Shown here: one piece after another, positions 1 to 64,000 of the stretch
Layout of the letters: the number at the start of each line of letters is the position of its first letter
How positions within the stretch are numbered: position 1 is the stretch's first letter
Assembly: GCF_002930155.1 (NCBI RefSeq)
Contig: NZ_PHND01000001.1
Location: 372,001 to 436,000, forward strand
Direction of reading: 5' to 3'
Source of the DNA: Entomoplasma ellychniae
GTDB taxonomy: Bacteria; Bacillota_I; Bacilli_A; Mycoplasmatales; Mycoplasmataceae
DNA: 64,000 nt
Translations under genes and position numbers: made by a program
The notes under the pieces: model-generated
What the model was told of the DNA's origin: nothing
Databases searched by the model: none
Seen by the model: only the letters and a program-made list of their open reading frames with translations

Positions 1-372
1 TATAAGCGCAACTATCTGTACAGTTATTACTATTCATAATTTAATTCCTCAATAACCTTCTTCTACAGTTATTGGGATTGAAAGGCTAGATTTTGCAGCT
101 AACAATGTTTGTTGCATAAGAATAGGTGAAGTTGCTGAAGATATAGCAAAAATAATAACAGAAGTTATCAATAAAAATGTTCACATTTTATTTTTTTTCA
201 TGTAGTTTAATACTAATTTTAAATATGATAATTCTTTTTTACCTTTTTCACTTTCGAATTCTTCTTCAATGTCTGTTCTTGATAACCATCTTTTTACTCT
301 TGCTTGAGGTGTTGATGATTGTGTTATATGCTCACTATCAAGTCTTTCTTGCTCTTGTTTATCGATTTCCAT
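1..372 (-). CDS. N-terminal part of a membrane protein, possibly an ABC exporter
   Basis: The gene runs off the left edge; only the first 124 residues are visible, reading TGA as Trp. A charged cytosolic N-terminus of about 60 residues leads into a membrane segment (from the WTFLLITS stretch), then a loop ending EEGYWGIKLW and a second hydrophobic stretch. The start is supported by AGAGG upstream of ATG. The pattern of first helix, small/Ser-rich segment, outer loop and second helix resembles the N-terminus of ABC-type exporters, but no ATPase part is in view. The family call is inference; the membrane nature is seen directly. Confidence 0.5.
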
Positions 373-424
373 AAAAACCTCTTTTCTTGTTTTTTATTCA
401 ATATATTTTAACACTTTTTTTACA

Positions 425-449
425 TAAAAATAAACCACAGGCGTGGTTT
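425..449 (-). terminator. Intrinsic terminator after dprA
   Basis: AAACCAC and GTGGTTT pair across a 4-nt loop (432-449). On the minus strand a T-rich tract follows. It lies just after the dprA stop and before the next minus-strand gene. Confidence 0.65.
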
Positions 450-451
450 TT

Positions 452-1222
452 TTAAATTTGATTTAAAATGTCAAATCCTGAATCAATTAAAGACGCATTT
501 TGTTTAATTAACCAATTACTTTTTTGTGTTTTGTCGTTTATTGGTTGGGGTATTGCAAATATTTTTTTGTTGTTTGAAATATTATTTGCTATAAAAGAAT
601 TTATAGATTCAAAATTATTTGTTTCTAATACAACAATAGCTTTTGACAAACCATCTACAATTTTATAATTGCTTGAAATTTCATTGGTGTATATATTAAA
701 TAATGAAGAATTTTGATGCTCACTTATAATCAAATAATCTGCTTGGTCTAAATCTTTTTTTATTATTTTTGATTTTGTTAAAAAAGTATTTAGTGGAAGT
801 TGAGTTGTTATGATTATTTTACCATTCATTTCTATAACTTTATCAACTATAAATTCTTGTAATGGTTGATCACCAGAAATTACAATAGTTCTTTTTTCTA
901 AAATAAGATCTGAAATTATTTTTATGACAGCTACTTTGTTGTAACTGTTAACAACTTCTCCACCAATAAAACCAATATTTTGATGATAATTATGTAACAA
1001 CGAGATGCTTCCTTTAAAGTATAAAACAAAACTTGGCTCTTGAACTTGTTTTAGTGAATTTGGATATAAAGGATTAATAATGCTGATAAAGTTGTCACTT
1101 ATTGTATTTGGTATTTTTATAAGATCCTTTGCTTCTATTTTTTCTTTTTCATCTAAAGCTTTATAAATAAGTTTTCAATTTGCTTGATATTTTAATGAAA
1201 AGTATAATAAAACATTATCCAT
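452..1222 (-). CDS. dprA: DNA processing protein DprA/Smf
   Basis: 256 residues. DprA loads RecA on incoming single-stranded DNA, protected by SSB, during transformation or recombination. Visible features are the N-terminal stretch NPLYPNSLKQVQEPSFVLYF, typical of the approach to the Rossmann domain, the first strand IGFIGGE, a central ISGDQPLQ segment, and the late FAIPQP...SNWLIKQNASLID motif matching the family signature around a buried ligand-binding pocket. ATG at 1222 gives the full N-terminal extension; a TTG further in would cut it off. The upstream ssb-like stop is one base before the ATG, so the two are translationally coupled. It ends the rbgA-rnhB-ssb-dprA operon. Most mollicutes lack a full competence set, so a recombination role is as likely. 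Confidence 0.85.
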
Positions 1223-1223
1223 T

Positions 1224-1529
1224 TTAACTTAAATATAAGACTCTATTTGCATAAATTTCATTAAATATACTTGTGCTGTCTTTTCCCTTTGATGAATGTA
1301 TTTTGCCCTCAATCCCAATAATTGCTTGATCATGTAAAGAAAACTCATCCTCAATAACTGTAGATCAAGCTTTAACATTAATTAAGTCGTCTTCTTTATG
1401 GTATGTTTTATTTTTTGACTTATTAGGAACTCTAACAATAAACTTATAAAGTTTTGAATTCCCATCTTTTGAAGTATATGCAACTTCAGCATCGCCTTCA
1501 ATTTGTCCAATAATATTTACTAGATTCAT
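1224..1529 (-). CDS. Short single-stranded DNA-binding (SSB-like) protein
   Basis: 101 residues. It begins MNLVNIIGQIEGDAE, the typical first strand of an SSB OB fold, and continues through KFIVRVPN and NVKAWSTVIED to GIEGKIHS, the order of OB strands in SSB. It lacks the long tail and acidic tip of housekeeping SSB, so it is probably an accessory paralogue. The ATG follows AAGAGGTGAAT, a good ribosome site. The stop abuts dprA, whose product acts on SSB-coated strands, supporting a joint role in DNA uptake or recombination. Paralogue status is inference. Confidence 0.7.
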
Positions 1530-1583
1530 ATTCACCTCTTTTTCTTGCAGCTTTTGCTGTCATTTTATTATTAAAGAAAAAAA

Positions 1584-2210
1584 TTATTTTAGAGAACCCA
1601 AAATAATTTTTACTGGTTTATAACTTAATCTATGAATTGGTGTAACACCATTTTTAAAAAGTAAATTTTGATGCATTTTAGTACAATACCCTTTATGATT
1701 TGCAAAACCATAATTTGGATATTTTATATCATAATCAATCATTATTTGATCTCTTGTAACTTTTGCCAATATACTAGCTGCAGCAATACTTTGGCTTTTA
1801 TCATCGCCTTTAATAAAAGGCAAACAAACATAATTATCAATTTTAACTTTTTCAGCATCAATTAAGCATACATCAGGCTTTGGACTTAGTTTTAATATGC
1901 TTTCTTTCATTCCATTAATACTTGCTTGCTTAGGATTGATACTATCAACAATATCATTTGATATAACTGAAATGTAATAAGAAACAGCATTTTTTTTAAT
2001 TTCATTAAATAAAAAAATTCTTGATTTTTTGCTAAGTTTTTTTGAATCTTGTATTAACGGATTGGCATAGTCACTTGGTAGTATTACACTAGCAACAACT
2101 ATAGGACCAGCCATAGCTCCTCTTCCAGCTTCATCACTACCACTAATCAAAGTTGTATGATAAGTTTTTTGAATATCTAAATCAAATTCAATTCTTGATT
2201 TGTCTATCAT
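1584..2210 (-). CDS. rnhB: Ribonuclease HII
   Basis: 208 residues, normal length. RNase HII removes RNA from RNA/DNA hybrids and starts excision of misinserted ribonucleotides. The family signature SGSDEAGRGAMAGP near residue 23 holds the catalytic Asp-Glu pair; VCLIDAEKV and AAASILAKVTRD supply the other metal-binding acidic region and the conserved Ser/Lys stretch. Its ATG overlaps the end of rbgA by 7 nt, and rbgA-rnhB (ylqF-rnhB) is a classic pairing in Bacillota and mollicutes. Confidence 0.95.
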   Translation of the reverse strand: MIDKSRIEFDLDIQKTYHTTLISGSDEAGRGAMAGPIVVASVILPSDYANPLIQDSKKLSKKSRIFLFNEIKKNAVSYYISVISNDIVDSINPKQASINGMKESILKLSPKPDVCLIDAEKVKIDNYVCLPFIKGDDKSQSIAAASILAKVTRDQIMIDYDIKYPNYGFANHKGYCTKMHQNLLFKNGVTPIHRLSYKPVKIILGSLK

Positions 2211-3151
2211 AAATCTGTAATATCCATATGTTTTTTTTCATTATCTGATTTTGCTATTTTTTCAATTTCTTTTGGAACAGCTTCTAAGACTTTTTCAAAA
2301 GAAATTCTTCCAAACTTTTGATCAATAACACATTGCATAAAATGAGAAATAACTCTATTGTAATCTAACAAATCTTCACTGATATATCATTTTTTTGATT
2401 TTCCAATTAATTCAAACAAGATTATTGTTTCACTTATTTGAATTGGTCTTTGCAATTTGGGAGATATTTTAAAGTAGGTTTCAATAACATTTTCATATGA
2501 ATTAAATACATATTGCATTATTTTCCCAGCAACTCTTTCTTGAGGATAGATACCTTGTTTTATAGAATTAATTGCACATATATTTGTAGCCACTTGTTCA
2601 GAGTCTAATTTTGCAGGTAAGATACCAGGTGTATCTAAAAGCGAGATAAATTTTGATAAATGAATAATTTGTATTCCTCTTGTCAAACCTGGTTTATTTC
2701 CAACTTTAACATTTTTATTCTTAACAATTCTATTAATTAAAGTTGATTTTCCAACATTTGGTATACCAATAACTAAAACATTAATTAAAGAATTTATCAT
2801 TCCTTTATTTTTATCTTTTAATTGTTTTTCTAAAGTAGCTTTGTTAATTACGTCGACTAAATCTTTGACAATGTTTTCATTTTTATTATCTAATATTAAA
2901 ACTTCTCTTTTTTCTTTAGCAAAGTATTCTTTTCATTCTTGAGTAACTTTTGGGTCAGCAATGTCTGCTTTTGACATAATGAATAAAACAGGTTTATTTT
3001 TCAAAATTTTTGAAAAAGTTGTATTTCTTGATGAATATGGAGCTCTTGCATCTAAAACTTCAATAACTAAATCAACAACAGGTATTTTTGCTTCTATTGC
3101 TTTAAGGGTTTTGTTCATATGACCAGGAAATCAATTAAAATCTACTGCCAT
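2204..3151 (-). CDS. rbgA: Ribosome biogenesis GTPase A (YlqF)
   Basis: 315 residues. This circularly permuted GTPase acts late in 50S assembly. The G4 motif (SKAD) precedes G1 (GIPNVGKST), G2/G3 follow (PGLTRGIQ, LLDTPGIL), and the N-terminus WFPGHMNKTLK is the typical start of the family. TGA codons at W7, before KEYFAK and before YISEDLL are read as Trp. ATG at 3151 follows AAAGGGGG. It is first in an operon with rnhB (7-nt overlap), the ssb-like gene and dprA. Confidence 0.95.
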
Positions 3152-3175
3152 GTTTCCCCCTTTATTTCTTTATTT

Positions 3176-3181
3176 ATTATA
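3176..3181 (-). promoter_or_regulatory. Likely -10 box upstream of rbgA
   Basis: A perfect TATAAT (minus strand) sits 25 nt before the rbgA ATG in the short gap after the ABC-F gene. No convincing -35 is present. Confidence 0.4.
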
Positions 3182-3192
3182 ACAAAATACCA

Positions 3193-4512
3193 TTACTTAT
3201 CTTTATATAAATTAAGGTTTAAGGTTTTGTTACAAGTGTTTTCGATAAAAACTTGATCATGACTAACAATGATTATTGTTCCTTCATATTTTTTAATAGC
3301 AGATTCTAACATCATTATAGAATTTAAGTCTAAATAATTGGTTGGTTCATCAAGAAGCAATATGTTTGTTGGTACACTCAAAATTGCGCTTAAATTTAGT
3401 TGAACTTTTTCTCCCTCACTAAGATCTCTAACTTTTTTTAAATACATTAGGTCCGTATATTTAAATTGAGATAAATATCCCCTAATTATTGTTCTTGATT
3501 CATAAGATTTTAAATCGATAAAATCCTTAACCGAAAGATTAAGTAGTTTATCATCCATAACTTGGTGTAAATACCCTATTTTAATTAATGGGTTATTTAA
3601 TTGCGATAGTTGACTATAAATAAAATTCATAAGAGTTGTTTTACCAGATCCGTTTTGCCCAGTTAATGCTATTTTGTCGCGGTTATTTATCATAAAATTG
3701 TATTTATTAAGGTGTAAAATTTCACTTCGTTTTAATCCTTGCTCAAATTCAAAAGATATTTTTTTATTAAGAATATACTTATCATTAACTTCATCTAATT
3801 TGTTTAGTTTAGTTTTAAGCGCACCTAACTTTTTACTCATAGAGCTCTTTCCAGAACCACCTTGCAGTTTCTTTTCAGATGCACTTAATTTTCTAGAACC
3901 GTTTTCTTTTTTATGATTATTTATTCTAGTTGTTGTAATATCTTTTTCTAATTGTTTTTTTTGTCATTTATATTTTTCTATATTGATGTTATGTTGTTTT
4001 GCTTCATTTTCTTTTTCAAAAATATAACTTTTAAAGTTTGTTTTATAATATTTTAATTCATTATCTTCTATCTCTAAAATTTCATTAGCTGTTTTTTGTA
4101 TAAGTTCTCTGTCGTGTGTTATCAATAAAATAACACCTTTGAAACATTTCATTTTTTTTATTAAAAAATTAAAGTTGTTTCTATCTAAATTAACAGTTGG
4201 TTCATCCAAAATTATAAAGTTTCCATCAGCCATAAAAGCTTCAAGAATTTTAGTTTTGCTATATTCTCCACCACTCATATTATTATTGTTTACAAAGTAT
4301 TTTTGCTCTATGTAATTAGTTTTAAATGTGTTTGTTAAAACACCTTCAAATTTGTGTTCAATTTTTGCAACAGCCTTTGCAAAACTTGTTTTACCGACTC
4401 CATTATTACCAATAAGTGCAATAATTTGGTTATTATTATTAATTTGCAATTTTTGTATTTTAAACAAAAATTGTCCATTTTGGGATAGTTTAAAATTATT
4501 TATTTGTATCAT
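3193..4512 (-). CDS. ABC-F family ribosomal protection-type ATPase
   Basis: 439 residues with two ABC domains and no membrane segments, so an ABC-F protein acting on the ribosome. Domain 1 has Walker A GNNGVGKTS, signature MSGGEYSK and Walker B FIILDEPT; domain 2 has GQNGSGKTT, LSEGEKVQ, LLLDEPTNYLD and a switch His (IVSHDQ). A charged linker joins them. It is short for the family and resembles antibiotic-resistance ABC-F proteins (Lsa/Vga/Msr class) more than the housekeeping EttA-like ones. The start at 4512 is fixed by AAGGAG 8 nt upstream. The leader holds a five-codon ORF and a hairpin hiding the ribosome site, the usual set-up for drug-inducible ABC-F genes. The substrate cannot be told. 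Confidence 0.85.
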
Positions 4513-4516
4513 ATCG

Positions 4517-4542
4517 TTATCTCCTTTTTTCAAAAAAGATAA
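4517..4542 (-). promoter_or_regulatory. Hairpin sequestering the ABC-F ribosome binding site
   Basis: On the minus strand TTATCTTTTTT pairs with AAAAAGGAGATAA in an 11-bp stem with two G-U pairs and a 4-nt loop. The right arm holds the GGAG used by the ABC-F start. It is placed between the leader peptide stop and the gene, as expected for translation attenuation. Confidence 0.55.
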
Positions 4543-4564
4543 TGAATTAAATATTTTTTTAAGT

Positions 4565-4582
4565 TTAAACTGTTTTATCCAT
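4565..4582 (-). CDS. Putative leader peptide MDKTV for the ABC-F gene
   Basis: A five-codon ORF (Met-Asp-Lys-Thr-Val, TAA) has a strong ribosome site AAGGTGG 9 nt upstream. The spacer and start context ATAACGAC-ATG-GATA almost repeat that of the main gene (ATAACGAT-ATG-ATA). Short leader ORFs of this kind control resistance genes through antibiotic-stalled ribosomes. Translation is inferred from the ribosome site and position. Confidence 0.5.
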   Translation of the reverse strand: MDKTV

Positions 4583-4605
4583 GTCGTTATTCCACCTTTT
4601 TATAT

Positions 4606-4617
4606 AGTATAATTATA
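4606..4617 (-). promoter_or_regulatory. Promoter -10 region for the ABC-F leader
   Basis: Two overlapping hexamers, TATAAT (4612-4617) and TATACT (4606-4611), lie just upstream of the leader peptide ribosome site. Either would start the transcript at or just before that site. Confidence 0.45.
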
Positions 4618-4700
4618 CATTTTTATTAAAATATTTATCACAAAATTTTTTTTAAATTAATTTGTAATTATAAGGATTAAAAATAAAGGAGAAAAATTAT

Positions 4701-4811
4701 ATGAGTTGTTATTTAGTTTTTCTTATCAATGATTTGGATAATCTTATTAGTTATTACTTTAACAATTATCCAATACAAAATAAAGATTTTGTTTGAGCAA
4801 TATTACTGTAA
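4701..4811 (+). CDS. Possible 36-residue small protein or frameshifted remnant
   Basis: An ATG follows a strong AAAGGAG and opens 36 codons (MSCYLVFLINDLDN...). A +1-shifted frame starting at the ATG within the tenth codon reads as a small membrane peptide (MIWIILLVITLTIIQYKIK). The two could be halves of one frameshifted gene. There is no family match I can name. The rest of 4818-4915 appears empty. Confidence 0.25.
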
Positions 4812-4915
4812 TCAGTATACGATTAGTTAAATTTTATCTTCATACCATGATTTAATTTAATGTTTTTTACTGAAATTATTTTATTAAAAATTTGCATGTT
4901 TGGAAATAAGAAAAT

Positions 4916-4943
4916 AAAAAGTTACACATTTGCGTAACTTTTT
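4916..4943 (-). terminator. Intrinsic terminator after rplS
   Basis: AAAAAGTTAC and GTAACTTTTT form a 10-bp stem with an 8-nt loop. On the minus strand the stem ends in a T tract. It closes the rpsP-rimM-trmD-rplS operon. Confidence 0.85.
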
Positions 4944-4959
4944 AAAAGTTATTGATTTA

Positions 4960-5346
4960 CTATTTTTTTTCTTTTTTAGGTGGTAATACTTCTTTAATTC
5001 TTGCAGCTTTACCTGATAAGTTTCTGATGTAGTAAATTCTAGCTCTACGTACACGTCCTTTTTTAAGTACAGTTACACTATCAACAATTGGTGAATGTAA
5101 TGGGAAAGTTCTTTCCACAAACACACCATTTGATAATTTTCGAACTACAACTGAATAAGTTATACCTGATCCTTGAGTTTTAATTACTAAACCCTCAAAT
5201 GTTTGGGTACGAAATTTTTCTCCCTCTTTAATTTTTACATCAATTTTGATTGTATCTCCTGATGTAAAGTCTGGTAAGTCACTTCTAAGTTGATTGTTAA
5301 CTATGTCATACTTTGATGACATAGTTTTTGTTGCTTTAGATGCCAT
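4960..5346 (-). CDS. rplS: 50S ribosomal protein L19
   Basis: 128 residues, normal length. L19 lies at the 30S-50S interface. The L19 motifs are clear: FTSGDTIKIDVKIKEG, TFEGLVI, and RKLSNGVFVERTFPLHSP followed by RRARIYYIR. The basic tail ends in KKEKK. It follows trmD by 13 nt with AAAGGAG between, as the last gene of the operon. Confidence 0.97.
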   Translation of the reverse strand: MASKATKTMSSKYDIVNNQLRSDLPDFTSGDTIKIDVKIKEGEKFRTQTFEGLVIKTQGSGITYSVVVRKLSNGVFVERTFPLHSPIVDSVTVLKKGRVRRARIYYIRNLSGKAARIKEVLPPKKEKK

Positions 5347-5359
5347 GTCTTTTTCTCCT

Positions 5360-6076
5360 TTATTTTTTTAATTTTTTTAAAAGTTCTAATTGAACTTTAC
5401 TTAATTTTGATTCATCAATTAAATCTGGTCTTTTATTAAAAGTAGCTATTAATTGTTGTTGTTCTCTTCATTGTTTTATATTTGCGTGATGTCCACTCAA
5501 TAAAACTTCTGGTACGTTGTGACCTCTAAAGTCACGCGGTTGTGTATATACTGGATAATCTAATAAATTGTTTTCAAAACTATCTTGTTGGTGAGACTCG
5601 CGACTTATTACTCCTGGTAAAACCCTAGTAATTGAGTCAAGCATTATTAGTGCTGGTAGTTCTCCTCCAGTTAAAACATAATCACCAATTGATATTTCAA
5701 TATCAACATAATTTAATATTCTTTCATCAAAACCTTCATAATGCCCACAAACAATAATTAAGTGATTTTGTTTTCTGGCTATTTCTCTTGCAAAATTTTG
5801 ATTTCATGTTTTTCCTTGGGGTGTGGTTAAAATAACTAACGAACTATCAGTTCTAACACTTTCTATTGCTTTAACAACAGGATCACACATTAAAACCATT
5901 CCTTTACCCCCACCAAACTGATAATCATCAACTTGATTTTGAGCAAGGTTTGTAAAATTTCTTATATCAACTATTTCTAATTCAATCTTGTTTTTTTCTA
6001 AGGCTTTTTTAATAATTGACTCTGAAATATAAGATTTAATCATACCTGGAAACAAAGTTAAAATTGAATATCTCAT
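5360..6076 (-). CDS. trmD: tRNA (guanine-N1)-methyltransferase
   Basis: 238 residues. TrmD methylates G37 of tRNAs using SAM and prevents +1 frameshifting. [12 protein letters not shown] is the family start; [16 protein letters not shown] and the deep trefoil-knot SAM site [12 protein letters not shown] and [10 protein letters not shown] are all present. In-frame TGA codons encode Trp after PQGKT and in IKQWREQQ. The ATG overlaps the rimM stop by one base (TAATG). Confidence 0.97.
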
Positions 6077-6570
6077 TACATTAAACCTTCAATATCTTTC
6101 AAAATAATTTCTAATTTATTATCGTCTTGTCTTTCAATATATTTTTCAACTAATGGTACTCAAAATTCTTTTTCATAAATTTTAATTTTTATTAAGTCAT
6201 AAACACCATTGAACATATAATCGACAATATATAAAGTTTGATTTTTATAATTTATTTGATAATCAGATAAATTCACCTTTTTTTCAAAAACATTTTTTTC
6301 ATTATTAAAGTAAACATATTTATTTTTAAAACGTTCTACTTCATTTATATTATTAATACCATCAAGTTTGATAATTAAATGATTTTTTTTATCTCTAAAG
6401 TCTATGATGCTAAAAGGTAAAATCTCTTTACTTGTTAATTCTATAAAAATTAGTTTGAAATCATTTCAATTTTTAATTGTTAATTCTGAATTTAAGACAA
6501 ATTTTAATTCACCTTTTATTCCGAATGTATTAACAATTTTCCCTATGTGCAATAAATTATTTTTATCCAT
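6076..6570 (-). CDS. rimM: 16S rRNA processing protein RimM
   Basis: 164 residues. RimM helps mature the 30S head near S19. It begins [18 protein letters not shown], the usual N-terminal barrel motif, and ends with the PRC-barrel-like stretch [14 protein letters not shown], as in other RimM. It lies between rpsP and trmD, the conserved place. The start ATG overlaps no upstream gene; the stop overlaps trmD by one base. Confidence 0.9.
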
Positions 6571-6583
6571 ATTTATATGCTAG

Positions 6584-6856
6584 CTATTTTTTATTATTTG
6601 CTAATTTAGCTTCATGTAATGATTTCATTACACCTTGTTTAGATAATAGCTCTCTAACTGTTTCAGTTGGTTGAGCACCATTTTGTAATCATTTTAAAGC
6701 TAATTCTTTATTAATTTTAATTTCTGATTTTAATGGATCAAATGTTCCAATTAATTCAATGTATTGACCATTACGGTTAACTCTTGAATCAGCTGCAACA
6801 ATTCTATAAAAAGGTGATTGTTTTTTTCCAATTCTTTTTAATCTTATTTTTACCAT
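6584..6856 (-). CDS. rpsP: 30S ribosomal protein S16
   Basis: 90 residues. It opens [20 protein letters not shown] and continues ADSR, IGTFDP and [13 protein letters not shown], the complete S16 pattern. AAGGAGG lies 5 nt before ATG. It is first in the rpsP-rimM-trmD-rplS operon, driven by the promoter at 6896-6924. Confidence 0.97.
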
Positions 6857-6895
6857 GTATCCTCCTTGTGAATGTATTTTTATAAAACCTTAATT

Positions 6896-6924
6896 ATTTT
6901 ACTAATAAACAAAAAAGAAGTCAA
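6896..6924 (-). promoter_or_regulatory. Sigma-A-type promoter for rpsP operon
   Basis: On the minus strand TTGACT and TAAAAT are separated by 17 nt, a near-consensus promoter. The start codon lies about 40 nt downstream. Confidence 0.75.
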
Positions 6925-6975
6925 GTACTTTTACTTAACTCCTCATAAATAAAAAAATATTTTTTATTATATTTA

Positions 6976-7434
6976 TTATACTTTATTAACCGTTTCTTTA
7001 TTCTTTTCTTGAGATACCATTGAAAACAAAATTCTAAAAATCCAAATAATATTTGCAAATGGAATTATAAATAAAAATAAAAATAATCAAATTTGCACTT
7101 TTGAGTTTGCAATTATATTTCCTTCAAAAACTTTTATTTTTTTTGATTGTATGTAACAAAAAACAATATTTAATGCTTTTACAATGTATAAAATAGTGAT
7201 AATAATTATATATTGATAAAATAAAGAAAATGCTTCATGTTCATATAAAAACAACACTATTAATCCAATTCAAATCAATAGTCAAAAAGTAATAAAAGCA
7301 TCTAAAAGAATTACAGATACGAAATAAATTTTGCTTTCTTCAAAATTACGCTTACTTAAAATAAAAAAATTAATTGCAATCAAAACAATAATACTGATCA
7401 TAATTGGTGCAAAAAATACGACTAATAAAAACAT
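6976..7434 (-). CDS. Four-helix membrane protein, function unknown
   Basis: 152 residues with about four hydrophobic segments: the N-terminal FLLVVFFAPIMISIIVLIA, a middle pair around ITFWLLIWIGLIVLFLY and IIIITILYIVKALNIVF, and a C-terminal VQIWLFLFLFIIPFANIIW. A short charged tail follows. No recognisable family motif. It is separated from rpsP by the rpsP promoter and may be transcribed with the remnant upstream. Confidence 0.55.
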
Positions 7435-7441
7435 ATAATTC

Positions 7442-7760
7442 CTAACTTTCTAAATAGCAATTAACTATTGGTGGTACAAAATATGAAAATCCCACAACAA
7501 CATTTTTATCTCTTGGTAAAAAATCAGCAATTTTTTGATCTGAATATTGATAAATCATATTAGAAAACTCATTTTCATTATATTTTTAAAATCTTCATTT
7601 TCAAGTGCTTCAACATAAGAACCTATAACATAAAAATCTTTAGATTGGTTGTTTACTTCTTCTAAAATCATTTTAAATTTTTCATTTCGGATGTTAACCC
7701 CACTTTTTATATTAATAAAAATAGTATGATTTATATCACACTATAATTTTAACAATTCAT
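7442..7760 (-). pseudogene. Frameshifted remnant of an unidentified gene
   Basis: Two good reading frames abut at about 7585: one reads CDINHTIFINIKSGVNIRNEKF...VIGSYVEALENEDFKN, the next (shifted) reads NEFSNMIYQYSDQK...VPPIVNCYLES and stops at TAG. An in-frame TAG precedes the first part. The junction lies in a T/A homopolymer, so a frameshift is likely. I do not recognise the family. The remnant fills the otherwise empty gap between two membrane-protein genes. Confidence 0.4.
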
Positions 7761-7773
7761 GCCTATTATGAGT

Positions 7774-8601
7774 TTATTTTTTGTAATAAATATGATTAAT
7801 AGGTCGCATTTTTCACTCAATAATGCTAAACACTCCAAATGCTAGAGTATATTTTAAAAAGTTTCAACAAAAAACTAAAAATAATATTTTTACATTAATG
7901 TCATCTAATTCAGGTTCACCAGCACTGTGTTCGTGTGTGTGTTCATGATGATGATCAGGTGATACTCATAATGCAAATACAAATAGAGCAGTTGTGATAA
8001 GAGTTGAAGCAGTTATTAAAATTGGCAAAGGTACAAATCTTTTAAAATATTTTTTTCTTTTATTTTGGTCTTGATGAATTGGAGAATTTTTAAAGAAATA
8101 ATAAAACACCAGTCAAACTAATCAAACTATTAATATACCAGATAACATTTCAACTGATGGTGTTATTACACCATGTTCAAAACCATGAACAATACCATGT
8201 ATTCAAGGTGCTAAAATTGAAATTACAGACGCAAATATTGGACCTAACATAGCTATAGAAATAGTTATCAAAGCTATATCTAAAAATTTAAATGTTAGTC
8301 ATAATTGGTCGTTTAATGGCAACCTAATTGCCTCTAGTGCCATATCAATTGCTGAAACAGCAAAGCATAAAGCAATAAATATCCCAGTTAAAACAATTTT
8401 AAAAATTAGTTGAGATCTTGAAAGTCTAAATTCTATATGCAATTTAAATTCATTTTCTTTAACATGATCATGATCTCCAGATTTTGTAATATGATGATCT
8501 CCAACATATTGGTCTTTTTCTGGTTGTATTTGTTTATTCACTTCTTCTTCAGAAATGTCTTCTATTTTACTTAATCTTTTGTTTTTATCTTTTGTTGTCA
8601 T
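7774..8601 (-). CDS. ECF transporter S component with His-rich segments
   Basis: 275 residues. The membrane core (FIALCFAVSAIDMALEAIRLP..., then FKFLDIALITISIAMLGPIF and SVISILAPWIHGIVHGF) matches mollicute ECF-type vitamin or metal transporter substrate-binding subunits. The N-terminal 60 residues are cytosolic, with DHHITKSGDHDH, and a later loop carries SPDHHHEHTHEHSAGE. Such His clusters suggest a metal ligand, but this is inference. About six membrane segments; ends HIYYKK. No ATPase subunits are next to it, as usual for shared-module ECF systems. Confidence 0.7.
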
Positions 8602-8713
8602 AATTAATCCTAACTTATAATAATTATAAATTAGTTTTTATTATTTTCAATATATTTCATTAAATTGTTTGTAAATATTATAAAATATTAATTAGAAAAG
8701 AGGAAATTGCAAA

Positions 8714-9277
8714 ATGGCAAAAGATAACATAGTTGATGTAGTTGTTGAAATACCAAAAGGCTCATCTAATAAATATGAAGTTGATGGGATAACTGGAAGA
8801 ATAATTTTGGATAGAGTTTTATATGGAGCGAACTTTTACCCAGGCGAATATGGAATGATAGAAAACACTTTAGACTGAGATGGGGACCCATTAGATGTTA
8901 TAAGTTTATGTACTTACCCAACTTTACCAGGTGTACAAGTTAGTGTTAGAATTTTAGGATCAATTAAAATGATAGATGCAGGGGAAATTGATACTAAATT
9001 ATTTGGGGTTTTTAATGATGATCCTAGATTTAATGATTATCAAACACTTAAAGACGTTCCACAACACTTAAAAGATGAAATTGAAAACTTTTTCTTACAA
9101 TACAAAGCTTTACAAAATAAAACAGTTAAAATTAATGGTTGAGGAACTTTAGAAGAAGCTATTGAAGAACTTCATGAATGTAAAAAAAGATTTATTAAAT
9201 ATAAAGATAGATTAGATAAAGGAGAAAAAGATTTAATTTTGCAAGAATGAAAAGATAAAGGTATTGGTCAAGGATAA
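8714..9277 (+). CDS. ppa: Inorganic pyrophosphatase
   Basis: 187 residues, family I. It hydrolyses pyrophosphate to drive biosynthesis. [16 protein letters not shown], the [15 protein letters not shown] stretch and the metal-binding DWDGDPLDV (D-x-D-x-x-D-V signature, with Trp from TGA) are present, plus [10 protein letters not shown] and DPRFNDY. A GAGG site precedes the ATG. It stands alone on the plus strand between minus-strand genes and ends at a bidirectional terminator. Confidence 0.95.
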
Positions 9278-9290
9278 TTTATTTTTATAT

Positions 9291-9322
9291 AAAAAATCAC
9301 TTAATTTAATAAGTGATTTTTT
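9291..9322 (+). terminator. Bidirectional terminator between ppa and the S1-domain gene
   Basis: AAAAAATCACTTA and TAAGTGATTTTTT form a 13-bp stem with a 6-nt loop. A/T tracts on both sides make it work for both convergent genes. Confidence 0.85.
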
Positions 9323-9343
9323 ATTTGTAAAGATTTATTATTA

Positions 9344-9574
9344 TTAAACTTGTTTAATTGATAATTTAGCTTGAGCTTTTTCTTCGTTTAATTCTAAAAT
9401 TAAAACTTGAACATCTTCACCAACTTTAACAAAATCGTTAATGTTAGTTACAAATGAGTTAGCAATTTCACTAATGTGGATTAAGCCTTTGTATTGTTTT
9501 CCATCTAATTCAAAAATTGCAAATGCTCCAAATGGTGCGATGTCTGATATTTGTGCTGTAATAACTGTGTTCAT
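9344..9574 (-). CDS. Small S1 RNA-binding domain protein
   Basis: 76 residues, a single S1 domain: VITAQISDIAPFGAFAIFELD, then YKGLIHISEIA and FVKVGEDVQVLILELNEE...LSIKQV. This matches the short S1 proteins of Bacillota (CvfD/YugI type) that bind RNA or ribosomes and affect expression. It is complete for that class. It is a single-gene unit ending at the shared terminator. Confidence 0.8.
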   Translation of the reverse strand: MNTVITAQISDIAPFGAFAIFELDGKQYKGLIHISEIANSFVTNINDFVKVGEDVQVLILELNEEKAQAKLSIKQV

Positions 9575-9739
9575 TTCTTATGATCTTCTTTCTATAATTT
9601 TATACAAATAATAATGGTACAACAAAGGTGAAAATCTAAGTTATGATATTTTATAATGTATTAATTTAATGATATCAAATCATTTATGAAAAAAATCAAA
9701 ATTTATACACAATAGTTAAATTATTTGATTATTTTTTAA

Positions 9740-10531
9740 CTAAAAGTACACAAAAGGCCCAACTCATTTTGATGTTTCTCAAAAGTTCTGTGGTTTATAA
9801 ATTGGCATAAAACTTAGTTTAAAAGCTATAGAATAAGTTCTAGCAGCTTGAAAGTCAATTTTAAACTCATCAAAATATTCGTTTATAATCTTAGCACATT
9901 CAAATGTATAATTTCTTTCAACTTTTAGTTTTAATGTCATTGATCAAAAGTAATTAATTAATAAAAGAAAAATAAAAAATAAAAAAGATATTGATAAAAC
10001 AGGGTATTGTCAAAAAAAGTATAAAAAATTAGATTTTAATCTTCCTGTTTCAACATCACTGCCTTGCATTATTATAAAAACAACAAACTGAAAAATAAAA
10101 ATAATGAACATAAAAATTAAAATGCAAATTGGTATCAATTTTAAACTTATTTTATAAGCTATTATGCCTTTTTTGCGATTTATTTTTTTATCTGATAATC
10201 ACATTCTAGACATTAAGTAATCTATCTCATAACCAACTGATTCAAAAATTCTTTTTGAAATTACTATCTTATTATTTTTTTTAACATTTTTAAATAACCT
10301 TACATATTTTGAAGTTGATTCATAAACTACATTGTAACCTTGCAAGTTATAAATTTCTTTTAACTTTTCTATAAAATATTCAATTTGTTTATTACTAATA
10401 ACATCATTATATGAATTTATTCGAGGTACTTCATAAGTATAATATTGTTTTGTAAAATAAACATAAATAAAAGAAAGAACTATAAAACCAGTAAAATTTA
10501 ATATTAGTAAAAATAAATTTAAATAATTCAT
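9740..10531 (-). CDS. Membrane protein, possibly a degenerate YugP-like protein
   Basis: 263 residues. An N-terminal membrane helix leads to a soluble stretch (IEYFIEKLKEIYNLQGYNVVYES...NNKIVISKRIFESVGYEI), then two strong membrane segments around ICILIFMFIIFIFQFVVFI and VLSISFLFFIFLLLINYF, and a C-terminal soluble region. The order resembles YugP-type membrane zinc peptidases, but no HExxH is present where one is expected, so it would be inactive. The resemblance is weak. AGGAGG lies 5 nt before ATG. The stop is TAG after VYF. Confidence 0.45.
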
Positions 10532-10553
10532 AGTAACCTCCTGGCTTTTTTTA

Positions 10554-11267
10554 TTACATATTTACATTATGGTATACATTTTGAACATCTTCAAGTTCAT
10601 CAAGTCTGTCTAACAATGTTTTTAAATTTTGTTTTTGTTCTATTTCAGAAATATTAATATAACCATCTGTTGGTACCATTCTAGTTTCTGCTACTACATA
10701 TTGCAAAATTCCAAATTCATCAAGAGATGACTTAACAGCGTTAAAAGATTTGAATGGTGCTGTCACTATTACTAAACCGTCTTCTTCTTCAACGTCATTA
10801 ATATCTATTTCACTCATTATTAAATGTTCTAAAACTTCTTCTTGATTTGAATGATCAAATGCAAAAAAAGAAACTTCTTCAAACAAAAAAGAAACTTTCC
10901 CTTCTGGATTACCATGGTTTTTATTAAAAACATCTTTAATATTTGCAGCCGCTCTATTGACATTGCTTGTTAAGGCATCAACAATAATTGCTGAATTTCC
11001 TGGACCCATACCTTCATATCTATTAAATACATAGTTTTCAGCATCTCCACCATTAGCTCTTTTAATAGCTCTATCAATTACATCTTTAGGTATTTGATTC
11101 GATTTAGCTTTTTCAATTAGACCTCTTAAAGTCAAATTAGATGATGGGTCACTTCCTCCTTGTTTTGCTGCCATATATATTTCTTTGGATGCTCTACCAT
11201 TTGCAGCTGACTTTTTAGCTGCAGTTTTTGCCATAGACGAAGCTCTAACTTCATGCGCTCTTCCCAT
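10554..11267 (-). CDS. yebC: YebC/PmpR family protein
   Basis: 237 residues, full length. YebC-family proteins are annotated as transcription regulators, and some help ribosomes through proline-rich stretches. The N-terminus MGRAHEVRASSMAKTAAKKSAANGRAS followed by KEIYMAAKQGGSDPSSNLTLR, the NQIPKDVIDRAIKRANGG stretch and RYEGMGPGNSAIIVD are diagnostic. It is probably monocistronic. Confidence 0.93.
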   Translation of the reverse strand: MGRAHEVRASSMAKTAAKKSAANGRASKEIYMAAKQGGSDPSSNLTLRGLIEKAKSNQIPKDVIDRAIKRANGGDAENYVFNRYEGMGPGNSAIIVDALTSNVNRAAANIKDVFNKNHGNPEGKVSFLFEEVSFFAFDHSNQEEVLEHLIMSEIDINDVEEEDGLVIVTAPFKSFNAVKSSLDEFGILQYVVAETRMVPTDGYINISEIEQKQNLKTLLDRLDELEDVQNVYHNVNM

Positions 11268-11425
11268 TTAATTTTGCTCCTTACGTTTTAATATATTTTA
11301 ATTTTAATATTTAAATCATTATCATTACCATTTATTTTAATAAAATTTAAATTGTTTTAATTTTCTTGATAGTGTTATAAAGTTGATTTAATAATTTTCT
11401 TTTACATAACTCATTTTATATTAAG

Positions 11426-11628
11426 TTATGTAAAAATAGGATCTTTAATTATTGTTTGATCTAATAGTATTTTATATTTGTCTTCTAAATTCATATTTAT
11501 CAGGTTTTAAAAAAATCAAAATTAATTATGCATAAATAGATCTTCAAAAAGTTGATAACAGTTATTTTTGATAACTTGTTAAATATTGTTGTTTTGCCAA
11601 CTCCATAGTTTATATATTCAATCAACAT
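11426..11628 (-). pseudogene. Remnant of a deoxynucleoside kinase gene
   Basis: The 11268-11638 gap has no intact gene. On the minus strand one frame reads MLIEYINYGVGKTTIFNKL (a P-loop like G-x-x-G-x-G-K-T) for 44 codons; a second frame reads EDKYKILLDQTIIKDPIFT, very like the DRT-x-x-E-DPIF segment of mollicute deoxynucleoside kinases. The middle of the protein is missing and stops interrupt both parts. The call rests on two short motifs in the right order. Confidence 0.4.
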
Positions 11629-11638
11629 TTAACCTTTT

Positions 11639-12391
11639 TTATTTAAACTTATCTTCTTTGCGTTTTGTTGAATTATATATTCCATAAAACTTTTTTACTT
11701 CATGTGCTTTTAATTCTCTAAACTCGCCAATTCTTAAATCATCAATTTCTAAAAACTCTATTTTTGTTCTTTTCAATTTTTTTAAATCTGCATTAATAGC
11801 ATCAAACATTTGTTTAACATGGTGTTTTTTACCTTCTGCAATTGTCATTTCAACAATAGATTGATTTTTTTCTACATTGTAATTTACTAATTTTGCATCA
11901 ATTGCTTTAGTAAAATAATCGTTATCAATTGTTACACCACTAACTAATTCAGAAACTTGCTTATGACTAATTTTTCCTTCACAAAGACCTTGGTATGTTT
12001 TAAAAAACTCATATCTTGGATGCATAACAAAATTCGCAAATTCACCATCATTAGTCATTATAATCAATCCACTAACATCATAATCTAATCTACCAACAGG
12101 ATAAACTCTTGTGGGAACATCTTTAAAATAATCAGCAACGGTTTTCCTTTGTTTAGGATCATACATGGTTGTTAAAACTAATCTTGGTTTATAAAATAGA
12201 TAATAAAACTTTTCATTACTTGTTTCAGTTATCTTACCATCAACCATGATTTCAGCATCGGTGGTTGTTTTAAAACCTAATTCAGTAATTCTTTCACCAT
12301 TAACAACAACTCTTCCTTCAATTATTAATTTTTCAGCATTTCTTCTAGAAGTTACACCTCTTGCTGAAAGTATTTTTTGTAACCTTTCCAT
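11639..12391 (-). CDS. rluB: Pseudouridine synthase RluB family
   Basis: 250 residues. It modifies a uridine in 23S rRNA, as for RluB. The N-terminal S4-like domain reads MERLQKILSARGVTSRRNAEKLI; the catalytic Asp lies in VYPVGRLDYDVSGLIIMTNDGE; EGKKHHVKQMFDAI is the usual later motif. Its ATG overlaps the scpB stop by one base, the conserved scpA-scpB-rluB order. Ends in a basic tail. Confidence 0.92.
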   Translation of the reverse strand: MERLQKILSARGVTSRRNAEKLIIEGRVVVNGERITELGFKTTTDAEIMVDGKITETSNEKFYYLFYKPRLVLTTMYDPKQRKTVADYFKDVPTRVYPVGRLDYDVSGLIIMTNDGEFANFVMHPRYEFFKTYQGLCEGKISHKQVSELVSGVTIDNDYFTKAIDAKLVNYNVEKNQSIVEMTIAEGKKHHVKQMFDAINADLKKLKRTKIEFLEIDDLRIGEFRELKAHEVKKFYGIYNSTKRKEDKFK

Positions 12392-13044
12392 TAAAAATTC
12401 ACATCTCCATCAAAGTTTTCGAAATCTTCGTCATTAACTATTTCTACTTCAGAATTTTTTTGATTCATTTTTTCAGCTTCTGAATCAAAATTAATATTTA
12501 ATTTTTCTTCGTTATTCACTGTTGAATGAAATAAATCAATTTGGGGGATAGATTCCATCCCGCCTTGGATATTAAATAGTTTAAAAAAGTTGTCTGTAAT
12601 AGAATATAAGTTTGCACCTGTTTCAGATTTGCCTACAGCTTTAATAAGTTTTTTATCTCTTAGTTTATAAAACTGATATGCAGAATCAGCTTCTCTTATC
12701 TCATCTATACCATTTTTTGAAATAGGTCCTTTATAAGTAATTATTGATAAAACTTCAACGCAAGAAGGAGATAGTCTTGAAATAGATTTTGTAGCTTCTA
12801 ACTTTGCTAAATATTCATGCAATTCAGGTTTTGTTTGTAAACGATACTTATTTTTACCAAACTTTTGAATCGAAAAAGCACAGTCTTCACTTGAACTGTA
12901 TGATTTTTCTAATTCTAAAATAACTTCTTGAATATCAACAGGTCTTTTGTCTTCCAAAACATTTTGAATTTCTAAAAGGCTTATCCCTTCTTCTCCATAT
13001 ACAAATAAAAGTCCTTCAATAATTGATTTCATACTACTGTTCAT
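12391..13044 (-). CDS. scpB: Segregation and condensation protein B
   Basis: 217 residues. ScpB is the winged-helix partner of ScpA and SMC in chromosome condensation. SIIEGLLFVYGEEGISLLEI, the RLSPSCVEVLSIITYKGPISKNGIDEIR segment and KLIKAVGKSETGANLYSIT (wing) fit the family. The C-terminal 60 residues are acidic and variable. Start overlaps the scpA end by 11 nt. Confidence 0.92.
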   Translation of the reverse strand: MNSSMKSIIEGLLFVYGEEGISLLEIQNVLEDKRPVDIQEVILELEKSYSSSEDCAFSIQKFGKNKYRLQTKPELHEYLAKLEATKSISRLSPSCVEVLSIITYKGPISKNGIDEIREADSAYQFYKLRDKKLIKAVGKSETGANLYSITDNFFKLFNIQGGMESIPQIDLFHSTVNNEEKLNINFDSEAEKMNQKNSEVEIVNDEDFENFDGDVNF

Positions 13045-13867
13045 CTGATACTGCCTCCTCTATGACTTTTAACAATGTTTCATCCTCTATAACTGATTCG
13101 GTAAAAGTAAATTCCAAAGTTTCTTCTTTTTGATTGATTGTTGCCAATTGGTGCCTAACCAAATCAAGTATAGCTAAGAATGTTGAAATAATATTCATTA
13201 AACTAACCTCATAATCAATTATAACTTCTTCTAATTTTCAACTTTTTCTTTTATTGGTTTTCATTCTTGAAACAATAGATTTAGCAATTATTTGGGGCGA
13301 AATTATTTCTTGATGGTTTGGGTCATAACCATCTTCTTCATCTCAAAATCCTTCATCATTTAAAACATCTTCTTGTTGCCGTCTTTCCATAGCATTTTTA
13401 AAAATGTTAACAAACTCTTCAAGATCTATATTTAAAATATCAATATCTTCTTCATCATCTTTTTTTAATAATTTGTTAAAAGATTGCTTTGATTTAGGTT
13501 TAGAAAACGAAGTTAAATATTCTTCTTGTTTATTATAAAAGAAATTAGTTAATTCTTTAATTTGACCATATTGTGTAATTTGTTCAATTAAATCATCAAA
13601 CTGTAAATCATCTTCATCAGTTACTTGATTTTGCTCTGGTAATAACTTTCTTGACTTTAATTCTATTAATTGTGATGCCATAACTAAATACTCACTAGCT
13701 ATCTCAATATCTAATTTTTGTTGACTATTAATATATGAAAGATATTGATCCACTATATCAATTAATTGAACTTGTTGAATATCTATTTTTTTGTCTTTAA
13801 TCATATTTCACAATATATCAAGAGGACCTGAAAAATTATCGATCGTTAATTTATCTCAATGTTTCAT
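13034..13867 (-). CDS. scpA: Segregation and condensation protein A
   Basis: 277 residues. The kleisin of the SMC-ScpAB condensin. It starts MKHWDKLTIDNFSGPLDIL, a variant of the family's FeGPLdLLL start, continues DKKIDIQQVQLIDIVDQYLSYI and EIASEYLVMASQLIELKSRKLLP, all typical, and ends with a winged-helix region (VSRMKTNKRKSWKLEEVIIDYEVSL...FLAILDLVRHQ). TGA encodes W4 and others. The centre is acidic (KKDDEEDIDI). Confidence 0.92.
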
Positions 13868-13904
13868 AAATATCTCCTTGTAATTCTTTTATATTTTATA
13901 ATAA

Positions 13905-13926
13905 AATGAGTTTTTTAACTCACTTT
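13905..13926 (-). terminator. Terminator at the end of the HEPN-protein operon
   Basis: On the minus strand AGTGAGTT and AACTCATT pair around an A-rich loop, followed by T-rich sequence. The upstream gene's stop codon lies inside the stem. Confidence 0.6.
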
Positions 13927-14751
13927 TTGGCTCATGTCAATTAGTTTGAATAGTTCTTTATCATTTTTGAAATCATTATGTATTTGTATCAGAGTTCTGG
14001 CTATTAAAACAAATAACATTTCTGTTTCTAATGAAATATTAAATTCTGATTTATTATCACTAAAAGAATGTTCTAAGTTATTTCTTAGTTTTCTTAAAAA
14101 ATGTCAAGAAGATGATTGATTTAAAAGTTTCAGATAAATTTTGGTATTTTCTTTTTTAAGAGAATTTTTGAAAAAAGGTTGAGCAACTTTATCAAAGTCT
14201 TTAACAAACTTTAAGTCTTTTTCAATTTCGTGTTTTGTCAAATTATATTTTTTTACGATAAATCCGCTAATATAAATTAACTTATCAAAAATAGAAAACA
14301 AATATTTGTACATTACAACTTGATTATGATATTCTAATTCATTTATTTTAAATCTATTGTTAAAGATATCATAACTTTTATTTTTTATAGAATTAATAAT
14401 ATAATAATTAATAATCATATTGACTTCAGTAAAAATATAAATATTAAAAAACATTTTTTTAGATAATGCTAATGAAAAAAATGTTTTTAATAAATATAAA
14501 AATTCATGAGCATCTTTGCTTGAAATCATTTCTGAATCACTATTAATTTTTATATCTATAATTCTATTATTTTTAATTAAATTTTTATTGAGCTTATTAA
14601 CTAAATTAGAGCTTTTAAAGAAATGATTATCAATTAATTGCGATATAAAAGACAATAAATTTTCAAGTTCTTGATCATTTAATGTTTTAGTTTTAATTAG
14701 TTTTATAATTTTTTTTAGTTTATCTAAACTTATCTTTAAATCATGATTCAT
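13915..14751 (-). CDS. HEPN-like protein, unknown function
   Basis: 278 residues, largely helical and Lys/Asn-rich. Near the C-terminus RNNLEH (R223 to H228) fits the R-x4-H motif of HEPN ribonucleases, followed by an amphipathic helix (ETEMLFVLIARTLIQIHNDF). HEPN domains often act as RNases in defence and toxin systems, but some are inactive. The gene follows an unknown 193-residue protein and a transporter in an operon starting at argS. No partner nucleotidyltransferase is visible. The fold call is inference from one motif and the helical character. Confidence 0.45.
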
Positions 14752-14761
14752 TTTTGGCTCC

Positions 14762-15343
14762 TTATCCTATTATTATTTCAAATCCCATTTTATGTCAATT
14801 AAAAACTTTTAAAAAATAATCATGTTTTTCAATGAAAAACTCAAGAGAAACATCTTTAGTTAATAAATTATTAATTTGATTTGATTGAATAGCTGATTGT
14901 TTGGCTTTTTTCAGTTCTTCAATATAATTGACAGTTCATTCTAAAAGTTTTTTAGTGTGATGTATTTCAATTTGACTTAAAGTTTTATTATCTTTTTTAG
15001 TTGCATAGTCGTCTTTAAATTTTACATTTTGATTTAAATATTTTATTTGTTCTTTAAACATAGTGTTGTGTAAAGCATTTTTAAATAAATCTAAGTTTTC
15101 ATTTTTATCAAAATAATCATCATACACTAAGGCTCATAAATCTGATTGAGTTGTAAATGCTCTTTTATTGTATTTAGTTGTGTTTATAACTAAATAATTT
15201 CAATGAGAAAATGTTTCTTTATCAATAGTTAAATTGTAAGAATTAACAAAAAACTTAATAAAATCTCTAAAAACTTTATCATTAATATTTAAATCATCTT
15301 TTTCAACTTCTTTAAGTTTTTCAATAAATTCTTTTTTATTCAT
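14762..15343 (-). CDS. Unknown cytosolic protein, 193 residues
   Basis: No signal peptide or membrane segment. Charged and helical: MNKKEFIEKLKEVEKDDLNI at the start, KKLLEWTVNYIEELKKAKQS in the middle, and FFIEKHDYFLKVFNWHKMGFEIII at the end. I do not recognise a family. It starts one base after the stop of the upstream transporter gene and ends 11 nt before the HEPN-like gene, so the three are co-transcribed. Confidence 0.6.
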
Positions 15344-15344
15344 T

Positions 15345-16820
15345 TTAATCCTCTACCATTCTTTTATTAATTTTATCTTCTATACTTTGCTTTTCAATTT
15401 TATACATTTTTTGAACCATAAAATTTACATCTTGATACTCTGCAATAATTGTTTTAGATCACATAAATACCATTATTATGTAAATGCAATTAACCATAAA
15501 CATAATTGCAAAAACTAATTTCAAAAATATAGATAATTTATTCTTAAAATTTTCTAAATTTATTAATTCAGCACTTATTATTTCACTTGTACTTTTAACT
15601 ATGAAAATTGAATTATCTAATAAAATGACATAATTAAATAAAGTTGTTATTAAAAACTGACTTAGCACAAAACTACCAGTTACTCATCCCAAAATTGGTT
15701 TTTGCTTTGCCCGAGAATTTCACATTAATGCAAAAGACATTCAAAAATACATCAAAGTAAATAATACTGAACCAAAAATAATATTTGAAATAATCAACAA
15801 AATTGCATTTAAATAAAAAGTATTTACTAATAAGGTTAAAGACATAAGACCAAGAACTAATATAAGTGCATAATTTAGATTTATTTTATTGTTAAATATT
15901 TTAAATATAATATATCCAAGAATTAAATGCGGGACAAAAAACATGATTGTGTATTGTCTATCAATAGCATTTAAAAAATAACAACTAGCTCCTTTTGACT
16001 TTAGTTCAGCTATAATATACATTTTAATAAAAGGTGATTGTAAAGTTGTGTAGATAATTGATAAAGTAATTGTTAAAATAATCATCTTGACTAAAATATT
16101 TTTTTTGTAAGGTGCCATTTGATGAATTATTCTATTTGAAAATCCACCAATTTTATCTGGATATTCTTTTAAAAAAAATGACAGAATAAAACTTATTATA
16201 ACTAATACTATTGGCGCATATAACTCTATAAAGTAAGCATCACTTGGAACTATATGCACTAAACTAATTAAAAGATTTGAAGTTAGATATGCCAAAGATA
16301 TAGTAGTACCCAAAATAAACGAAACTTTAAGTGGGAAATTTTTATTAAACTTTTGTTCATTGAAATATAAAAAATATGAAGATTGAACTCCAAGACACGC
16401 ACCAATCAAAATGGCTTGAATGATAAATATAGTAATTAAAACAAAATTATTTTCTGTTTGAATAAAAAACAATAAAATTGCTATTATTAAAAATAAATTA
16501 GAATATTTAATAAAATCTTTTCTGTTATTAAATTTTATAGACAAGTGACCATAAACAAACTTGAATATAGCATAAAACAACACTCAACTTCCAATTATCA
16601 TCATGATTGATAAAATCATTGTGTTACCTTTAAATATTTCATTCATTTTATTAAAATTAATATTTGCAATCATCACACCTGAAGTGGTTGTTAAAAAAAC
16701 TTGGGCTATAAAGAAAGCCCATCTTTTTTCTTTATTTTTGTCTTTAAAAAATACATATAAGAAATATGCAATAACTATAACTAAAAAAAACGATGTTAAA
16801 TATAAATCTAAATATTGCAT
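15345..16820 (-). CDS. MFS-like multi-pass transporter
   Basis: 491 residues with about 12 membrane segments, from MQYLDLYLTSFFLVIVIAYF to the last, VFAIMFMVNCIYIIMVFM. The cytosolic tail is charged (KIEKQSIEDKINKRMVED). Short cytosolic loops such as KEYPDKIGG fit an MFS fold, as seen in several mollicute transporters of unknown substrate. Four TGA codons are read as Trp. It starts 14 nt after argS ends and is one base from the next gene. Substrate unknown. Confidence 0.6.
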
Positions 16821-16834
16821 TTTACTTCCTTCTA

Positions 16835-18496
16835 TTACATTTTTTCTAAAGCTTGTATTCCTATCAAATCAAATGAGTTTTGTAAAGTTTGTAGTATAAC
16901 TGATACTAACCCTACTCTTGACTCACTAAGTTTTATATTAGATTCATCAATAATCTTATTATCAGAATAATAAGAGTGAAATTGTCTTGATATATTTTGA
17001 ATATACTCACAAATTATTTGTGGTGCTCTATTTTTAGCTGATATTGCAATTACTTGATTAAAACTGTCTAATAATAAAAGTAATTGCAGTTCTTTATCAT
17101 TAGTTAATAATGATGTTTCATTATAATTAGGATTAACTTTTTTTTCCTTTGCTTGTTTTAGAACAGAATTGCATCTAGCTGTTGCATATTGAGCATAGTA
17201 AACTGGATTAGTCGCATTTTTTTGTTGAACCAAATCTAAGTCTAAATCCATATGCGAACTACTCGATTTAGAAGCTAACATATATCTTAAAGCATCTTTA
17301 CCAACCATTTCCATTATATCGACTAATCAAACAGCAGTACCTTTTCTTTTGCTCATTTTGTACTCTTGGCCATCTTTAACAACCCTTACCATTTGAACTA
17401 TCTCTATTTCTAAAATATTTGGGTTATAACCTAACAATTCAAGACCTGCTCTCATACGAGCAATGTATCCATGGTGATCTCCGCCAAATACATTTATTAA
17501 TAAATCAGCTTTGCTTCTTTTTAATCTACTATTATGCATTGCCAAATCAGGCACCATGTAAGTTAAAGAACCATCAGTTTTAATTAAAACTCTATCTTTA
17601 TCATCACCATACTTTGACGATTTAAGCCATAATGCACCTTCACTTTTATAAGTTGCATTATTTTTTTCAAGTTCTTTAAATAATTTATCAATATCTTTGG
17701 TTACATACATTTCTTTTTCACTTGAAAAATAATTAAAAGTTACACCAAATGCTTTTAACTGCAATTTAATTTCTTCAAGAAAATAATTTACAGATTCATT
17801 TTTAAATACATCTTGAGTTTTTTCGTCTAATATTTGAGTTTCATCATATTTAATTTTAACAAACTTATCACCATATTTATCTTTGATAATTTGTGCTAAG
17901 TCATCATAAAAAGTTCCACCATATGAATTTTCTGGTTTAACAGCTTCAATTCCAAAAGACCACAAGTAATGAACAAAAACAGTTACAGCCAGAATATTGA
18001 TTTGATTACCAGCATCATTAATGTAATACTCTGTTTGTGTGTCATACCCATCAGCAATTAATATTTTTTCTAAAGCAGATCCAACCACAGCATTTCTTGC
18101 ATGTCCAACATGTAAAAAACCTGTTGGGTTAGCTGATACAAACTCAAGATTTATTAGCTTGTTTTTTTTATTATTAAATCCATACATTTTTTTAAGAGTA
18201 TTTATATTCTTTAATATAGTAGAAATAAATTCACATTTTAATTTGATGTTAATAAAACCTGGTTTTGCCACTTCGACTTCACTATAATAACTTTTTGCTA
18301 ATAAAATTACTTTAATAGATTCAGCAAGTTCCATCGGATTCATCTTCTTATCTTTTGCATTTATTAACGCAATAGATGTAGAAAAATGAGTATTAATATT
18401 ATTTTTATTAAGTTCTAAAAGTGGTTCTTTCTTTAAATGAAGTTGCTTAGATATTTCATTTAAATCAGTTTTAATTATGTCAAATATATTATTCAT
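16835..18496 (-). CDS. argS: Arginyl-tRNA synthetase
   Basis: 553 residues, normal for the family. Class I signature HVGHA (in [16 protein letters not shown]) and KMSKRKG (after KDGQEY) are present; EFVSANPTG is typical of ArgRS, as are [10 protein letters not shown] and [14 protein letters not shown]. The C-terminal anticodon-binding domain ends in [19 protein letters not shown] is used for Trp inside the [11 protein letters not shown] stretch. AAGGAG precedes the ATG. Confidence 0.97.
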
Positions 18497-18510
18497 TTTT
18501 TTACTCCTTT

Positions 18511-18544
18511 AAGCAAAAAACATTTGTAAAACAAATGTTTGCTT
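18511..18544 (-). terminator. Terminator after frr
   Basis: On the minus strand AAGCAAACATTTGT pairs with ACAAATGTTTTTTGCTT with a small T bulge. It sits between frr and argS and may reduce read-through into argS. Confidence 0.7.
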
Positions 18545-18548
18545 GTTT

Positions 18549-19094
18549 TTATAAAGACATTATGTCTTTTTCTTTGTCTTTTGAAATGTCTTCAAGTTGT
18601 TTTATAAATTTGTCTGTAACAACTTGAATATCTTTTTCGAAATCCCTTACAAGGTCTTCACTAATATCTTTATTTTTCTTTGCTGTATCAATAGCATCTC
18701 TTCTAATATTTCTAATTCTAATTTTGAAATTTTCTAACTCTTTATTTAAACTTTTAACAATGTCTTTTCTTATTTCCTCAGTAAGTGGGGGTATATTGAT
18801 TCTAATTACATCACCATCTTCATTGGGATTTAATTTTAAATCAGCTTTGACAATTGCTGCAGCAATTTCGTGAAGTAATGATTTATCCCAAGGCTTAATA
18901 AGAATCATTTGAGGTTCTGGAGTTGTTATTGCAGCTGTTTGAGCTATTGGTGTCAAACTCCCATAATAGTTAACCATTACTCTATCTAACATTGAAGCAT
19001 TTGCTCTACCAGATCTAATTGTTTTAATATGGGTTTGTCAATTCGAAATAGTTTCTTTCATTGACTGCTCAGTTTTGTTAATTAATTCTTGCAT
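18549..19094 (-). CDS. frr: Ribosome recycling factor
   Basis: 181 residues. RRF splits post-termination ribosomes with [26 protein letters not shown] is the classic RRF signature, followed by [33 protein letters not shown] and the helical tail. The true start, [14 protein letters not shown], lies 34 residues before the internal M of MLDRV. Four bases separate it from pyrH, the conserved pyrH-frr pair. Confidence 0.96.
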
Positions 19095-19098
19095 TTTT

Positions 19099-19815
19099 TT
19101 ATCCTTTAATAATAGTTGATTCCAACTTACCTTCTAATACTTTAATTATATTATTATCTCCTTGCATATCAAACACTTCAATAGGAATGTTTGCATCTTG
19201 AGCTAACGTTGATGCGGTTAAATCCATAACTCTTAATTTTTTTTCTGAAATTTCTGAGTACTTTAATTCACTATAAAATTTAGCATTCGGATTTATTTTA
19301 GGGTCTGAATCATAAACACCTTTTACACCATTTTTAGCCATCATTACAACATCAGCTTTAATTTCAATTGCTCTAATAACAGAATTAGTGTCAGTTGAAA
19401 AATATGAAAATCCAGTTCCACCAACAAAAATTGAAATATAACCTTCATTCATACTTAATCTAGCTCTTTTAAAATTGTAATCATCAGTTACAGTTTCAAT
19501 TGGCAAAGATGAGTATACATTAACTTTTTCATATCCTAATCTTTTAATTGTAGATTCTAAAGCTAATCCGTTCATAACAGTTGCTAACATTCCCATATAA
19601 TCTGCATTTATTTGGGGCATATCAATATCTTTACCAAGATTACCTCGTCAAATATTTCCCCCACCAATAACAATCCCTAGTTTTAAACCGTTCTTTGCTA
19701 ATTCAACAATTTGTTTAGCAATACCAACTAATTGTTCTTTGTTATAAATTTCGGTTTCGCTTTTTAAGGCTTCTCCACTTAATTTAAGTAAGACTGTATT
19801 ATATTTATATTTCAT
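19099..19815 (-). CDS. pyrH: Uridylate kinase
   Basis: 238 residues. Makes UDP from UMP. LLKLSGEALKSE, GIVIGGGNIWRG (Trp from TGA), DYMGMLATVMNGLAL and FVGGTGFSYFSTDTNSVIRAIEI are the family motifs of this amino acid kinase fold. It is upstream of frr with a 4-nt gap. Confidence 0.96.
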
Positions 19816-19865
19816 TTAAACACCTTCTTTTCATCTTATTTATTATACCCAAAAAAGTTATAAAA

Positions 19866-19889
19866 AAAGTATTCGTGATTGAATACTTT
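19866..19889 (-). terminator. Terminator after the 98-residue membrane protein gene
   Basis: AAAGTATTC and GAATACTTT form a 9-bp stem with a 6-nt loop; on the minus strand seven T follow. Confidence 0.85.
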
Positions 19890-19894
19890 ATCTT

Positions 19895-20191
19895 TTATTT
19901 AGCAGTTTTAAATGAAAATATAATTACTATCAGTATGCTACAAACAACTTCTAAAAATAAAGTAAGGTAATTTGCAACAGCTCAATTATTATACAAAATA
20001 TTCATAATTAACAAAGTATATATCAATAATATAGTTGAAAAAAATAATAACGCTGTGTTTAATACTAATTTTAAAACACTATATTTATGTCTTATTTTTT
20101 TATAAATAAAAAAACCAATTATGCAATAACTTGTGATTACAATTACAAAAGCAACAATAAGTTGTAAAATTTCTATTCATGAATATGCCAT
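19895..20191 (-). CDS. Small membrane protein, about three helices
   Basis: 98 residues: MAYSWIEILQLIVAFVIVIT, then TALLFFSTILLIYTLLIMNIL and NYLTLFLEVVCSILIVIIFSF. No family recognised. It follows the deacetylase stop by one base, so it is coupled to it and ends at the terminator at 19866. Confidence 0.55.
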
Positions 20192-20192
20192 T

Positions 20193-20933
20193 TTAAAAAA
20201 CCAACTTTCCGTAATTAGAATAGTGAAATCTTTCATTTTGAGTAAAGTTAGCAAAATTATATTTTTTTGCTTTTAAATTTTGTATTAATTCTGGTAATCA
20301 AACTTTTGCATAATCTTTGGAGTGTGCAACAAATATTTGACCTTTTTTTAGATGTTTGATATATTGATTTAATATTTTGTCTTTACCTGTAACTTGTTCA
20401 AGATAATCCGTTCCTAAATATCCTCTTATTCAAAAAGGATTTTTTATTCTTTGAATAACATAGCCTAAGCCTTTATAATATTGTAAATATGGCATTCTAA
20501 TAGGGATATCTTTTTTATCTATTTTGATACCATTTTCTAAGTATATATTTTGAATCATTAGATTAACACCATCTAATTCATTTATTAATTTTTTTTGATA
20601 ATTAATGTATTTATTATGAAAGTACGAGTGATTTCCTAAAGAATGACCACTTTTAATCATTCTATCAACGACTTTTTTTATTCCAATGTCGCTTTTATAT
20701 TTTTGTAAATTGATTCCAGTCATGAAAAAAGTAACTTTAACATCAAAATGATCTAAAATATCCATAATTTTATTATCTGCATAAGATGAGGGACCATCAT
20801 CAAAAGTCAACATGACAACCTTTTTATCAGTTTTAATTTTATTGACTTCTTTATTGTGATTTATTGTTATGACATTAAATAACAGTCCTATAAAAATAAC
20901 AAAAACCACTGTAATTTTTCAACTTTTTTTCAT
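20193..20933 (-). CDS. Polysaccharide deacetylase (NodB domain), membrane-anchored
   Basis: 246 residues. One N-terminal membrane segment (ITVVFVIFIGLLFNVITI) anchors an outward NodB domain: motif 1 MLTFDDGPSS with the metal/catalytic Asp pair, motif 2 HSLGNHSYFH with the two metal His, and later PIRMPYLQ in place of the usual R-x-P. The substrate is unclear, because mollicutes have no peptidoglycan; a surface or host sugar polymer is possible. The HSKDYAKVW stretch could be the last His motif. Confidence 0.85.
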
Positions 20934-21003
20934 AACAGTCCCTTTAAAAATTAAATAAAAATTTGTTAATCCATATATGCAAAAAATAGATAAACTTTTT
21001 TAT

Positions 21004-21549
21004 TTACTTTTTATTTGAATTTTTAATATATAATTTAGCATCTTCATCTTCAACTTTAATACCAAGTATTTTTTCATCAAAAAAACTTGGTTTAAGCATT
21101 TTTGTACTAAATTTAATACATTTAGTTGTTCTTTTACCTTGTTTATAAAATACAAAAACTTTTGGAGAATTTGTATCATTTATAATCTTAATAATATCTT
21201 TATTTTTAATCTGTTCACCTAACAATAAAATAGCTTTGTCATTTAAACCTACACATAAACTTTGTGAAAATAAAAATAAAAATACAATGCAAATAATTGT
21301 CATTATTTGAGATACCACCCACACATACAAGGCTGTTTTATTTACATTATCAATTCTATTTAAAATAATCCCCACAATAGATAAGATTAAAGATATTGAT
21401 AACATTGTTATTAAAATTCCAAATACTAAATAATTTACTTTTTTTGCTCTTGTGCTTAATTTATAAAAACTCCAAAAATAATATCCTAAAGATCCTAAAA
21501 TAATTATGTTCAATAAAAGTAAAACAATATTCATTAATAAGTATTGCAT
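21004..21549 (-). CDS. Membrane protein with soluble C-terminal domain, unknown
   Basis: 181 residues. Three membrane segments (LLMNIVLLLLNIIILGSLGYYF; VFGILITMLSISLILSIVGI; VVSQIMTIICIVFLFLFSQ) and a Lys-rich cytosolic domain (GLNDKAILLLGEQIKNKDIIKI...KVFVFYKQGKRT). The C-terminal part could be a small beta domain. No family recognised. It starts 5 nt after the tsf stop and is probably transcribed with rpsB-tsf. Confidence 0.55.
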   Translation of the reverse strand: MQYLLMNIVLLLLNIIILGSLGYYFWSFYKLSTRAKKVNYLVFGILITMLSISLILSIVGIILNRIDNVNKTALYVWVVSQIMTIICIVFLFLFSQSLCVGLNDKAILLLGEQIKNKDIIKIINDTNSPKVFVFYKQGKRTTKCIKFSTKMLKPSFFDEKILGIKVEDEDAKLYIKNSNKK

Positions 21550-21554
21550 ATAGA

Positions 21555-22448
21555 CTAATTTCCTAACTGTGCAGCTACTTCGCTAGCAAAATCAGATACA
21601 ACTTTTTCAATTCCTTCACCAACTTCATATCTAACCATATCAATGATTTCAACATGTTTAGATTTCAAGAAATCGCCAACTTTAAAACTTTCATCAACAA
21701 CATATTGTTGATCCACTAAACTAATTTCTGAAAGTCTTTTTGATAATTTACCTTTTAAAATATTTTCTAAAATATTTGCAGGCTTACTTTTTAATTTTTC
21801 ATCATCTTTTGCTTCTGCTTTAATGATACTAAATTCAGCTTCTTTAAATGATGTTGGGATTTCATCTTGGTTAATGTACTGAGGTGACATTGCAGCAACA
21901 TGCATTGCAACACTATATGCATCATTTGAATCTAATTCACCTTTAAATTTTAAAGCAACAGATACTCTTTTATTTGAATGATTATACAAAGTGGTTGAAT
22001 ATCCACTTTGTTTTTCAATTAATGAAAACCTTCTTAATTCTATTTTTTCACCAATTGTAGCAGTGGCATTAATTAAAACTTCTTTAACAGTTTCACCTGA
22101 TTTAGTTTTTGTATTTAAAGCTTCTTCTAAAGTTTTAGCGTTTGAAGTCAAAATAGTATCAGCCACTTGATTTATTAAATTAATAAATTTTTCATTTTGA
22201 GCAACAAAATCAGTTTCTGAGTTTACTTCAATAATAACTAAATTTTTATCATTTTCTTTTGCAAGAGATACACCCTCAGCAGCAATACGATCAGATTTTT
22301 TAGCAGCCTTTGCTAAACCATTTTCTCTTAATCAAACAATAGCATCATCAATTACGCCATTTGTTGCTTCTAAAGCTTTTTTACAATCCATCATTCCAGC
22401 TTGTGTTATTTCTCTTAATTCTTTAATTTGTTGTGCATTTACAGCCAT
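21555..22448 (-). CDS. tsf: Elongation factor Ts
   Basis: 297 residues. EF-Ts recharges EF-Tu with GTP. The first motif [21 protein letters not shown] is diagnostic, then the coiled [19 protein letters not shown] and [13 protein letters not shown]. It follows rpsB, the conserved order. Confidence 0.97.
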
Positions 22449-22469
22449 TTATTGCTATCTCCTTTAATA

Positions 22470-23303
22470 TTAATTTTTTTGTGTTTCAGATGTTCTTGGT
22501 TTAAATTCTCTTTGTTCTCTTGGTTTAAATTCCCTTTTGTATGGAGGTTTTTCACCATTTAAAAAATCTGGTTTTTCACGTTTAACCATAATTGTTTTTA
22601 GAACAGATTCAGGCATATTTAATTTTGCACCTTCTGCATATGCATCAACTAATGCATTAACAATTACGTTTACTGATTCTGATAAATCATCATTACCAGG
22701 AATTGCTAAACTTACAGCATCTGGATCAACATTTGTATCACATAGTGCGATTACAGGTATTTTTAATTTCATAGCTTCTTTAACAGCTATTTCATCACTT
22801 TTAGGATCAATAACCACCATAACAGCAGGTAATTGACGCATTTGTTTAATTCCACCTAAAGATTTTTCTAATTTAGCTTTTTCTTTTAAAACTAAAATTT
22901 GTTCTTTTTTAGTTCTTAAAGCTAATTGCCCATTTTTTTCTTCTTCTTCAATTTTTCATAAAGCTTTAATTCTTATTAAAATTGTTTTTAAGTTTGTTAA
23001 AGTCCCACCCAATCATCTTTGGTTGACATAAAAGTTTCCAGATCTTAAAGCTGCTTCTTTAACTGCTAATTTAGCAGATTTTCTAGTACCTACAAATAAA
23101 ACTTTATCCCCTTTAGCACCAACTCTACTTAAAAGTTTTTGAGCTGATTCTAACTGAATCATAGTTTTTTCTAAATCAATAATATGATTTTTAGATTTTG
23201 ATGAATAAATGTAAGGTGCCATTTTTGGATTTCATCTTTGTGTTTGGTGACCATATTGTACACCAGCAGCAGACAACTGCTCTCTTGTTATTTGTTTATC
23301 CAT
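22470..23303 (-). CDS. rpsB: 30S ribosomal protein S2
   Basis: 277 residues. GVQYGHQTQRWNPKMAPYIYSS, LFVGTRKSAKLAVKEAA, YVNQRWLGGTLTNLKTI and PALVVID-like PAVMVVIDPKSDEIAVKEA are S2 signatures. The C-terminus carries an extra basic tail with two copies of an REFKPR motif (KREFKPREQREFKPRT), which may be lineage specific. AAAGGAG lies before the ATG and a long leader precedes it. Confidence 0.97.
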
Positions 23304-23471
23304 ATATTTTTTTTATCTCCTTTTTATATATTTGTTAAACTTCCAAATGATTCGAACACATACCACCTTTTTTATTAAAAATTAAGGCACTAGGCTTGTG
23401 AATTCTCAAATGTGATTGAATTTATTTAAAATTAAAAACTTAAGAATAAAGATTCAACTATTTTTATTATA
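23304..23471 (-). promoter_or_regulatory. rpsB promoter and long structured leader
   Basis: An extended -10 box (TGGTATAAT, hexamer 23466-23471) places the start near 23459, leaving a leader of about 155 nt. Short complementary segments (CACA with TGTG, CC with GG, CCTT with AAGG) flank an A/T-rich loop. S2 leaders regulated by S2 are known in several phyla; here it is only suggested by length and pairing. Confidence 0.4.
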
Positions 23472-23499
23472 CCAAAATTTGTTTTTAACATTGATAAAC

Positions 23500-23528
23500 A
23501 AAAACAAAAAAACAAGACTTGCTTGTTT
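23500..23528 (-). terminator. Terminator after the flippase-like gene
   Basis: AAACAAG pairs with CTTGTTT across a 5-nt loop, followed on the minus strand by a long T tract. The upstream stop codon overlaps its edge. Confidence 0.75.
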
Positions 23529-25576
23529 TAACTTTGATTTTTTTTCTTATTAGAAGATTTTACAGTGTAAATTTTTGGATTATTTTGAAACTGATATTTT
23601 GAATTAGAATGAGATATTTCCTCATCTAATTCAAATACATTTTTGGCATTTTGAACTTTCAAGTTATTATAAAGTTCGTTAATAAACTCTTCATTTGACT
23701 TACTTTGTTGTTGGTAGTCCAAACCTACTTGTGCAAATCTTTTTAATTTTAATGAAACTTTTTGTTTTTCTAAAAGTTTTTTAACAATTGGGATATTTAA
23801 AATAATTGATATACCTGTTTTTGGTTTAAATAATATGGGTAACAAAAAGCACAATGGCAAACTCATAAATGTAACTATTGAAAACATTGCAATAAGAGTT
23901 TTTACAGAAATTGGTTCTATTTTAACGACCTTATCAACTATTGTAATATCAAGCTTAGCAACTTTGTCCAACCCAGTGTACATAAATACAATAACTATAG
24001 TCATTGGTGTCAACATAAAAATCAAATTGGTAGTAACTCCTTTTATTCCTGAGTTATAGGTTACATATTTTCATGTGTAGAATCATAAAGTAAAATATAT
24101 AATTCCTGAAAAAAATAATTTCATAATATAAAAACCAGTTATAACTTTTATCATTCATTGATCATTTGAGGTATCTATGATTGATGTTAAAGTAATAAGA
24201 TATAGCAATAAAATTGTTAAAGAAACATATATAAAAACAATAATATTAGTAGCTTTAACAATTTTGTTTGCAGTCCCTTTTGCTTCAATTAGCATAAACT
24301 GACCTTGAATAATAATAATAGCACTAGTTGATGCTGCAAATAAAATAGAAAATAATTTATTACTAAAAATGAACTTTAGAGCATGAGCTTCAGCAGCGGT
24401 TGCAAATGTTTCGTTTGTTAAAACATTACCATAAAGCCCTGATGACAGAAATTGAGTCGACAAAGCCATTACTATGAAATTAAAAGCAGCAATAATATAA
24501 GTATACATTTCATAATTAACATAATTTTTTCATGAAAGTCTTCCTTCTTTTAGAATGACTAATAAAAAGTATTCTCTAAAAGAAGTAATAAAAGTCAACA
24601 TCATTAATCTAATATTCAAAGCTATAATCATATATATTGACATCATAGATGAAACTTTCAGACCTGATGATCCCAAAATTATAAATAAAATAAAAATGTC
24701 GAAGTTCATAAGCACATTTAAAGTAATTGATGAGAAAAACATTTTATTTGAATTTCTCATTAACTTATAATCATTAAAATCTGAATAAAACTTAATTCAC
24801 TTGTACTTTTTAAGAACATAAAATCTTATTAAAAAGCCTCTTATGAAAGGATATGCCAGCATTGGTAAAAAAGCTATGACAGGAGCAATATACATAGTTT
24901 TGATATCATTTCCTAAAGGATTATAGGTTAAATTTAACATGATTAATATACTCATGTAAACAATAATGTCTGTAAATAAAATAATAGTTCTTCTTAAATA
25001 ATTTTGCTTATCAGCTTCTAAAATATTTTCATAAATACCAAAAATAGCTGAAGATATAACTTGTCGAAAACCAAAAAACAAGCAAATAAAACCCAATTGT
25101 CATACATGCACAAAGTTGCCATTTGATGTTTCAATATTTCACATAGGCTTACCACCAGCTTCAATTGTTGAAGATAAGGCTATGAACAATGGATAAGCTA
25201 TTGAAATTATTAATACTAAAAATAAATTTTTTCACATTTTAGTTTTATATTGTCTTTTTGAAGTTGAATAAACTTCATTTGCCGAAATTCAATCTTTTTC
25301 TAAAATTGGTTTAGCCATTAAGACAACAGTGGTTATACCAAGAGCACCTTCACTTGTTCCTCCAGCAATAGATAGTGCTATAGAAACTCTTATGAACCCA
25401 TTAAATTGTGTCCCAAACGCACCTAAAATCCAATAAATCATTAAGATTTGCAAAAAAGCATTTGTAATTGTAACTATCAAACCAACACCAGCACTAAAAA
25501 CGCTAGATCTAGCAGATGTTTTTGAACCATTCAGAATTTCGGTGCTAAAAACTTGTTCTTGATGCAGTTCTTCCAT
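23528..25576 (-). CDS. Large flippase-like membrane protein (MOP/MATE superfamily type)
   Basis: 682 residues. About 14 membrane segments, from TSARSSVFSAGVGLIVTITNAFLQILMIY onward, with a glycine/serine-rich early loop (LSIAGGTSEGALGITTVVLM) and a duplicated organisation like MATE or polysaccharide flippases. A charged cytosolic tail of about 100 residues follows (KLKRFAQVGLDYQQQSKSNEEF...). The family assignment is from overall shape only. It starts 12 nt after an RluA-type gene; AAAGG precedes ATG. Confidence 0.5.
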
Positions 25577-25588
25577 AACATTACCTTT

Positions 25589-26497
25589 CTATCAAGCAGG
25601 TGTAATTTCTATAATCTTACCATTTAGATATTCTAATTCATTTATCATATTTTGAAATACTAATTTGCATGAATACAAATAAATCATTTTTCTATCATTA
25701 ACAATTGTTCCTGAATATCTTGTGTCATTCAAAATAGGAGCTTGATAATATTCTAAAGTTGCCCTAATTTGATGTTTTTTACCTGTAAAAATTTGCACTT
25801 CTAATTCAGTTGTTTCATTAATAACATCTAAACTAACCACATTAAATACAGACTTACATTTTTTAAATCCAAATTCTTCGTTTTCAGTGTAAACAGATTT
25901 TTTTAAAACTGGATTGTATTCAATTCAACCATCAGCAATTAATGTCTCTGTCACTGGTATATCAATTTTACATCTATAATATTTTTCAATCATATCTTTT
26001 TCTTGAATAGCTTGAGTTAGCAAAGAATGCGCTGTTTTGTTTTTAGAATAGATAATCAAACCAGCAGTTAATTTATCCAATCTATGTACATGACTAATTA
26101 CAAAAGAATTTTCTTGACTTGGATTATATTCATTTTTATCAATTAAATAGCTTTTAACAATATCATCTAAACTAGTAGCTACTGGTGAGTGAACTTCAAG
26201 ATTAAATGGTTTTTCTACTATCAAAATGTTTTGATCTTCAAAAATTACATTTAGGTTATAATTTGTTAACTTAATAAATGTATCTCTTTTAGTTGGCTTA
26301 TTATTATCATATACAGTAATTTCATCATTTTCTTGAATCAAATAACTTTTTAACTTAACTCTTTTATCATTAATCTTAATGTCTCCAACTCTTAATCATT
26401 TATAAATTACTGATAATGGAGTATCTTTGTATTTCTTTTTTAAAAATTTAAAGATCGTTTGATTTTTATCATTTTGATTCGCTTTAAATTTGTTCAT
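25589..26497 (-). CDS. RluA-family 23S rRNA pseudouridine synthase
   Basis: 302 residues. The N-terminal part (NDKNQTIFKFLKKKYKDTPLSVIYKWLRVGDIKIN) is an S4-like RNA-binding domain; catalytic motif HRLDKLTAGLIIYSK holds the Asp; TGKKHQIRATL is the late motif. Closest to RluC/RluD-type enzymes. The ATG overlaps the upstream CPBP-gene stop (TAATG). Confidence 0.85.
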
Positions 26498-27489
26498 TAT
26501 GATATTAGCCTCGCTACTATTAAAATAAAACTTATAAAATTGCTTAATGCATGAATTAGTCAAGTATAAGTAACATTGCCTTTTGTGTAAATAAAAGTTG
26601 CTGATAAAACAATTCCTGGTAAAAGATAAATCCAAATATTTTGTATATCTCCATCATTAAAAACATGAATCATTGCAAAACATAACGAAGATACAACAAA
26701 ACCAAATCATTTATTACCACAAGCAGTAAAGATTCCATCCCTGATAACTATTTCTTCCACAAATGGTGCTATCACAACAGTGAAAGCAAACAATAAAATT
26801 AAATAAAATACCACAACTATTTTAGACGAATTATGCAACAAATTTTCTAAACTTTCTTGATTAGATGTTTTTTGAGTTATTAACAAAGTTGAAAGCATTG
26901 AAATTATCAACATTAGTCATCCAATGGCAAAAGTTAAAAATAATAACTCTTTTTTATTTTTTTGTAAAGTTTTTTTTATTCTAAGTTTTAAATTGATGGC
27001 CTTTTTTAACATTAAATAAGCAATCCCAACTTCTACAACACCTTGAATTATCAATGATGAAAATCCAGTCAATATTTCATTATTACTAATTAAGTTTATA
27101 ATCGAAATAATGATAATAACTATAGCAAAAGGCAATATTATAAAAGCAAACACCCCAAATATACTTGTTTTTAAAAACAACTGATTATCTCTTTTGTAAA
27201 GTATGTAAGCTCCAATAGTAGCACTTAATATTTGTGAACTAACTAATAAAACACTTCTCAAAGCTACAATAGAATTATTTTTTTCATCAGTATTGGATGC
27301 GTTTGGTTTCAAGATAAGACTGATTAATAAAAGCAAGAAAAAAGGAATAATTAAAACAAAAGTGGTGAAAATAACACCTTCTACTTTTGGTCTATAGATG
27401 TTGAATTTAAATTCTAAATTTGAATCAATATTGCTTTCAAACTTTAAGGTTTTATCCATATTTTTAAAATAATTTTTTATTGACTTCAT
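26497..27489 (-). CDS. CPBP intramembrane glutamic endopeptidase family protein
   Basis: 330 residues. About eight membrane segments. The conserved motifs of the CPBP (CAAX/Abi) family are in the last third: FVEEIVIRDGIF (Glu245-Glu246...Arg250) and FAMIHVFN with a conserved His. Known members process prenylated or bacteriocin-related proteins; the target here is unknown. Start ATG is chosen after AAAGGGG; an upstream ATG without a ribosome site lies in the ptsH terminator region. Coupled to the RluA-type gene. Confidence 0.82.
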
Positions 27490-27507
27490 AAACCCCTTTC
27501 TAAATAT

Positions 27508-27541
27508 AAAAAAATTGCTTTTTTTAAACAGCAATTTTTTT
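27508..27541 (-). terminator. Terminator after ptsH
   Basis: AAAAATTGCT and AGCAATTTTT pair around an A/T loop, with A and T tracts on each side. Confidence 0.8.
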
Positions 27542-27549
27542 ATTATTGA

Positions 27550-27819
27550 TTAACCAGCAATTAAACCAGCATTAATCATAACTTGTTTAACACCATCTGC
27601 AGCGGCTTGCTCATCTTCTCCAGTAAATACAACAGTAATTTCATCATTGTTTTTAATTTGCATTGATAATACATTCATTATTGATTTTAAATTACCTTCT
27701 TTATCACGACAAATGATTTTTCCATCAGATTTGTATTTTGAAACTTCAGCTATTATCATTTGTGATGGTCTTGCGTGAACACCCACTTTATCAATTATAA
27801 TTGCTTTAAATTGTGTCAT
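27550..27819 (-). CDS. ptsH: Phosphocarrier protein HPr
   Basis: 89 residues. Transfers phosphate from enzyme I to sugar-specific EII. GVHARPSQ has the active His15; the second site region reads KSIMNVLSMQIKNNDEI with a regulatory Ser. Likely its own transcript, with TATAAT at 27855-27860. Confidence 0.97.
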   Translation of the reverse strand: MTQFKAIIIDKVGVHARPSQMIIAEVSKYKSDGKIICRDKEGNLKSIMNVLSMQIKNNDEITVVFTGEDEQAAADGVKQVMINAGLIAG

Positions 27820-27854
27820 TGTTATTTTATTCTCCTATTATTCTTAATATTTAT

Positions 27855-27860
27855 ATTATA
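27855..27860 (-). promoter_or_regulatory. -10 box of the ptsH promoter
   Basis: A perfect TATAAT on the minus strand, 36 nt before the ptsH start and after the pcrA stop. No clear -35. Confidence 0.45.
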
Positions 27861-27896
27861 ACAAATCAAATACTTTTTTTAATAAATATTAATGTC

Positions 27897-30059
27897 TTAT
27901 TTTTTTGTTATAGCAGCATCACTTGCACTAATGGGCATAATACCAAAATCTGAAGAAAAAGCTACTTTCATTTTTCCTTGATTTTCTTCTATAACAACAC
28001 CATCACCAAAAATCATGTGTTCTATAATGTCACCTTTTGAAAATTTGCTTGCAACACTATCATTTAAATTGCTAGAATTATAATTTTTACTTTTAATAAA
28101 AGGGTTTAATTTATTTTGAAACTTGCCTTCAAAAGTATACATGTCTTCATCCAACTCTCTTACAAATTTTGAAGGCAATAATTCTGATTGTGAAATAAAT
28201 GAAAAATCACCTTTAACATAAGTTATAAATAATCTTTCTTTTGCTCTTGTTAGAGCAACATATAAAGCTCTTCTTTCTTCTTCAATTTCTTTTTGAGAAT
28301 TTGAAGAAAGTCTACCTGGGAAAATATCTTGATTTAAACCTACAATAAAAACAACTTTATTTTCTAAACCTTTTGCAGAGTGAACTGTTAATAAAGTTAC
28401 TTTATTAACTTCTAGCTCATCTATTTCTGAGTTTAACAACGACTCTTCTTGTAAATATGAAACTATTTTATCTGTGTTCTCATAATCTTTAGGATCATAA
28501 ATTTTGTCAAAGTTTTCTAATTGATCATACAATGCATCTATGTAATCAATATCTTCATTTTTATTAGTATCTTTTAATTTTTTAATATATCCAATTTCTA
28601 CTAACATATATTGCAAACTAGCTCTTATACTGTTTTCTTGTTTAAAAATTTCAATTCCTTTAATTAAAGTTGATTTTATTATTGGTAAATGTTTAGAAAT
28701 GTTTTCTAACAATGCTACATCTTCTTTTAAAATTAGATCATTCAAACTAATACCCATTGATTCTGCTAAAGATTTAACTTTCTCAATAGTTACATCCCCA
28801 ATTTTAGGAATACTTTTTAACACTCTTTCAATTGATGCTGTATCTCCTGTTGATATTGCTCTTAAAAATGCGTTGGCATCTTTAATAACTTTTCTATCTC
28901 TAAATCTCATACCACCAATTAATTGAAAAGGAATTCTATTATTATAAAGTTCTTTTTCAAACTCTTGAGATCAAGCATTCATTCTATAGAGAATATAAAA
29001 ATCTTGAAAATTATAACCTTCATCTTTTATTAGTTGTTTAATTTTTTGAGCAACAAATTCAGCTTCATTTTGTTTAGAGGTGCACTCTTTTAAAACAGGC
29101 AACTCACCATTCCCATTTTTTGTAAATATTTCTTTTGCTTCACGATTTTTATTATTATTAATAAAATCATTAGAAAGGTCTAATATATTTTGTGTAGATC
29201 TATAGTTTTGATCTAATGTAATACTTACACCATTTGGAAAAGTTTTATTAAAGTTTAAAATGATGTCAACTTTAGCTCCACGCCAAGAATAAATCGTTTG
29301 ATCAGGGTCACCAACAACGGTTAAATTATTTTTGTTTTGAGTAATAAACTTGATTAAATCAAATTGTAAATCGTTAGTGTCTTGAAATTCATCAACCATA
29401 ACATAGTCATATCTATCTTTTCATTTTTGCAAAATTACAGGATGATTATTAAATAATTTGTATGTTAATATTTGTAAATCATTAAAATCAATTGACTTCA
29501 TTTCTTTTAAATGTTCTTGATATTTACCATATATTTCAGCTATTGCTCTTTCAGTTGTGCTGTAGCACTCATCCATAGCTTCGTATGGTTCAAGTAAATC
29601 ATTTTTTCAATTAGCTATTCTGTAAATGATTTTTCTTTCCATATTTTTTCTTAAATTAATGTTTTCTGAAAAAAATTCTTTGATTATGCTCTTAATAATT
29701 AAAATTTGATCATATTGATCAATTATTAGAAAGTTTTTTGGTAAGTCTATATTTTCATTTTCTTCTCTTAAAACTCTTGAACATCAAGCGTGAAAAGTTG
29801 ATATTTGCGGTGCATAATTCATATCTGGAATTAATTTTTTAACACGTTCTTTCATTTCATTGGCAGCTTTGTTGGTAAAGGTTACAGCCAATATTTTTCA
29901 TGGGGCTACTTGTTTTTCCAAAATTAAATAAGCAATTTTACTTGTTATAACTTTTGTTTTACCACTACCTGCACCAGCAATTATTCTTAAAGGGTTATTA
30001 ATTGTAGTAACTGCAAGCTTTTGTTTTTCATTTAGCTCATCTAATAAATTTTCTATCAT
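27897..30059 (-). CDS. pcrA: ATP-dependent DNA helicase PcrA/UvrD
   Basis: 720 residues. Superfamily 1A 3'-5' helicase in repair and rolling-circle replication. Walker A GAGSGKT (29-35), Walker [10 protein letters not shown] (222-230), [35 protein letters not shown] and [12 protein letters not shown] are all in order. TGA is Trp in ISTFHAWC. C-terminal DGDIIEHM-like [14 protein letters not shown] is the usual Tudor-like end. It starts 2 nt after the RDD protein stop. Confidence 0.96.
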
Positions 30060-30061
30060 TA

Positions 30062-30862
30062 CTACTCCTTTGTATCAATTTCTTTATTTTTCTCTTTTGT
30101 TTTTTGTTTTTCACTTTTTAATTTATTTTTATCAACAGACAATGATATTGATTCATTTTCTTTAAAAATGTCACCTAAGTTTTCTTTTTTTAAAAAACCT
30201 GGTGTTTCTTTTAAAGTTATCTCAAATTTTTTTTCTGAAGTTGAAATGTTTGTTATTTTTTTAACTATAAATATTTTATGTTTTAAATCATAATTACATT
30301 GATGATTTTTTTGAAACTTTATGTTTATCAACAACGCTGTTACTCATACTAATAATAATAGATTATTGATAAAAAATATAATAATACCAATTCTTGTGTA
30401 TAGAATGTTATTTGTTTGTCTTCCTTTACTTATCATTACTAAAAATATTAATAACAATAAATAGTAAGTCATTCATTCACCTAATAATAAAAATATTTCT
30501 CTAAATAAAATGTTTGAAAATTTTAACTTAGAATCTTTTTTATTCTTTACTATTTTTAAACCAAAAATAATTTTTCCAAAAGTTTTACCTTTTAAAAAAT
30601 ATGGTAAAAAAACAAAATATGCAAAATTAATAATAACACTGATAAAAAAAGTAAATAAAAAAAGTAAAACACTTTGGTGAGAAAACTGTTTCATTATCAA
30701 ACTCAATATTAAAAATATTGATGAAGAAATTAATAAATCTAATAACCTTGCAAAAAATACTTTATATAAACTAGCAAGTTCATAATTAATATATTCATAG
30801 TTTAATAAATTTTTATCAATTATTGAAACTTTGTTTTCGTTTTTAGATAATTGTGAATTCAT
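30062..30862 (-). CDS. RDD family membrane protein
   Basis: 266 residues. The RDD motif lies early: [19 protein letters not shown], followed by [17 protein letters not shown], the second conserved segment. Four to five membrane segments, then a Lys-rich cytosolic tail (residues about 190-266). RDD proteins are thought to be transporters or cation/proton antiporters, without a firm role. Begins 3 nt after the glycosyltransferase stop. Confidence 0.78.
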
Positions 30863-30865
30863 ATT

Positions 30866-31822
30866 TTACTTCTTAGACATTTCTTGTTTAATAAATGAAT
30901 GAAGGTTTAAGATTCTTTCATTAAACTCAGGAACTAATTGTGAATCAAGATAAATATTAGTAGAAATAAACTCTTTTAATTTTCTATTTATTTTGTCTGA
31001 AACATATTTAAGTGATTTATTATAAGTTAGCTCATTATCAATTTTTTTAACTAAGTTTAAATATAAATAACATAAATTGTAATGATAAGCAAAAACTAAT
31101 TCTTCTTTGTAATCTTTGTATATGCCAATTCTTCTATAGTAGTTTAAAATATGAGGTCACTGGTTTGCCATATCAAAAATTGAATACTTAGGTGGTGAAG
31201 TTCTATGGTTAAACAAAACTAAATCTGATAAATAAAAAGTTTTACTGTGTGCTAGTGACATAAACAAAAATAATAAATCAAAACGAACTGATTTTTTAAA
31301 CTGGATTCTAAAGTCTTTAATAAACTTAGTTCTAAAAATTTTTCCGTATATTTCTTGAGTTACATATGCAAATATAACACTATCTTTTAATGGGTGGTAT
31401 AGAGTATTGGTCGGCAGTAAAGGAGTGGTTACGGCTTCAATCAATTCTTTTTTTTCAAATTGAACTTCAATAATATCAAGTTTTTCTTTTTGAGAAGATG
31501 TAATTTCTTGAATTTTTTCAACAAAATTATGTTCGATTAAATCACCTTCTTTTAATAAACAAAAATAATCACCATTAACTATTTTAATTCCATTATTTCA
31601 GTTTAAACCGTTCCCTTGTCCTTTTGAATTCAAAATGATTGAAATTTTATCATTATCTAAAAATTGATCTTTAATAAAATCAATCGATTCTTTTTCCACA
31701 TTGAATTCATCAATAACTATTATTAATTCATATGAATCATTTGTTTGTCTTTTTAGAGTGTTAATTGTTTTAAACAATCTTTCTTCTTTAGCTTGACTTG
31801 AAATAATGAATGAAACTACCAT
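30866..31822 (-). CDS. Family 2 glycosyltransferase
   Basis: 318 residues. GT-A fold start VVSFIISSQAKEERLFKTINTLKRQTND, then YELIIVIDE; DYFCLLKEGDLI takes the place of the D-x-D region (D-G-D-normal pattern reduced here to EGD). No membrane anchor. Probably transfers a sugar to a lipid or surface polymer. First gene of a minus-strand unit with the RDD gene and pcrA. Confidence 0.75.
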
Positions 31823-31878
31823 GCTATACCTCAGATTTTTCTATTACTATATATAATTTTACACTAAAAGTTATTTTT

Positions 31879-31899
31879 TATGGTTTTGAGTAAACCATA
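31879..31899. promoter_or_regulatory. Perfect inverted repeat between divergent genes
   Basis: TATGGTTT and AAACCATA are separated by 5 nt. The site lies between the divergent starts of the glycosyltransferase and def; a TATAAT (31922-31927) for def is 23 nt downstream. It may be an operator, or a hairpin of no regulatory meaning. Confidence 0.35.
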
Positions 31900-31946
31900 T
31901 TTTATTAAAATAATGATAGTATATAATTGATTTAAAAGGACTAAAT

Positions 31947-32549
31947 ATGAAAAAACCAAATTATTTATTACAAGACGAACTTCCTTCTAATTCTTGATTA
32001 ACTAAAGACACAAATAAAGAAATTATTAGATGTGTAAGTAAAAAGATTGCAGATCCTGAAAACTTATCAAATGAAGAAGAAATGACTGTTAAAAGATTGA
32101 TTGATTTTGTTGTTGCTTCTCAAGATGAAAATTTTAATTTCGAAGGTAAAGAAGATTATTTAAGACCAGCAGTTGGTTTAGCTGGATGTCAAATAGGAAA
32201 AAACTTAGATATTTTTTACGTTAGATTTAATCTAAAAGAAGGCAAAATAGAAGAATATGCAATGATTAATTCTACTATAATTAGCAGTTCAACAAGAATT
32301 ACGTGCTTACAAGAAGGCGAAGGTTGTCTTTCTGTTGATAAAGATAAATCAGGAATTGTACCAAGATCTTGAAAAATTGTTGTAGAAGGCTATGATTGAA
32401 TAACTAAAAAGTATATACAATTAACTTTGCGTGATTATAGGTCAATTGTTTTTCAACATGAAATGGATCATAATAATGGCAAATTATACTATGATAAAAT
32501 AAGTAAAAGTGACCCTGAATATACAGAAGAAGATTGAGTCATATTGTAA
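31947..32549 (+). CDS. def: Peptide deformylase
   Basis: 200 residues. Removes the N-formyl group from new proteins. All three metal-site motifs are seen: GLAGCQIG (variant of G-x-G-x-A-A-x-Q), EGCLSV with the Cys ligand, and QHEMDHNNG with the two His and Glu. A Trp TGA lies at SNSW. The second Ala of motif 1 is Gly, a small variation. AAAAGGA precedes ATG. Confidence 0.95.
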
Positions 32550-32561
32550 TGACTCTTTTTT
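32536..32561 (+). terminator. Terminator overlapping the end of def
   Basis: GAGTCAT and ATGACTC pair across the last codons of def, followed by seven T. The TAA stop is in the loop. Confidence 0.85.
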
Positions 32562-32706
32562 TATGATAGTATTTTAGTAAATAAAATCTTTTTTTATTTT
32601 GTAGTATCTTACAAAATTAACTTTTAATAAAAACTTAAAAATTTTAACAGATAAACAAATTATAAATAAAGATAATTTCATTTTTTTAAAGAAAGGATAA
32701 CAAATT

Positions 32707-34485
32707 ATGGAAAATAAAAATTTAACAACAACAAATAAAGAAGAAACATCTATAATTTCAAAAGAAGAGTTTGTACCTTTTGTTTTTCAACAAAAAAAAG
32801 TATCTAGAGAATATATAAAAACTGATATACCTACAAAAGTTTTTGCACTTGGTGGATTAGAAGAGATTGGTAAAAATACTTATTGTATAGAATATGGGGA
32901 TGAAATAATTATTATTGACGCTGGTGTTAAGTTTCCAGATGATTCTTTATTAGGTATAAATGCTGTTATTCCTGATTATTCTTATTTAAAAGAAAATGAA
33001 AGTAAAATTAAAGCACTTTTTATTACTCATGGTCACGAAGACCATATTGGTGGAATTCATTATTTAGTTAAGCAAGTTAAAATCCCTGTAATTTATGCTC
33101 CTGAACTGGCTGCTGCTTTAATTAGAGATAGATTAAAAGAACACAAACTAACAAACGAAACTATTGTAAAAGAATATGTTGCTGATGATGTTTGAAACAC
33201 CAAAAATATTAGAGTTAGCTATGCTGCTTTAAACCATTCAATTCCTGATGCTTTTGGAATTTTAGTGGAAACACCAAATGGTAATATATTTTCAACTGGA
33301 GATTATAAATTTGATTGATCACCTCTTGGGCATTTTGTTGAATTATCAAAATTAGCTAGCATGGGTGACAAGGGTATTGAATTATTAATGGCAGATTCTA
33401 CTAATGCAGAAGTAGAAGGTTATACAGTTGGAGAACGAGGAATAATTGAAAATATTGATAAATTATTTTTAAAAGCTAAAGGTAGAATTTTTATAACAAC
33501 TTTTGCTTCCAATGTTCACAGAATTCAACAAATTGTTGAATTAGCTAATAAGTACAATAAAAAAGTTGTTATTTTGGGCAGATCAATTGATAGAATTATT
33601 AAAATTATTCGTCAAATGGGACATTTAAAAATTAATGATAAAATGTTTGTTAAACCAAATGATATTGACAAATATCTACTTAATGAAATTATGATTATTT
33701 CAACTGGGAGTCAAGGTGAACCAATGGCAGCGCTTTCGAGAATAGCAAATAACAGGCATCAATCTATTTCCATTATTCCTGGAGATACTATTATTTTTTC
33801 ATCATCACCCATTCCTGGTAACAGAGCAGATGTTGAGACTTTGATCAACCGGTTAACCAAAATTGGTGCTAATGTAATTGAATCTTCTGCAAATAATAAA
33901 ATACATACTTCAGGTCACGCTAGTCAAGAAGAACAAAAATTATTATTTACGCTATTAAGACCTCATTATTTTATGCCAATGCATGGAGAGTACAGAATGC
34001 TTAAAAAACACGTTGAAACTGCTGAATCAGTTAACCTTCAAAAAGGACACGGTTTTGTTCTAGCAAATGGTGATCAATTAGAATTACTTCAAGGTAAAGC
34101 AACTCAAGGTAAAAGAATTGATGCTGATCCAATATATGTTGATGGCAAAGATATGACTGCACATGCATCAAACATTATTCGTGAACGTGAAACTTTATCA
34201 AAAGATGGGTTAATTGCTGTAGTTGTTTCTATTGATTCAAAAACTAACAAGTTATTATGCCCACCAAGAATTATTTCTAGAGGCAGTTTTTATGTAAAAG
34301 AATCAGGTAATATAATTGCTGAATCTATTTACATTGTTAGTGAAGCAATAAATGAGGTTTTAGAATCTGATAGACCTACATTTGGTGCTATGAAAAAAGC
34401 TATTAAGCAATCTCTTTCACCTTACATTTTTAGAACTAAAAGAAGAAATCCTTTAATAATTCCAGTTATTATTAATAAGAAATAA
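32707..34485 (+). CDS. rnjA: Ribonuclease J
   Basis: 592 residues. Metallo-beta-lactamase/beta-CASP RNase with endo- and 5'-exonuclease activity. HGHEDH at 108-113 binds the catalytic metals; [32 protein letters not shown] and [10 protein letters not shown] (with PMHGEY nearby) are RNase J motifs. The N-terminal 40 residues are a low-complexity extension. AAAGGA precedes the start. TGA is Trp at DDVWNT. Confidence 0.96.
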
Positions 34486-34556
34486 AAAATTTAAAGAGGG
34501 TTTATTATTCTTTTTACAATTATAGATATAGTATAATTATAATGGAGGATTTTAAA

Positions 34557-35462
34557 ATGAATAGAAGTAGTGTGGTCCCAAGAGGACTATTAAAGTTTTA
34601 TCAATATTTAGGTACTTTCTTTAGTGCTTTAATATTAGCTGTAACTATTGTGTTAATTTCAAAATATGCAAGTAGTATGAACCCATTATTGTATGGGGGC
34701 ATTATTGGTATTGAAGTTTACATGTTGTGGAAATCAATTTATTCAGCTGTAGTTATAATTAAATATATGAATAACGCAACGGATGAAGAAATTATTGCAA
34801 ACAGATTTATCATGGCGGTATTAAGTATGGGAGTCGGGGGTTTTATTACACCATTCGTTCTTACACAATTGCCAAAAATAGAAACAAATTCAACAATTAA
34901 CCCAAGAGTTTTTTTAGCTAAACACTTAGGTTGAACAATGTTTATTGGTTCTATATTAGCTTTAGGTGCAACTTTCTTATTTGCATTAACTAGCCCAATG
35001 AAAGGTTTATTTGTTATTGATACCACCACAATGATAGTTATTGGTATTTATGTAGTAATCTTTTTAATTGGTTTGTTAGGAATATCTTTCTTTTCAAGTA
35101 AAACAGCAAGTGAAAAATTGAGCCAGAAAAATTTCTTAGGGTTTACAATGCAAGTTATTGGTGTTATTTATACTTTAATTGCAACAATTGAAATGATTTT
35201 AATTGCTGTAATGGGTGTTATAAGATTAATTGCTGTTATTTCTGATGCTATAAGATACGCTGCAAATAGTGAGGGAATTTGAATGGTGTTTGCTATATTC
35301 ATTGCTTTTGCAAGAATTACTTTTGAAATGATGTATGTATCAATGATATTCCAAATATCAGGTTCAATTATCAAAGGTATTTGAGCAAAAGATCAAGTTA
35401 TAACAATCAAAAATTTCCAAAACATTGATGAAAAAGAAGCTGAATTAAACACAAAAAGATAA
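34557..35462 (+). CDS. Multi-pass membrane protein, unknown
   Basis: 301 residues, about seven membrane segments, beginning SVVPRGLLKFYQYLGTFFSALILAVTIVLI. GGAGG 10 nt upstream fixes the start at 34557 rather than an upstream ATG that forms part of the ribosome site. No family recognised. It has its own terminator. Confidence 0.55.
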
Positions 35463-35466
35463 TTTT

Positions 35467-35491
35467 AAAAATAGCAAATGCTATTTTTTTT
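35467..35491 (+). terminator. Intrinsic terminator after the membrane protein gene
   Basis: AAAAATAGC and GCTATTTTT pair over a 4-nt loop with eight T following. Confidence 0.9.
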
Positions 35492-35527
35492 ATGCCTTTC
35501 CTTTATAATAAATTTTAAGGGTTAAGA

Positions 35528-36196
35528 ATGAAATCAAAAAATAGCGAATTTTATAATGTTAAAATTACCAAAGGTATTGATGGCTTTAATTTAAAAGCGC
35601 GAATAAAAAATTATTTTTATTTAAGCACAAGACAAATTTCTTTGTTGTCTTTGCTTTTAGCTTTTGAAATGGTTGTTGTGTTAATATCTAAATTTACTTT
35701 GGGTTTTTGAATAATTGGTGGAGCTTATACAATTGAGCTGGCTTTTTTTCCTATTATTTTTATAGCATTAATTTTTAATTGATTTTACACATCTATAATT
35801 GCGGTTATTTCGGTTTGATTTAGAACATTACTTGGGAGTGAGCCTATCGGTTTAATTTCTTTAACAATTGCAGACCTTTCTTTTTTAATTGTTTTTTGTT
35901 GCTTATTTTATACATTTAAAAAAATGTTTAATTTATTACTTAGTAATAATCAAATTTTAAAGTATAGTTTTTGGATATTTATTTCAGGTGTGATAGCTAG
36001 TGTTGTTTCAAGTTTAATATCATTGGTGTGTAACTACTTATTTATATTTAATTTATACAATATGCCACCTACTCAATGGATATTATGACTAGGAGTTTTA
36101 ATTACAAATATAAAATATTTATTAAATATAGCTGTTTGCTGTTATTTATTTAAAGTCTTAAGTAAGATTTTAAAATCTTTTAACATATCGGCTTAA
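35528..36196 (+). CDS. ECF transporter S component
   Basis: 222 residues. A 40-residue cytosolic start precedes six membrane segments. QISLLSLLLAFEMVVVLISKFTLGF, IELAFFPIIFIALIFNWFYTSII and WFRTLLGSEPIGL resemble folate/riboflavin-type S components, which also carry a proline near the middle and a signature membrane region. The vitamin bound cannot be told. TTAAGGGTTAAG precedes ATG. Confidence 0.75.
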
Positions 36197-36657
36197 TTTA
36201 AAAACTATATAATCATTAATAATGACATTAAAATATACAATACAGTTAAAAAAAGTAAGAACTAATATAAAAAGACAAAAAGTAAAAAATTTAAGTTTTT
36301 AATACTTTTTGTTATGATTATTGAAATAACAACTTAATATCAAGAGTTACCGTTATTTTATCTAAAATAACAACTTCAAGATTACATATCAACAACAAAA
36401 GTAAAATTTACAATTATTGGAGCATTGCACTTTATTAATCAATTTTTTGGCGAAGAAGTATGCAAAAAATTAGCGCTGTAATCATCAATAATGTTCTTGT
36501 AATTATTGCCCATTCATATTTTTACAATACTTCTGATTGTTGAATCTGATTTAATATTTAAATTTTTTCCAGTTTCTTCGAAAATGTTTAAATGTTACCT
36601 TATGTTTTTTGATTATAATTATGTAAAATTTCTGATTTTGAAAATTCTCTATATAAG
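36197..36657 (-). pseudogene. Gene remnants including a helix-turn-helix fragment
   Basis: No intact gene in 460 nt. On the minus strand a frame reads LYREFSKSEILHNYNQKT then, shifted, HLNIFEETGKNLNIKSDS followed by TIRSIVKIWMGNN, similar to the helix-turn-helix start of IS3-type transposases of mollicutes (IKSxSTIRxWVKxW). The other strand also gives a coherent stretch (TKVKFTIIGALHFINQFFGE), so the direction is not certain. Stops break both. Probably decayed mobile DNA. Confidence 0.3.
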
Positions 36658-37076
36658 TTAGTTCGCGGGGTAAACTGTATTCATAATATTATTTAGCTCT
36701 ACACTATTAACAATTTTAGTAAGGTGTTTATATAATCCACCATCAAAATCAACATTTGGAGCTGATTTTGTTTTCGGACCTTTATAAATGTTGTCGGGAA
36801 TTTGTCCTAATTTATAATAATCATTTTTACCATATAATTGAAAATAGTTAAACAACGAAATAAGAGCAATATACTCACATAAACCATAGTTTTTATATTC
36901 TGTGTAAACGAGATTGCTTTCATTTTGTAAATTAAAAAATAACTCATAATTAGGGACTAAAATTGAGAAACTAGCTATCTCTTCTTTGGTACCCAAATGA
37001 ATTATTTTACTAACATCAGTGTTTGTTGTAATCGATTTTTGAATAATTAATTGAGAAGGGGGTTTGAGCTGAAACA
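36658..37076 (-). pseudogene. Fragment of a mollicute putative cysteine peptidase
   Basis: About 139 codons with no ATG at the front; a stop lies a few codons upstream. GLCEYIALISLFNYFQLYG resembles the Cys-containing first motif of the putative cysteine peptidases common in mycoplasmas (G-x-C-x-Y-x-A-L...L-x-Y). N-terminal secretion signal is missing. The rest (DNIYKGPKTKSAPNVDFDGG) fits. Either a 5'-truncated remnant or a piece brought in with the neighbouring endopeptidase. Confidence 0.4.
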
Positions 37077-37114
37077 ATTCAGAGTGATTAACTTAAAAAT
37101 AAAAAAGTATATTT

Positions 37115-39019
37115 TTATCAAACTTTAATTCGTTTTGCTTTTGGTTTATACATTTTATCCCCAGGTTTGGTTTGGTATGTATCATGGAATTCATCGATGT
37201 TTACTAATGTTCCATTAATACGGCAAATTTCAGGAGAATGAGGATCAGTTAATAAAGCCGTATTACGGTGTTCGGGAGTTGAAATTTGGCAAAATACTTT
37301 AGCAAAATTTTCAAAAAATTCTTTAAACCCATCTGGGGCTTGTTCTCGGCAAATATCTAAAGCTGCTGAAACCCCTGATAAATCACCAATATTTTCACCT
37401 AATGTTAACTTACCATTAACGTGGGTTCCATCAAACTCATACTCATTATATTGTTCAACTAATTTTTGTGTGATTTGTTTATAAATTTTATGATCTTTTG
37501 GTTGTCATCAGTCTTTAAAATTTCCATCTTTATCAAAGCGACTACCTTGATCATCAAAACCATGACTTACTTCATGACCAATTACTGCACCAATTCCTCC
37601 AAGATTTGCTGCAAGAGATTGATGTTCATCAAAGAAAGGTTTTTGTAAAATAGCAGCTGGGAAACATATTTCATTGGCAGTTGGTGAATAATAAGCGTTT
37701 ACTGTTTGAGCATACATTCCTCATTTAGTTTTATCAACCGGATCATTAATTTCAGAAATTTCGTTTTCAAAGAAATAATCTCCAATGTTACGAAGGTTTT
37801 CATATAGGCTCCCACCCTCTTCAAAGGATCTAATTTGAATTTTACTATAGTCTTCTCATTTATCAGGATACCCAATTTTAACTTTAAAAGAATCTAACTT
37901 TTCAACAGCTTTTTGTTTCGTGTCTTCACTCATTCAATCTAATTGATTAATTCTTACTTTATAAACTGCAAATAAATCTTTAACCATTTTTAAAACTAAA
38001 TCTTTTGATTTAGGGGAAAAATGTCTTTTAACATACTCTTTTGAAAGAACTTCTCCAAAGACACTATTAACAAAATTTGCAGCTCTTTCTTCGCGAGGTC
38101 TTTTATCTTTAACTCCCGAAAAAACACTTCCATATTCAAATGAAGCTTCATAATAATCTAAACTTAAACTACCAGTCATAGAAGTTAAAAGATCAATTTT
38201 CATAAAGTCTTTTAAATCATCTAATGACATGGCGTTAACAATCTCTTGAATTTTAGCTACACATTTTGGTTGAGAAATAATAATTTTTCTATCACTATCA
38301 GGATTCACTCCTCATAATTCTAAAATTCCTTTTCAGTTAATAAATGAGTATTGATCGCTTAATTCTTGTAGTGTAATCAAATTGTAAGTATTATCAGGAT
38401 TACGAAGTTCTTCTTTAGGTAACTTAACTTTGGCAATTTGGTCTTCAACATCATAAACTAAATCAAATAAATTTTTAGTTTTAAATGGTACTTTTGATAA
38501 TTCCGCAACTTTTTCAATATATTTTTTATAAGCTGATTTTACTTCTTTATGTCTAGGGTTTTTTGGATCATAATAATCACGATCTGACATCCCTAACCCC
38601 ATTGAACCAACATAAAGTACTTTGGTGTTGCTATCTTTAATATCTAAAGAAATTGAAAAACTTCCAAAAAATGAAATACGTCATTTTTTTTCCATTGCAA
38701 TAAAAAACTCAGTTAAATTTTCTTTAGAATCTAATTTATCAATTTGTTCAATCATTGGCATAATGGGTTGGATTCCAAATTTATTTCTTGATTCGTCATT
38801 TAAAAAGTTACGATAAAGGTTAACAATCTGTTGTTCTTCTAATGATAAATCATTTTTAGCTAATAATTCATCAATCAAACTTCTGATATCATCATCTGAT
38901 TTCTTTCTAAGAATTTGAAAACTACCTCATCATGCATAACCTTTAGGTAGTGATGTTTGACTAATTCATTCCCCATTGACATAATTAAAAAAATCGTCTT
39001 GTGCTCTAACTTTACTCAT
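37115..39019 (-). CDS. pepO: M13 family zinc endopeptidase (PepO)
   Basis: 634 residues, complete. Cytosolic endopeptidase of the neprilysin family that cuts small peptides. Starts [13 protein letters not shown]; active site [12 protein letters not shown] (His482, Glu483, His486), third ligand Glu in [11 protein letters not shown]; substrate motif [12 protein letters not shown]-terminal [13 protein letters not shown] and CRINGTLVN; stops ...KRIKVW. Several TGA codons are Trp. AAAGGAG before ATG. It sits beside decayed genes, which suggests local insertion and loss. Confidence 0.95.
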
Positions 39020-39181
39020 AAAATCTCCTTTAAAAATTTTTAAAATTTTAACACAACCCAAAAGCAAATGCTTGATTTAAATCCAAAAGATAAAATTTAC
39101 ACTCAAAATAACTTAACTTTAATGCTTTTGTCAAAAAAACAAATTTAATAATATAGATAAAATATTAAGATAAATAAAACG

Positions 39182-39224
39182 CCACCTAAAATTTTTTGCA
39201 GATTTGTAGCAAAAAAATAGGTGA
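39182..39224. terminator. Long hairpin between pepO and pgk
   Basis: CACCTA...TAGGTG and TTTTTTGC...GCAAAAAA nest around a 9-nt loop, a stem of about 15 bp. It is the likely pgk terminator on the minus strand, although the following T tract is weak. The rest of 39020-39289 appears non-coding. Confidence 0.45.
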
Positions 39225-39289
39225 CTTTATGTAATTAATAATTTTTATAGATTTTAATTTTAGTTTATAATTTAAATTAAATAATTATT

Positions 39290-40504
39290 TTATTTATTTT
39301 GAATAGCTGCTATACCAACTAATTCTTTACCTTCCATATATTCAAGTGATGCTCCACCACCTGTTGATATTCAAGAAAAATCATCTTTAAATCCTAATTT
39401 AATTGCAGCTGCAGCAGAATCTCCACCGCCAATTAAAGTGAATCCACCGTCAGCTTTTCTTTTTGCTGATGCTTCACAAACTGCAACTGTTCCTGCTTTA
39501 AAGTTTTCAAATTCAGAAACTCCCATTGGGCCATTTCAAACAACAGTTTTAGCATCTTTTAAAATATTTTTATAAAGTTCAATTGTTTTAGGTCCAATAT
39601 CTAATCCCATCATTCCTTCAGGGATATTTTCACCAACAATAGTTGGAGTAACATCTGCATAACTTGAAGCACATGCTGAATCAACTGGCAGAATAATTTT
39701 ACCATTAGCTTTTGCTAAAAATTCTTTTGCTAATTCTACTTTATCAATTTCTAATAATGAATTACCAATTTCTAAACCTTGTGCCTTATGGAAGGTATAG
39801 GTCATACCACCCCCAATTATAATTTTGTCAACCTTTGATAATAAATGATCAATAACACCAATCTTATCTGAGACTTTAGCTCCACCTAAAATAGCAACAA
39901 ATGGTCTTTGTGGTGTATCAATGCCTTTACCTAACATTTTAATTTCTGATTCAACTAATAAACCTAAAGCTGATTCACCAATGTTTGAAGAAATACCAAC
40001 ATTCGAAGCGTGAGCTCTATGAGCAGTACCAAATGCATCATTTACAAACACATCACCAAGTGAAGCTCAATATTTGCTTAAACCAGAATCATTTTTTGAT
40101 TCAAGTTTTACAACTTCACCATTTGCAACGTCTTCAAAACGAGTATTTTCAACTAAAATAATTTCTTTTTCTTTTAATTCAGAAACAGCATTTTCTAACT
40201 TAGCTCCTCTAGTTTCGTTAATAAATATGATTTTGTGTTTTAAAATTTCTTCTAATCTTTTAGCAACCGGGGCTAATGATTTACTTTTTTTATCTTCTTC
40301 AGATTTAATTCTTGAAAGATGCGAAAATAAAATAACTTTAGCATTGTTTTCAAGTAAGTATTTAATAGTAGGAATAGCTGCTTGAATTCTGTTATCATCA
40401 GTTATCACGCCATCTTTAAGTGGCACGTTAAAATCTACTCTAACTAAAACTTTCTTACTAGAAACTACTAAATCTTTTAATGTTTTTTTTGAATTATAAT
40501 TCAT
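39290..40504 (-). CDS. pgk: Phosphoglycerate kinase
   Basis: 404 residues. Makes ATP from 1,3-bisphosphoglycerate. [56 protein letters not shown] and the nucleotide site GGGDSAAAA are all present. TGA is Trp at KYWASLG and VVWNGPMGV. The start is the ATG after AAAGGAG, one codon after an in-frame TTG. Downstream of gap. Confidence 0.97.
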
Positions 40505-40564
40505 CAAATTTTTCTCCTTTGTTTATATATTATTATTTTATCACTAACTCATTTTGGAATAAAA

Positions 40565-40590
40565 AAAACACTAAATAAAATTAGTGTTTC
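40565..40590 (-). terminator. Terminator between gap and pgk
   Basis: AACACTAA and TTAGTGTT pair around a 6-nt loop, and eight T follow on the minus strand. Read-through may supply pgk. Confidence 0.85.
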
Positions 40591-40602
40591 AATTTATAAA
40601 GA

Positions 40603-41616
<1,014 letters not shown>

Positions 41617-41730
41617 TTTAAAAATATCTCCCTCTTTGTATGTTAATACATATATATATTTTACACCATTTTTCTAATAATTAAAACAGTTGATTTATTT
41701 TAGGGCGTATAACAAGGTTGTAGGGTCAAC

Positions 41731-41755
41731 AAAAGCGATTATAATCGCTTTTTTT
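41731..41755 (+). terminator. Orphan intrinsic terminator at the ICE left edge
   Basis: AAGCGATT and AATCGCTT pair, followed by seven T on the plus strand. No plus-strand gene ends here; the nearest gene, gap, starts on the minus strand at 41616. It may end a lost gene or small RNA, or shield the ICE from chromosomal transcripts. Confidence 0.75.
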
Positions 41756-42010
41756 ATTTCTTTGTTACAAATTTTGGATAGCAGCATCTGAGGAACGGTT
41801 AAGTTGTGTGAGGAAGTGTACAACACATACCAGAAGTTGAGCCCATGTTCTTTGAAAATTAAATATTCATTGGTTTGGGTTCAGTTATCTATATATCTTA
41901 TATCTATATATCTTATATCTATATATCTTATATATATCAAATTTAGAAAAATAGAAACCATAAAGAACAAAATGAACAAATCAAAAAAAACTCGAAAGGA
42001 AGAGAGATTA
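41756..42010 (+). promoter_or_regulatory. ICE left leader region
   Basis: About 250 nt without a convincing gene. It holds TGTTCTTTGAAAATTAAATA (41849-41868), very like the boxA-bearing motif of Bacillota and mollicute rRNA leaders and 16S-23S spacers, then the tandem repeats at 41885-41938, then a remnant of a reading frame (KEQNEQIKK) matching the end of the gene at 43246. The exact ICE end and its target repeat cannot be set without the right end. Confidence 0.4.
41885..41938. repeat. 15-bp tandem repeats (iteron-like)
   Basis: Two perfect copies of TTATATCTATATATC (41898-41927) are flanked by partial copies on both sides, about 3.6 units in all. They precede the first ICE gene and could bind an initiator or regulator, or be slippage-expanded DNA. 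Confidence 0.75.
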
Positions 42011-42361
42011 ATGAAAAAAGAAATAAAAGTTAATTTAACTTTAAAAAATATTATTATTGAACAAATAATTTATTCAGATTCAATTCAAAATGCAAATTCT
42101 TCTTGGATAAAAGTGAAAATCAGGATACAAGATAATGATTTAAAAATAAATTATTTTTGAGCACATTCGTACAACAGAGATACAATAAATAAGATTTTTG
42201 AATTTCACAAAGAAGCTACTAGAGATAAGAGATTAATTATATTAGATATCTTTTTAAACATTTGACCGACAAAAAACAACAGAAATACTCCAGAATATGA
42301 CAACACATATAAGTGATATTTATCAGACGTTATTAAAAGTGAAAATCAGGAGGAAAAATAA
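42011..42361 (+). CDS. ICE accessory protein, unknown, 116 residues
   Basis: Starts after CTCGAAAGGAAGAGAG, the ribosome-site motif shared by three genes here. Sequence MKKEIKVNLTLKNIIIEQII, then SWIKVKIRIQDNDLKINYFW and RLIILDIFLNIWPTKN, suggests a small beta/alpha protein without membrane segments. I do not recognise it. The next gene starts right after its stop (TAAATG). Confidence 0.6.
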
Positions 42362-42646
42362 ATGGAATGAAAATATTACGAATACCTTAAGACTTTAGAT
42401 TTCAAATATGGAGAAGACATAATAAAGAAATCTATTTTACAAATAGTTGATGATAATAATCAAAAACTAATTAATAGAAGTTTTAAGTGATCAAATCAAA
42501 CAAAACTTAAACACGACGATTATTGAATTCTAAATCAGGTTATCAAAAATGAAAAATATAACGTTAAAGAAGTGTTAGATACTTATCAAAGAATTATTAA
42601 AAATAAAGTTAAAAGATTAAAAAAAATGAATAATAAAGTTGATTAA
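42362..42646 (+). CDS. ICE accessory protein, unknown, 94 residues
   Basis: Directly follows the stop of the previous gene with AGGAGG inside that gene's end. Four Trp from TGA. Charged and probably helical: YEYLKTLDFKYGEDIIKKSI and YNVKEVLDTYQRIIKNKVKR. Its last part lies in a 32-bp direct repeat (42593-42624), and the copy at 43016 would extend the same frame with KENKSNETNSSE, so the present C-terminus (MNNKVD) may be secondary. Function unknown. Confidence 0.55.
42593..42624. repeat. 32-bp direct repeat, copy 1
   Basis: ATTATTAAAAATAAAGTTAA and 12 more bases are repeated exactly at 43016-43047, on either side of the ASCH gene. Confidence 0.85.
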
Positions 42647-42648
42647 AC

Positions 42649-43023
42649 ATGAAAAATATAATATTGCCAATTAATCCAACTTATTCAAAAAAAATTATCA
42701 ATAAAACTAAACTATTTGAATATAGAACAAGAATGCCTTCGACAAAAATAAAATATATTTACATTTATGCAACAAAACCGATTTGTAAAATAATAGCTAA
42801 AGTAGAAGTTATAGAATTAATTTCTTTTACTCCAAATGAACTATGAAAAATAACTAAAAATGAATCAGGGATAACAAAAGAATATTTTGATAATTATTTC
42901 AAAGGTAAAAATATTGCTCATGCTTATAGATTAGGTAATATACATAAATTTTTGAAACCTAAAAATCTTAAAGAGTTTGGAATCAACTTTATACCACAAT
43001 CATTTGTCTACACTGATTATTAA
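42649..43023 (+). CDS. ASCH-domain protein
   Basis: 124 residues. ASCH domains bind RNA, and some are hydrolases for modified nucleosides. The pattern MKNIILPINPTYSKKIINKT, FEYRTRMPS, IKYIYIYATKPICKIIAKVEV and ELWKITKNESGIT...YFKGKNIAHAYRL matches the single-domain ASCH family (position of the E-Y-R and the I-Y-A-T strand). It lies exactly between two 32-bp repeats, which suggests it was gained by duplication-type insertion. No clear ribosome site beyond the preceding gene's end. Confidence 0.7.
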
Positions 43024-43047
43024 AAATAAAGTTAAAAGATTAAAAAA
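43016..43047. repeat. 32-bp direct repeat, copy 2
   Basis: Identical to 42593-42624. Its right end supplies the ribosome site AAAGGAG for the following gene. Confidence 0.85.
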
Positions 43048-43061
43048 GGAGAATAAAAGTA

Positions 43062-43223
43062 ATGAAACCAATTCAAGTGAATGAAATAGATTATTGTAAA
43101 AATTGTAAACAAGAAGTAGAAGATGATGCTAAGTTCTTGTTAGAAAATGAACAATGATTAGAATTCTATTGTATAGAATGTTACGAAGATCGTTTAGAAG
43201 AATGAATAAAATCAAAAAATTAA
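43062..43223 (+). CDS. Small zinc-ribbon-like protein, 53 residues
   Basis: CKNC and, 23 residues later, CIEC make a four-Cys zinc site (DYCKNCKQEVED...FYCIECYEDRL). GGAG 9 nt upstream. Such small ICE proteins may bind DNA or protein. Ends EEWIKSKN. Family not named. Confidence 0.6.
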
Positions 43224-43245
43224 AAACTCGAAAGGAAAACTTATT

Positions 43246-43797
43246 ATGTCAGAAAAATGAAACTCTTTTGAAATATTTGACTACTTAACAAATAAAATTG
43301 AAATTTTTGCAAAAGAAAGAGCAATTTTGGAAATTGAATGTTATAAAAATAACAAAATTGGTTATGCAGGCCCACCACAACAAATTTATCAAACTTGAGA
43401 TATTGACACCATAAACACAGTCAAAGAAGAACTAAATAAAGAAGATAACTCACATTCTTTAAACGAATATTTAGAAATACTTATCAACAACACAGAAAAA
43501 GAACAAATCACTTCTTGATTTGTTGAAAAATTCTGTGATTTAACAAATAAAAAATTAGATGATTTTGCTAGAACTGGTTTAACTAATGAATATGAAATTT
43601 ATGATTATGATACAAAAAATAAAATTGAATTAACTAAAAATGGAAATAGACCAAGTGATGGATGAGATTTATTATCTGATCAAGAATATATAAAGCAACT
43701 TGAGCATGGAATTAAATTGAATCAAGAATCCTTAAATCATCCTAAAAATAAACAAAATGAACAAAATGAACAAATCAAAAAAACATTGAAAAGATAG
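43246..43797 (+). CDS. ICE accessory protein, unknown, 183 residues
   Basis: Starts after CTCGAAAGGA. Cytosolic, acidic: MSEKWNSFEIFDYLTNKIEI, AGPPQQIYQTWDIDTINTVK, NGNRPSDGWDLLSDQEYIKQ, ending NEQNEQIKKTLKR. No motif recognised. The 24-nt segment coding the end (43760-43783) is repeated at 41966-41989 in front of the first ICE gene. Directly before ssb. Confidence 0.6.
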
Positions 43798-43808
43798 GAA
43801 ATAACAAA

Positions 43809-44258
43809 ATGAACTCAGTGAACATTATCGGAAGAATAACCAAAGATTTAGAATTAAAATCAACTAGTAATGGTCAAGGTAGATTTGTTTCTTTTACAGT
43901 TGCTGTGAGTGAATATTCACAACAAAAAGAAATAACAAACTTTATTCCTTGTTTTGCATTTGAAAGAACTGCAGAAAACATGGTTAAATTTCTTTCAAAA
44001 GGAAGCTTAGTTTCTGTATCTGGAAGAATAAGTGTTCGTACAAGTCAAAAAGATGGAAAATATGAAACCATTACAACAATAACTGCTGACCGTGTAAACT
44101 TTTTAGGATCTTCAAAAAATAATGAAAATACAGAAGATCAACCTTCTGTAAATGAATCAGATATTATTTTAGAATCACCTGTATTAGCAACTTCTAGCGC
44201 AGGCGCTATTCAAGATGAAGTTATTTTAAGTGATGATGAGTCAACATTATGAGATTAA
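43809..44258 (+). CDS. ssb: ICE single-stranded DNA-binding protein
   Basis: 149 residues. OB-fold start NSVNIIGRITKDLELKST, FVSFTVAVSE, NFIPCFAFERTAENMVKFLSKGSLVSVSGRISV, then an acidic tail ending DDESTLWD (the final W from TGA), equivalent to the DDIPF tip that recruits partners. Conjugative elements often carry SSB to coat the transferred strand. Distinct from the short SSB-like gene at 1224. Confidence 0.93.
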
Positions 44259-44284
44259 AAAATTAAAAACTCGAAAGGAATAGT

Positions 44285-44443
44285 ATGTCAGATACTGAAA
44301 AAATAATAATTTGTGATCAATGTGGCAAAGAAAAAAGAGTAAATAAACCTTCAGTTTGAACAATAAACAACAATGTGTATTACTTCTGCACTAAAACTTG
44401 CAACACTAATTGAATTGTAGAAATATTTGAAAATGATGATTAA
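44285..44443 (+). CDS. Small zinc-ribbon-like protein, 52 residues
   Basis: CDQC followed by CTKTC: IIICDQCGKEKRVNKPS, then NNVYYFCTKTCNTNW. Starts 5 nt after CTCGAAAGGA. The second ICE zinc-ribbon gene; unlike the first beyond the Cys spacing. Confidence 0.55.
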
Positions 44444-44546
44444 TAAAAGCGTTAACCAAAATGAAAGAAATACCAAGCAAAACATTAAACCTTTAAACCT
44501 TTTAACAAAAGAAAAGTTTATTAAGCATATAGATTATATAATTTAA
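44433..44546 (+). CDS. Possible 37-residue ORF overlapping the previous gene
   Basis: Codes MMINKSVNQNERNTKQNIK, then PLNLLTKEKFIKHIDYII. It has no good ribosome site and may be chance, or coupled to the previous gene. Ends at the TATAAT upstream of the leader element. Confidence 0.2.
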   Translation: MMINKSVNQNERNTKQNIKPLNLLTKEKFIKHIDYII

Positions 44547-44629
44547 AACTTAATAAATTCCCGAAAGAAAGAGGGACATTCACAAATTGTGAGTGTTCTC
44601 TCTTTTTTATTTTAGAAAGTAGGTGTTAC
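44537..44629 (+). promoter_or_regulatory. ICE leader attenuator, copy A
   Basis: TATAAT (44537-44542) precedes the conserved leader CCCGAAAGAAAGAGGGA, then a hairpin of GGACATTCAC with GTGAGTGTTCTC, a T tract, and AGAAAGTAGGT before ATG. The hairpin differs from copies B and C at two pairs, both changes compensated (C-G for T-A, A-T for G-C). Looks like a terminator before the transfer-module genes. Confidence 0.7.
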
Positions 44630-44830
44630 ATGCCAAAACAACCAAAACCAAAAAAAATGTACACAACAATAAACCCAACAATTGAACAAAAAGAATTAAT
44701 AGATTCAATTCAAAGAAATTGTGCAGCTAAATTTAATAAAGACTTTAGCAAAACAGAAATAATTATGATAGCTGTAAAACGTTTAGTAAAAGAACCAATA
44801 AGTGAGGATGAGTTTGATGGAAAACAATAA
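44630..44830 (+). CDS. Small ICE protein, possible ribbon-helix-helix regulator
   Basis: 66 residues. KMYTTINPTIEQKELIDSIQ then KTEIIMIAVKRLVKE: a strand followed by two helices, as in CopG/MetJ-like proteins. First gene after leader copy A, overlapping the VirB4 gene start by 14 nt. Could autoregulate the transfer operon; this is inference. Confidence 0.45.
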   Translation: MPKQPKPKKMYTTINPTIEQKELIDSIQRNCAAKFNKDFSKTEIIMIAVKRLVKEPISEDEFDGKQ

Positions 44831-47669
44831 CAAAAAAAATTCAAAAGAATTAGTGGGTGTAATACCAAAACCTCCACAAAAAGCAGTTTTAAAATGAGGT
44901 ATTTTATGAACCGATTTGATAGCAACATTATTTGGTTTTGTAGTTGGTGTTTTAATAATTTTATCAATTCCAAATGTTTCAAGTCTGGTCTGAAATATTG
45001 TAATAAAAACAGTAATCATGATATGTGTTTTATTTATTTTAATGATACCTTTAATGCCTGTCCCATCTGCTGGTAATGGGGTAAGGATTTATCATATACT
45101 ATGATGAAGTGTTTCTTTTAAATACATTGATAAAAAAATATATAAATTAGAAGATAAAAATCATTCCACCAAAAAATTTAATTCTTATAAAAAAATAAAT
45201 TTTGATTCAAGCATCGAAGCAGCAAAAGATTTTTTAATTCTAACAAACGAAAATGAAACAGATAAATTGTTTATGTGTGGAATAAAGTTTGAGGGTAAAA
45301 ATATTTTTCAACAAGATTTAATAGATCTAGAAATGATGGCAAATAGTTGATGAGAGTTACTAGTCAATTCAAAATATGATTTACAAATTGTTAAATTGTC
45401 TGTTATGAGTAATAGAGATTTTAATAATCAACACATTTCAAATCTTTTATCTATAAATAATAAACTTTTTGAAACAGAAAAAATAAATATAATTCAGTAT
45501 GAAGCTAGAAGAAGAGTTTTAGAAGAATACACTAAAAAATATATTTATAAAAACGATATAAGTAGAGAAGATTTTATTGAAGAAAAATATCATATTATTG
45601 TTTATGCTGAAGATGAAAAAGAAATGATAACAGAGATTAATAGAATAACAGCTATACTAAATCAAAAAGGCTTATCTGGACAAAAAATGAGTTCATATGA
45701 AAACGTAAATTTAATTTATCAAAGTTACACACCATTAGCTGAACCCTTGTCTCCAACTTTAATTGAGAGTAATTCAGAAGATTTAACAAAATTCTTAGCG
45801 TTTAAAGAAATAGAATTTAAAAGAAATTGTTTTAAGGTGAATGGTCAAGAGCAATATTTCAAAGTTGCAGCTATCACAAAATTTCCAATGAAGGTCGAAC
45901 TTGGTTGAATGATTGGCTTATTTAGAAATTCCACTAGCGCTATTGTTACTATAAAAGAGAGCTTAATTAATGAAAACAAATTCTTAAGTAATAACTTAAT
46001 GAATTTACAAACAAATTCTCAAACAATAAATCAAACTAAAGTTGTCGATATAAAAGCAATGCAATATGAACAAGAGGTTTATTCTCAAATTGTTGCTGAT
46101 TTAGCAACAGGAACTGAAAAGCTAAAAGAAGTTAGTGCAACAGTAATTTTTTCAGGTAACAATGAAGATGAATTAAGAGAACAATCAAATTCATTAAAAT
46201 CTGAACTTCAAAAAATAGGAATTTACTTAAATGATCTAATAAATAGACAAATAGAAGCTTTAGAACATTTTTCATTAAAACCAAGAACCCCTTTAAAAAA
46301 ACAAATTTCAAGACAAATACCAACATGAACAATGGCTTTATCCTATCCTTTCATATCTCAAAAATTAAATGACAGAAGAGGGCTTTATTTAGGTGTTAGT
46401 GTTGTTGGTGACCAAATAATTTATGATCAATTCTTTTTACCTAGTGGTTTAACTACTTCACATAATTTATTACTTATTGGCATGGCTGGTTCAGGTAAAT
46501 CACACACAATTAAAAAATTAGCTATTTGAAATACTGTTAATCAAGTTCATACACATATTTTTGATATTGAAAATGAATATGCTCCACTTGCAAGAAATTT
46601 AGGTGAAAAAGTAGTACACGTTGGTACAAAAAATGGAGTAATTAATCCACTTCAAATAATGGCTACTCCAAATGATGAATTAACAAATAATTTATATGAT
46701 GATATGCAGTTTTATCTTACAAATTTAGAAGGTTGATTTAAATTGCTTTATCCTGATTTTAATGACTATCAAATAGGTTACTTGATTAAAGAAGTCGGAA
46801 CTCTTTATTTAAATACAACATCAATCAATAAAGCTTTAAAAAATAAATTATCTTTAGATGATTTAAAAACTAATGATTTCCCAATTATGTCAGACTTAAT
46901 AAGACTAATGGAATTAGAACTTAAAACAATAAGTTCTGATCAACAAATGCTTCATCAACAATGAATTTATAGTCTAAAACAAGATTTTGAGAACAATGGT
47001 AAATATGAATATTTGCTAAATAATCATTCAACTCTTGAAGTTGGTAATCATAGTTTAATAGTTTACAACATCAAATCAATCTTTGATACAAATAATCAAA
47101 AATTACAAAATGCTTTATTATATTTACTTTTTGCATATGTAACAAATAAATTTAACACTTTAAGAATTGAAAATGATATTAAATATGCTGAACTTGTTGC
47201 TAAATTTGAAGAAGAAAAAAATCCTTACCCAAATAAAGCTGCTTATGAACTTTTAGTTAAACAAACTTTACTAATTGATGAAGGGCATGAATTTATGAAA
47301 AATTCAGATGTTACTTTGGACTTTTTAAATTCATCAGTAAAACGTTTTAGAAAATATTATGCTGGATTAACTTTTTGTACTCAAGATGTAAAGGACTTTG
47401 TTAAAGATGGAGAAAGTTCTAAAAAAACTCAATCTATATTGACAAATACACCAGCAAGACTAATAATGCTTTGTAGCTCAAAGGGATTAGAAGATGTTGA
47501 GACTCTTTTTGCGCAAGATGGTGGTTTAACAACCGAAGAAAAAAAACACATATTAAATGCTGGTCAAGGAAGAGGAGTTTTTATGAAAAATAACAACAAT
47601 AGGCATCAAATTCAAATTGAACTAAATGATGTTGAAAAAGAAATAATAAGGAATAGAAATTATGATTAA
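44817..47669 (+). CDS. VirB4/TraE-type conjugation ATPase with N-terminal membrane part
   Basis: 950 residues. The type IV secretion ATPase that powers pilus or channel assembly. An N-terminal pair of helices (WTDLIATLFGFVVGVLIILS and IVIKTVIMICVLFILMIPLM, then GNGVRIYHILWW) resembles a fused VirB3/PrgI-like subunit. The C-terminal half has Walker A GMAGSGKS (555-562) and Walker B LLIDEGHE (Asp821-Glu822). TGA-Trp interrupts several stretches. Matches the TraE-like ATPase of mycoplasma ICEs. The fusion call is from helix position only. Confidence 0.9.
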
Positions 47670-47922
47670 AAGTGAATACATAAAAGACTTTTCATTTAGA
47701 ACTAATTTAACACAAAAACAATCTAAGAAAATCTTAGAAAGTGTTTATGTACATTTAATTGAAGTATTAATTGATCAACAAGAAGTTTTTACTCATATTG
47801 GTAAATTTTATATAGATCAGCAACACGTGCACAACCAATTTTATAAAGGGCAGCAAAAAATATTAAAAATTAAACTCAATAAAATAGAAAGGGGTTTGAT
47901 TAATGAGCGAAGTAAAAAATAA
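47662..47922 (+). CDS. HU-like DNA-binding protein
   Basis: 86 residues. The HU/IHF pattern: MIKSEYIKDFSFRTNLTQKQ, SKKILESVYVHLIEVLIDQQ (helices), then VFTHIGKFYIDQQHV with the G-x-F turn before the DNA-binding arm. The arm is shorter and lacks the proline at its tip, so this is a divergent member. Overlaps VirB4 by 8 nt and the next gene by 20 nt. May bend DNA at the relaxosome. Confidence 0.65.
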   Translation: MIKSEYIKDFSFRTNLTQKQSKKILESVYVHLIEVLIDQQEVFTHIGKFYIDQQHVHNQFYKGQQKILKIKLNKIERGLINERSKK

Positions 47923-48508
47923 TAAAATTGAAAATCCTATTCAAAATAAATCCTTACCTAAAAGAAACCACTTAAACATCAGATTCAATACTGATGAAGC
48001 GCAAGAAATAGTTTATGAATATGATAGATTTCTTGAACAAAAAATATTGGAACATAAAAACTCAAAAAAACGTACACCAAAACCAAAAACAAATGATTTT
48101 TATATAAGAGCTTTAATCAGGGGAATGAAATATGACTTATTTGATAATAAAACAGATGAAATTGCAAATATTGCAGCAAAAGCAGTCACTAAAGTAATTC
48201 AACAAAATAATCAAGAAATAACTGTTCGACAAAATTTGCAAACAGCTTTTATAGCTGGTAATATGGATTATCTTAAAGAATTATTAAATTACATTGTGCC
48301 AATATTACAAGGGTTAAATTATGAGTATTTTGATGCAACTATCGATAAAGAAACTGGGTTTATTAAAAATGATTTTTTTAAGACACCTGTTGGTTTTGAA
48401 AATCAAGAAATATCAACTCAAAACAAATGAAAAAACAAAATTAGAAAGGATTCAAGTAGCACAAATTTAAAGGATGTGTTATTTGGAAAGGGAAATGAAG
48501 ATGATTAA
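47903..48508 (+). CDS. Putative relaxosome accessory or regulator, 201 residues
   Basis: The N-terminal part (KRNHLNIRFNTDEAQEIVYE and NDFYIRALIRGMKYDLFD) resembles ribbon-helix-helix plasmid proteins. The second half is acidic with helices (NLQTAFIAGNMDYLKELLNYIV). No firm family. Overlaps the HU-like gene before it and the VirB2-like gene after it. Confidence 0.4.
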
Positions 48509-48842
48509 ATTTTTAATGTTATTAGCAGAAGCACCAGACTTTAAAGCGCCTGCAGATTACATCGGGGGAATTGTTTTGGCTGTAATAGGTGCTTTTGGAG
48601 GACTTGGGTTTATTGTTGCTGCTGGTGCTATGATTTGAATTTTAGTTCAAAAACAAATTGCTGCAGCAGCGGGTAATCAGAAAAAAAAGGATGAATGTAC
48701 AAAAAATTTAATAACTATTGTAATCGCGATGATTGTGTTAGGGATAGCTGTTCCATTATGTGGTGTTTTTGCAGCATCTTTAATCGGAACTGACATGGGT
48801 TTAACTAAGAGTGCATTAATTGTATTAAGCGTGGTGAGATAA
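48501..48842 (+). CDS. VirB2-like small membrane protein
   Basis: 113 residues with two hydrophobic helices: DYIGGIVLAVIGAFGGLGFI and LITIVIAMIVLGIAVPLCGVF, joined by a Lys-rich loop (NQKKKDECTKN). The N-terminal MIKFLMLLAEAPDFKAPA may be a short leader. Such two-helix proteins sit before VirB6-like genes in Gram-positive and mollicute conjugation systems and match VirB2/TrbC-type pilin or channel subunits. The identity is by position and topology. Confidence 0.5.
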
Positions 48843-50356
48843 TGACAATAAATTCAAAGTTAAAAGAAAATGATTTTTACAATTATAGAAAAGAAATTAA
48901 TTGGGCTTTAGTTATTTTGATAATTTCTGTTTCAATTTTATTTTTTACTTTTTATAAAACCACTTTATCTTTTGATGTTAATAATATAACAATTAAAAGG
49001 TTAGAGGATTTAAAAACGTTAGGTGATTTGCCTAATGTTCCACCTTTTGTGGTTGCATCACCTTATGTGGATTTTTCCGATGGTTTTTTTTGAGAGCCTT
49101 TGCCAAATGGTGGTTTTAGATTAATGGCAATAAATGAACTCGTTAAATTACCTGGAACTCTTAAAGCAGGTATGCCTGGCGGATGAGATCAACAAGCTTT
49201 TTTAAATAAATTAATTGAAATGTTAAAAGCTATGAATGAAGCCAAAAGTCAAAAATTAATCTTAACTTTGATAAGAATGATTGCATTGCCTATAATGTTT
49301 ATTAGCTACATAATTAATTACATTATTATTGGTTTTTCATCTGGTGGGATTAATCAACTAATCTTTGGTGGAGATCAGTTTGTTGTCGAAAATATTCCTG
49401 TTGCTTTTTGAATAATTTGTATATCAGTTCCTTTAGTATTAATTATAATATTTTTATTTCAAACAATTTCTATGGCAAACACAGACGATAAACGTTCACC
49501 ACAACAAAGACTTAAAGATGCAAGCATAGGTAGTTTTAAAACTGTAATCTATATATTTTGTATCCCTGTTGGGTTTTGAATAATCGGAACTGGATTAGAC
49601 TTAACCATTAGTTACATTTCTTTTGTAGTAGAAGGAAACCCTCAAGACAAATCTTTTGCATTTACAGACAATGTTTATAAATTATTATTCTTTGGATTAA
49701 ATCCAACAAGTAGTGGTGATTTTTTTGCAAGATATCCAGTCTTATTAGCTGTGCTTGGGGGGTCAGTGCCTGGTGGTCTTTGAAAATCTGAGACAATTGT
49801 TAAAGCCTTTACAGTTTGGGGTTTTATAGGATTAGCGATTGGTGGTTCTACCTTGATATTTTTGCTATCAATATTTGCTGCTTTAATTGAAAAAACATTT
49901 TGGTTATTTTTTAATTTTCTTATTTGTATTTATTATGCTTGTGCCTCTGCTTTTGATGGTGGAGCAAGAATGAAAATGACTAGAGAGAAGATAATTGCTA
50001 AAACTCTTTCAATAGCGATTATAACTTTGGGAATTAATTTAACATATACAGTTTCTGCCGGCATGCAGTCATTAATTAGCTTTCCACCAATAACAGGTCA
50101 AGCCGGTTACATAATTTTTGCTTTGATTATGGCAATAATCTCAATAGCTGTTCTAATGGGGGTTAAAAAAATTGCTGCTGAAGTGGAATCACAAATTGGT
50201 GAATATTCAAATTATTCAAGAATTGATCAAACAACAAAAAGTAATTTCCAAACTGGTTCTAAATTAGCTTCTAATGCGACTAAGACTGTTGGTGCTGTTA
50301 GCAAAGGACCTTTAGGAGCTGTTGGTTTAACCACAGGAGTGATTGGATCGGAATAA
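48842..50356 (+). CDS. VirB6-like ICE membrane protein
   Basis: 504 residues, about seven to eight membrane segments with a large N-terminal extracytosolic domain (residues about 42-120). The core TLIRMIALPIMFISYIINYI, SIGSFKTVIYIFCIPVGFWI, FWLFFNFLICIYYACASAF, KTLSIAIITLGINLTYTV is like the transmembrane ICE protein found next to VirB4 in mycoplasma ICEs (Mbov_0396-type). A hydrophilic tail of about 60 residues follows (IGEYSNYSRIDQTTKSNFQ). Its ATG overlaps the previous stop (TAATG). Confidence 0.75.
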
Positions 50357-50357
50357 A

Positions 50358-53300
50358 ATGTCTATGAAAAAAACACTAAATATTTTAATCATATTATTAT
50401 TTGCATTATTATCGATATTTAATATACATACTACATACTATGTATTTAATAAATCTGATTTATTAAATAACTATAACTATTCTTTAACAAATGAAAAATC
50501 TAATTACAATAATAATATAACTAATCCTATGTATCCAAATTTTAAATATATTTTAAATAACTCATATACAAAACACAGAGTTAATAGGATGAGAACAGGT
50601 TGAGGTTATCAAAAATACTTATCAGATATAAATTCAACATTTGATGAGGAAAGTTATGATAATGGAACAGCATCAAAAGAATATACAATTTTAAATTTAA
50701 ACACTTTGAATTATGCTAAAACTGTTGATGACTTTAAAAATAATTATAAAACTTTAGAATTGGAGATAATGCTGTCATATCTAATTTATAATAGTACAAA
50801 CGTAACATCATCAGCTAGTCCTGCTGTTATTGCTAAATTTGATTCAGAAGACTCATATAAATCAACAACTTTTTCATTAAATACAATTCAAAGCGATTAT
50901 ATATCAATTTTTTCAAAAAGAAATAATAGTTCTAACAACCATCAGGTTGAAATGTTTTATAAAACATCTTTTTCAGGAAATTATCTACAAATGAAAATTA
51001 AAACGTCTTCATATTTAGAATACAATAAAGGTTCAGCTTATGGGCATGGAGCTATGATTGGATTTAAACCTAAAAGTGTTTCCTTTAAGTCGAGTTATGA
51101 CTTAAATTCATTTAAAAAAACAATTATAAATAATGGCAAAAAAACAATTGAATATACATCATATACTGGTGCTGCTATAGATTCGGAAGAAAAGTTAAAA
51201 TCTAGTGATTTTCAAGGAGAATGAAATGAAAGCACTGGAACTTGACAATCTGGTAAAGAACCAAAACCAACAGGAAAAGCAAATAAGAGTGAAATTGAAA
51301 AACTTTTAAGAGAAAGAGCACCAACAACATTTGGTGATCAATGAAATTCATATAAACAATATGGAGTAACATTTGATTTATATAATTGAAATAATGTTGA
51401 TAACACAGTTGATACTGTTTTCATGCTTAATAATACAGAATTTGTTCGTTATACAACAAAAATTAACTTAAAAGTTGATCAAAGCTATTGAGATATGAGT
51501 TATTTGAAAAGATTAGAAATTTTGCCTGGAAAAGTTGTAGATTTAAATGACGTTAGCAAAACAATGAATGATGTTCCAGAGCTTATTCAAAAAGATGGTA
51601 AACAAACATTCATTTATCACAACACAGTAATTGTACAATTTGCTTCAAATTCTATTAACAAAAATGAACGATTGCTTGTAAATGGCGAAGATGCTGAAGT
51701 TTGAAGGAATGTCTTTGTAGCTACATTAACAGATGGTAGAAATGATGAAAGCTCAACAATGGAAGAAGACAACACTTATGAAATTGCAGTTGAAGTTGAT
51801 GGTAAATTAAAATTTAGTAGAACAATACAAATAAATTCACTAAATCCCAACGTTGACTTTAAATGAATGGGTTGAGATCCACAAAATACACCAGGTGATA
51901 AAAATAAATACGATCAATGAGTTTTAACACAACCTTTTATAAATGGTGAAAAAAATGAGTTATATGATCCTTATATAAATCCAGAAACTGGTGTGAGAAT
52001 TCAATCAATATTTGTTAATGAAAAACCTTTATCCAAACCCTTTTTAATTGATCCAAAAGATCGTTATGGACAATTGATTGGTGGAGATGTTCAAGATGAT
52101 CCTTTAAGGTGAGGATACTTTGCTGAAGCTTATGTTGTTAATAAGGGAATTAAATACTTGTATGATGATGAACAGTTAAAACAATTTTCTAAAATAGAAA
52201 GAGTTGAAATTGATCCAGTTACATTTCAAGAAGTTGGTTCAAAAACACAAGTGAAAATTAATAATGAAGTTCAATTTTCTAATCCAGGAACTTGGCATTA
52301 TATTTTTTATTTAAAAGATTTTGTAGATCAAAGTTCATGAGGTAGTAATTCTATCCATAATCCACCAATAAATAAAGATATTAGAGCAATACAAGGAACT
52401 GTTATTCATAAAATCATAACTTTAGATAGTGATGCTAAAAACTATAGACGTTTTTTAGATTTAGAATCTTCAAAAAAGAATTCTAAAATACATGAATGGT
52501 TTACAGTTACATCTGGTGGTCACTTAAGAAGTTTTATGATCGCAAACGCAATTATAACTTCAGCAGATGCTTTACAACTTATTAAATATGAGCAAATTGT
52601 AAAATATTGACGTCAATACGTTTCAGCTGCAATAAATGGCCATATGACTTATAACCCAGAAACTGATGATAGGTTAAATTTAAGCGATTGACAACCAATT
52701 TACTTTCCTATGAAGCAAACAGAGGAAATTGCTGCTAAAGCATATATAACAAGGAAAATAAAAGAGCAAATGTTTAGTTTTAAAGGCTCTGCCATAGAAA
52801 AAGATTATATTATTGAATCAACACAAGGGCATATTCCACTTAATGATATGGAATTAAGTAAATTTGTAAGTATAAGTGAAGATAACCCTATTGAACAACT
52901 AGATGTAACTGTAATAGCTACTCCTGAATCATTACTACTTGTTGGGAATCTAGAATTTCAAATAAACAATGACATAAAATATGATCCTGACCTTGAAATT
53001 AGTTTAAGCGATGTAAAATTTAAGACTCAAGAAGGTAATTTTAGTAACTGACCTGAAGAAAACAAAAAAGCATTTTTAGAAAATTATCTTTTAGGTTATG
53101 TTGGGCAAACTCTTGATCAATATAGAATAGCTAAGAATGAAACGTTAAAGCAAATTCCTGAAAAAGATAAAGATGGAAAACCAACAGGTAATTTTATTGA
53201 CAAACAAATCCCAGAATATAAATATGCAAAAGATTATGCAATTTTTATTGATGGTATGAAACTAGACATAACACAAGAACCCAATATTAATGAATATATT

Positions 53301-53615
53301 GATCAATTCTTGAATGTTGCTAAAAAACGTGTAATGTGAGTAAGAATAAATGCTGTTAGGGGCACAACTTTGTTAAGTGGTGCTACTAGTTATCAAGTAA
53401 TTAATGACCCTAAATCTAATGTTAAACCACCAATTAAACCACTTCCAGAAAAACCAGATCCTGAAATTCCTGGACCAGGAGGTGAAAAACCAAATAAAAA
53501 GCTATTTGGTGGAATCTGATGATTGGTTACAATACCAGCAATTGCTATAATAGCTATTACTTTATTTGCTGTAGTTAAGCGAAAAAGAAAATTAAAAGGC
53601 TATAAATTAAAATAA
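50358..53615 (+). CDS. Large exported ICE protein (Mbov_0399-like), adhesin-type
   Basis: 1085 residues. An N-terminal hydrophobic segment (LNILIILLFALLSIFNIHTT) and a C-terminal anchor (IWWLVTIPAIAIIAITLFAVV) with a basic end RKRKLKG show an outward protein of over 1000 residues, preceded by a Pro-rich stem (IKPLPEKPDPEIPGPGGE). About ten TGA-Trp codons. It sits after the VirB6-like gene, as the large surface protein does in mycoplasma ICEs. It may be the mating-pair contact protein. Family identity is inferred from position and topology. Confidence 0.7.
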
Positions 53616-53635
53616 AAGAAAGGCAGGTGAATAAA

Positions 53636-54136
53636 ATGTATTTTCCTAATAAAAATGATGAGTGGTACACATTGCCCTATGCGATTGAACCTATTTTAGA
53701 ATTTCTTAAACCAAACTCAAAAATATTATGCCCATTTGACACTATTGATTGCGAATATGTAAATGTTTTAAAAAAGGCAGGTCACAAGGTCAGTTATAGG
53801 CACATTAAAGACGGATTTGATTTTTTTGATTTGGAAAGTGGTGATGTTTTATCTTTTGATTACATCATTTCAAATCCACCTTACAGTTTAAGAAAACAAG
53901 TGTTTATCAAATTGGAAGAATTAAACAAACCATTCGCTATGTTAGTGCCTTTGGTATCAATAGCTTTAAAACCTATAAGAGAAAAAATACAAGACAAACA
54001 ATTGTTAATTTTTGACAAAAGAATTAAGTTTAAATCAAATGAGGGGTTAGTTTGCAAAAACCCACCATCTGAAACAGCATATATTTGCAAAAACATTTTA
54101 CCTAAACAAATTATCTTTAAAGAACTACTTTTTTAA
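53636..54136 (+). CDS. DNA N6-adenine methyltransferase (phage Dam-like)
   Basis: 166 residues. Catalytic motif SNPPYS (N-P-P-Y) at about 79-84; NDEWYTLPYAIEPIL near the start and a short PFDTIDC motif resemble small phage or plasmid Dam-like methyltransferases in which the SAM motif is not well kept. Likely protects the element from host restriction. ATG at 53636 is preferred (AGAAAGGCAGGT upstream, as in leader genes); a GTG at 53627 is possible. Confidence 0.7.
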   Translation: MYFPNKNDEWYTLPYAIEPILEFLKPNSKILCPFDTIDCEYVNVLKKAGHKVSYRHIKDGFDFFDLESGDVLSFDYIISNPPYSLRKQVFIKLEELNKPFAMLVPLVSIALKPIREKIQDKQLLIFDKRIKFKSNEGLVCKNPPSETAYICKNILPKQIIFKELLF

Positions 54137-54187
54137 TTTGAATGATATAATTGATTTACTTGTACTTATAAAATATTAGGAGGTTTT

Positions 54188-56644
54188 ATGAAAAATAGTG
54201 AATTAGAATTTTACTTACATAATTATTTGTTTAATGTTGTTAGTGATATGAAAAAAAGAAATTTGTACAAATATGATTGAAATGTTAATAAGTCTGATTT
54301 TGAAGAAATAAACTCAAAATTATCAACAGCATCAAAAAATCTTTCTAATTCTATCAATCCTTCTTTAGGAAAACCAGATTTAATATATTTTAATCCCGAG
54401 ACTAAGCTTTTAATTTTAGGAGAAATTAAAAACGATAAGAAAAAACACACATCTAATAAAATCGGAAAAATAACTGACCCAAAAATTTTTGCAACAGATG
54501 GAGTACTGCATTATATGAGTTTTTTTAAAGATTATGACGTATTTGGAATAGCTGCTTCAGGTTCTAAGGGTGATTACATAATTGATCAATTTTATTCAAA
54601 AAAAGATAGCCTCATTTTTGAACCCTTACCATCTCAAAGAATATTAAATGAGTTTGATTACGAGAATATTATAGCTGATGATTTGATTGATGAAAAAGTT
54701 GATAACCTAAGTGATGCAATTTCTTCTTTAAATAAGCTAATGGATGATAGTAAAATTTCTACAGAAAAAAGACCGATAATTACTGGTTCTATAATTTTTT
54801 CTTTAACGCATTTTAAGCAAATACAAACAGACATTGAAAAGCACAAGACTAATACAAGCAACATTAGTGGTTTACTAATTAGTTCTATAAAAACTAAAAT
54901 GTTAAATGTTTTGCCTGAAAATAAAAGAGACAAAAATATTGGAATTATTGATAGATTTTGTAATCTAATTGAATCATATTCAATAAATAATGAAATTTGA
55001 AAAAAAATTATTGATAACATAGATCAAAAATTAATGCCAATTATAAACAAAATGAAAAAAGAGTCTTATCATGATTTTTCTGGTGACATGTATAGAGTTT
55101 TACTGAGATACACATCGGGAGATGGAAAAATTTTAGGTCAAGTTTTAACTCCAAAACACATAGCAAATTTAATGATAGACCTAGCAGAATTAAAAAAAGA
55201 TGACTCTGTAATAGATCCTGCTTGTGGAACGGGAATTTTTTTAGTTAATTCTATGAATAAATTAATATCAATGGCTAAAAATGATGAAGAAATTGAGACA
55301 ATTAAAAGTAAAAAAATATACGGAATAGAGATATCTAAAGAAATGTTTTTTTTAACATTAGTGAATATGCTTATTAATGATGATGGTAAGACTAATATTT
55401 TTGTTGATGACGACAACCCCGAACCTAAAAAATCTGGAATTTTTAAATACGATAAAAAAGACTTTGTAGAAAATCCTAAAAAAGTTATAATGAATCCGCC
55501 TTATTTATCTCAGGATGAAATGTGAAAATTTATAAATAAATCTTTAACATTGGCAACAGAAAAAGTTGTAATAATTGTTTCAACTTCTATTTTTAAAGGA
55601 AATACTGATTTTAAAAGAGAGTTCTTGAAAAATAATTCGCTGATGGCTGTTATTAATATGCCAAACAATATTTTTCAAAACAAAAGTTCTTCTGGCGCAC
55701 AAGTTAAAACATCTATTCTTGTCGCTGATATAGGAAGGCCAAATTCTGAAAATTATCTTGGAACATATTTTTATGACCTTAAAGATGATGGTTTCATATC
55801 TAGCAAAAAACATGGTAGATACGATGGCATTAAAAAATGGTCACAAATTAAAAGTGATTTTTTAGAGAATTATAAAAATAGAAAAGAAATTTTAAATACA
55901 TCAATTAACATAAAGAACGTATCTGAAAATGATACATGAAATTTTAATTTCTATAATAAAATATCTTCTGAAGATTTTTTAAATTTGAATGATTATTTAT
56001 TTAATTTGTTTGAAGAAATAGTAAATAAGAATAACAATAAAGATAAATATAAAATTTATGATCATTTCTTAAACATAGACTCTGAATTAAAAGCTTATGA
56101 TATAAAAAAATATATTAAAAATTTTAAATTAAAGGAAACTTCAGCTAATGAGCATTTGGAAATTAAAAAAAATATTAATAATGCACTAAGAATTGAAAAA
56201 TATATAGATATCAAAGATGGAGATATCTCATATGTCGCTGCATCAAATTCTAGAAACGGTTGTAGAATAAGCAATATAAGAAATATATATAATGAATCTG
56301 TTTTGGATAATTTATTTACATGAAACACTCAAGGAGATGGGGGAGCAGGCCTAGCTTTCTTCCATCCTTATAAATTTATTGTAGCAAGCACATGCAAAGT
56401 TTTTGATTTGATAGACAAGACATTGAGTCTAGAGCACAAAATTTTTATTGCTTTTGCTATGAGCCTAGAACACAAAAATAGATATTTTGGATATTCAATA
56501 AGTGAAGGTGAGTTCAAAAATGGAACTTTAAAATTAACTTTACCTGTAAACAACAAAGAAGAACCAGATTGGAATTTAATTTATGAAATTATGGTTAATA
56601 ATCCTATATTTATTAAAATTAAAAAATATTTAAACTTATTTTAA
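54188..56644 (+). CDS. Type IIG-like restriction-modification enzyme
   Basis: 818 residues, single chain. N-terminal nuclease: GKPDLIYF...LLILGEIKN (Asp64, Glu79, Lys81, PD-ExK pattern). Then methyltransferase: SDGKILGQVLTP-like region, motif I DPACGTG (343-349) and NPPY (436-439). The last 200 residues (EHLEIKKNINNALRIEKYID...GDGGAGLAFFHPYKF) are a half-specificity domain like HsdS. So it carries cutting, methylating and target recognition together. AGGAGG before ATG. Lies between surface protein and relaxase as cargo, next to another methyltransferase. Specificity unknown. Confidence 0.88.
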
Positions 56645-56647
56645 AAT

Positions 56648-56677
56648 AAACCTTTTGAAAAATAAAAAGGTTTTTTT
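56648..56677 (+). terminator. Terminator after the type IIG gene
   Basis: AAACCTTTT and AAAAGGTTT pair around a 7-nt loop, with seven T following. Confidence 0.85.
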
Positions 56678-56750
56678 ATTGCTATTTTTTCATTGTTAAG
56701 GTTTTTTCAATTAAATCAATTATAATTTTATTGTACAACTAGTAACTAAA

Positions 56751-56823
56751 TATAATCCCGAAAGAAAGAGGGAGTATTCACATAAGTGAGTACTCCTTTT
56801 TCTAATTTAGAAAGCAGGTTCTA
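56751..56823 (+). promoter_or_regulatory. ICE leader attenuator, copy B
   Basis: TATAAT (56751-56756) then 64 nt (56756-56819) identical to copy C. The hairpin GGAGTATTCAC/GTGAGTACTCC (11 bp, one U-G pair, ATAA loop) and T tract make a strong intrinsic terminator, followed by AGAAAGCAGGT and the relaxase ATG. Transcripts of the mobilisation module must pass it. Confidence 0.75.
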
Positions 56824-58881
56824 ATGAATAGAAAACAAAATAACATTTTCAAAGTAATAAGATTTTATGATCCCAACAACTCAAAACAAAGATTGACAAA
56901 CTATTATCGCGGCAAAAAAGGTTCTAAAAATATTACTTATATCGATTACATAACAAGAAAACAAGCATGTATTTTAAAAGCACTTCCTGAAAAAGCTTTG
57001 CAAGAAAATAGAGAGTTAAATGAATTCATGTTAGAAAGCAGGAGTGAGTGAAGACAGAAATGATTAAACAAAGGAGTGAGTGAAGAATTTTTAAAAGCTA
57101 GTGAAAATATATTTGATGATGAAAAGTATTCAAAGTATGGTTGAAACTTTAAAACAAAATTATTTAATTCATTAAATGAAGCAGGCCATTTTCAAAATTC
57201 TGATTTTATAGCTAGAGAATCTACAATCTTTAATTTAACACAAGAAACTGAACAAGAAATGTTAAAAGAACTTTTGGAAATAGATAGAGAACGCTCAAGA
57301 AGACAAAAGAGTATTGAAGAATATAAAAAAGTGCAATGAGGAACTGGACTTTATACTAATCAGGCACATTTCAAAACTAAAGGTAGTTATATTTTTGGTG
57401 AGTTGTCAAAACAAGAAGTTCAAAATTTAAAAAATGAATTTTTAAATATGAGGAATAACAATGATAGGTTAATGTGAGATACTGTTTTATCTTTTGATAC
57501 AGAATTTGCTGAAGATAACAATATTTTGGTTCCTGAAGTAATTGGAAAACTCATAAGTAAAAATATTGATCAATTATTTATTGAAAACAATTTAGACCCT
57601 AAAAGAATGAGTTGGGGATTTTCTATGCATGGAAATACATCTAATCCACACGCTCATTTATTTTTTTATGAAAATGAACCTAACAGAAATGGTGAATGAA
57701 AATTCAAGGGAAATTTAAACCAAGAATCTATGAAGTATTTTTATCAAAGAATTGAATTAAATGCTCAAACTAATGAACTAAGTTACCAAAAAATGAGAGT
57801 TTTAGAATTAGAAACCAAAGCCTTAATTTCTGAAGAAATAAGTGGACAATTCTTTTTATCTAAACATCAACAATTCTTGATTCATAAACAAATTAAAAAA
57901 ATAGATGAATTAAGTTTAAAAATTAAAGATTTAGAACTTAATTTTAGAAAAAGATATTTATCTGAACAGCTAACTGTTAAAGAAAAACAAAATCATAATA
58001 AAAATATAAAATCAATGAAAAATAATTTAATTAATAACATAAATTTAATTCATGAAAGCCATTCTAAAAATAAACTAAAACAATTTTTTGAAAGAAGAAC
58101 TAATTTAACAGAAATTGAAAAGCAAATCGCAAAAAAGGTAGATTCCAATATGTTGTTTCTCAATAAAATTAACACTTGAGAAAAACTTAAATGTTCAATG
58201 GTAAAAACCCAAAAATTATTAAATCATGAACACATAAGTTGATTTGAAACAATGAAAACTTATAGAACTAAAAAGGGCTCAACATTAAGTTTTAACACAT
58301 TAAATGATGAAGGAAAGATCGAAGCTATATCATATGTTGAAAATATAATAAAGCAGTCTAAAAATGGTACGTTAATGCTTCAAAACATCCAAAGTAAAGT
58401 TGATGATATTTCGCATGAACTAACAAAAGTTCTTCTAAAGAAAATTGATGATAATGATACCAAAACCATTCAAACATTAAAAACAATAGATGCTCTCGAT
58501 AAATTAAATTTAAAAATAAATTCACAAAGTTTATATAATAATTTATCTGAAAATAATTTAACAAAAGAACAAAAAGAAACTTTAATTTTTAATGAAGTGA
58601 AAAACTCACTAATGAATGGCGAAAATGGTTATTATTCAAAACATGTTAATGTGTTATTTAATGAAATTTATAATCAAAATTTTCAACTAGGAATCAAAAA
58701 GGAATTCAAAGAAAATAAATTTTTGACTCAAAACGTCTCTAAAATATCTAATTCGATTAGCGATGCTTTTAAACTGGGTTCTAGACAAGCAGCATATGAA
58801 TTTGAAAATGAAATGAAAAGACTGAAAATGAAAGCTGAAAATGAAATTGAAAAATATGAAAGAGAAAGGATTAGGATATAA
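56824..58881 (+). CDS. MobL-type HUH relaxase candidate
   Basis: 685 residues. WGFSMHGNTSNPHAHLFF (His269, His276, His278) matches the three-His HUH motif of relaxases in the H-x-N-T-D-N-P-H-x-H form of the MobL group, preceded by the expected VLSFDTEF strand. Tyr-rich N-terminus (LTNYYRGKKGSKNITYIDY) could supply the nicking Tyr. The C-terminal half is a long coiled coil (residues about 330-685). Nicks DNA at oriT and pilots it to the VirD4 protein encoded downstream. No other relaxase is in the window. Confidence 0.7.
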
Positions 58882-58883
58882 AA

Positions 58884-59117
58884 ATGTTAATTCCAATATA
58901 TACTTTAATCTCTATTAATTTTTGTTTAATAGTTTGGCTTGTTATCGATTATTTTAAAAATTTAAAAAAATACCAAAAATTAATTAAAGAAAAACAGTTT
59001 GACACTATAAAAGTTTTAAAAAACAAAAAGAAAAAATCTAGAAAGACAATTTATTTATCTATGTCTTTTATATATATAGTATGTAGTGTTTTGTTAATTA
59101 TGAATGGAGGTTTTTAA
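58884..59117 (+). CDS. Small two-helix membrane protein
   Basis: 77 residues. MLIPIYTLISINFCLIVWLV, a Lys-rich loop (NKKKKSRK), and YLSMSFIYIVCSVLLIM. Starts 2 nt after the relaxase stop and ends directly before the VirD4 gene. Probably part of the channel. Family unknown. Confidence 0.55.
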   Translation: MLIPIYTLISINFCLIVWLVIDYFKNLKKYQKLIKEKQFDTIKVLKNKKKKSRKTIYLSMSFIYIVCSVLLIMNGGF

Positions 59118-61631
59118 ATGAAACTGCAATTATGAAATAAAATAATTAAAAGATTTTTCTTGTGACAATTATTATTGGCTATTCCAATAGCTATTTTAAT
59201 TTGATTTTGTATAACAGCATTACTTGGTGCTATGAGTTCTAAAACCCCTTTTAACTTATTTTTTGTGTTAACTGGAAAGTTTAATTTGATGTGACCTATT
59301 TTTATTGGAGTGATGATTTTTGTTTTGATGTTATTTTTAAATTGAGCATTAGCTATCACAATATATTCAAAATTTTGAAGAAGCGGGTATAGACAACATA
59401 TTGACACAAAAGATATAACAGCTAGTAAGTTAGTTATTGATGATCGAAATATTATTGATGATGAACCTAAATGAAAAACTCAAAATGGCTCTATTTATGA
59501 CATAAAGGTCAAACAATCAAAAGATTCTATGCAAAATTTTAATGAGAGTCTACAAATTGAATTAAACAAATTGAAATCAGGATTTGTTGTTCGCAATGTT
59601 TGAGATGCAAAAGCTAAAGTATTAAACACTTCAGCTGCAAGTGATGTTAATGGTTTTGTTCTTGGTGATCCTGGGTCAGGTAAAACTGCTGGAATTATCT
59701 TGCCAACAATAATTTATAACATTAAATTAAAAAATAAATCATCTATGATTATAAACGATCCAAAAGGAGAGTTATACCAAAAAACGTCCAAAACTTTTAT
59801 TGAAAATGGTTATGAAGTTAAAACCTTTAATTTGCAAGAACCAAATAAATCTGATGCATGAAATCCTCTGACTTCTATTTTTGAAATTTGACAAAAATAT
59901 TTACATCCAACAAGTGAAATTGACAATTCAAGAAAATTAGGTCAAGTTAGTGAACCAAAAGCAATGATACAATCCCATTGCAACTTAGCTAGGTGTTACA
60001 CGCACTTCTCGTTAAGTTGTAAAGAATGTATTGAAAACTTAGTGAATGACCACTACATCGAATCTAATCCAAACTGATATATAGGATTTATTAAAATAAC
60101 AAATGAAAATAAAAATGAAAGCTTCGATGTTTATTTTTCATCCCAAAGTGAGATGGAAAATTGAATTACTCAAGAAAAAAGAAAACTAAAGGGTGAAACT
60201 TTTGGTCAAATTGCTGAATTAGCAAGTTCTTTATATACTACTCCAGATCCGAAAAATGAATTCTTTTATTCTGCAGCTAGAGAATTTTTTGAAGGAACTT
60301 TACAATTTATGTTAGCCTTGAATGCTAAATATCCAAAAATGGTAACTATAGATAATTTTAACTTAAAATCAATTAGAAAAATTTTATCTAATAAAAACAA
60401 GTTTTTTGAAAAAATATCTCAACACTCATATGATGTAGAAAAAGCTCAAAAACTTTTAATAGAAATTAAAAACCAAAATAAGAGTTCAAAAAAAGTTCAA
60501 GAACTTGAAAGTTTTATTTCTAAAAATACATTGTCTGAAAATGACTGACAAACTAGATTAGCTGATGTTACAATTACATTTAAAAAAGACCCTGGTAATG
60601 TTGAAAATTGATGAAAGACATTAACTAATGATTTAATTATTTTTGACAACATTGAATTAGAAAACATAATCTGTCAGAATACAATAAACGTCGAAGACGC
60701 GATTAAAAAACCAACAGTTATATTTTTAATAGTGCCAGACAACAAAAAAGCCTATGTTTCACTTGTTTCACTATTTGTTGGGCAAATTTATGCAGAACTT
60801 ATTTCAATTGCTTCTAAACGTGCTAATTTGGCTCTTGAGCGTAAAGTTTTATTTATTCTTGAAGAATTTGGTTCAATGAATAAAATAGATCAGTTTATCT
60901 CAGCATTTTCAATTTGTAGAAGTAGAAATATAAATATTTTAATTTGTCTTCAAAAAGAAAGTCAATTGACTGAGAAATATGGAATAAACAATACCAAATC
61001 AATTTTAGGTAACTGTCAATTAAATTATTTTGTTTCTTCAACGGAGAGAGACGATTATGAAAAATACTCAAAATCTTTTGGGATAAGAGCAGAATTAAAA
61101 AGAAGCTACAATACTAGAGATAATGAAGCAAGTGAATCTTTAGATAAAACTGCTTTAATATCAGCAGATGAACTTCAACAATTACCAAAACCTTTAGTAG
61201 CTATTTTGTTAAATGATAAAAAATACATTTCATATTTATTACCTTCTTGAATTGGTGAAAACGAGTATATTGATTATTATGGTAAAAAAGTTTATGATCA
61301 CTCACCAATTGAAAACAATTTTATTAAAAAGAAAACTATGTTATATTCTGAAAAATATGAAATAGATTTGTGAAATGAATTAAAAAATATCATTAAGCAA
61401 ACAGAAGAACAACAAATTGGTAAAACAAAACCCGAAGTTAAAATAATGGTTGATGAAAATTCTAATATTACCAAAGTAAAAGAAATTCACGTTTTGGATG
61501 ATAGAAATTTAACAGAACTAATTGAACAGTTAAATGATTTAAGAAACCAAAATAATATAACACCTGAAATTAGACGTAAAATAGTAGAATTAAGAGCTGC
61601 TATAATAAAAAAACAACGCATTAATAATTAA
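59118..61631 (+). CDS. VirD4/TraG coupling protein
   Basis: 837 residues. Two N-terminal membrane helices, Walker A GDPGSGKT (183-190), INDPKGELY, Walker B LFILEEFGS (about 578-586) and C-terminal QLNYFVSS and YNTRDNEA, all as in TraG/VirD4. An insert (residues about 290-470) with a Cys pair region (CKECIEN) is unusual. It links the relaxosome to the secretion channel. TGA is Trp in many places. Ends RINN before a terminator. Confidence 0.93.
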
Positions 61632-61639
61632 GTAACTTT

Positions 61640-61663
61640 AAACACCAAATTTTGGTGTTTTTT
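61640..61663 (+). terminator. Terminator after the VirD4 gene
   Basis: AAACACCAAA and TTTGGTGTTT pair almost without loop, with six T following. Confidence 0.85.
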
Positions 61664-62044
61664 ATTTAAAAGTTTAATTTGTTTACAAAAATGTAAACAT
61701 TTTTTTATATTTGTAAACACTTTTTGTGTTAGGTTGTGATATTATTTATAAATAAATAATATTAAAAGCAGTTGTATTTTGAACTTTTGTTTACACCTCT
61801 TATCTTGCTTCCACCTTTTTACTCAAAAAATGAGCATGAAATGCTACATTTTTAGTAAAATCCATGGGATTTAAGGTGGTAATGGTGGGATAAAGGTAAG
61901 AATTATTAAAATTGTTTACAAATTTACTAAGAACAACTGAGCACCAATAAATATCAAAATGTATTAGATTTTGAATAAAATAAAGTATATAGTTAATTAT
62001 AGAAAGAGCTACTTTTAAAATATATGTAGCAAAGTGTGAAAAAT
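61664..62044 (+). other. Non-coding region, candidate origin of transfer
   Basis: No gene in about 380 nt. It contains five copies of TGTTTACA or its complement (61680, 61692, 61712, 61799, 61913), the first two as an inverted pair, and a large hairpin at 61816-61860, flanked by an imperfect inverted pair (CTTATCTTGCTTCCACC and GGTGGGATAAAGGTAAG). Such hairpins and repeats near relaxase and VirD4 genes are typical of oriT. It may equally be a regulatory region for the lipoprotein gene. Confidence 0.45.
61816..61860. repeat. Large inverted repeat
   Basis: TTTTACT pairs with AGTAAAA outside; AAAAATG and GCAT pair with ATGC and CATTTTT inside, loop GAA. About 20 bp with small bulges, no following T tract, so not an ordinary terminator. 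Confidence 0.7.
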
Positions 62045-62941
62045 ATGAAAAAAATTCTAAGTATTATTGCTGCATTTAGTTTAACTGTTACTTCAAGCTT
62101 TGCTGTTGTTGCTTGTAATAAACAAATTAAAATAGTAGACATAAAGAGATCTGTTAGTCATATTCAAAATAAGACTGATATAAATGAAGTTAACCAAGAG
62201 TTAATAAAAGTTAAAGTTGATGGTGTTAAAAAAATTGAGGCTTTTGAAATTGAAAATAATGAAACTGATGTAACAATAAAGATTAGTGTTGTCGAAGGCA
62301 GAAAAATTGATAGTGATAATTTTGTTTTGACTAAAGCTATAGCTGATAAAGCAATTGATAATCCAATTGTTCCAGATGGTGAATATGAAATGAGCTTTGA
62401 AGAATATATAAAAAACTTTTCAGTAACAACAGGTGCTGAACAAGAATTTCACGGTGATTGAAATATTGATTATTTTGATTTAACAAAAAACCAAGGTGAA
62501 TGATATGGTAAAACAAATAAAGAATTAAAGCAATGATACATTGATAATCAGAACTCTTTTTGAACTTGAGATAAAGCAATTGCACAATCTATTACAGGGC
62601 TTAGTACCAAATGATATGATTATTTTTTAGATAAAGATTTATTTCCAGAAGGTTTTGCTTTTATTGATAATTTATTAAATTTTGAATCGTCTGATTTCTT
62701 TGATACACCTAAATCCTTAGATACACCATCAATGCTAAACGGAAAACAAGTAACTGAAGTTGATGGATATTATGAAGTTTCTATGACTACTAAAGCAGTA
62801 AATTATTTAAAAGAAGCTAATCAAAAACAATTATTAAAAAATTTTAATATAGATAGTGAAGATAGTGAAACTGTTAATGAATTTAATGAAGGGTTTAATA
62901 TAGTTGGATCAATAAAAATAAATTTTATAATATTTAGATAA
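62045..62941 (+). CDS. ICE-encoded lipoprotein
   Basis: 298 residues. Signal MKKILSIIAAFSLTVTSSFA with lipobox VVAC, so lipid-anchored outside. The mature part is rich in Glu, Asn and Lys; IKIVDIKRSVSHIQNKT is similar to a repeat unit found in many Entomoplasmatales lipoproteins. Several TGA-Trp. A GTG three codons upstream is a less likely start. Role unknown; possibly surface exclusion or host contact. Confidence 0.75.
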
Positions 62942-63028
62942 AAAAACAACACAAGAACAATTTTATGTGTTAACATTAATTTATCAAAGAAAATTAAACT
63001 TTGAATTCAAGTCTCGCATGCAAATGCA

Positions 63029-63060
63029 GGAAAAAAGGAACCTTTTTGGTTCTTTTTTTG
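63029..63060 (+). terminator. Terminator after the lipoprotein gene
   Basis: GGAACC and GGTTC pair over a T loop with A and T tracts outside. Confidence 0.75.
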
Positions 63061-63097
63061 TATAATTCTAAATATAGGGTCTAATAATATTAAATAA

Positions 63098-63168
63098 TTC
63101 CCGAAAGAAAGAGGGAGTATTCACATAAGTGAGTACTCCTTTTTCTAATTTAGAAAGCAGGTAATTAA
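63098..63168 (+). promoter_or_regulatory. ICE leader attenuator, copy C
   Basis: Bases 63099-63162 are identical to 56756-56819 (64 nt): CCCGAAAGAAAGAGGGA, the 11-bp hairpin with ATAA loop, T tract, and AGAAAGCAGGT, then ATG. The upstream -10 is less clear (a TATAAT lies at 63061-63066). Confidence 0.75.
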
Positions 63169-63723
63169 ATGTTGAAGGAAAAAGAAATTTGATTAGGCTA
63201 TTCTGAAAGTCCAGGAGATTACTCTGATAATGATTTGAAATTAAAACACTGAAGACCACTTTTGATCACGAAAGTTTATTCTGGCACAAGTTTAATTAGA
63301 GTAACAGAAGCATCAACAAAATTGAAACAAAAATATATAATTGATGTAGTGTTAAGTTCTGGACAAGTTTTTCAATTTGATAAGGGTTCAAGTTACATAA
63401 TTGATGCTAAAAGTTTAAAACAAAAGTTGAAACCGCTTATTGGTCCCGCTTTTGATAAAAAGTATAAATATATAAAAAGATCGTCAAATTATTCGTTTAA
63501 TAAAATTAAAAATAAAGTTAATTTTGAAAAAATGATTTTATCAGGTGAGTATAATAACTTATCTACTGAAGAACAAGACAAACAAAGAATATGAAAACAA
63601 TTTTCTTTAGAAGAACAAGAAAATAGAATGATCAGAAAAATAGAAAGAGAAGAAAAGTTAAAATTAATGCAAGAAAATAAACAATTTCAAATTATTAAAA
63701 AAAGTAAGAGGCACAACCGATAG
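63169..63723 (+). CDS. ICE protein, possible PemK/MazF-like fold
   Basis: 184 residues. IWLGYSESPGDYSDNDLKLK, HWRPLLITKVYSGTSLIRVT and VLSSGQVFQFDKGSSYIIDA resemble the K-x-R-P-x-L-I core of PemK/MazF RNases, followed by a helical Lys/Glu-rich tail (EEQENRMIRKIEREEKLKLM). No antitoxin gene is seen next to it. Directly follows attenuator C. The fold call is weak. Confidence 0.4.
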
Positions 63724-63744
63724 TTTTAATAGAACTTTAACTAA

Positions 63745-63772
63745 ATTAACTACAAAGTATGTAGTTTTTTTG
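63745..63772 (+). terminator. Terminator before the transposase gene
   Basis: AACTACA and TGTAGTT pair around a short loop, then seven T. TATAAT at 63777-63782 is a likely -10 for the next gene. Confidence 0.8.
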
Positions 63773-63815
63773 TACTTATAATAAAATTGGTGTATTTATT
63801 AAAGGAGTGTTTTAT

Positions 63816-64000
63816 ATGTTATTTAACTGTCGAGAAGAATTTGCAAAAATTCTAAAAACAAAAAAACTTGAACTTGAAAGACTTGATTATGAATTGCTAA
63901 TAAAGAGAGATAAAAGAAGATATAAATTGATAAGGTTAGCTAAAAGATGTATTGTTAGTGAATTTGGATATTTAAAAATAAATAGAAGGGTTTATTTTGA
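63816..64000 (+). CDS. ISLre2-type transposase, N-terminal part
   Basis: The gene runs off the right edge; 61 complete codons are visible. LDYELLIKRDKRRYKLIRLA then IVSEFGYLKINRRVYF match the ISLre2 pattern (D-x-E-L-x-x-x-R-D-x-x-R-Y ... F-G-x-x-x-x-x-R-R-x-Y). DDE transposases of this type move mycoplasma ICEs, so it is probably the ICE recombinase, placed near the right end. AAAGGAG 9 nt upstream of ATG. Confidence 0.85.
   Translation, partial: MLFNCREEFAKILKTKKLELERLDYELLIKRDKRRYKLIRLAKRCIVSEFGYLKINRRVYF

Follow-up and report, generated by a model that had tools for sequence, protein, structure and literature searches.

The cat and erm attenuators are purely translational, the Shine-Dalgarno (SD) sequence of the gene being hidden in the RNA and freed by a ribosome that stalls on the leader. 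The published upstream ORFs (uORFs) of ARE ABC-F genes are only 3-6 codons long, including those of vmlR (MIN), cplR (MR[I/M]), vmlR2 (MK[L/Q]), lsa(A) (MAGN), and msrD (MYLIFM), and the variants MDN, MDK, and MRK of the vmlR leader also work (PMC9226507, PMC10201436, PMC10314930). Leaders this short suit drugs that halt the ribosome during initiation or immediately afterwards, namely pleuromutilins, lincosamides, and streptogramin A (PMC9226507, PMC10201436). A MIN* leader also precedes vga(A) on a staphylococcal plasmid, as read from its sequence in this analysis.

The locus described here lies in a window of 64,000 nucleotides from the mollicute Entomoplasma ellychniae, which has a 900 kb genome and reads TGA as tryptophan. 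Like B. subtilis vmlR, C. difficile cplR (MRI), vmlR2, lsa(A), and vga(A), it has a very short leader with its own SD and, as in the uORF-controlled ARE ABC-F genes, the SD of the gene lies in a hairpin and the leader itself within the fold (PMC9226507, PMC10201436). It also resembles msrD, where the MsrDL leader (MYLIFM) precedes an ABC-F gene, in that the mollicute leaders have 5-6 codons and three of them likewise start with MY. We consider it likely that the locus is a portable cassette comprising its own promoter, a 5-codon leader, an SD-hiding fold, and an ARE-like ABC-F gene, and that it is controlled by ribosome-mediated translation attenuation.

Leader ORF and hidden ribosome site in the window

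The ABC-F gene is encoded on the minus strand (3193..4512; translation table 4), as are all features of the cassette given below. It encodes a 439 amino acid protein, kin of the Vga/CplR/Msr ribosome-protection proteins, and its ATG start codon (4512-4510) opens the conserved protein start M-[IL]-Q-I. The original prediction described a five-codon ORF with a strong ribosome site ahead of this gene, followed by an 11-bp hairpin covering its GGAG, and our analysis found both in place. The leader ORF ATG GAT AAA ACA GTT TAA (MDKTV; 4582-4565) follows the SD AAAAAGGTGG (4601-4592), which is predicted to be open. The GGAG of the ABC-F ribosome site (4524-4521) sits within the stem of a hairpin at 4542-4517, composed of TTATCTTTTTT (4542-4532), a GAAA loop (4531-4528), and AAAGGAGATAA (4527-4517), with two of the 11 pairs being G-U. 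The 52-nt spacer between leader and gene (4564-4513) is without a terminator-like U-tract past the hairpin.

A TATAAT -10 box (4617-4612; 10/12 match, with GTGATA at 4641-4636) is located just upstream of the leader. The promoter scan behind this call is itself not above chance; TATAAT or TAAAAT is found at a similar distance upstream of the leader in three other carriers of the gene (G057, G003, and G058). Placed from this box, the transcription start is probably some 20 nt upstream of the leader ATG. It should be noted that the interval from rplS to the ABC-F promoter holds a divergent ORF of 36 codons (MSCYLVFLINDLDNLISYYFNNYPIQNKDFVWAILL; 4701-4811, plus strand) preceded by a good SD (AAGGAG), and that a terminator-like hairpin with a T-rich tail past rplS (4915-4944, minus strand) separates rplS from the cassette. 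An Rfam scan of the window gave zero matches.

The original prediction also regarded the start contexts of leader and gene as duplicated. In the window, ATAACGAC-ATG and ATAACGAT-ATG are exactly as described, and ATAACGAYATG occurs three times genome-wide, twice here and once within an open frame. The relatives lack this duplication. It therefore does not speak for the mechanism, and we rejected it as a mechanistic element because it is peculiar to this genome.

The fold upstream of the gene is strong for this genome. The 146-nt region was equalled in folding by 2/200 shuffles, and the fold at -40..-1 before the gene (-9.4 kcal/mol) was matched by 2/1000 dinucleotide shuffles and ranks 9th among the 709 genes of the window genome. 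The opening cost of the ABC-F ribosome site, 10.9 kcal/mol, is the 8th highest among the 374 window-genome genes with an ATG and a strong SD (median 4.6), and the leader's own ribosome site opens at 2.8 kcal/mol. A loose scan for genes that combine a strong hairpin with a short uORF bearing an SD recovered 7/709 genes, so these single-genome statistics are suggestive only, and the decisive support comes from the presence of the leader in all four other carriers. As a separate observation, a 503-aa gene at G000:C1:752381 (plus strand; G000 being the window genome) is likewise preceded by a short ORF with an SD (MNLVSF, 6 codons) and by a hairpin immediately upstream of the gene's SD; its product has a coiled-coil N-terminus and appears RNase Y-like by eye.

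The ABC-F protein and the distribution of the cassette

The window protein carries two ABC domains in one chain (Pfam ABC_tran stretches, two NBD motifs) and is without a membrane part. Its nearest NCBIfam model is the ribosomal protection ABC-F model, followed by Vga, Msr, and CplR, with all scores below the cut-offs (NF000355, 291.8 bits against 380; Vga, 276.5 against 725), and the relatives, at 315, are likewise below the curated cut-off. The nearest solved structures are 7nhl, a lincosamide-streptogramin A resistance protein, and 7nhn (Lmo0919), and identity to Vga/Msr is about 28-33%. In the tree, three mollicute proteins form their own clade (100/100) with long branches on the Vga/Msr side, where the deep forks are poorly supported (86/84). 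The alignment shows that the mollicute proteins keep a KPKxLSASE-type interdomain (ARD) loop (RKLSASEKKL in the window protein), which is missing from OptrA, PoxtA, and the separate housekeeping ABC-F encoded in the window genome. The mollicute protein thus resembles Vga/CplR/Msr in its closest curated families, closest structures, and common interdomain loop, and differs from them in scoring below every cut-off, in forming a long-branched clade of its own, and in its smaller size (439 aa). Taken together, these comparisons favor a placement of the mollicute ABC-F with the Vga/Msr/CplR side, with a resistance-type interdomain loop.

A protein profile search found the gene in 5/320 genomes of the order, distributed over four genera of one family. 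The original prediction proposed looking for the leader and the hairpin in related species, and a leader of 5-6 codons is present in 5/5 carriers (MDKTV, MYTSN, MYTSK, MYTAK, and MDTSSN), at -61 to -70 relative to the gene start. The absence of leader conservation, which the original prediction named as grounds for refuting it, is thus not what we observed. The hairpin is kept less evenly, with a hidden SD in G057, G003, and G058 and hardly any fold in the fifth carrier, G011. Exact copies of the 16-mer TGATTAAATGTACACA are confined to 3/60 genomes of the family, always at this leader, and the ABC-F proteins of these three genomes are only about 55-65% identical. In two of the five carriers, G011 and G058, the ABC-F gene is broken, being spread over two and three frames, respectively, with stops. 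The leader ORF remains readable in both of these (L009 of G011 and L010 of G058).

In the window, the cassette lies between rplS and rbgA, a gap of only about 100 nt in G006 and G011, and the cassettes of G058 and G011 are flanked by genes whose orthologues in the window genome are neighbours or nearly so. The neighbours of the cassette differ at every carrier site. Since each carrier has the cassette at a different place, and these places are locally empty in other genomes, leader and gene move together, which is strong evidence from sequence comparison that the leader functions in cis. In addition, G003 and G057 share 55% identity in their ABC-F proteins and 36% in their RbgA proteins, which, with RbgA as the one marker, points to horizontal transfer of the ABC-F gene.

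Beyond the order, a scan of genome contigs for relatives returned only distant matches in Chryseomicrobium and a Treponemataceae fragment, and a class-wide search added one further relative, G345, whose upstream region contains an MKL leader resembling that of VmlR2 as well as a terminator-like tract. Candidate leaders of these distant ABC-F relatives are MQFLLFY in L011 (Chryseomicrobium) and MKL in L064 (G345).

The scores under the ARE cut-offs and the varying leader peptide would both agree with a leader and hairpin whose role is limited to a constitutive damping or timing of expression, with a uORF that is translated but senses nothing and an ABC-F that serves as a low-dose housekeeping or ribosome-rescue factor; the weak switching predicted for the window copy (see below) would agree as well. 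We consider this unlikely, given that the genome has a separate housekeeping ABC-F, that a patchy occurrence at shifting sites is what one expects of an accessory resistance gene and not of a housekeeping factor, and that the leader and its pairing with the gene are conserved with two-sided changes in the relatives. The design of a tiny leader, kept in relatives at other genome sites, is very probably a real drug-responsive switch, although the fold that would operate it is weak in the window copy.

Pairing between leader and gene start in the relatives

In G057, G003, G058, and partly G011, the fold extends past the SD hairpin, and the leader pairs with the start region of the gene. In these relatives, CUGAUU just upstream of the leader ATG pairs with AAUCAG in codons 4-6 of the gene, and the region of the ABC-F start codon is paired to codons 1-4 of the leader. 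This clamp comprises 16 pairs, of which 96.9% are paired across the four sequences and four have changed on both sides, whereas slid controls were 23-39% paired and had zero two-sided changes except one at +3. For example, a U-A pair has become G-C in G011, where the leader codon changes from Tyr UAC to Asp GAC and the gene codon for Ile from ATA to ATC. The clamp has z-scores of -5.7 to -2.5 in three relatives, and the leader:gene duplex was matched by 0, 3, and 22 of 1000 shuffles in G057, G003, and G058, respectively. As the covariation comes from four sequences, and the gene-side strand is partly conserved as protein too, we regard this evidence for a clamp as good but not overwhelming. 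In G011, where the gene is broken, hardly any fold is left at the leader.

The window genome has lost this pairing on both sides. A candidate clamp in the window copy, in which GGAU...AGUUUAAA pairs with UUUAAACUAUCC, was rejected, as 363/1000 shuffles match it. The decay of the gene in two other carriers and the two-sided loss of the clamp would both fit a regulator that has become a relic in the window genome, with a vestigial leader and a gene that is poorly or constitutively expressed. This seems rather unlikely to us, as the SD, ATG, length, and stop of the leader are all intact, the SD hairpin is strong, and the ABC-F frame is open throughout. A more daring reading would have the leader ORF acting as an antisense lock of the downstream start codon, free of any terminator and travelling with the gene between mollicutes, so that the sensing ribosome would be positioned on one of the two strands of the lock itself; such a lock could be lost, as in the window genome, with leader and SD hairpin staying. 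We rate this more specific proposal as evenly balanced.

Comparison with known attenuators sets this arrangement apart in several respects. Unlike vmlR and cplR, which also rely on an intrinsic terminator and an antiterminator, the cassette has no intrinsic terminator (hairpin and U-tract) between leader and gene in four carriers, and in the relatives the leader pairs directly with the start-codon region of the gene. MsrDL differs in the same way, since it attenuates transcription through a Rho-independent terminator (PMC10314930), and none is found in the mollicute cassette. Transcription attenuation of the vmlR/cplR/msrD type was rejected on the basis of the missing terminator in the four carriers. 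The cassette shares with cat a leader that overlaps the RNA masking the start of the gene, but unlike in cat and erm the masking stem is built from the start of the leader, and not from its end, and surrounds a separate SD hairpin, and the leader has only 5-6 codons. Finally, the mollicute cassette has no counterpart to the 1:2/3:4 to 2:3 swap of ermC (PMC10219788).

Predicted switching and what the cassette would mean for mollicutes

In the mechanism that we propose, ribosomes would traverse the short leader and leave in the absence of drug, and the RNA would then fold and hide the ABC-F ribosome site. A drug at the peptidyl-transferase center or exit tunnel would arrest a ribosome on the leader, and the arrested ribosome would block full folding of the RNA, leaving the ABC-F site accessible for synthesis of a protein that would in turn protect ribosomes. 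In the relatives, the main lock would be the clamp, in which codons 1-4 of the leader and its SD are paired to the start codon and codons 1-7 of the ABC-F gene, with the SD hairpin enclosed between them, and a ribosome on the leader would remove this clamp. In the window genome, with the clamp lost, only the leader and the strong SD hairpin would remain.

We modeled this step by masking a ribosome footprint at each leader codon and recomputing the opening cost of the gene site. In G057, G003, and G058, leader occupancy lowered the cost from 14-16.5 to 8-10.6 kcal/mol, a relief of 4-8.6 kcal/mol that ranks 2, 4, and 14 against the 374 genes, whose median relief under identical masking is 0.2. 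No relief of the gene site was obtained in G011. In the window copy, the cost fell from 10.4 to 9.2 kcal/mol with the footprint at the start codon, or to 7.6 kcal/mol at codon 4, an unremarkable relief (rank 71/374 for the start-codon stall), and a ribosome stalled on the leader leaves about 10 nt free before the hairpin. With the footprint masked at each leader codon of the window copy, we found no alternative fold that frees the GGAG; the SD hairpin persisted throughout, and an ermC-type swap of hairpin arms was consequently rejected for this copy. The stall-and-release step is therefore well supported by the model in the relatives and weakly in the window copy, for which drug-induced opening would follow by analogy with the relatives, where the clamp gives relief. 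The layout of translation attenuation put forward in the original prediction accordingly holds up in part: all carriers have the leader and three have a hidden SD with a strong fold, but in the window copy the predicted relief is only 1.2-2.8 kcal/mol.

Switching of the window copy is probably weaker, or may proceed partly via protection of the mRNA by the stalled ribosome. Induction could even run mainly by this route, the leader-stalled ribosome shielding the 5' end from nucleases and the hairpin setting basal translation. This would suit the window copy, where refolding is not predicted, as well as the closeness of the leader to the putative transcript start (about 20 nt), and erm expression has been reported to follow the stability of the mRNA regardless of whether ribosomes stall (PMC5118997). 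As the main route we find it quite improbable, since it leaves the two-sided changes of the clamp in the relatives unexplained.

In the relatives, the clamp would be opened by any ribosome that stalls on the leader, including one halted by amino-acid shortage or by elongation stalling in general. That the leader senses such conditions and not a drug is highly unlikely in our view, as the leaders are without a single-codon run, the peptide changes between carriers, and the gene appears to belong with the drug-protection ABC-Fs. We infer instead that the leader is translated, that a drug arrests the ribosome on it, and that the ABC-F is induced as a result; the ARE-like cassette would then be both drug-inducible and a source of resistance.

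As short leaders suit drugs that act this early in translation, pleuromutilins, lincosamides, and streptogramin A are the first guess, and they would most likely make up the putative resistance spectrum of the protein. Small penultimate residues are favoured by phenicols and oxazolidinones. Residue 4 of the leader is small across the carriers (Ser, Ser, Ala, Ser, and Thr), so these two classes remain candidates as well.

Mollicutes have small genomes and few known regulators, and our search of the open-access literature retrieved no account of leader-peptide-inducible control of an ARE-type ABC-F in this group. Curated resistance models would miss the cassette, because its protein scores below their cut-offs. 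If the proposed mechanism is true, a ribosome-protection cassette that is induced by drugs and spreads horizontally exists in some wall-less bacteria, and the covarying clamp between leader and start codon would represent a simple, testable design for an attenuator that acts on translation only.

Follow-up and report, generated by a model that had tools for sequence, protein, structure and literature searches.

Three separate operons of an ICE in Entomoplasma ellychniae each begin with a related leader that folds into a terminator-like hairpin, which raises the question of whether one switch could open all of them. The element lies in the right-hand part of the window, by which we mean the whole stretch of 64,000 nucleotides analyzed (contig NZ_PHND01000001.1, positions 372,001 to 436,000). 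It is a mollicute ICE with a DDE transposase: it carries a VirB4 of the Mbov_0397 type, a transposase (PF06782, 71.9 bits, cut-off 24.3) and, as read by eye, ends with terminal inverted repeats and a 9-bp target duplication (Table 1). The genome holds three near-identical copies of the element, 23.5 kb each, and all nine genome-wide leader matches (up to two mismatches) fall inside them, three leaders per copy.

Table 1. Leaders, genes and extent of the ICE, in positions of the window
Feature	Position	Strand	Remarks
ICE, part inside the window	41703..64000	+	right end about 1.2 kb past the window
A1 protein, 94 aa, two repeats	42362..42646	+	outside the leader operons
Leader A, candidate −10 box TATAAT	44537..44542	+	26 nt 5′ of hairpin; prediction
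Leader A	44558..44629	+	directly 5′ of small-ORF and VirB4 operon
Leader A, hairpin and T-tract	44565..44611	+	−21.6 kcal/mol
66-aa ORF	44630..44830	+	ribbon-helix-helix-like by eye; family matches all below cut-off
VirB4-type ATPase, Mbov_0397 ICE family	44802..47669	+	NF045975, 777.5 bits (cut-off 590)
Mbov_0396-type ICE membrane protein	48842..50356	+	NF045889, 95.5 bits (cut-off 70)
Type IIG restriction-methylase-like gene	54188..56644	+	closes block downstream of leader A
Leader B, candidate −10 box TATAAT	56751..56756	+	12 nt 5′ of hairpin; prediction
Leader B	56756..56823	+	directly 5′ of relaxase-VirD4 operon
Leader B, hairpin and T-tract	56768..56801	+	−18.5 kcal/mol
Relaxase, MobP-like	56824..58881	+	score under curated cut-off
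VirD4-type coupling protein	59118..61631	+	PF02534, 122.5 bits
Leader C, weak candidate −10 box TAATAT	63085..63090	+	21 nt 5′ of hairpin; prediction
Leader C	63099..63168	+	directly 5′ of ORF 63169; initial 64 nt as in leader B
Leader C, hairpin and T-tract	63111..63144	+	−18.5 kcal/mol
184-aa ORF, no assigned function	63169..63723	+	downstream of leader C

Comparison of the three leaders bore out what the first-pass annotation had claimed of them, namely a 64-nt identity between B and C and a relationship of both to A. They share CCCGAAAGAAAGAGGGA, with exact matches at 44560, 56757 and 63100; even with two mismatches allowed, the rest of the window holds no further copy, and 0.00 matches are expected in shuffles. 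The hairpin, T-tract and ribosome site described before each start codon are present in all three, with AGAAAG(C/T)AGGT and the ATG lying within about 20 nt 3′ of the tract. Their folds beat shuffled sequence (z of −5.9, −4.9 and −3.8), and among 75 terminator-like sites in a census of the window, where the median stem energy was −8.7 kcal/mol, leader A ranked first and leaders B and C joint third. By fold prediction, all three thus have the stable hairpin and U-tract of an intrinsic terminator, and each lies, as had been proposed, downstream of a predicted promoter and ahead of the start codon of a different operon. The −10 boxes are unevenly spaced from the hairpins (12, 21 and 26 nt), and the predicted stopped RNA is 39–59 nt long. 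Rfam models gave no match in the window at gathering score. Three other explanations of the hairpin were rejected: a leader peptide running GTG..TAA across its 3′ arm (seen by eye), because copy A differs; an insulator acting solely against upstream transcription, because the operon's own promoter would be stopped too; and a promoter located 3′ of the hairpin, because the roughly 20 nt up to the start codon leave no space for one.

Copy A had also been said to carry two compensated changes in the hairpin, as a sign of selection on structure. When copy A was compared with B and C pair by pair, read structurally by eye, one pair had indeed changed from U-A to C-G on both sides, whereas the second was lost to a bulge. 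Swapping arms in silico cost about 6 kcal/mol in one direction and nothing in the other, because G-U pairs rescue the fold, and statistics on covariation are impossible because just two distinct sequences exist. The covariation support for the leader structure is thin.

The annotation had, moreover, made its proposal depend on conservation of the leader in related ICEs, and no relative was found among the genomes searched. A 17-mer search allowing two mismatches matched 12 of 320 genomes of the order, with the leader itself confined to its own genome, and a profile of the leader, run on the assembled loci together with 16 control regions, recovered its own three copies alone. Exact 17-mer matches occurred in 27 stretches of genome_contigs (about 30 are expected by chance, as estimated from the size of the collection) and in four viral contigs, none of them with the leader hairpin; one 17-mer match, L115 from Nitrospirota, has a strong fold of unlike sequence and a T-run. 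The nearest ICE, G207, has a VirB4 that is 67% identical, and a scan of its available sequence gave no repeated leader, the relaxase there being on a separate contig with 535 bases upstream.

The architecture, by contrast, is conserved where the leader sequence is not. Fourteen further ICE loci from this element's family have repeated leaders of unrelated sequence, with 2–10 copies per locus, preceding T4SS, relaxase and further genes. Overall, repeated leaders were found in 15 of 73 ICE-locus regions and in none of 22 chromosomal control regions. The 15 become 11 once four are dropped: L127, whose hairpin lies in an apparently duplicated coding stretch; L158, whose score sits at the threshold; and L169 and L178, in which two like copies lie equidistant from like ORFs and were taken as duplicated segments (L178 is the plasmid NZ_CP065192). 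A duplicate pair within L134 was likewise disregarded. Within family f1 the counts are 11/26 against 0/18 (Fisher p = 0.0012; denominators tallied by hand from the lists, with the G207 contig flanks L140 and L141 omitted). The 45 regions outside f1 gave three matches, and since all three were discarded as duplications, the pattern is confined to this one family. A hairpin next to VirB4 is not special by itself, because single, unrepeated hairpins occur 5′ of VirB4 in G313, G311 and G166. The genome G184 hosts two ICEs with two distinct leader families, one with 9/11 matches at 1095–1119 kb and the other with 8/8 at 229–260 kb; in G208, all ten leader matches lie at 585–617 kb.

In 50 of 50 leaders from ten other ICE loci, with G153 corrected, the unit consists of a −10 box, 11–20 nt and then the terminator, at a distance that is nearly constant within each leader family. 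The box has the form mapped in Mesoplasma florum (PMC7745072). With these predicted promoters the stopped RNA would be 33–54 nt long, which leaves little space for a leader peptide, a T-box or a riboswitch; the room before the hairpin is those same 11–20 nt elsewhere and 12–26 nt in the E. ellychniae leaders. Conservation spans the −10 box and the transcribed leader, and starts at the box: in the other families, majority identity is 0.53–0.61 5′ of the box and 0.82–0.96 just 3′ of it, and in all families it is 0.53–0.63 at −30 to −11 of the box, G208 being the only one with raised identity beside the box (0.86 at −10 to −4).

Taken together, these patterns argue for a promoter-proximal termination regulon released by element-specific antitermination acting on the leader RNA, which we consider somewhat more probable than the opposite. 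Polymerase would start at the −10-type promoter just 5′ of the leader and by default halt some tens of nucleotides later, on reaching the U-tract, leaving the T4SS, relaxase and 63169 transcripts incomplete. As the leader RNA is common to all copies of one ICE, a single antitermination event could free the operons jointly; the releasing factor would most likely be an ICE-encoded RNA-binding protein and, less likely, a trans RNA. We infer termination in vivo, its relief and the element-encoded factor alike. The earlier idea of a single switch for three modules thus stands as the best reading, by way of the architecture in other ICEs; the two-pair covariation invoked for it and conservation of this particular leader do not.

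It would suit a passive account that the regulator search came up empty: inefficient termination could set a constant low expression, with neither regulator nor switch, and the leaders could resemble one another through duplication or gene conversion together with their promoter. The identity of leaders B and C fits such recent copying. However, two ICEs of one host hold different leaders, and the transcribed leader is conserved like the −10 box, beyond what a generic weak terminator would need; local copying could yield both patterns, and we regard passive attenuation as unlikely rather than negligible. On the side of a regulator, the A1 protein is a weak candidate for the antitermination partner. 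It matched 25 of 320 genomes at E ≤ 0.001, a count that we restricted to 12 genomes at E < 1e-9, many weak, short matches being set aside. Of nine places located through A1 outside the discovery set, repeated leaders occur at three, and another four each carry one leader belonging to their lineage. Searches of loci and genomes did not find A1 in G184b or G192, both loci of family Y; Pfam gave sub-threshold matches only for A1 and the other left-end proteins of the E. ellychniae ICE, no regulator was identified among those of its proteins that were scanned for families, and the AlphaFold model of A1 alone was unusable (pLDDT 51.6). Control region L194 contains a weak A1 match.

The repeats are palindromic and fall at the 5′ end of the transcribed sequence, and the ICE encodes small proteins that look ribbon-helix-helix-like by eye, as would be expected if an ICE-encoded repressor bound the inverted repeat 3′ of the promoter as a DNA operator, the RNA fold being incidental. 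This is improbable, since all catalogued leaders have a U-tract after the stem, stems contain G-U pairs (54/776, counted with the G153 stems mis-cut) and the capacity to re-pair beyond the U-tract is a feature of RNA. Most leader families have, 3′ of the U-tract, an extra segment (segment 3) able to pair with the 5′ arm of the terminator, and it is complementary to that arm in 36 of the 37 leaders of families that have it. Six families were tested for cognate pairing, and four favored it; in the permutation test of the pairing, an internal TTTT of G153 was taken as the U-tract. Segment 3 was looked for in the E. ellychniae leaders and not found, and family Z is also without it.

Segment 3 could refold the 5′ end upon read-through, the hairpins lie near the ribosome site, and family X carries an additional hairpin adjoining that site. 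Each of these points would suit a structure that shields the mRNA or tunes its translation, with termination a minor matter, but strong stems with immediate U-tracts, near the top of the terminator-like sites of the window, make such a role more improbable still. That stopped leaders act through segment 3 as trans small RNAs on read-through mRNAs, giving feedback between operons, is highly improbable despite the complementarity and cognate preference just described, because cis pairing is possible and should outcompete pairing in trans, and the E. ellychniae leaders and family Z have no such segment. Returning to antitermination, we tentatively extend it to the ICEs of the clade, as a possibility short of even odds: each element would have a private copy of an RNA switch per operon and a fast-evolving ICE factor, coresident ICEs would be independent, and in most lineages the read-through RNA would refold, the terminator 5′ arm pairing with the downstream segment, as a second inbuilt step that might hold the switch on or adjust translation.

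In Q antitermination, an intrinsic terminator likewise follows the promoter and awaits a dedicated factor. With their predicted promoters, the ICE leaders too have a terminator soon after the start; a DNA site of the kind used in such systems, conserved 5′ of the −10 box, was found in none of the leader families examined, and the ICE leaders place the unit at several operons. AlpA also relieves a terminator that blocks an operon behind its promoter, but the DNA element that it recognizes lies between −35 and −10 (PMC9371919), whereas conservation of the ICE leaders begins at the −10 box. Tn916 similarly closes its genes with intrinsic terminators and opens them by antitermination; there, a single cis-acting canT region of 452 bp serves one long transcript (PMC11658703), unlike a short terminator unit repeated at its own predicted promoters, and a long cis RNA between promoter and terminator does not fit within the predicted stopped RNAs given above. 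Plasmids of the pLS20 type likewise have a dedicated antitermination system for conjugation genes that lie behind terminators; its ConAn1 protein and conAn2 RNA are found at the head of one long operon (PMC8955417), in contrast to the several separate promoter-terminator units of the ICEs. The SAS/ESAS repeats of Cluster K mycobacteriophages bear inverted repeats 5′ of many start codons of one genome, with a consensus that varies by subcluster and a function given as unknown; the part of the report available describes no terminator U-tract or promoter unit (PMC3203893), unlike the ICE leaders.

Control of conjugation by termination and antitermination is already known from Tn916 and pLS20, and a repeated leader regulon, if true, would carry it over to another layout. 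Open-access titles and abstracts on leader termination or antitermination contained no mollicute-ICE regulator of this kind, in agreement with the annotation. ICEA of Mycoplasma agalactiae belongs to the same element class, that with an Mbov_0397-family VirB4 and a DDE transposase; in the part of that study available, no leader regulon is described, and non-coding regions are needed for transfer, insertions there abolishing it for a cause left unexplained (PMC6030558). If true, a repeated leader regulon would be a concrete switch for transfer genes in near-minimal cells, and the operons of one element could be induced jointly while a coresident element is spared. The turnover of leader sequence between ICEs would permit tracking of regulator-leader coevolution.

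Leaders also extend beyond the loci studied. G163, G173, G190 and G192 have many copies outside them; those of family X occur in G184 (at 224616, weak), G190, G192, G195 and G181, and those of family Z in G163 (five), G176 and G173. Control region L200 holds a family Z match of just 31 nt by DNA search.

The 23.5-kb unit that carries the leaders is present three times in the 900-kb genome, in copies that comparison of genome stretches showed to be at least 99.98% identical. Its ends, recognized by eye, are GGGCGTATAAC and GTTATGCACCC, the target duplication being 9 bp long, and it encodes a UPF0236 DDE transposase, a Mbov_0397 VirB4 and a Mbov_0396-type protein, the latter two each over the curated cut-off. 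This unit is a mollicute ICE, and it also carries two defence-like genes. The 9-bp flanks appear by eye to be swapped between two copies (TTACAATAT / TTTAATTAA), the pattern that recombination between two oppositely oriented ICE copies would leave by inverting part of the chromosome. All nine genome-wide copies of the 17-mer CCCGAAAGAAAGAGGGA lie inside the three ICEs; it occurs three times in the window at two mismatches or fewer and never in shuffles. The first-pass annotation had described leaders B and C as identical over 64 nt and A as a diverged relative, each with a terminator hairpin followed by a T-tract, and sequence comparison and folding (z −5.9, −4.9 and −3.8 against shuffles) bore this out. 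A census of terminator-like sites covering both strands gave 75, with a median stem energy of −8.7 kcal/mol; the three leaders rank first and joint third. Since the gap between U-tract and start codon is about 20 nt, a promoter must be upstream of the hairpin. The genes that follow are a small ORF and VirB4, a relaxase and VirD4, and a 184-aa ORF without an assigned role.

Features of the window and its genome, and leader copies outside the studied loci
Feature	Location	Remark
Leader A	window 44558-44629	before the small ORF and VirB4
Leader B	window 56756-56823	before relaxase and VirD4
Leader C	window 63099-63168	before the 184-aa ORF
Further terminator-like hairpin and T-run	window 63034-63060	directly upstream of leader C
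Candidate factor gene A1	window 42362-42646	
PDC-M11B candidate	window 42649-43023	2.9e-36
Type IIG restriction-methylase	window 54188-56644	PADLOC, 7.4e-54
ICE copies, own genome	C1:346662-370164; 413703-437205; 16860-40375	
Leader copies, G163	C1 380-387 kb, 483-485 kb, 525 kb	
Leader copies, G176	563 kb	
Leader copies, G173	59 kb, 438 kb	
Leader copies, G192	950 kb, 1010 kb	
Leader copies, G181	C1 616-621 kb	

Relaxase relatives were found in 28 and VirB4 relatives in 117 of the 320 genomes searched in the order. From these match lists a selection was made, and surrounding regions no longer than 20 kb were scanned for a hairpin and T-tract at most 110 nt before an ORF, occurring at least twice per region. 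Such repeated leaders were present in 15 of 73 ICE-locus regions, compared with none of 22 chromosomal control regions. Taking out L127 and L169/L178, read as duplications, and L158, whose score was at the threshold, left 11 regions, all in the window's own ICE family, f1 (11/26 regions versus 0/18 f1 controls, p = 0.0012). The copy listing comprised 50 leaders across ten other ICE loci (G184a 9, G153 4, G161 5, G208 6, G173 3, G176 5, G163 5, G184b 6, G192 5, G207b 2), and loci added later (G190 3, G195 3, G178 4, a second G173 locus 3) bring these to 14. They form seven sequence families, the window's included: X (G184a, G190, G195), Y (G184b, G192, G178), Z (G173, G176, G163), G161, G208/G207b and G153. 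The genes behind them encode VirB4, relaxase, VirD4 and VirB6-like proteins, among others. The repeated-leader architecture is real and unusually clear. In family X leaders (L120, L274, L276; G184, G190, G195) the first hairpin is followed by another that resembles a terminator, and in most of them a TTTTCCCTGGGGAAAA-type hairpin adjoins the ribosome site. Elsewhere, a single non-repeated hairpin and T-tract stands 21–26 nt before VirB4 in L121, L124 and L125 (G313, G311, G166), and G311 has several unlike hairpins before ORFs.

In all 50 leaders of the other ICEs, the spacing from the best −10 box to the hairpin varies little within a family and is 11–20 nt overall (11 nt in G153). Because AT-rich DNA gives −10-like hexamers by chance, the evidence is the constancy of this distance and not the presence of a box. 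The spacing is less regular in the window (B 12 nt, C 21 nt, A 26 nt). The predicted boxes agree in form with mapped Mesoplasma florum promoters, described as TAWAAT with a partly conserved TGN extension and no clear −35 box (PMC7745072). With the start taken as 7 nt after the box, the predicted stopped RNA would measure 33–54 nt. Box-anchored majority identity in the other families is 0.53–0.61 at −30 to −11 and 0.82–0.96 at +6 to +20; in the window's copies, with the six bases that precede CCC as anchor, it is 0.63 upstream and 1.0 downstream. As identity is low upstream and high just downstream, the conserved object is the −10 box together with the transcribed leader.

Leaders are alike inside one ICE and can be unrelated between ICEs of one host. 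G184 harbours two ICEs with two leader families: nine of 11 family X matches lie at 1095–1119 kb and all eight family Y matches at 229–260 kb; at 224.6 kb, close to the Y locus, is a weak X match of 75% identity. All ten matches of the G208 leader in G208 fall at 585–617 kb, and six more occur in G207. In other genomes a considerable share falls elsewhere: for family Z, five of 11 matches in G163 are within the ICE locus, and the 12 in G173 are scattered over several places; part of the leader copies outside the studied loci are in ICE remnants. This element specificity accords with an element-encoded factor, with local copying between leaders as an alternative.

Sequence conservation in related ICEs, which the annotation had proposed as a check, was not found: of the order's 320 genomes, 12 contain the 17-mer (at most two mismatches), and the leader is present in its own genome only, and none of the exact 17-mers in 27 stretches of genome_contigs and four of viral contigs has the leader's hairpin. 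The nearest ICE, in G207 (L083 on C5, L082 on C12; VirB4 67%, relaxase 44%), carries the A1 gene, and the scan detected no repeated leader there. By eye, the L083 and L082 upstream regions have a short ACATACTAC motif in common.

Two hairpin pairs were said to covary between A and B/C; read structurally, one is altered on both sides (U–A to C–G) and the other is replaced by a bulge. After arm exchange A5 + B3 folds at −16.4, versus about −22 unswapped, and B5 + A3 still at −22.2. With only two distinct sequences, the case for covariation is weak. Segment 3, a stretch beyond the U-tract, forms better pairing with the 5′ side of the terminator than its shuffles do. This held at p < 0.05 for 36 of the 37 leaders in G184a, G184b, G192, G153, G161, G208 and G207b; the same test gave 0/13 in G173, G176 and G163 and 0/3 for the window's leaders. 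In permutations, cognate pairs outdid exchanged ones in X (0 of 5000), G161 (0.006), Y (0.03) and G208/G207b (0.035), results inflated by shared ancestry in X, Y and G208/G207b and drawn from one ICE for the five G161 copies; no advantage was seen in G153 (1.0, U-tract mis-set) or Z (0.80). Because segment 3 comes after the U-tract, such refolding is possible only after read-through.

It is plausible that these terminator leaders form a regulon with a new regulatory layout, for which we propose a mechanism. By default, transcription would terminate a few dozen nucleotides past initiation, and a factor specific to each element would bind or otherwise act on the leader RNA to release the operons jointly; this would account for the leaders' repetition, their position, their conserved transcribed part and the way they diverge from one ICE to another. 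Possible alternatives are that the leaders attenuate passively, serve as DNA operators, act as 5′ mRNA structures or work in trans as leader RNAs. AlpA, like Q, combines a promoter with a terminator, as in the proposed layout, but the DNA site that it recognizes is located between −35 and −10 (PMC9371919); Tn916 canT is a single cis-acting RNA (PMC11658703), conAn is bipartite and opens a single operon (PMC8955417), and the SAS/ESAS of Cluster K phages are repeated sequences before starts whose role is not known (PMC3203893). Searches of an open-access library, judged by titles and abstracts, brought up no paper about terminators in the leaders of mollicute ICEs.

A weak candidate for the proposed factor is A1, a 75–111-aa protein with two Y/W-rich repeats. 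In eight of 12 assembled loci its gene is present and does not belong to a leader operon; it was not found in G184b and G192, both of family Y. It has matches in 25 of 320 genomes (E ≤ 0.001), 12 of them strong (E < 1e-9). Nine strong places not used for leader discovery comprise three with repeated leaders, four with a single lineage leader and two, both in G161, with none. Within a clade, such an association may reflect linkage alone. The six places with one or no leader retain no more than two of the six core ICE genes and resemble ICE remnants; in four of them (L272, L266, L264, L270) the A1 gene accompanies one leader, upstream of the relaxase gene (G192) or VirD4 (G163, G176).
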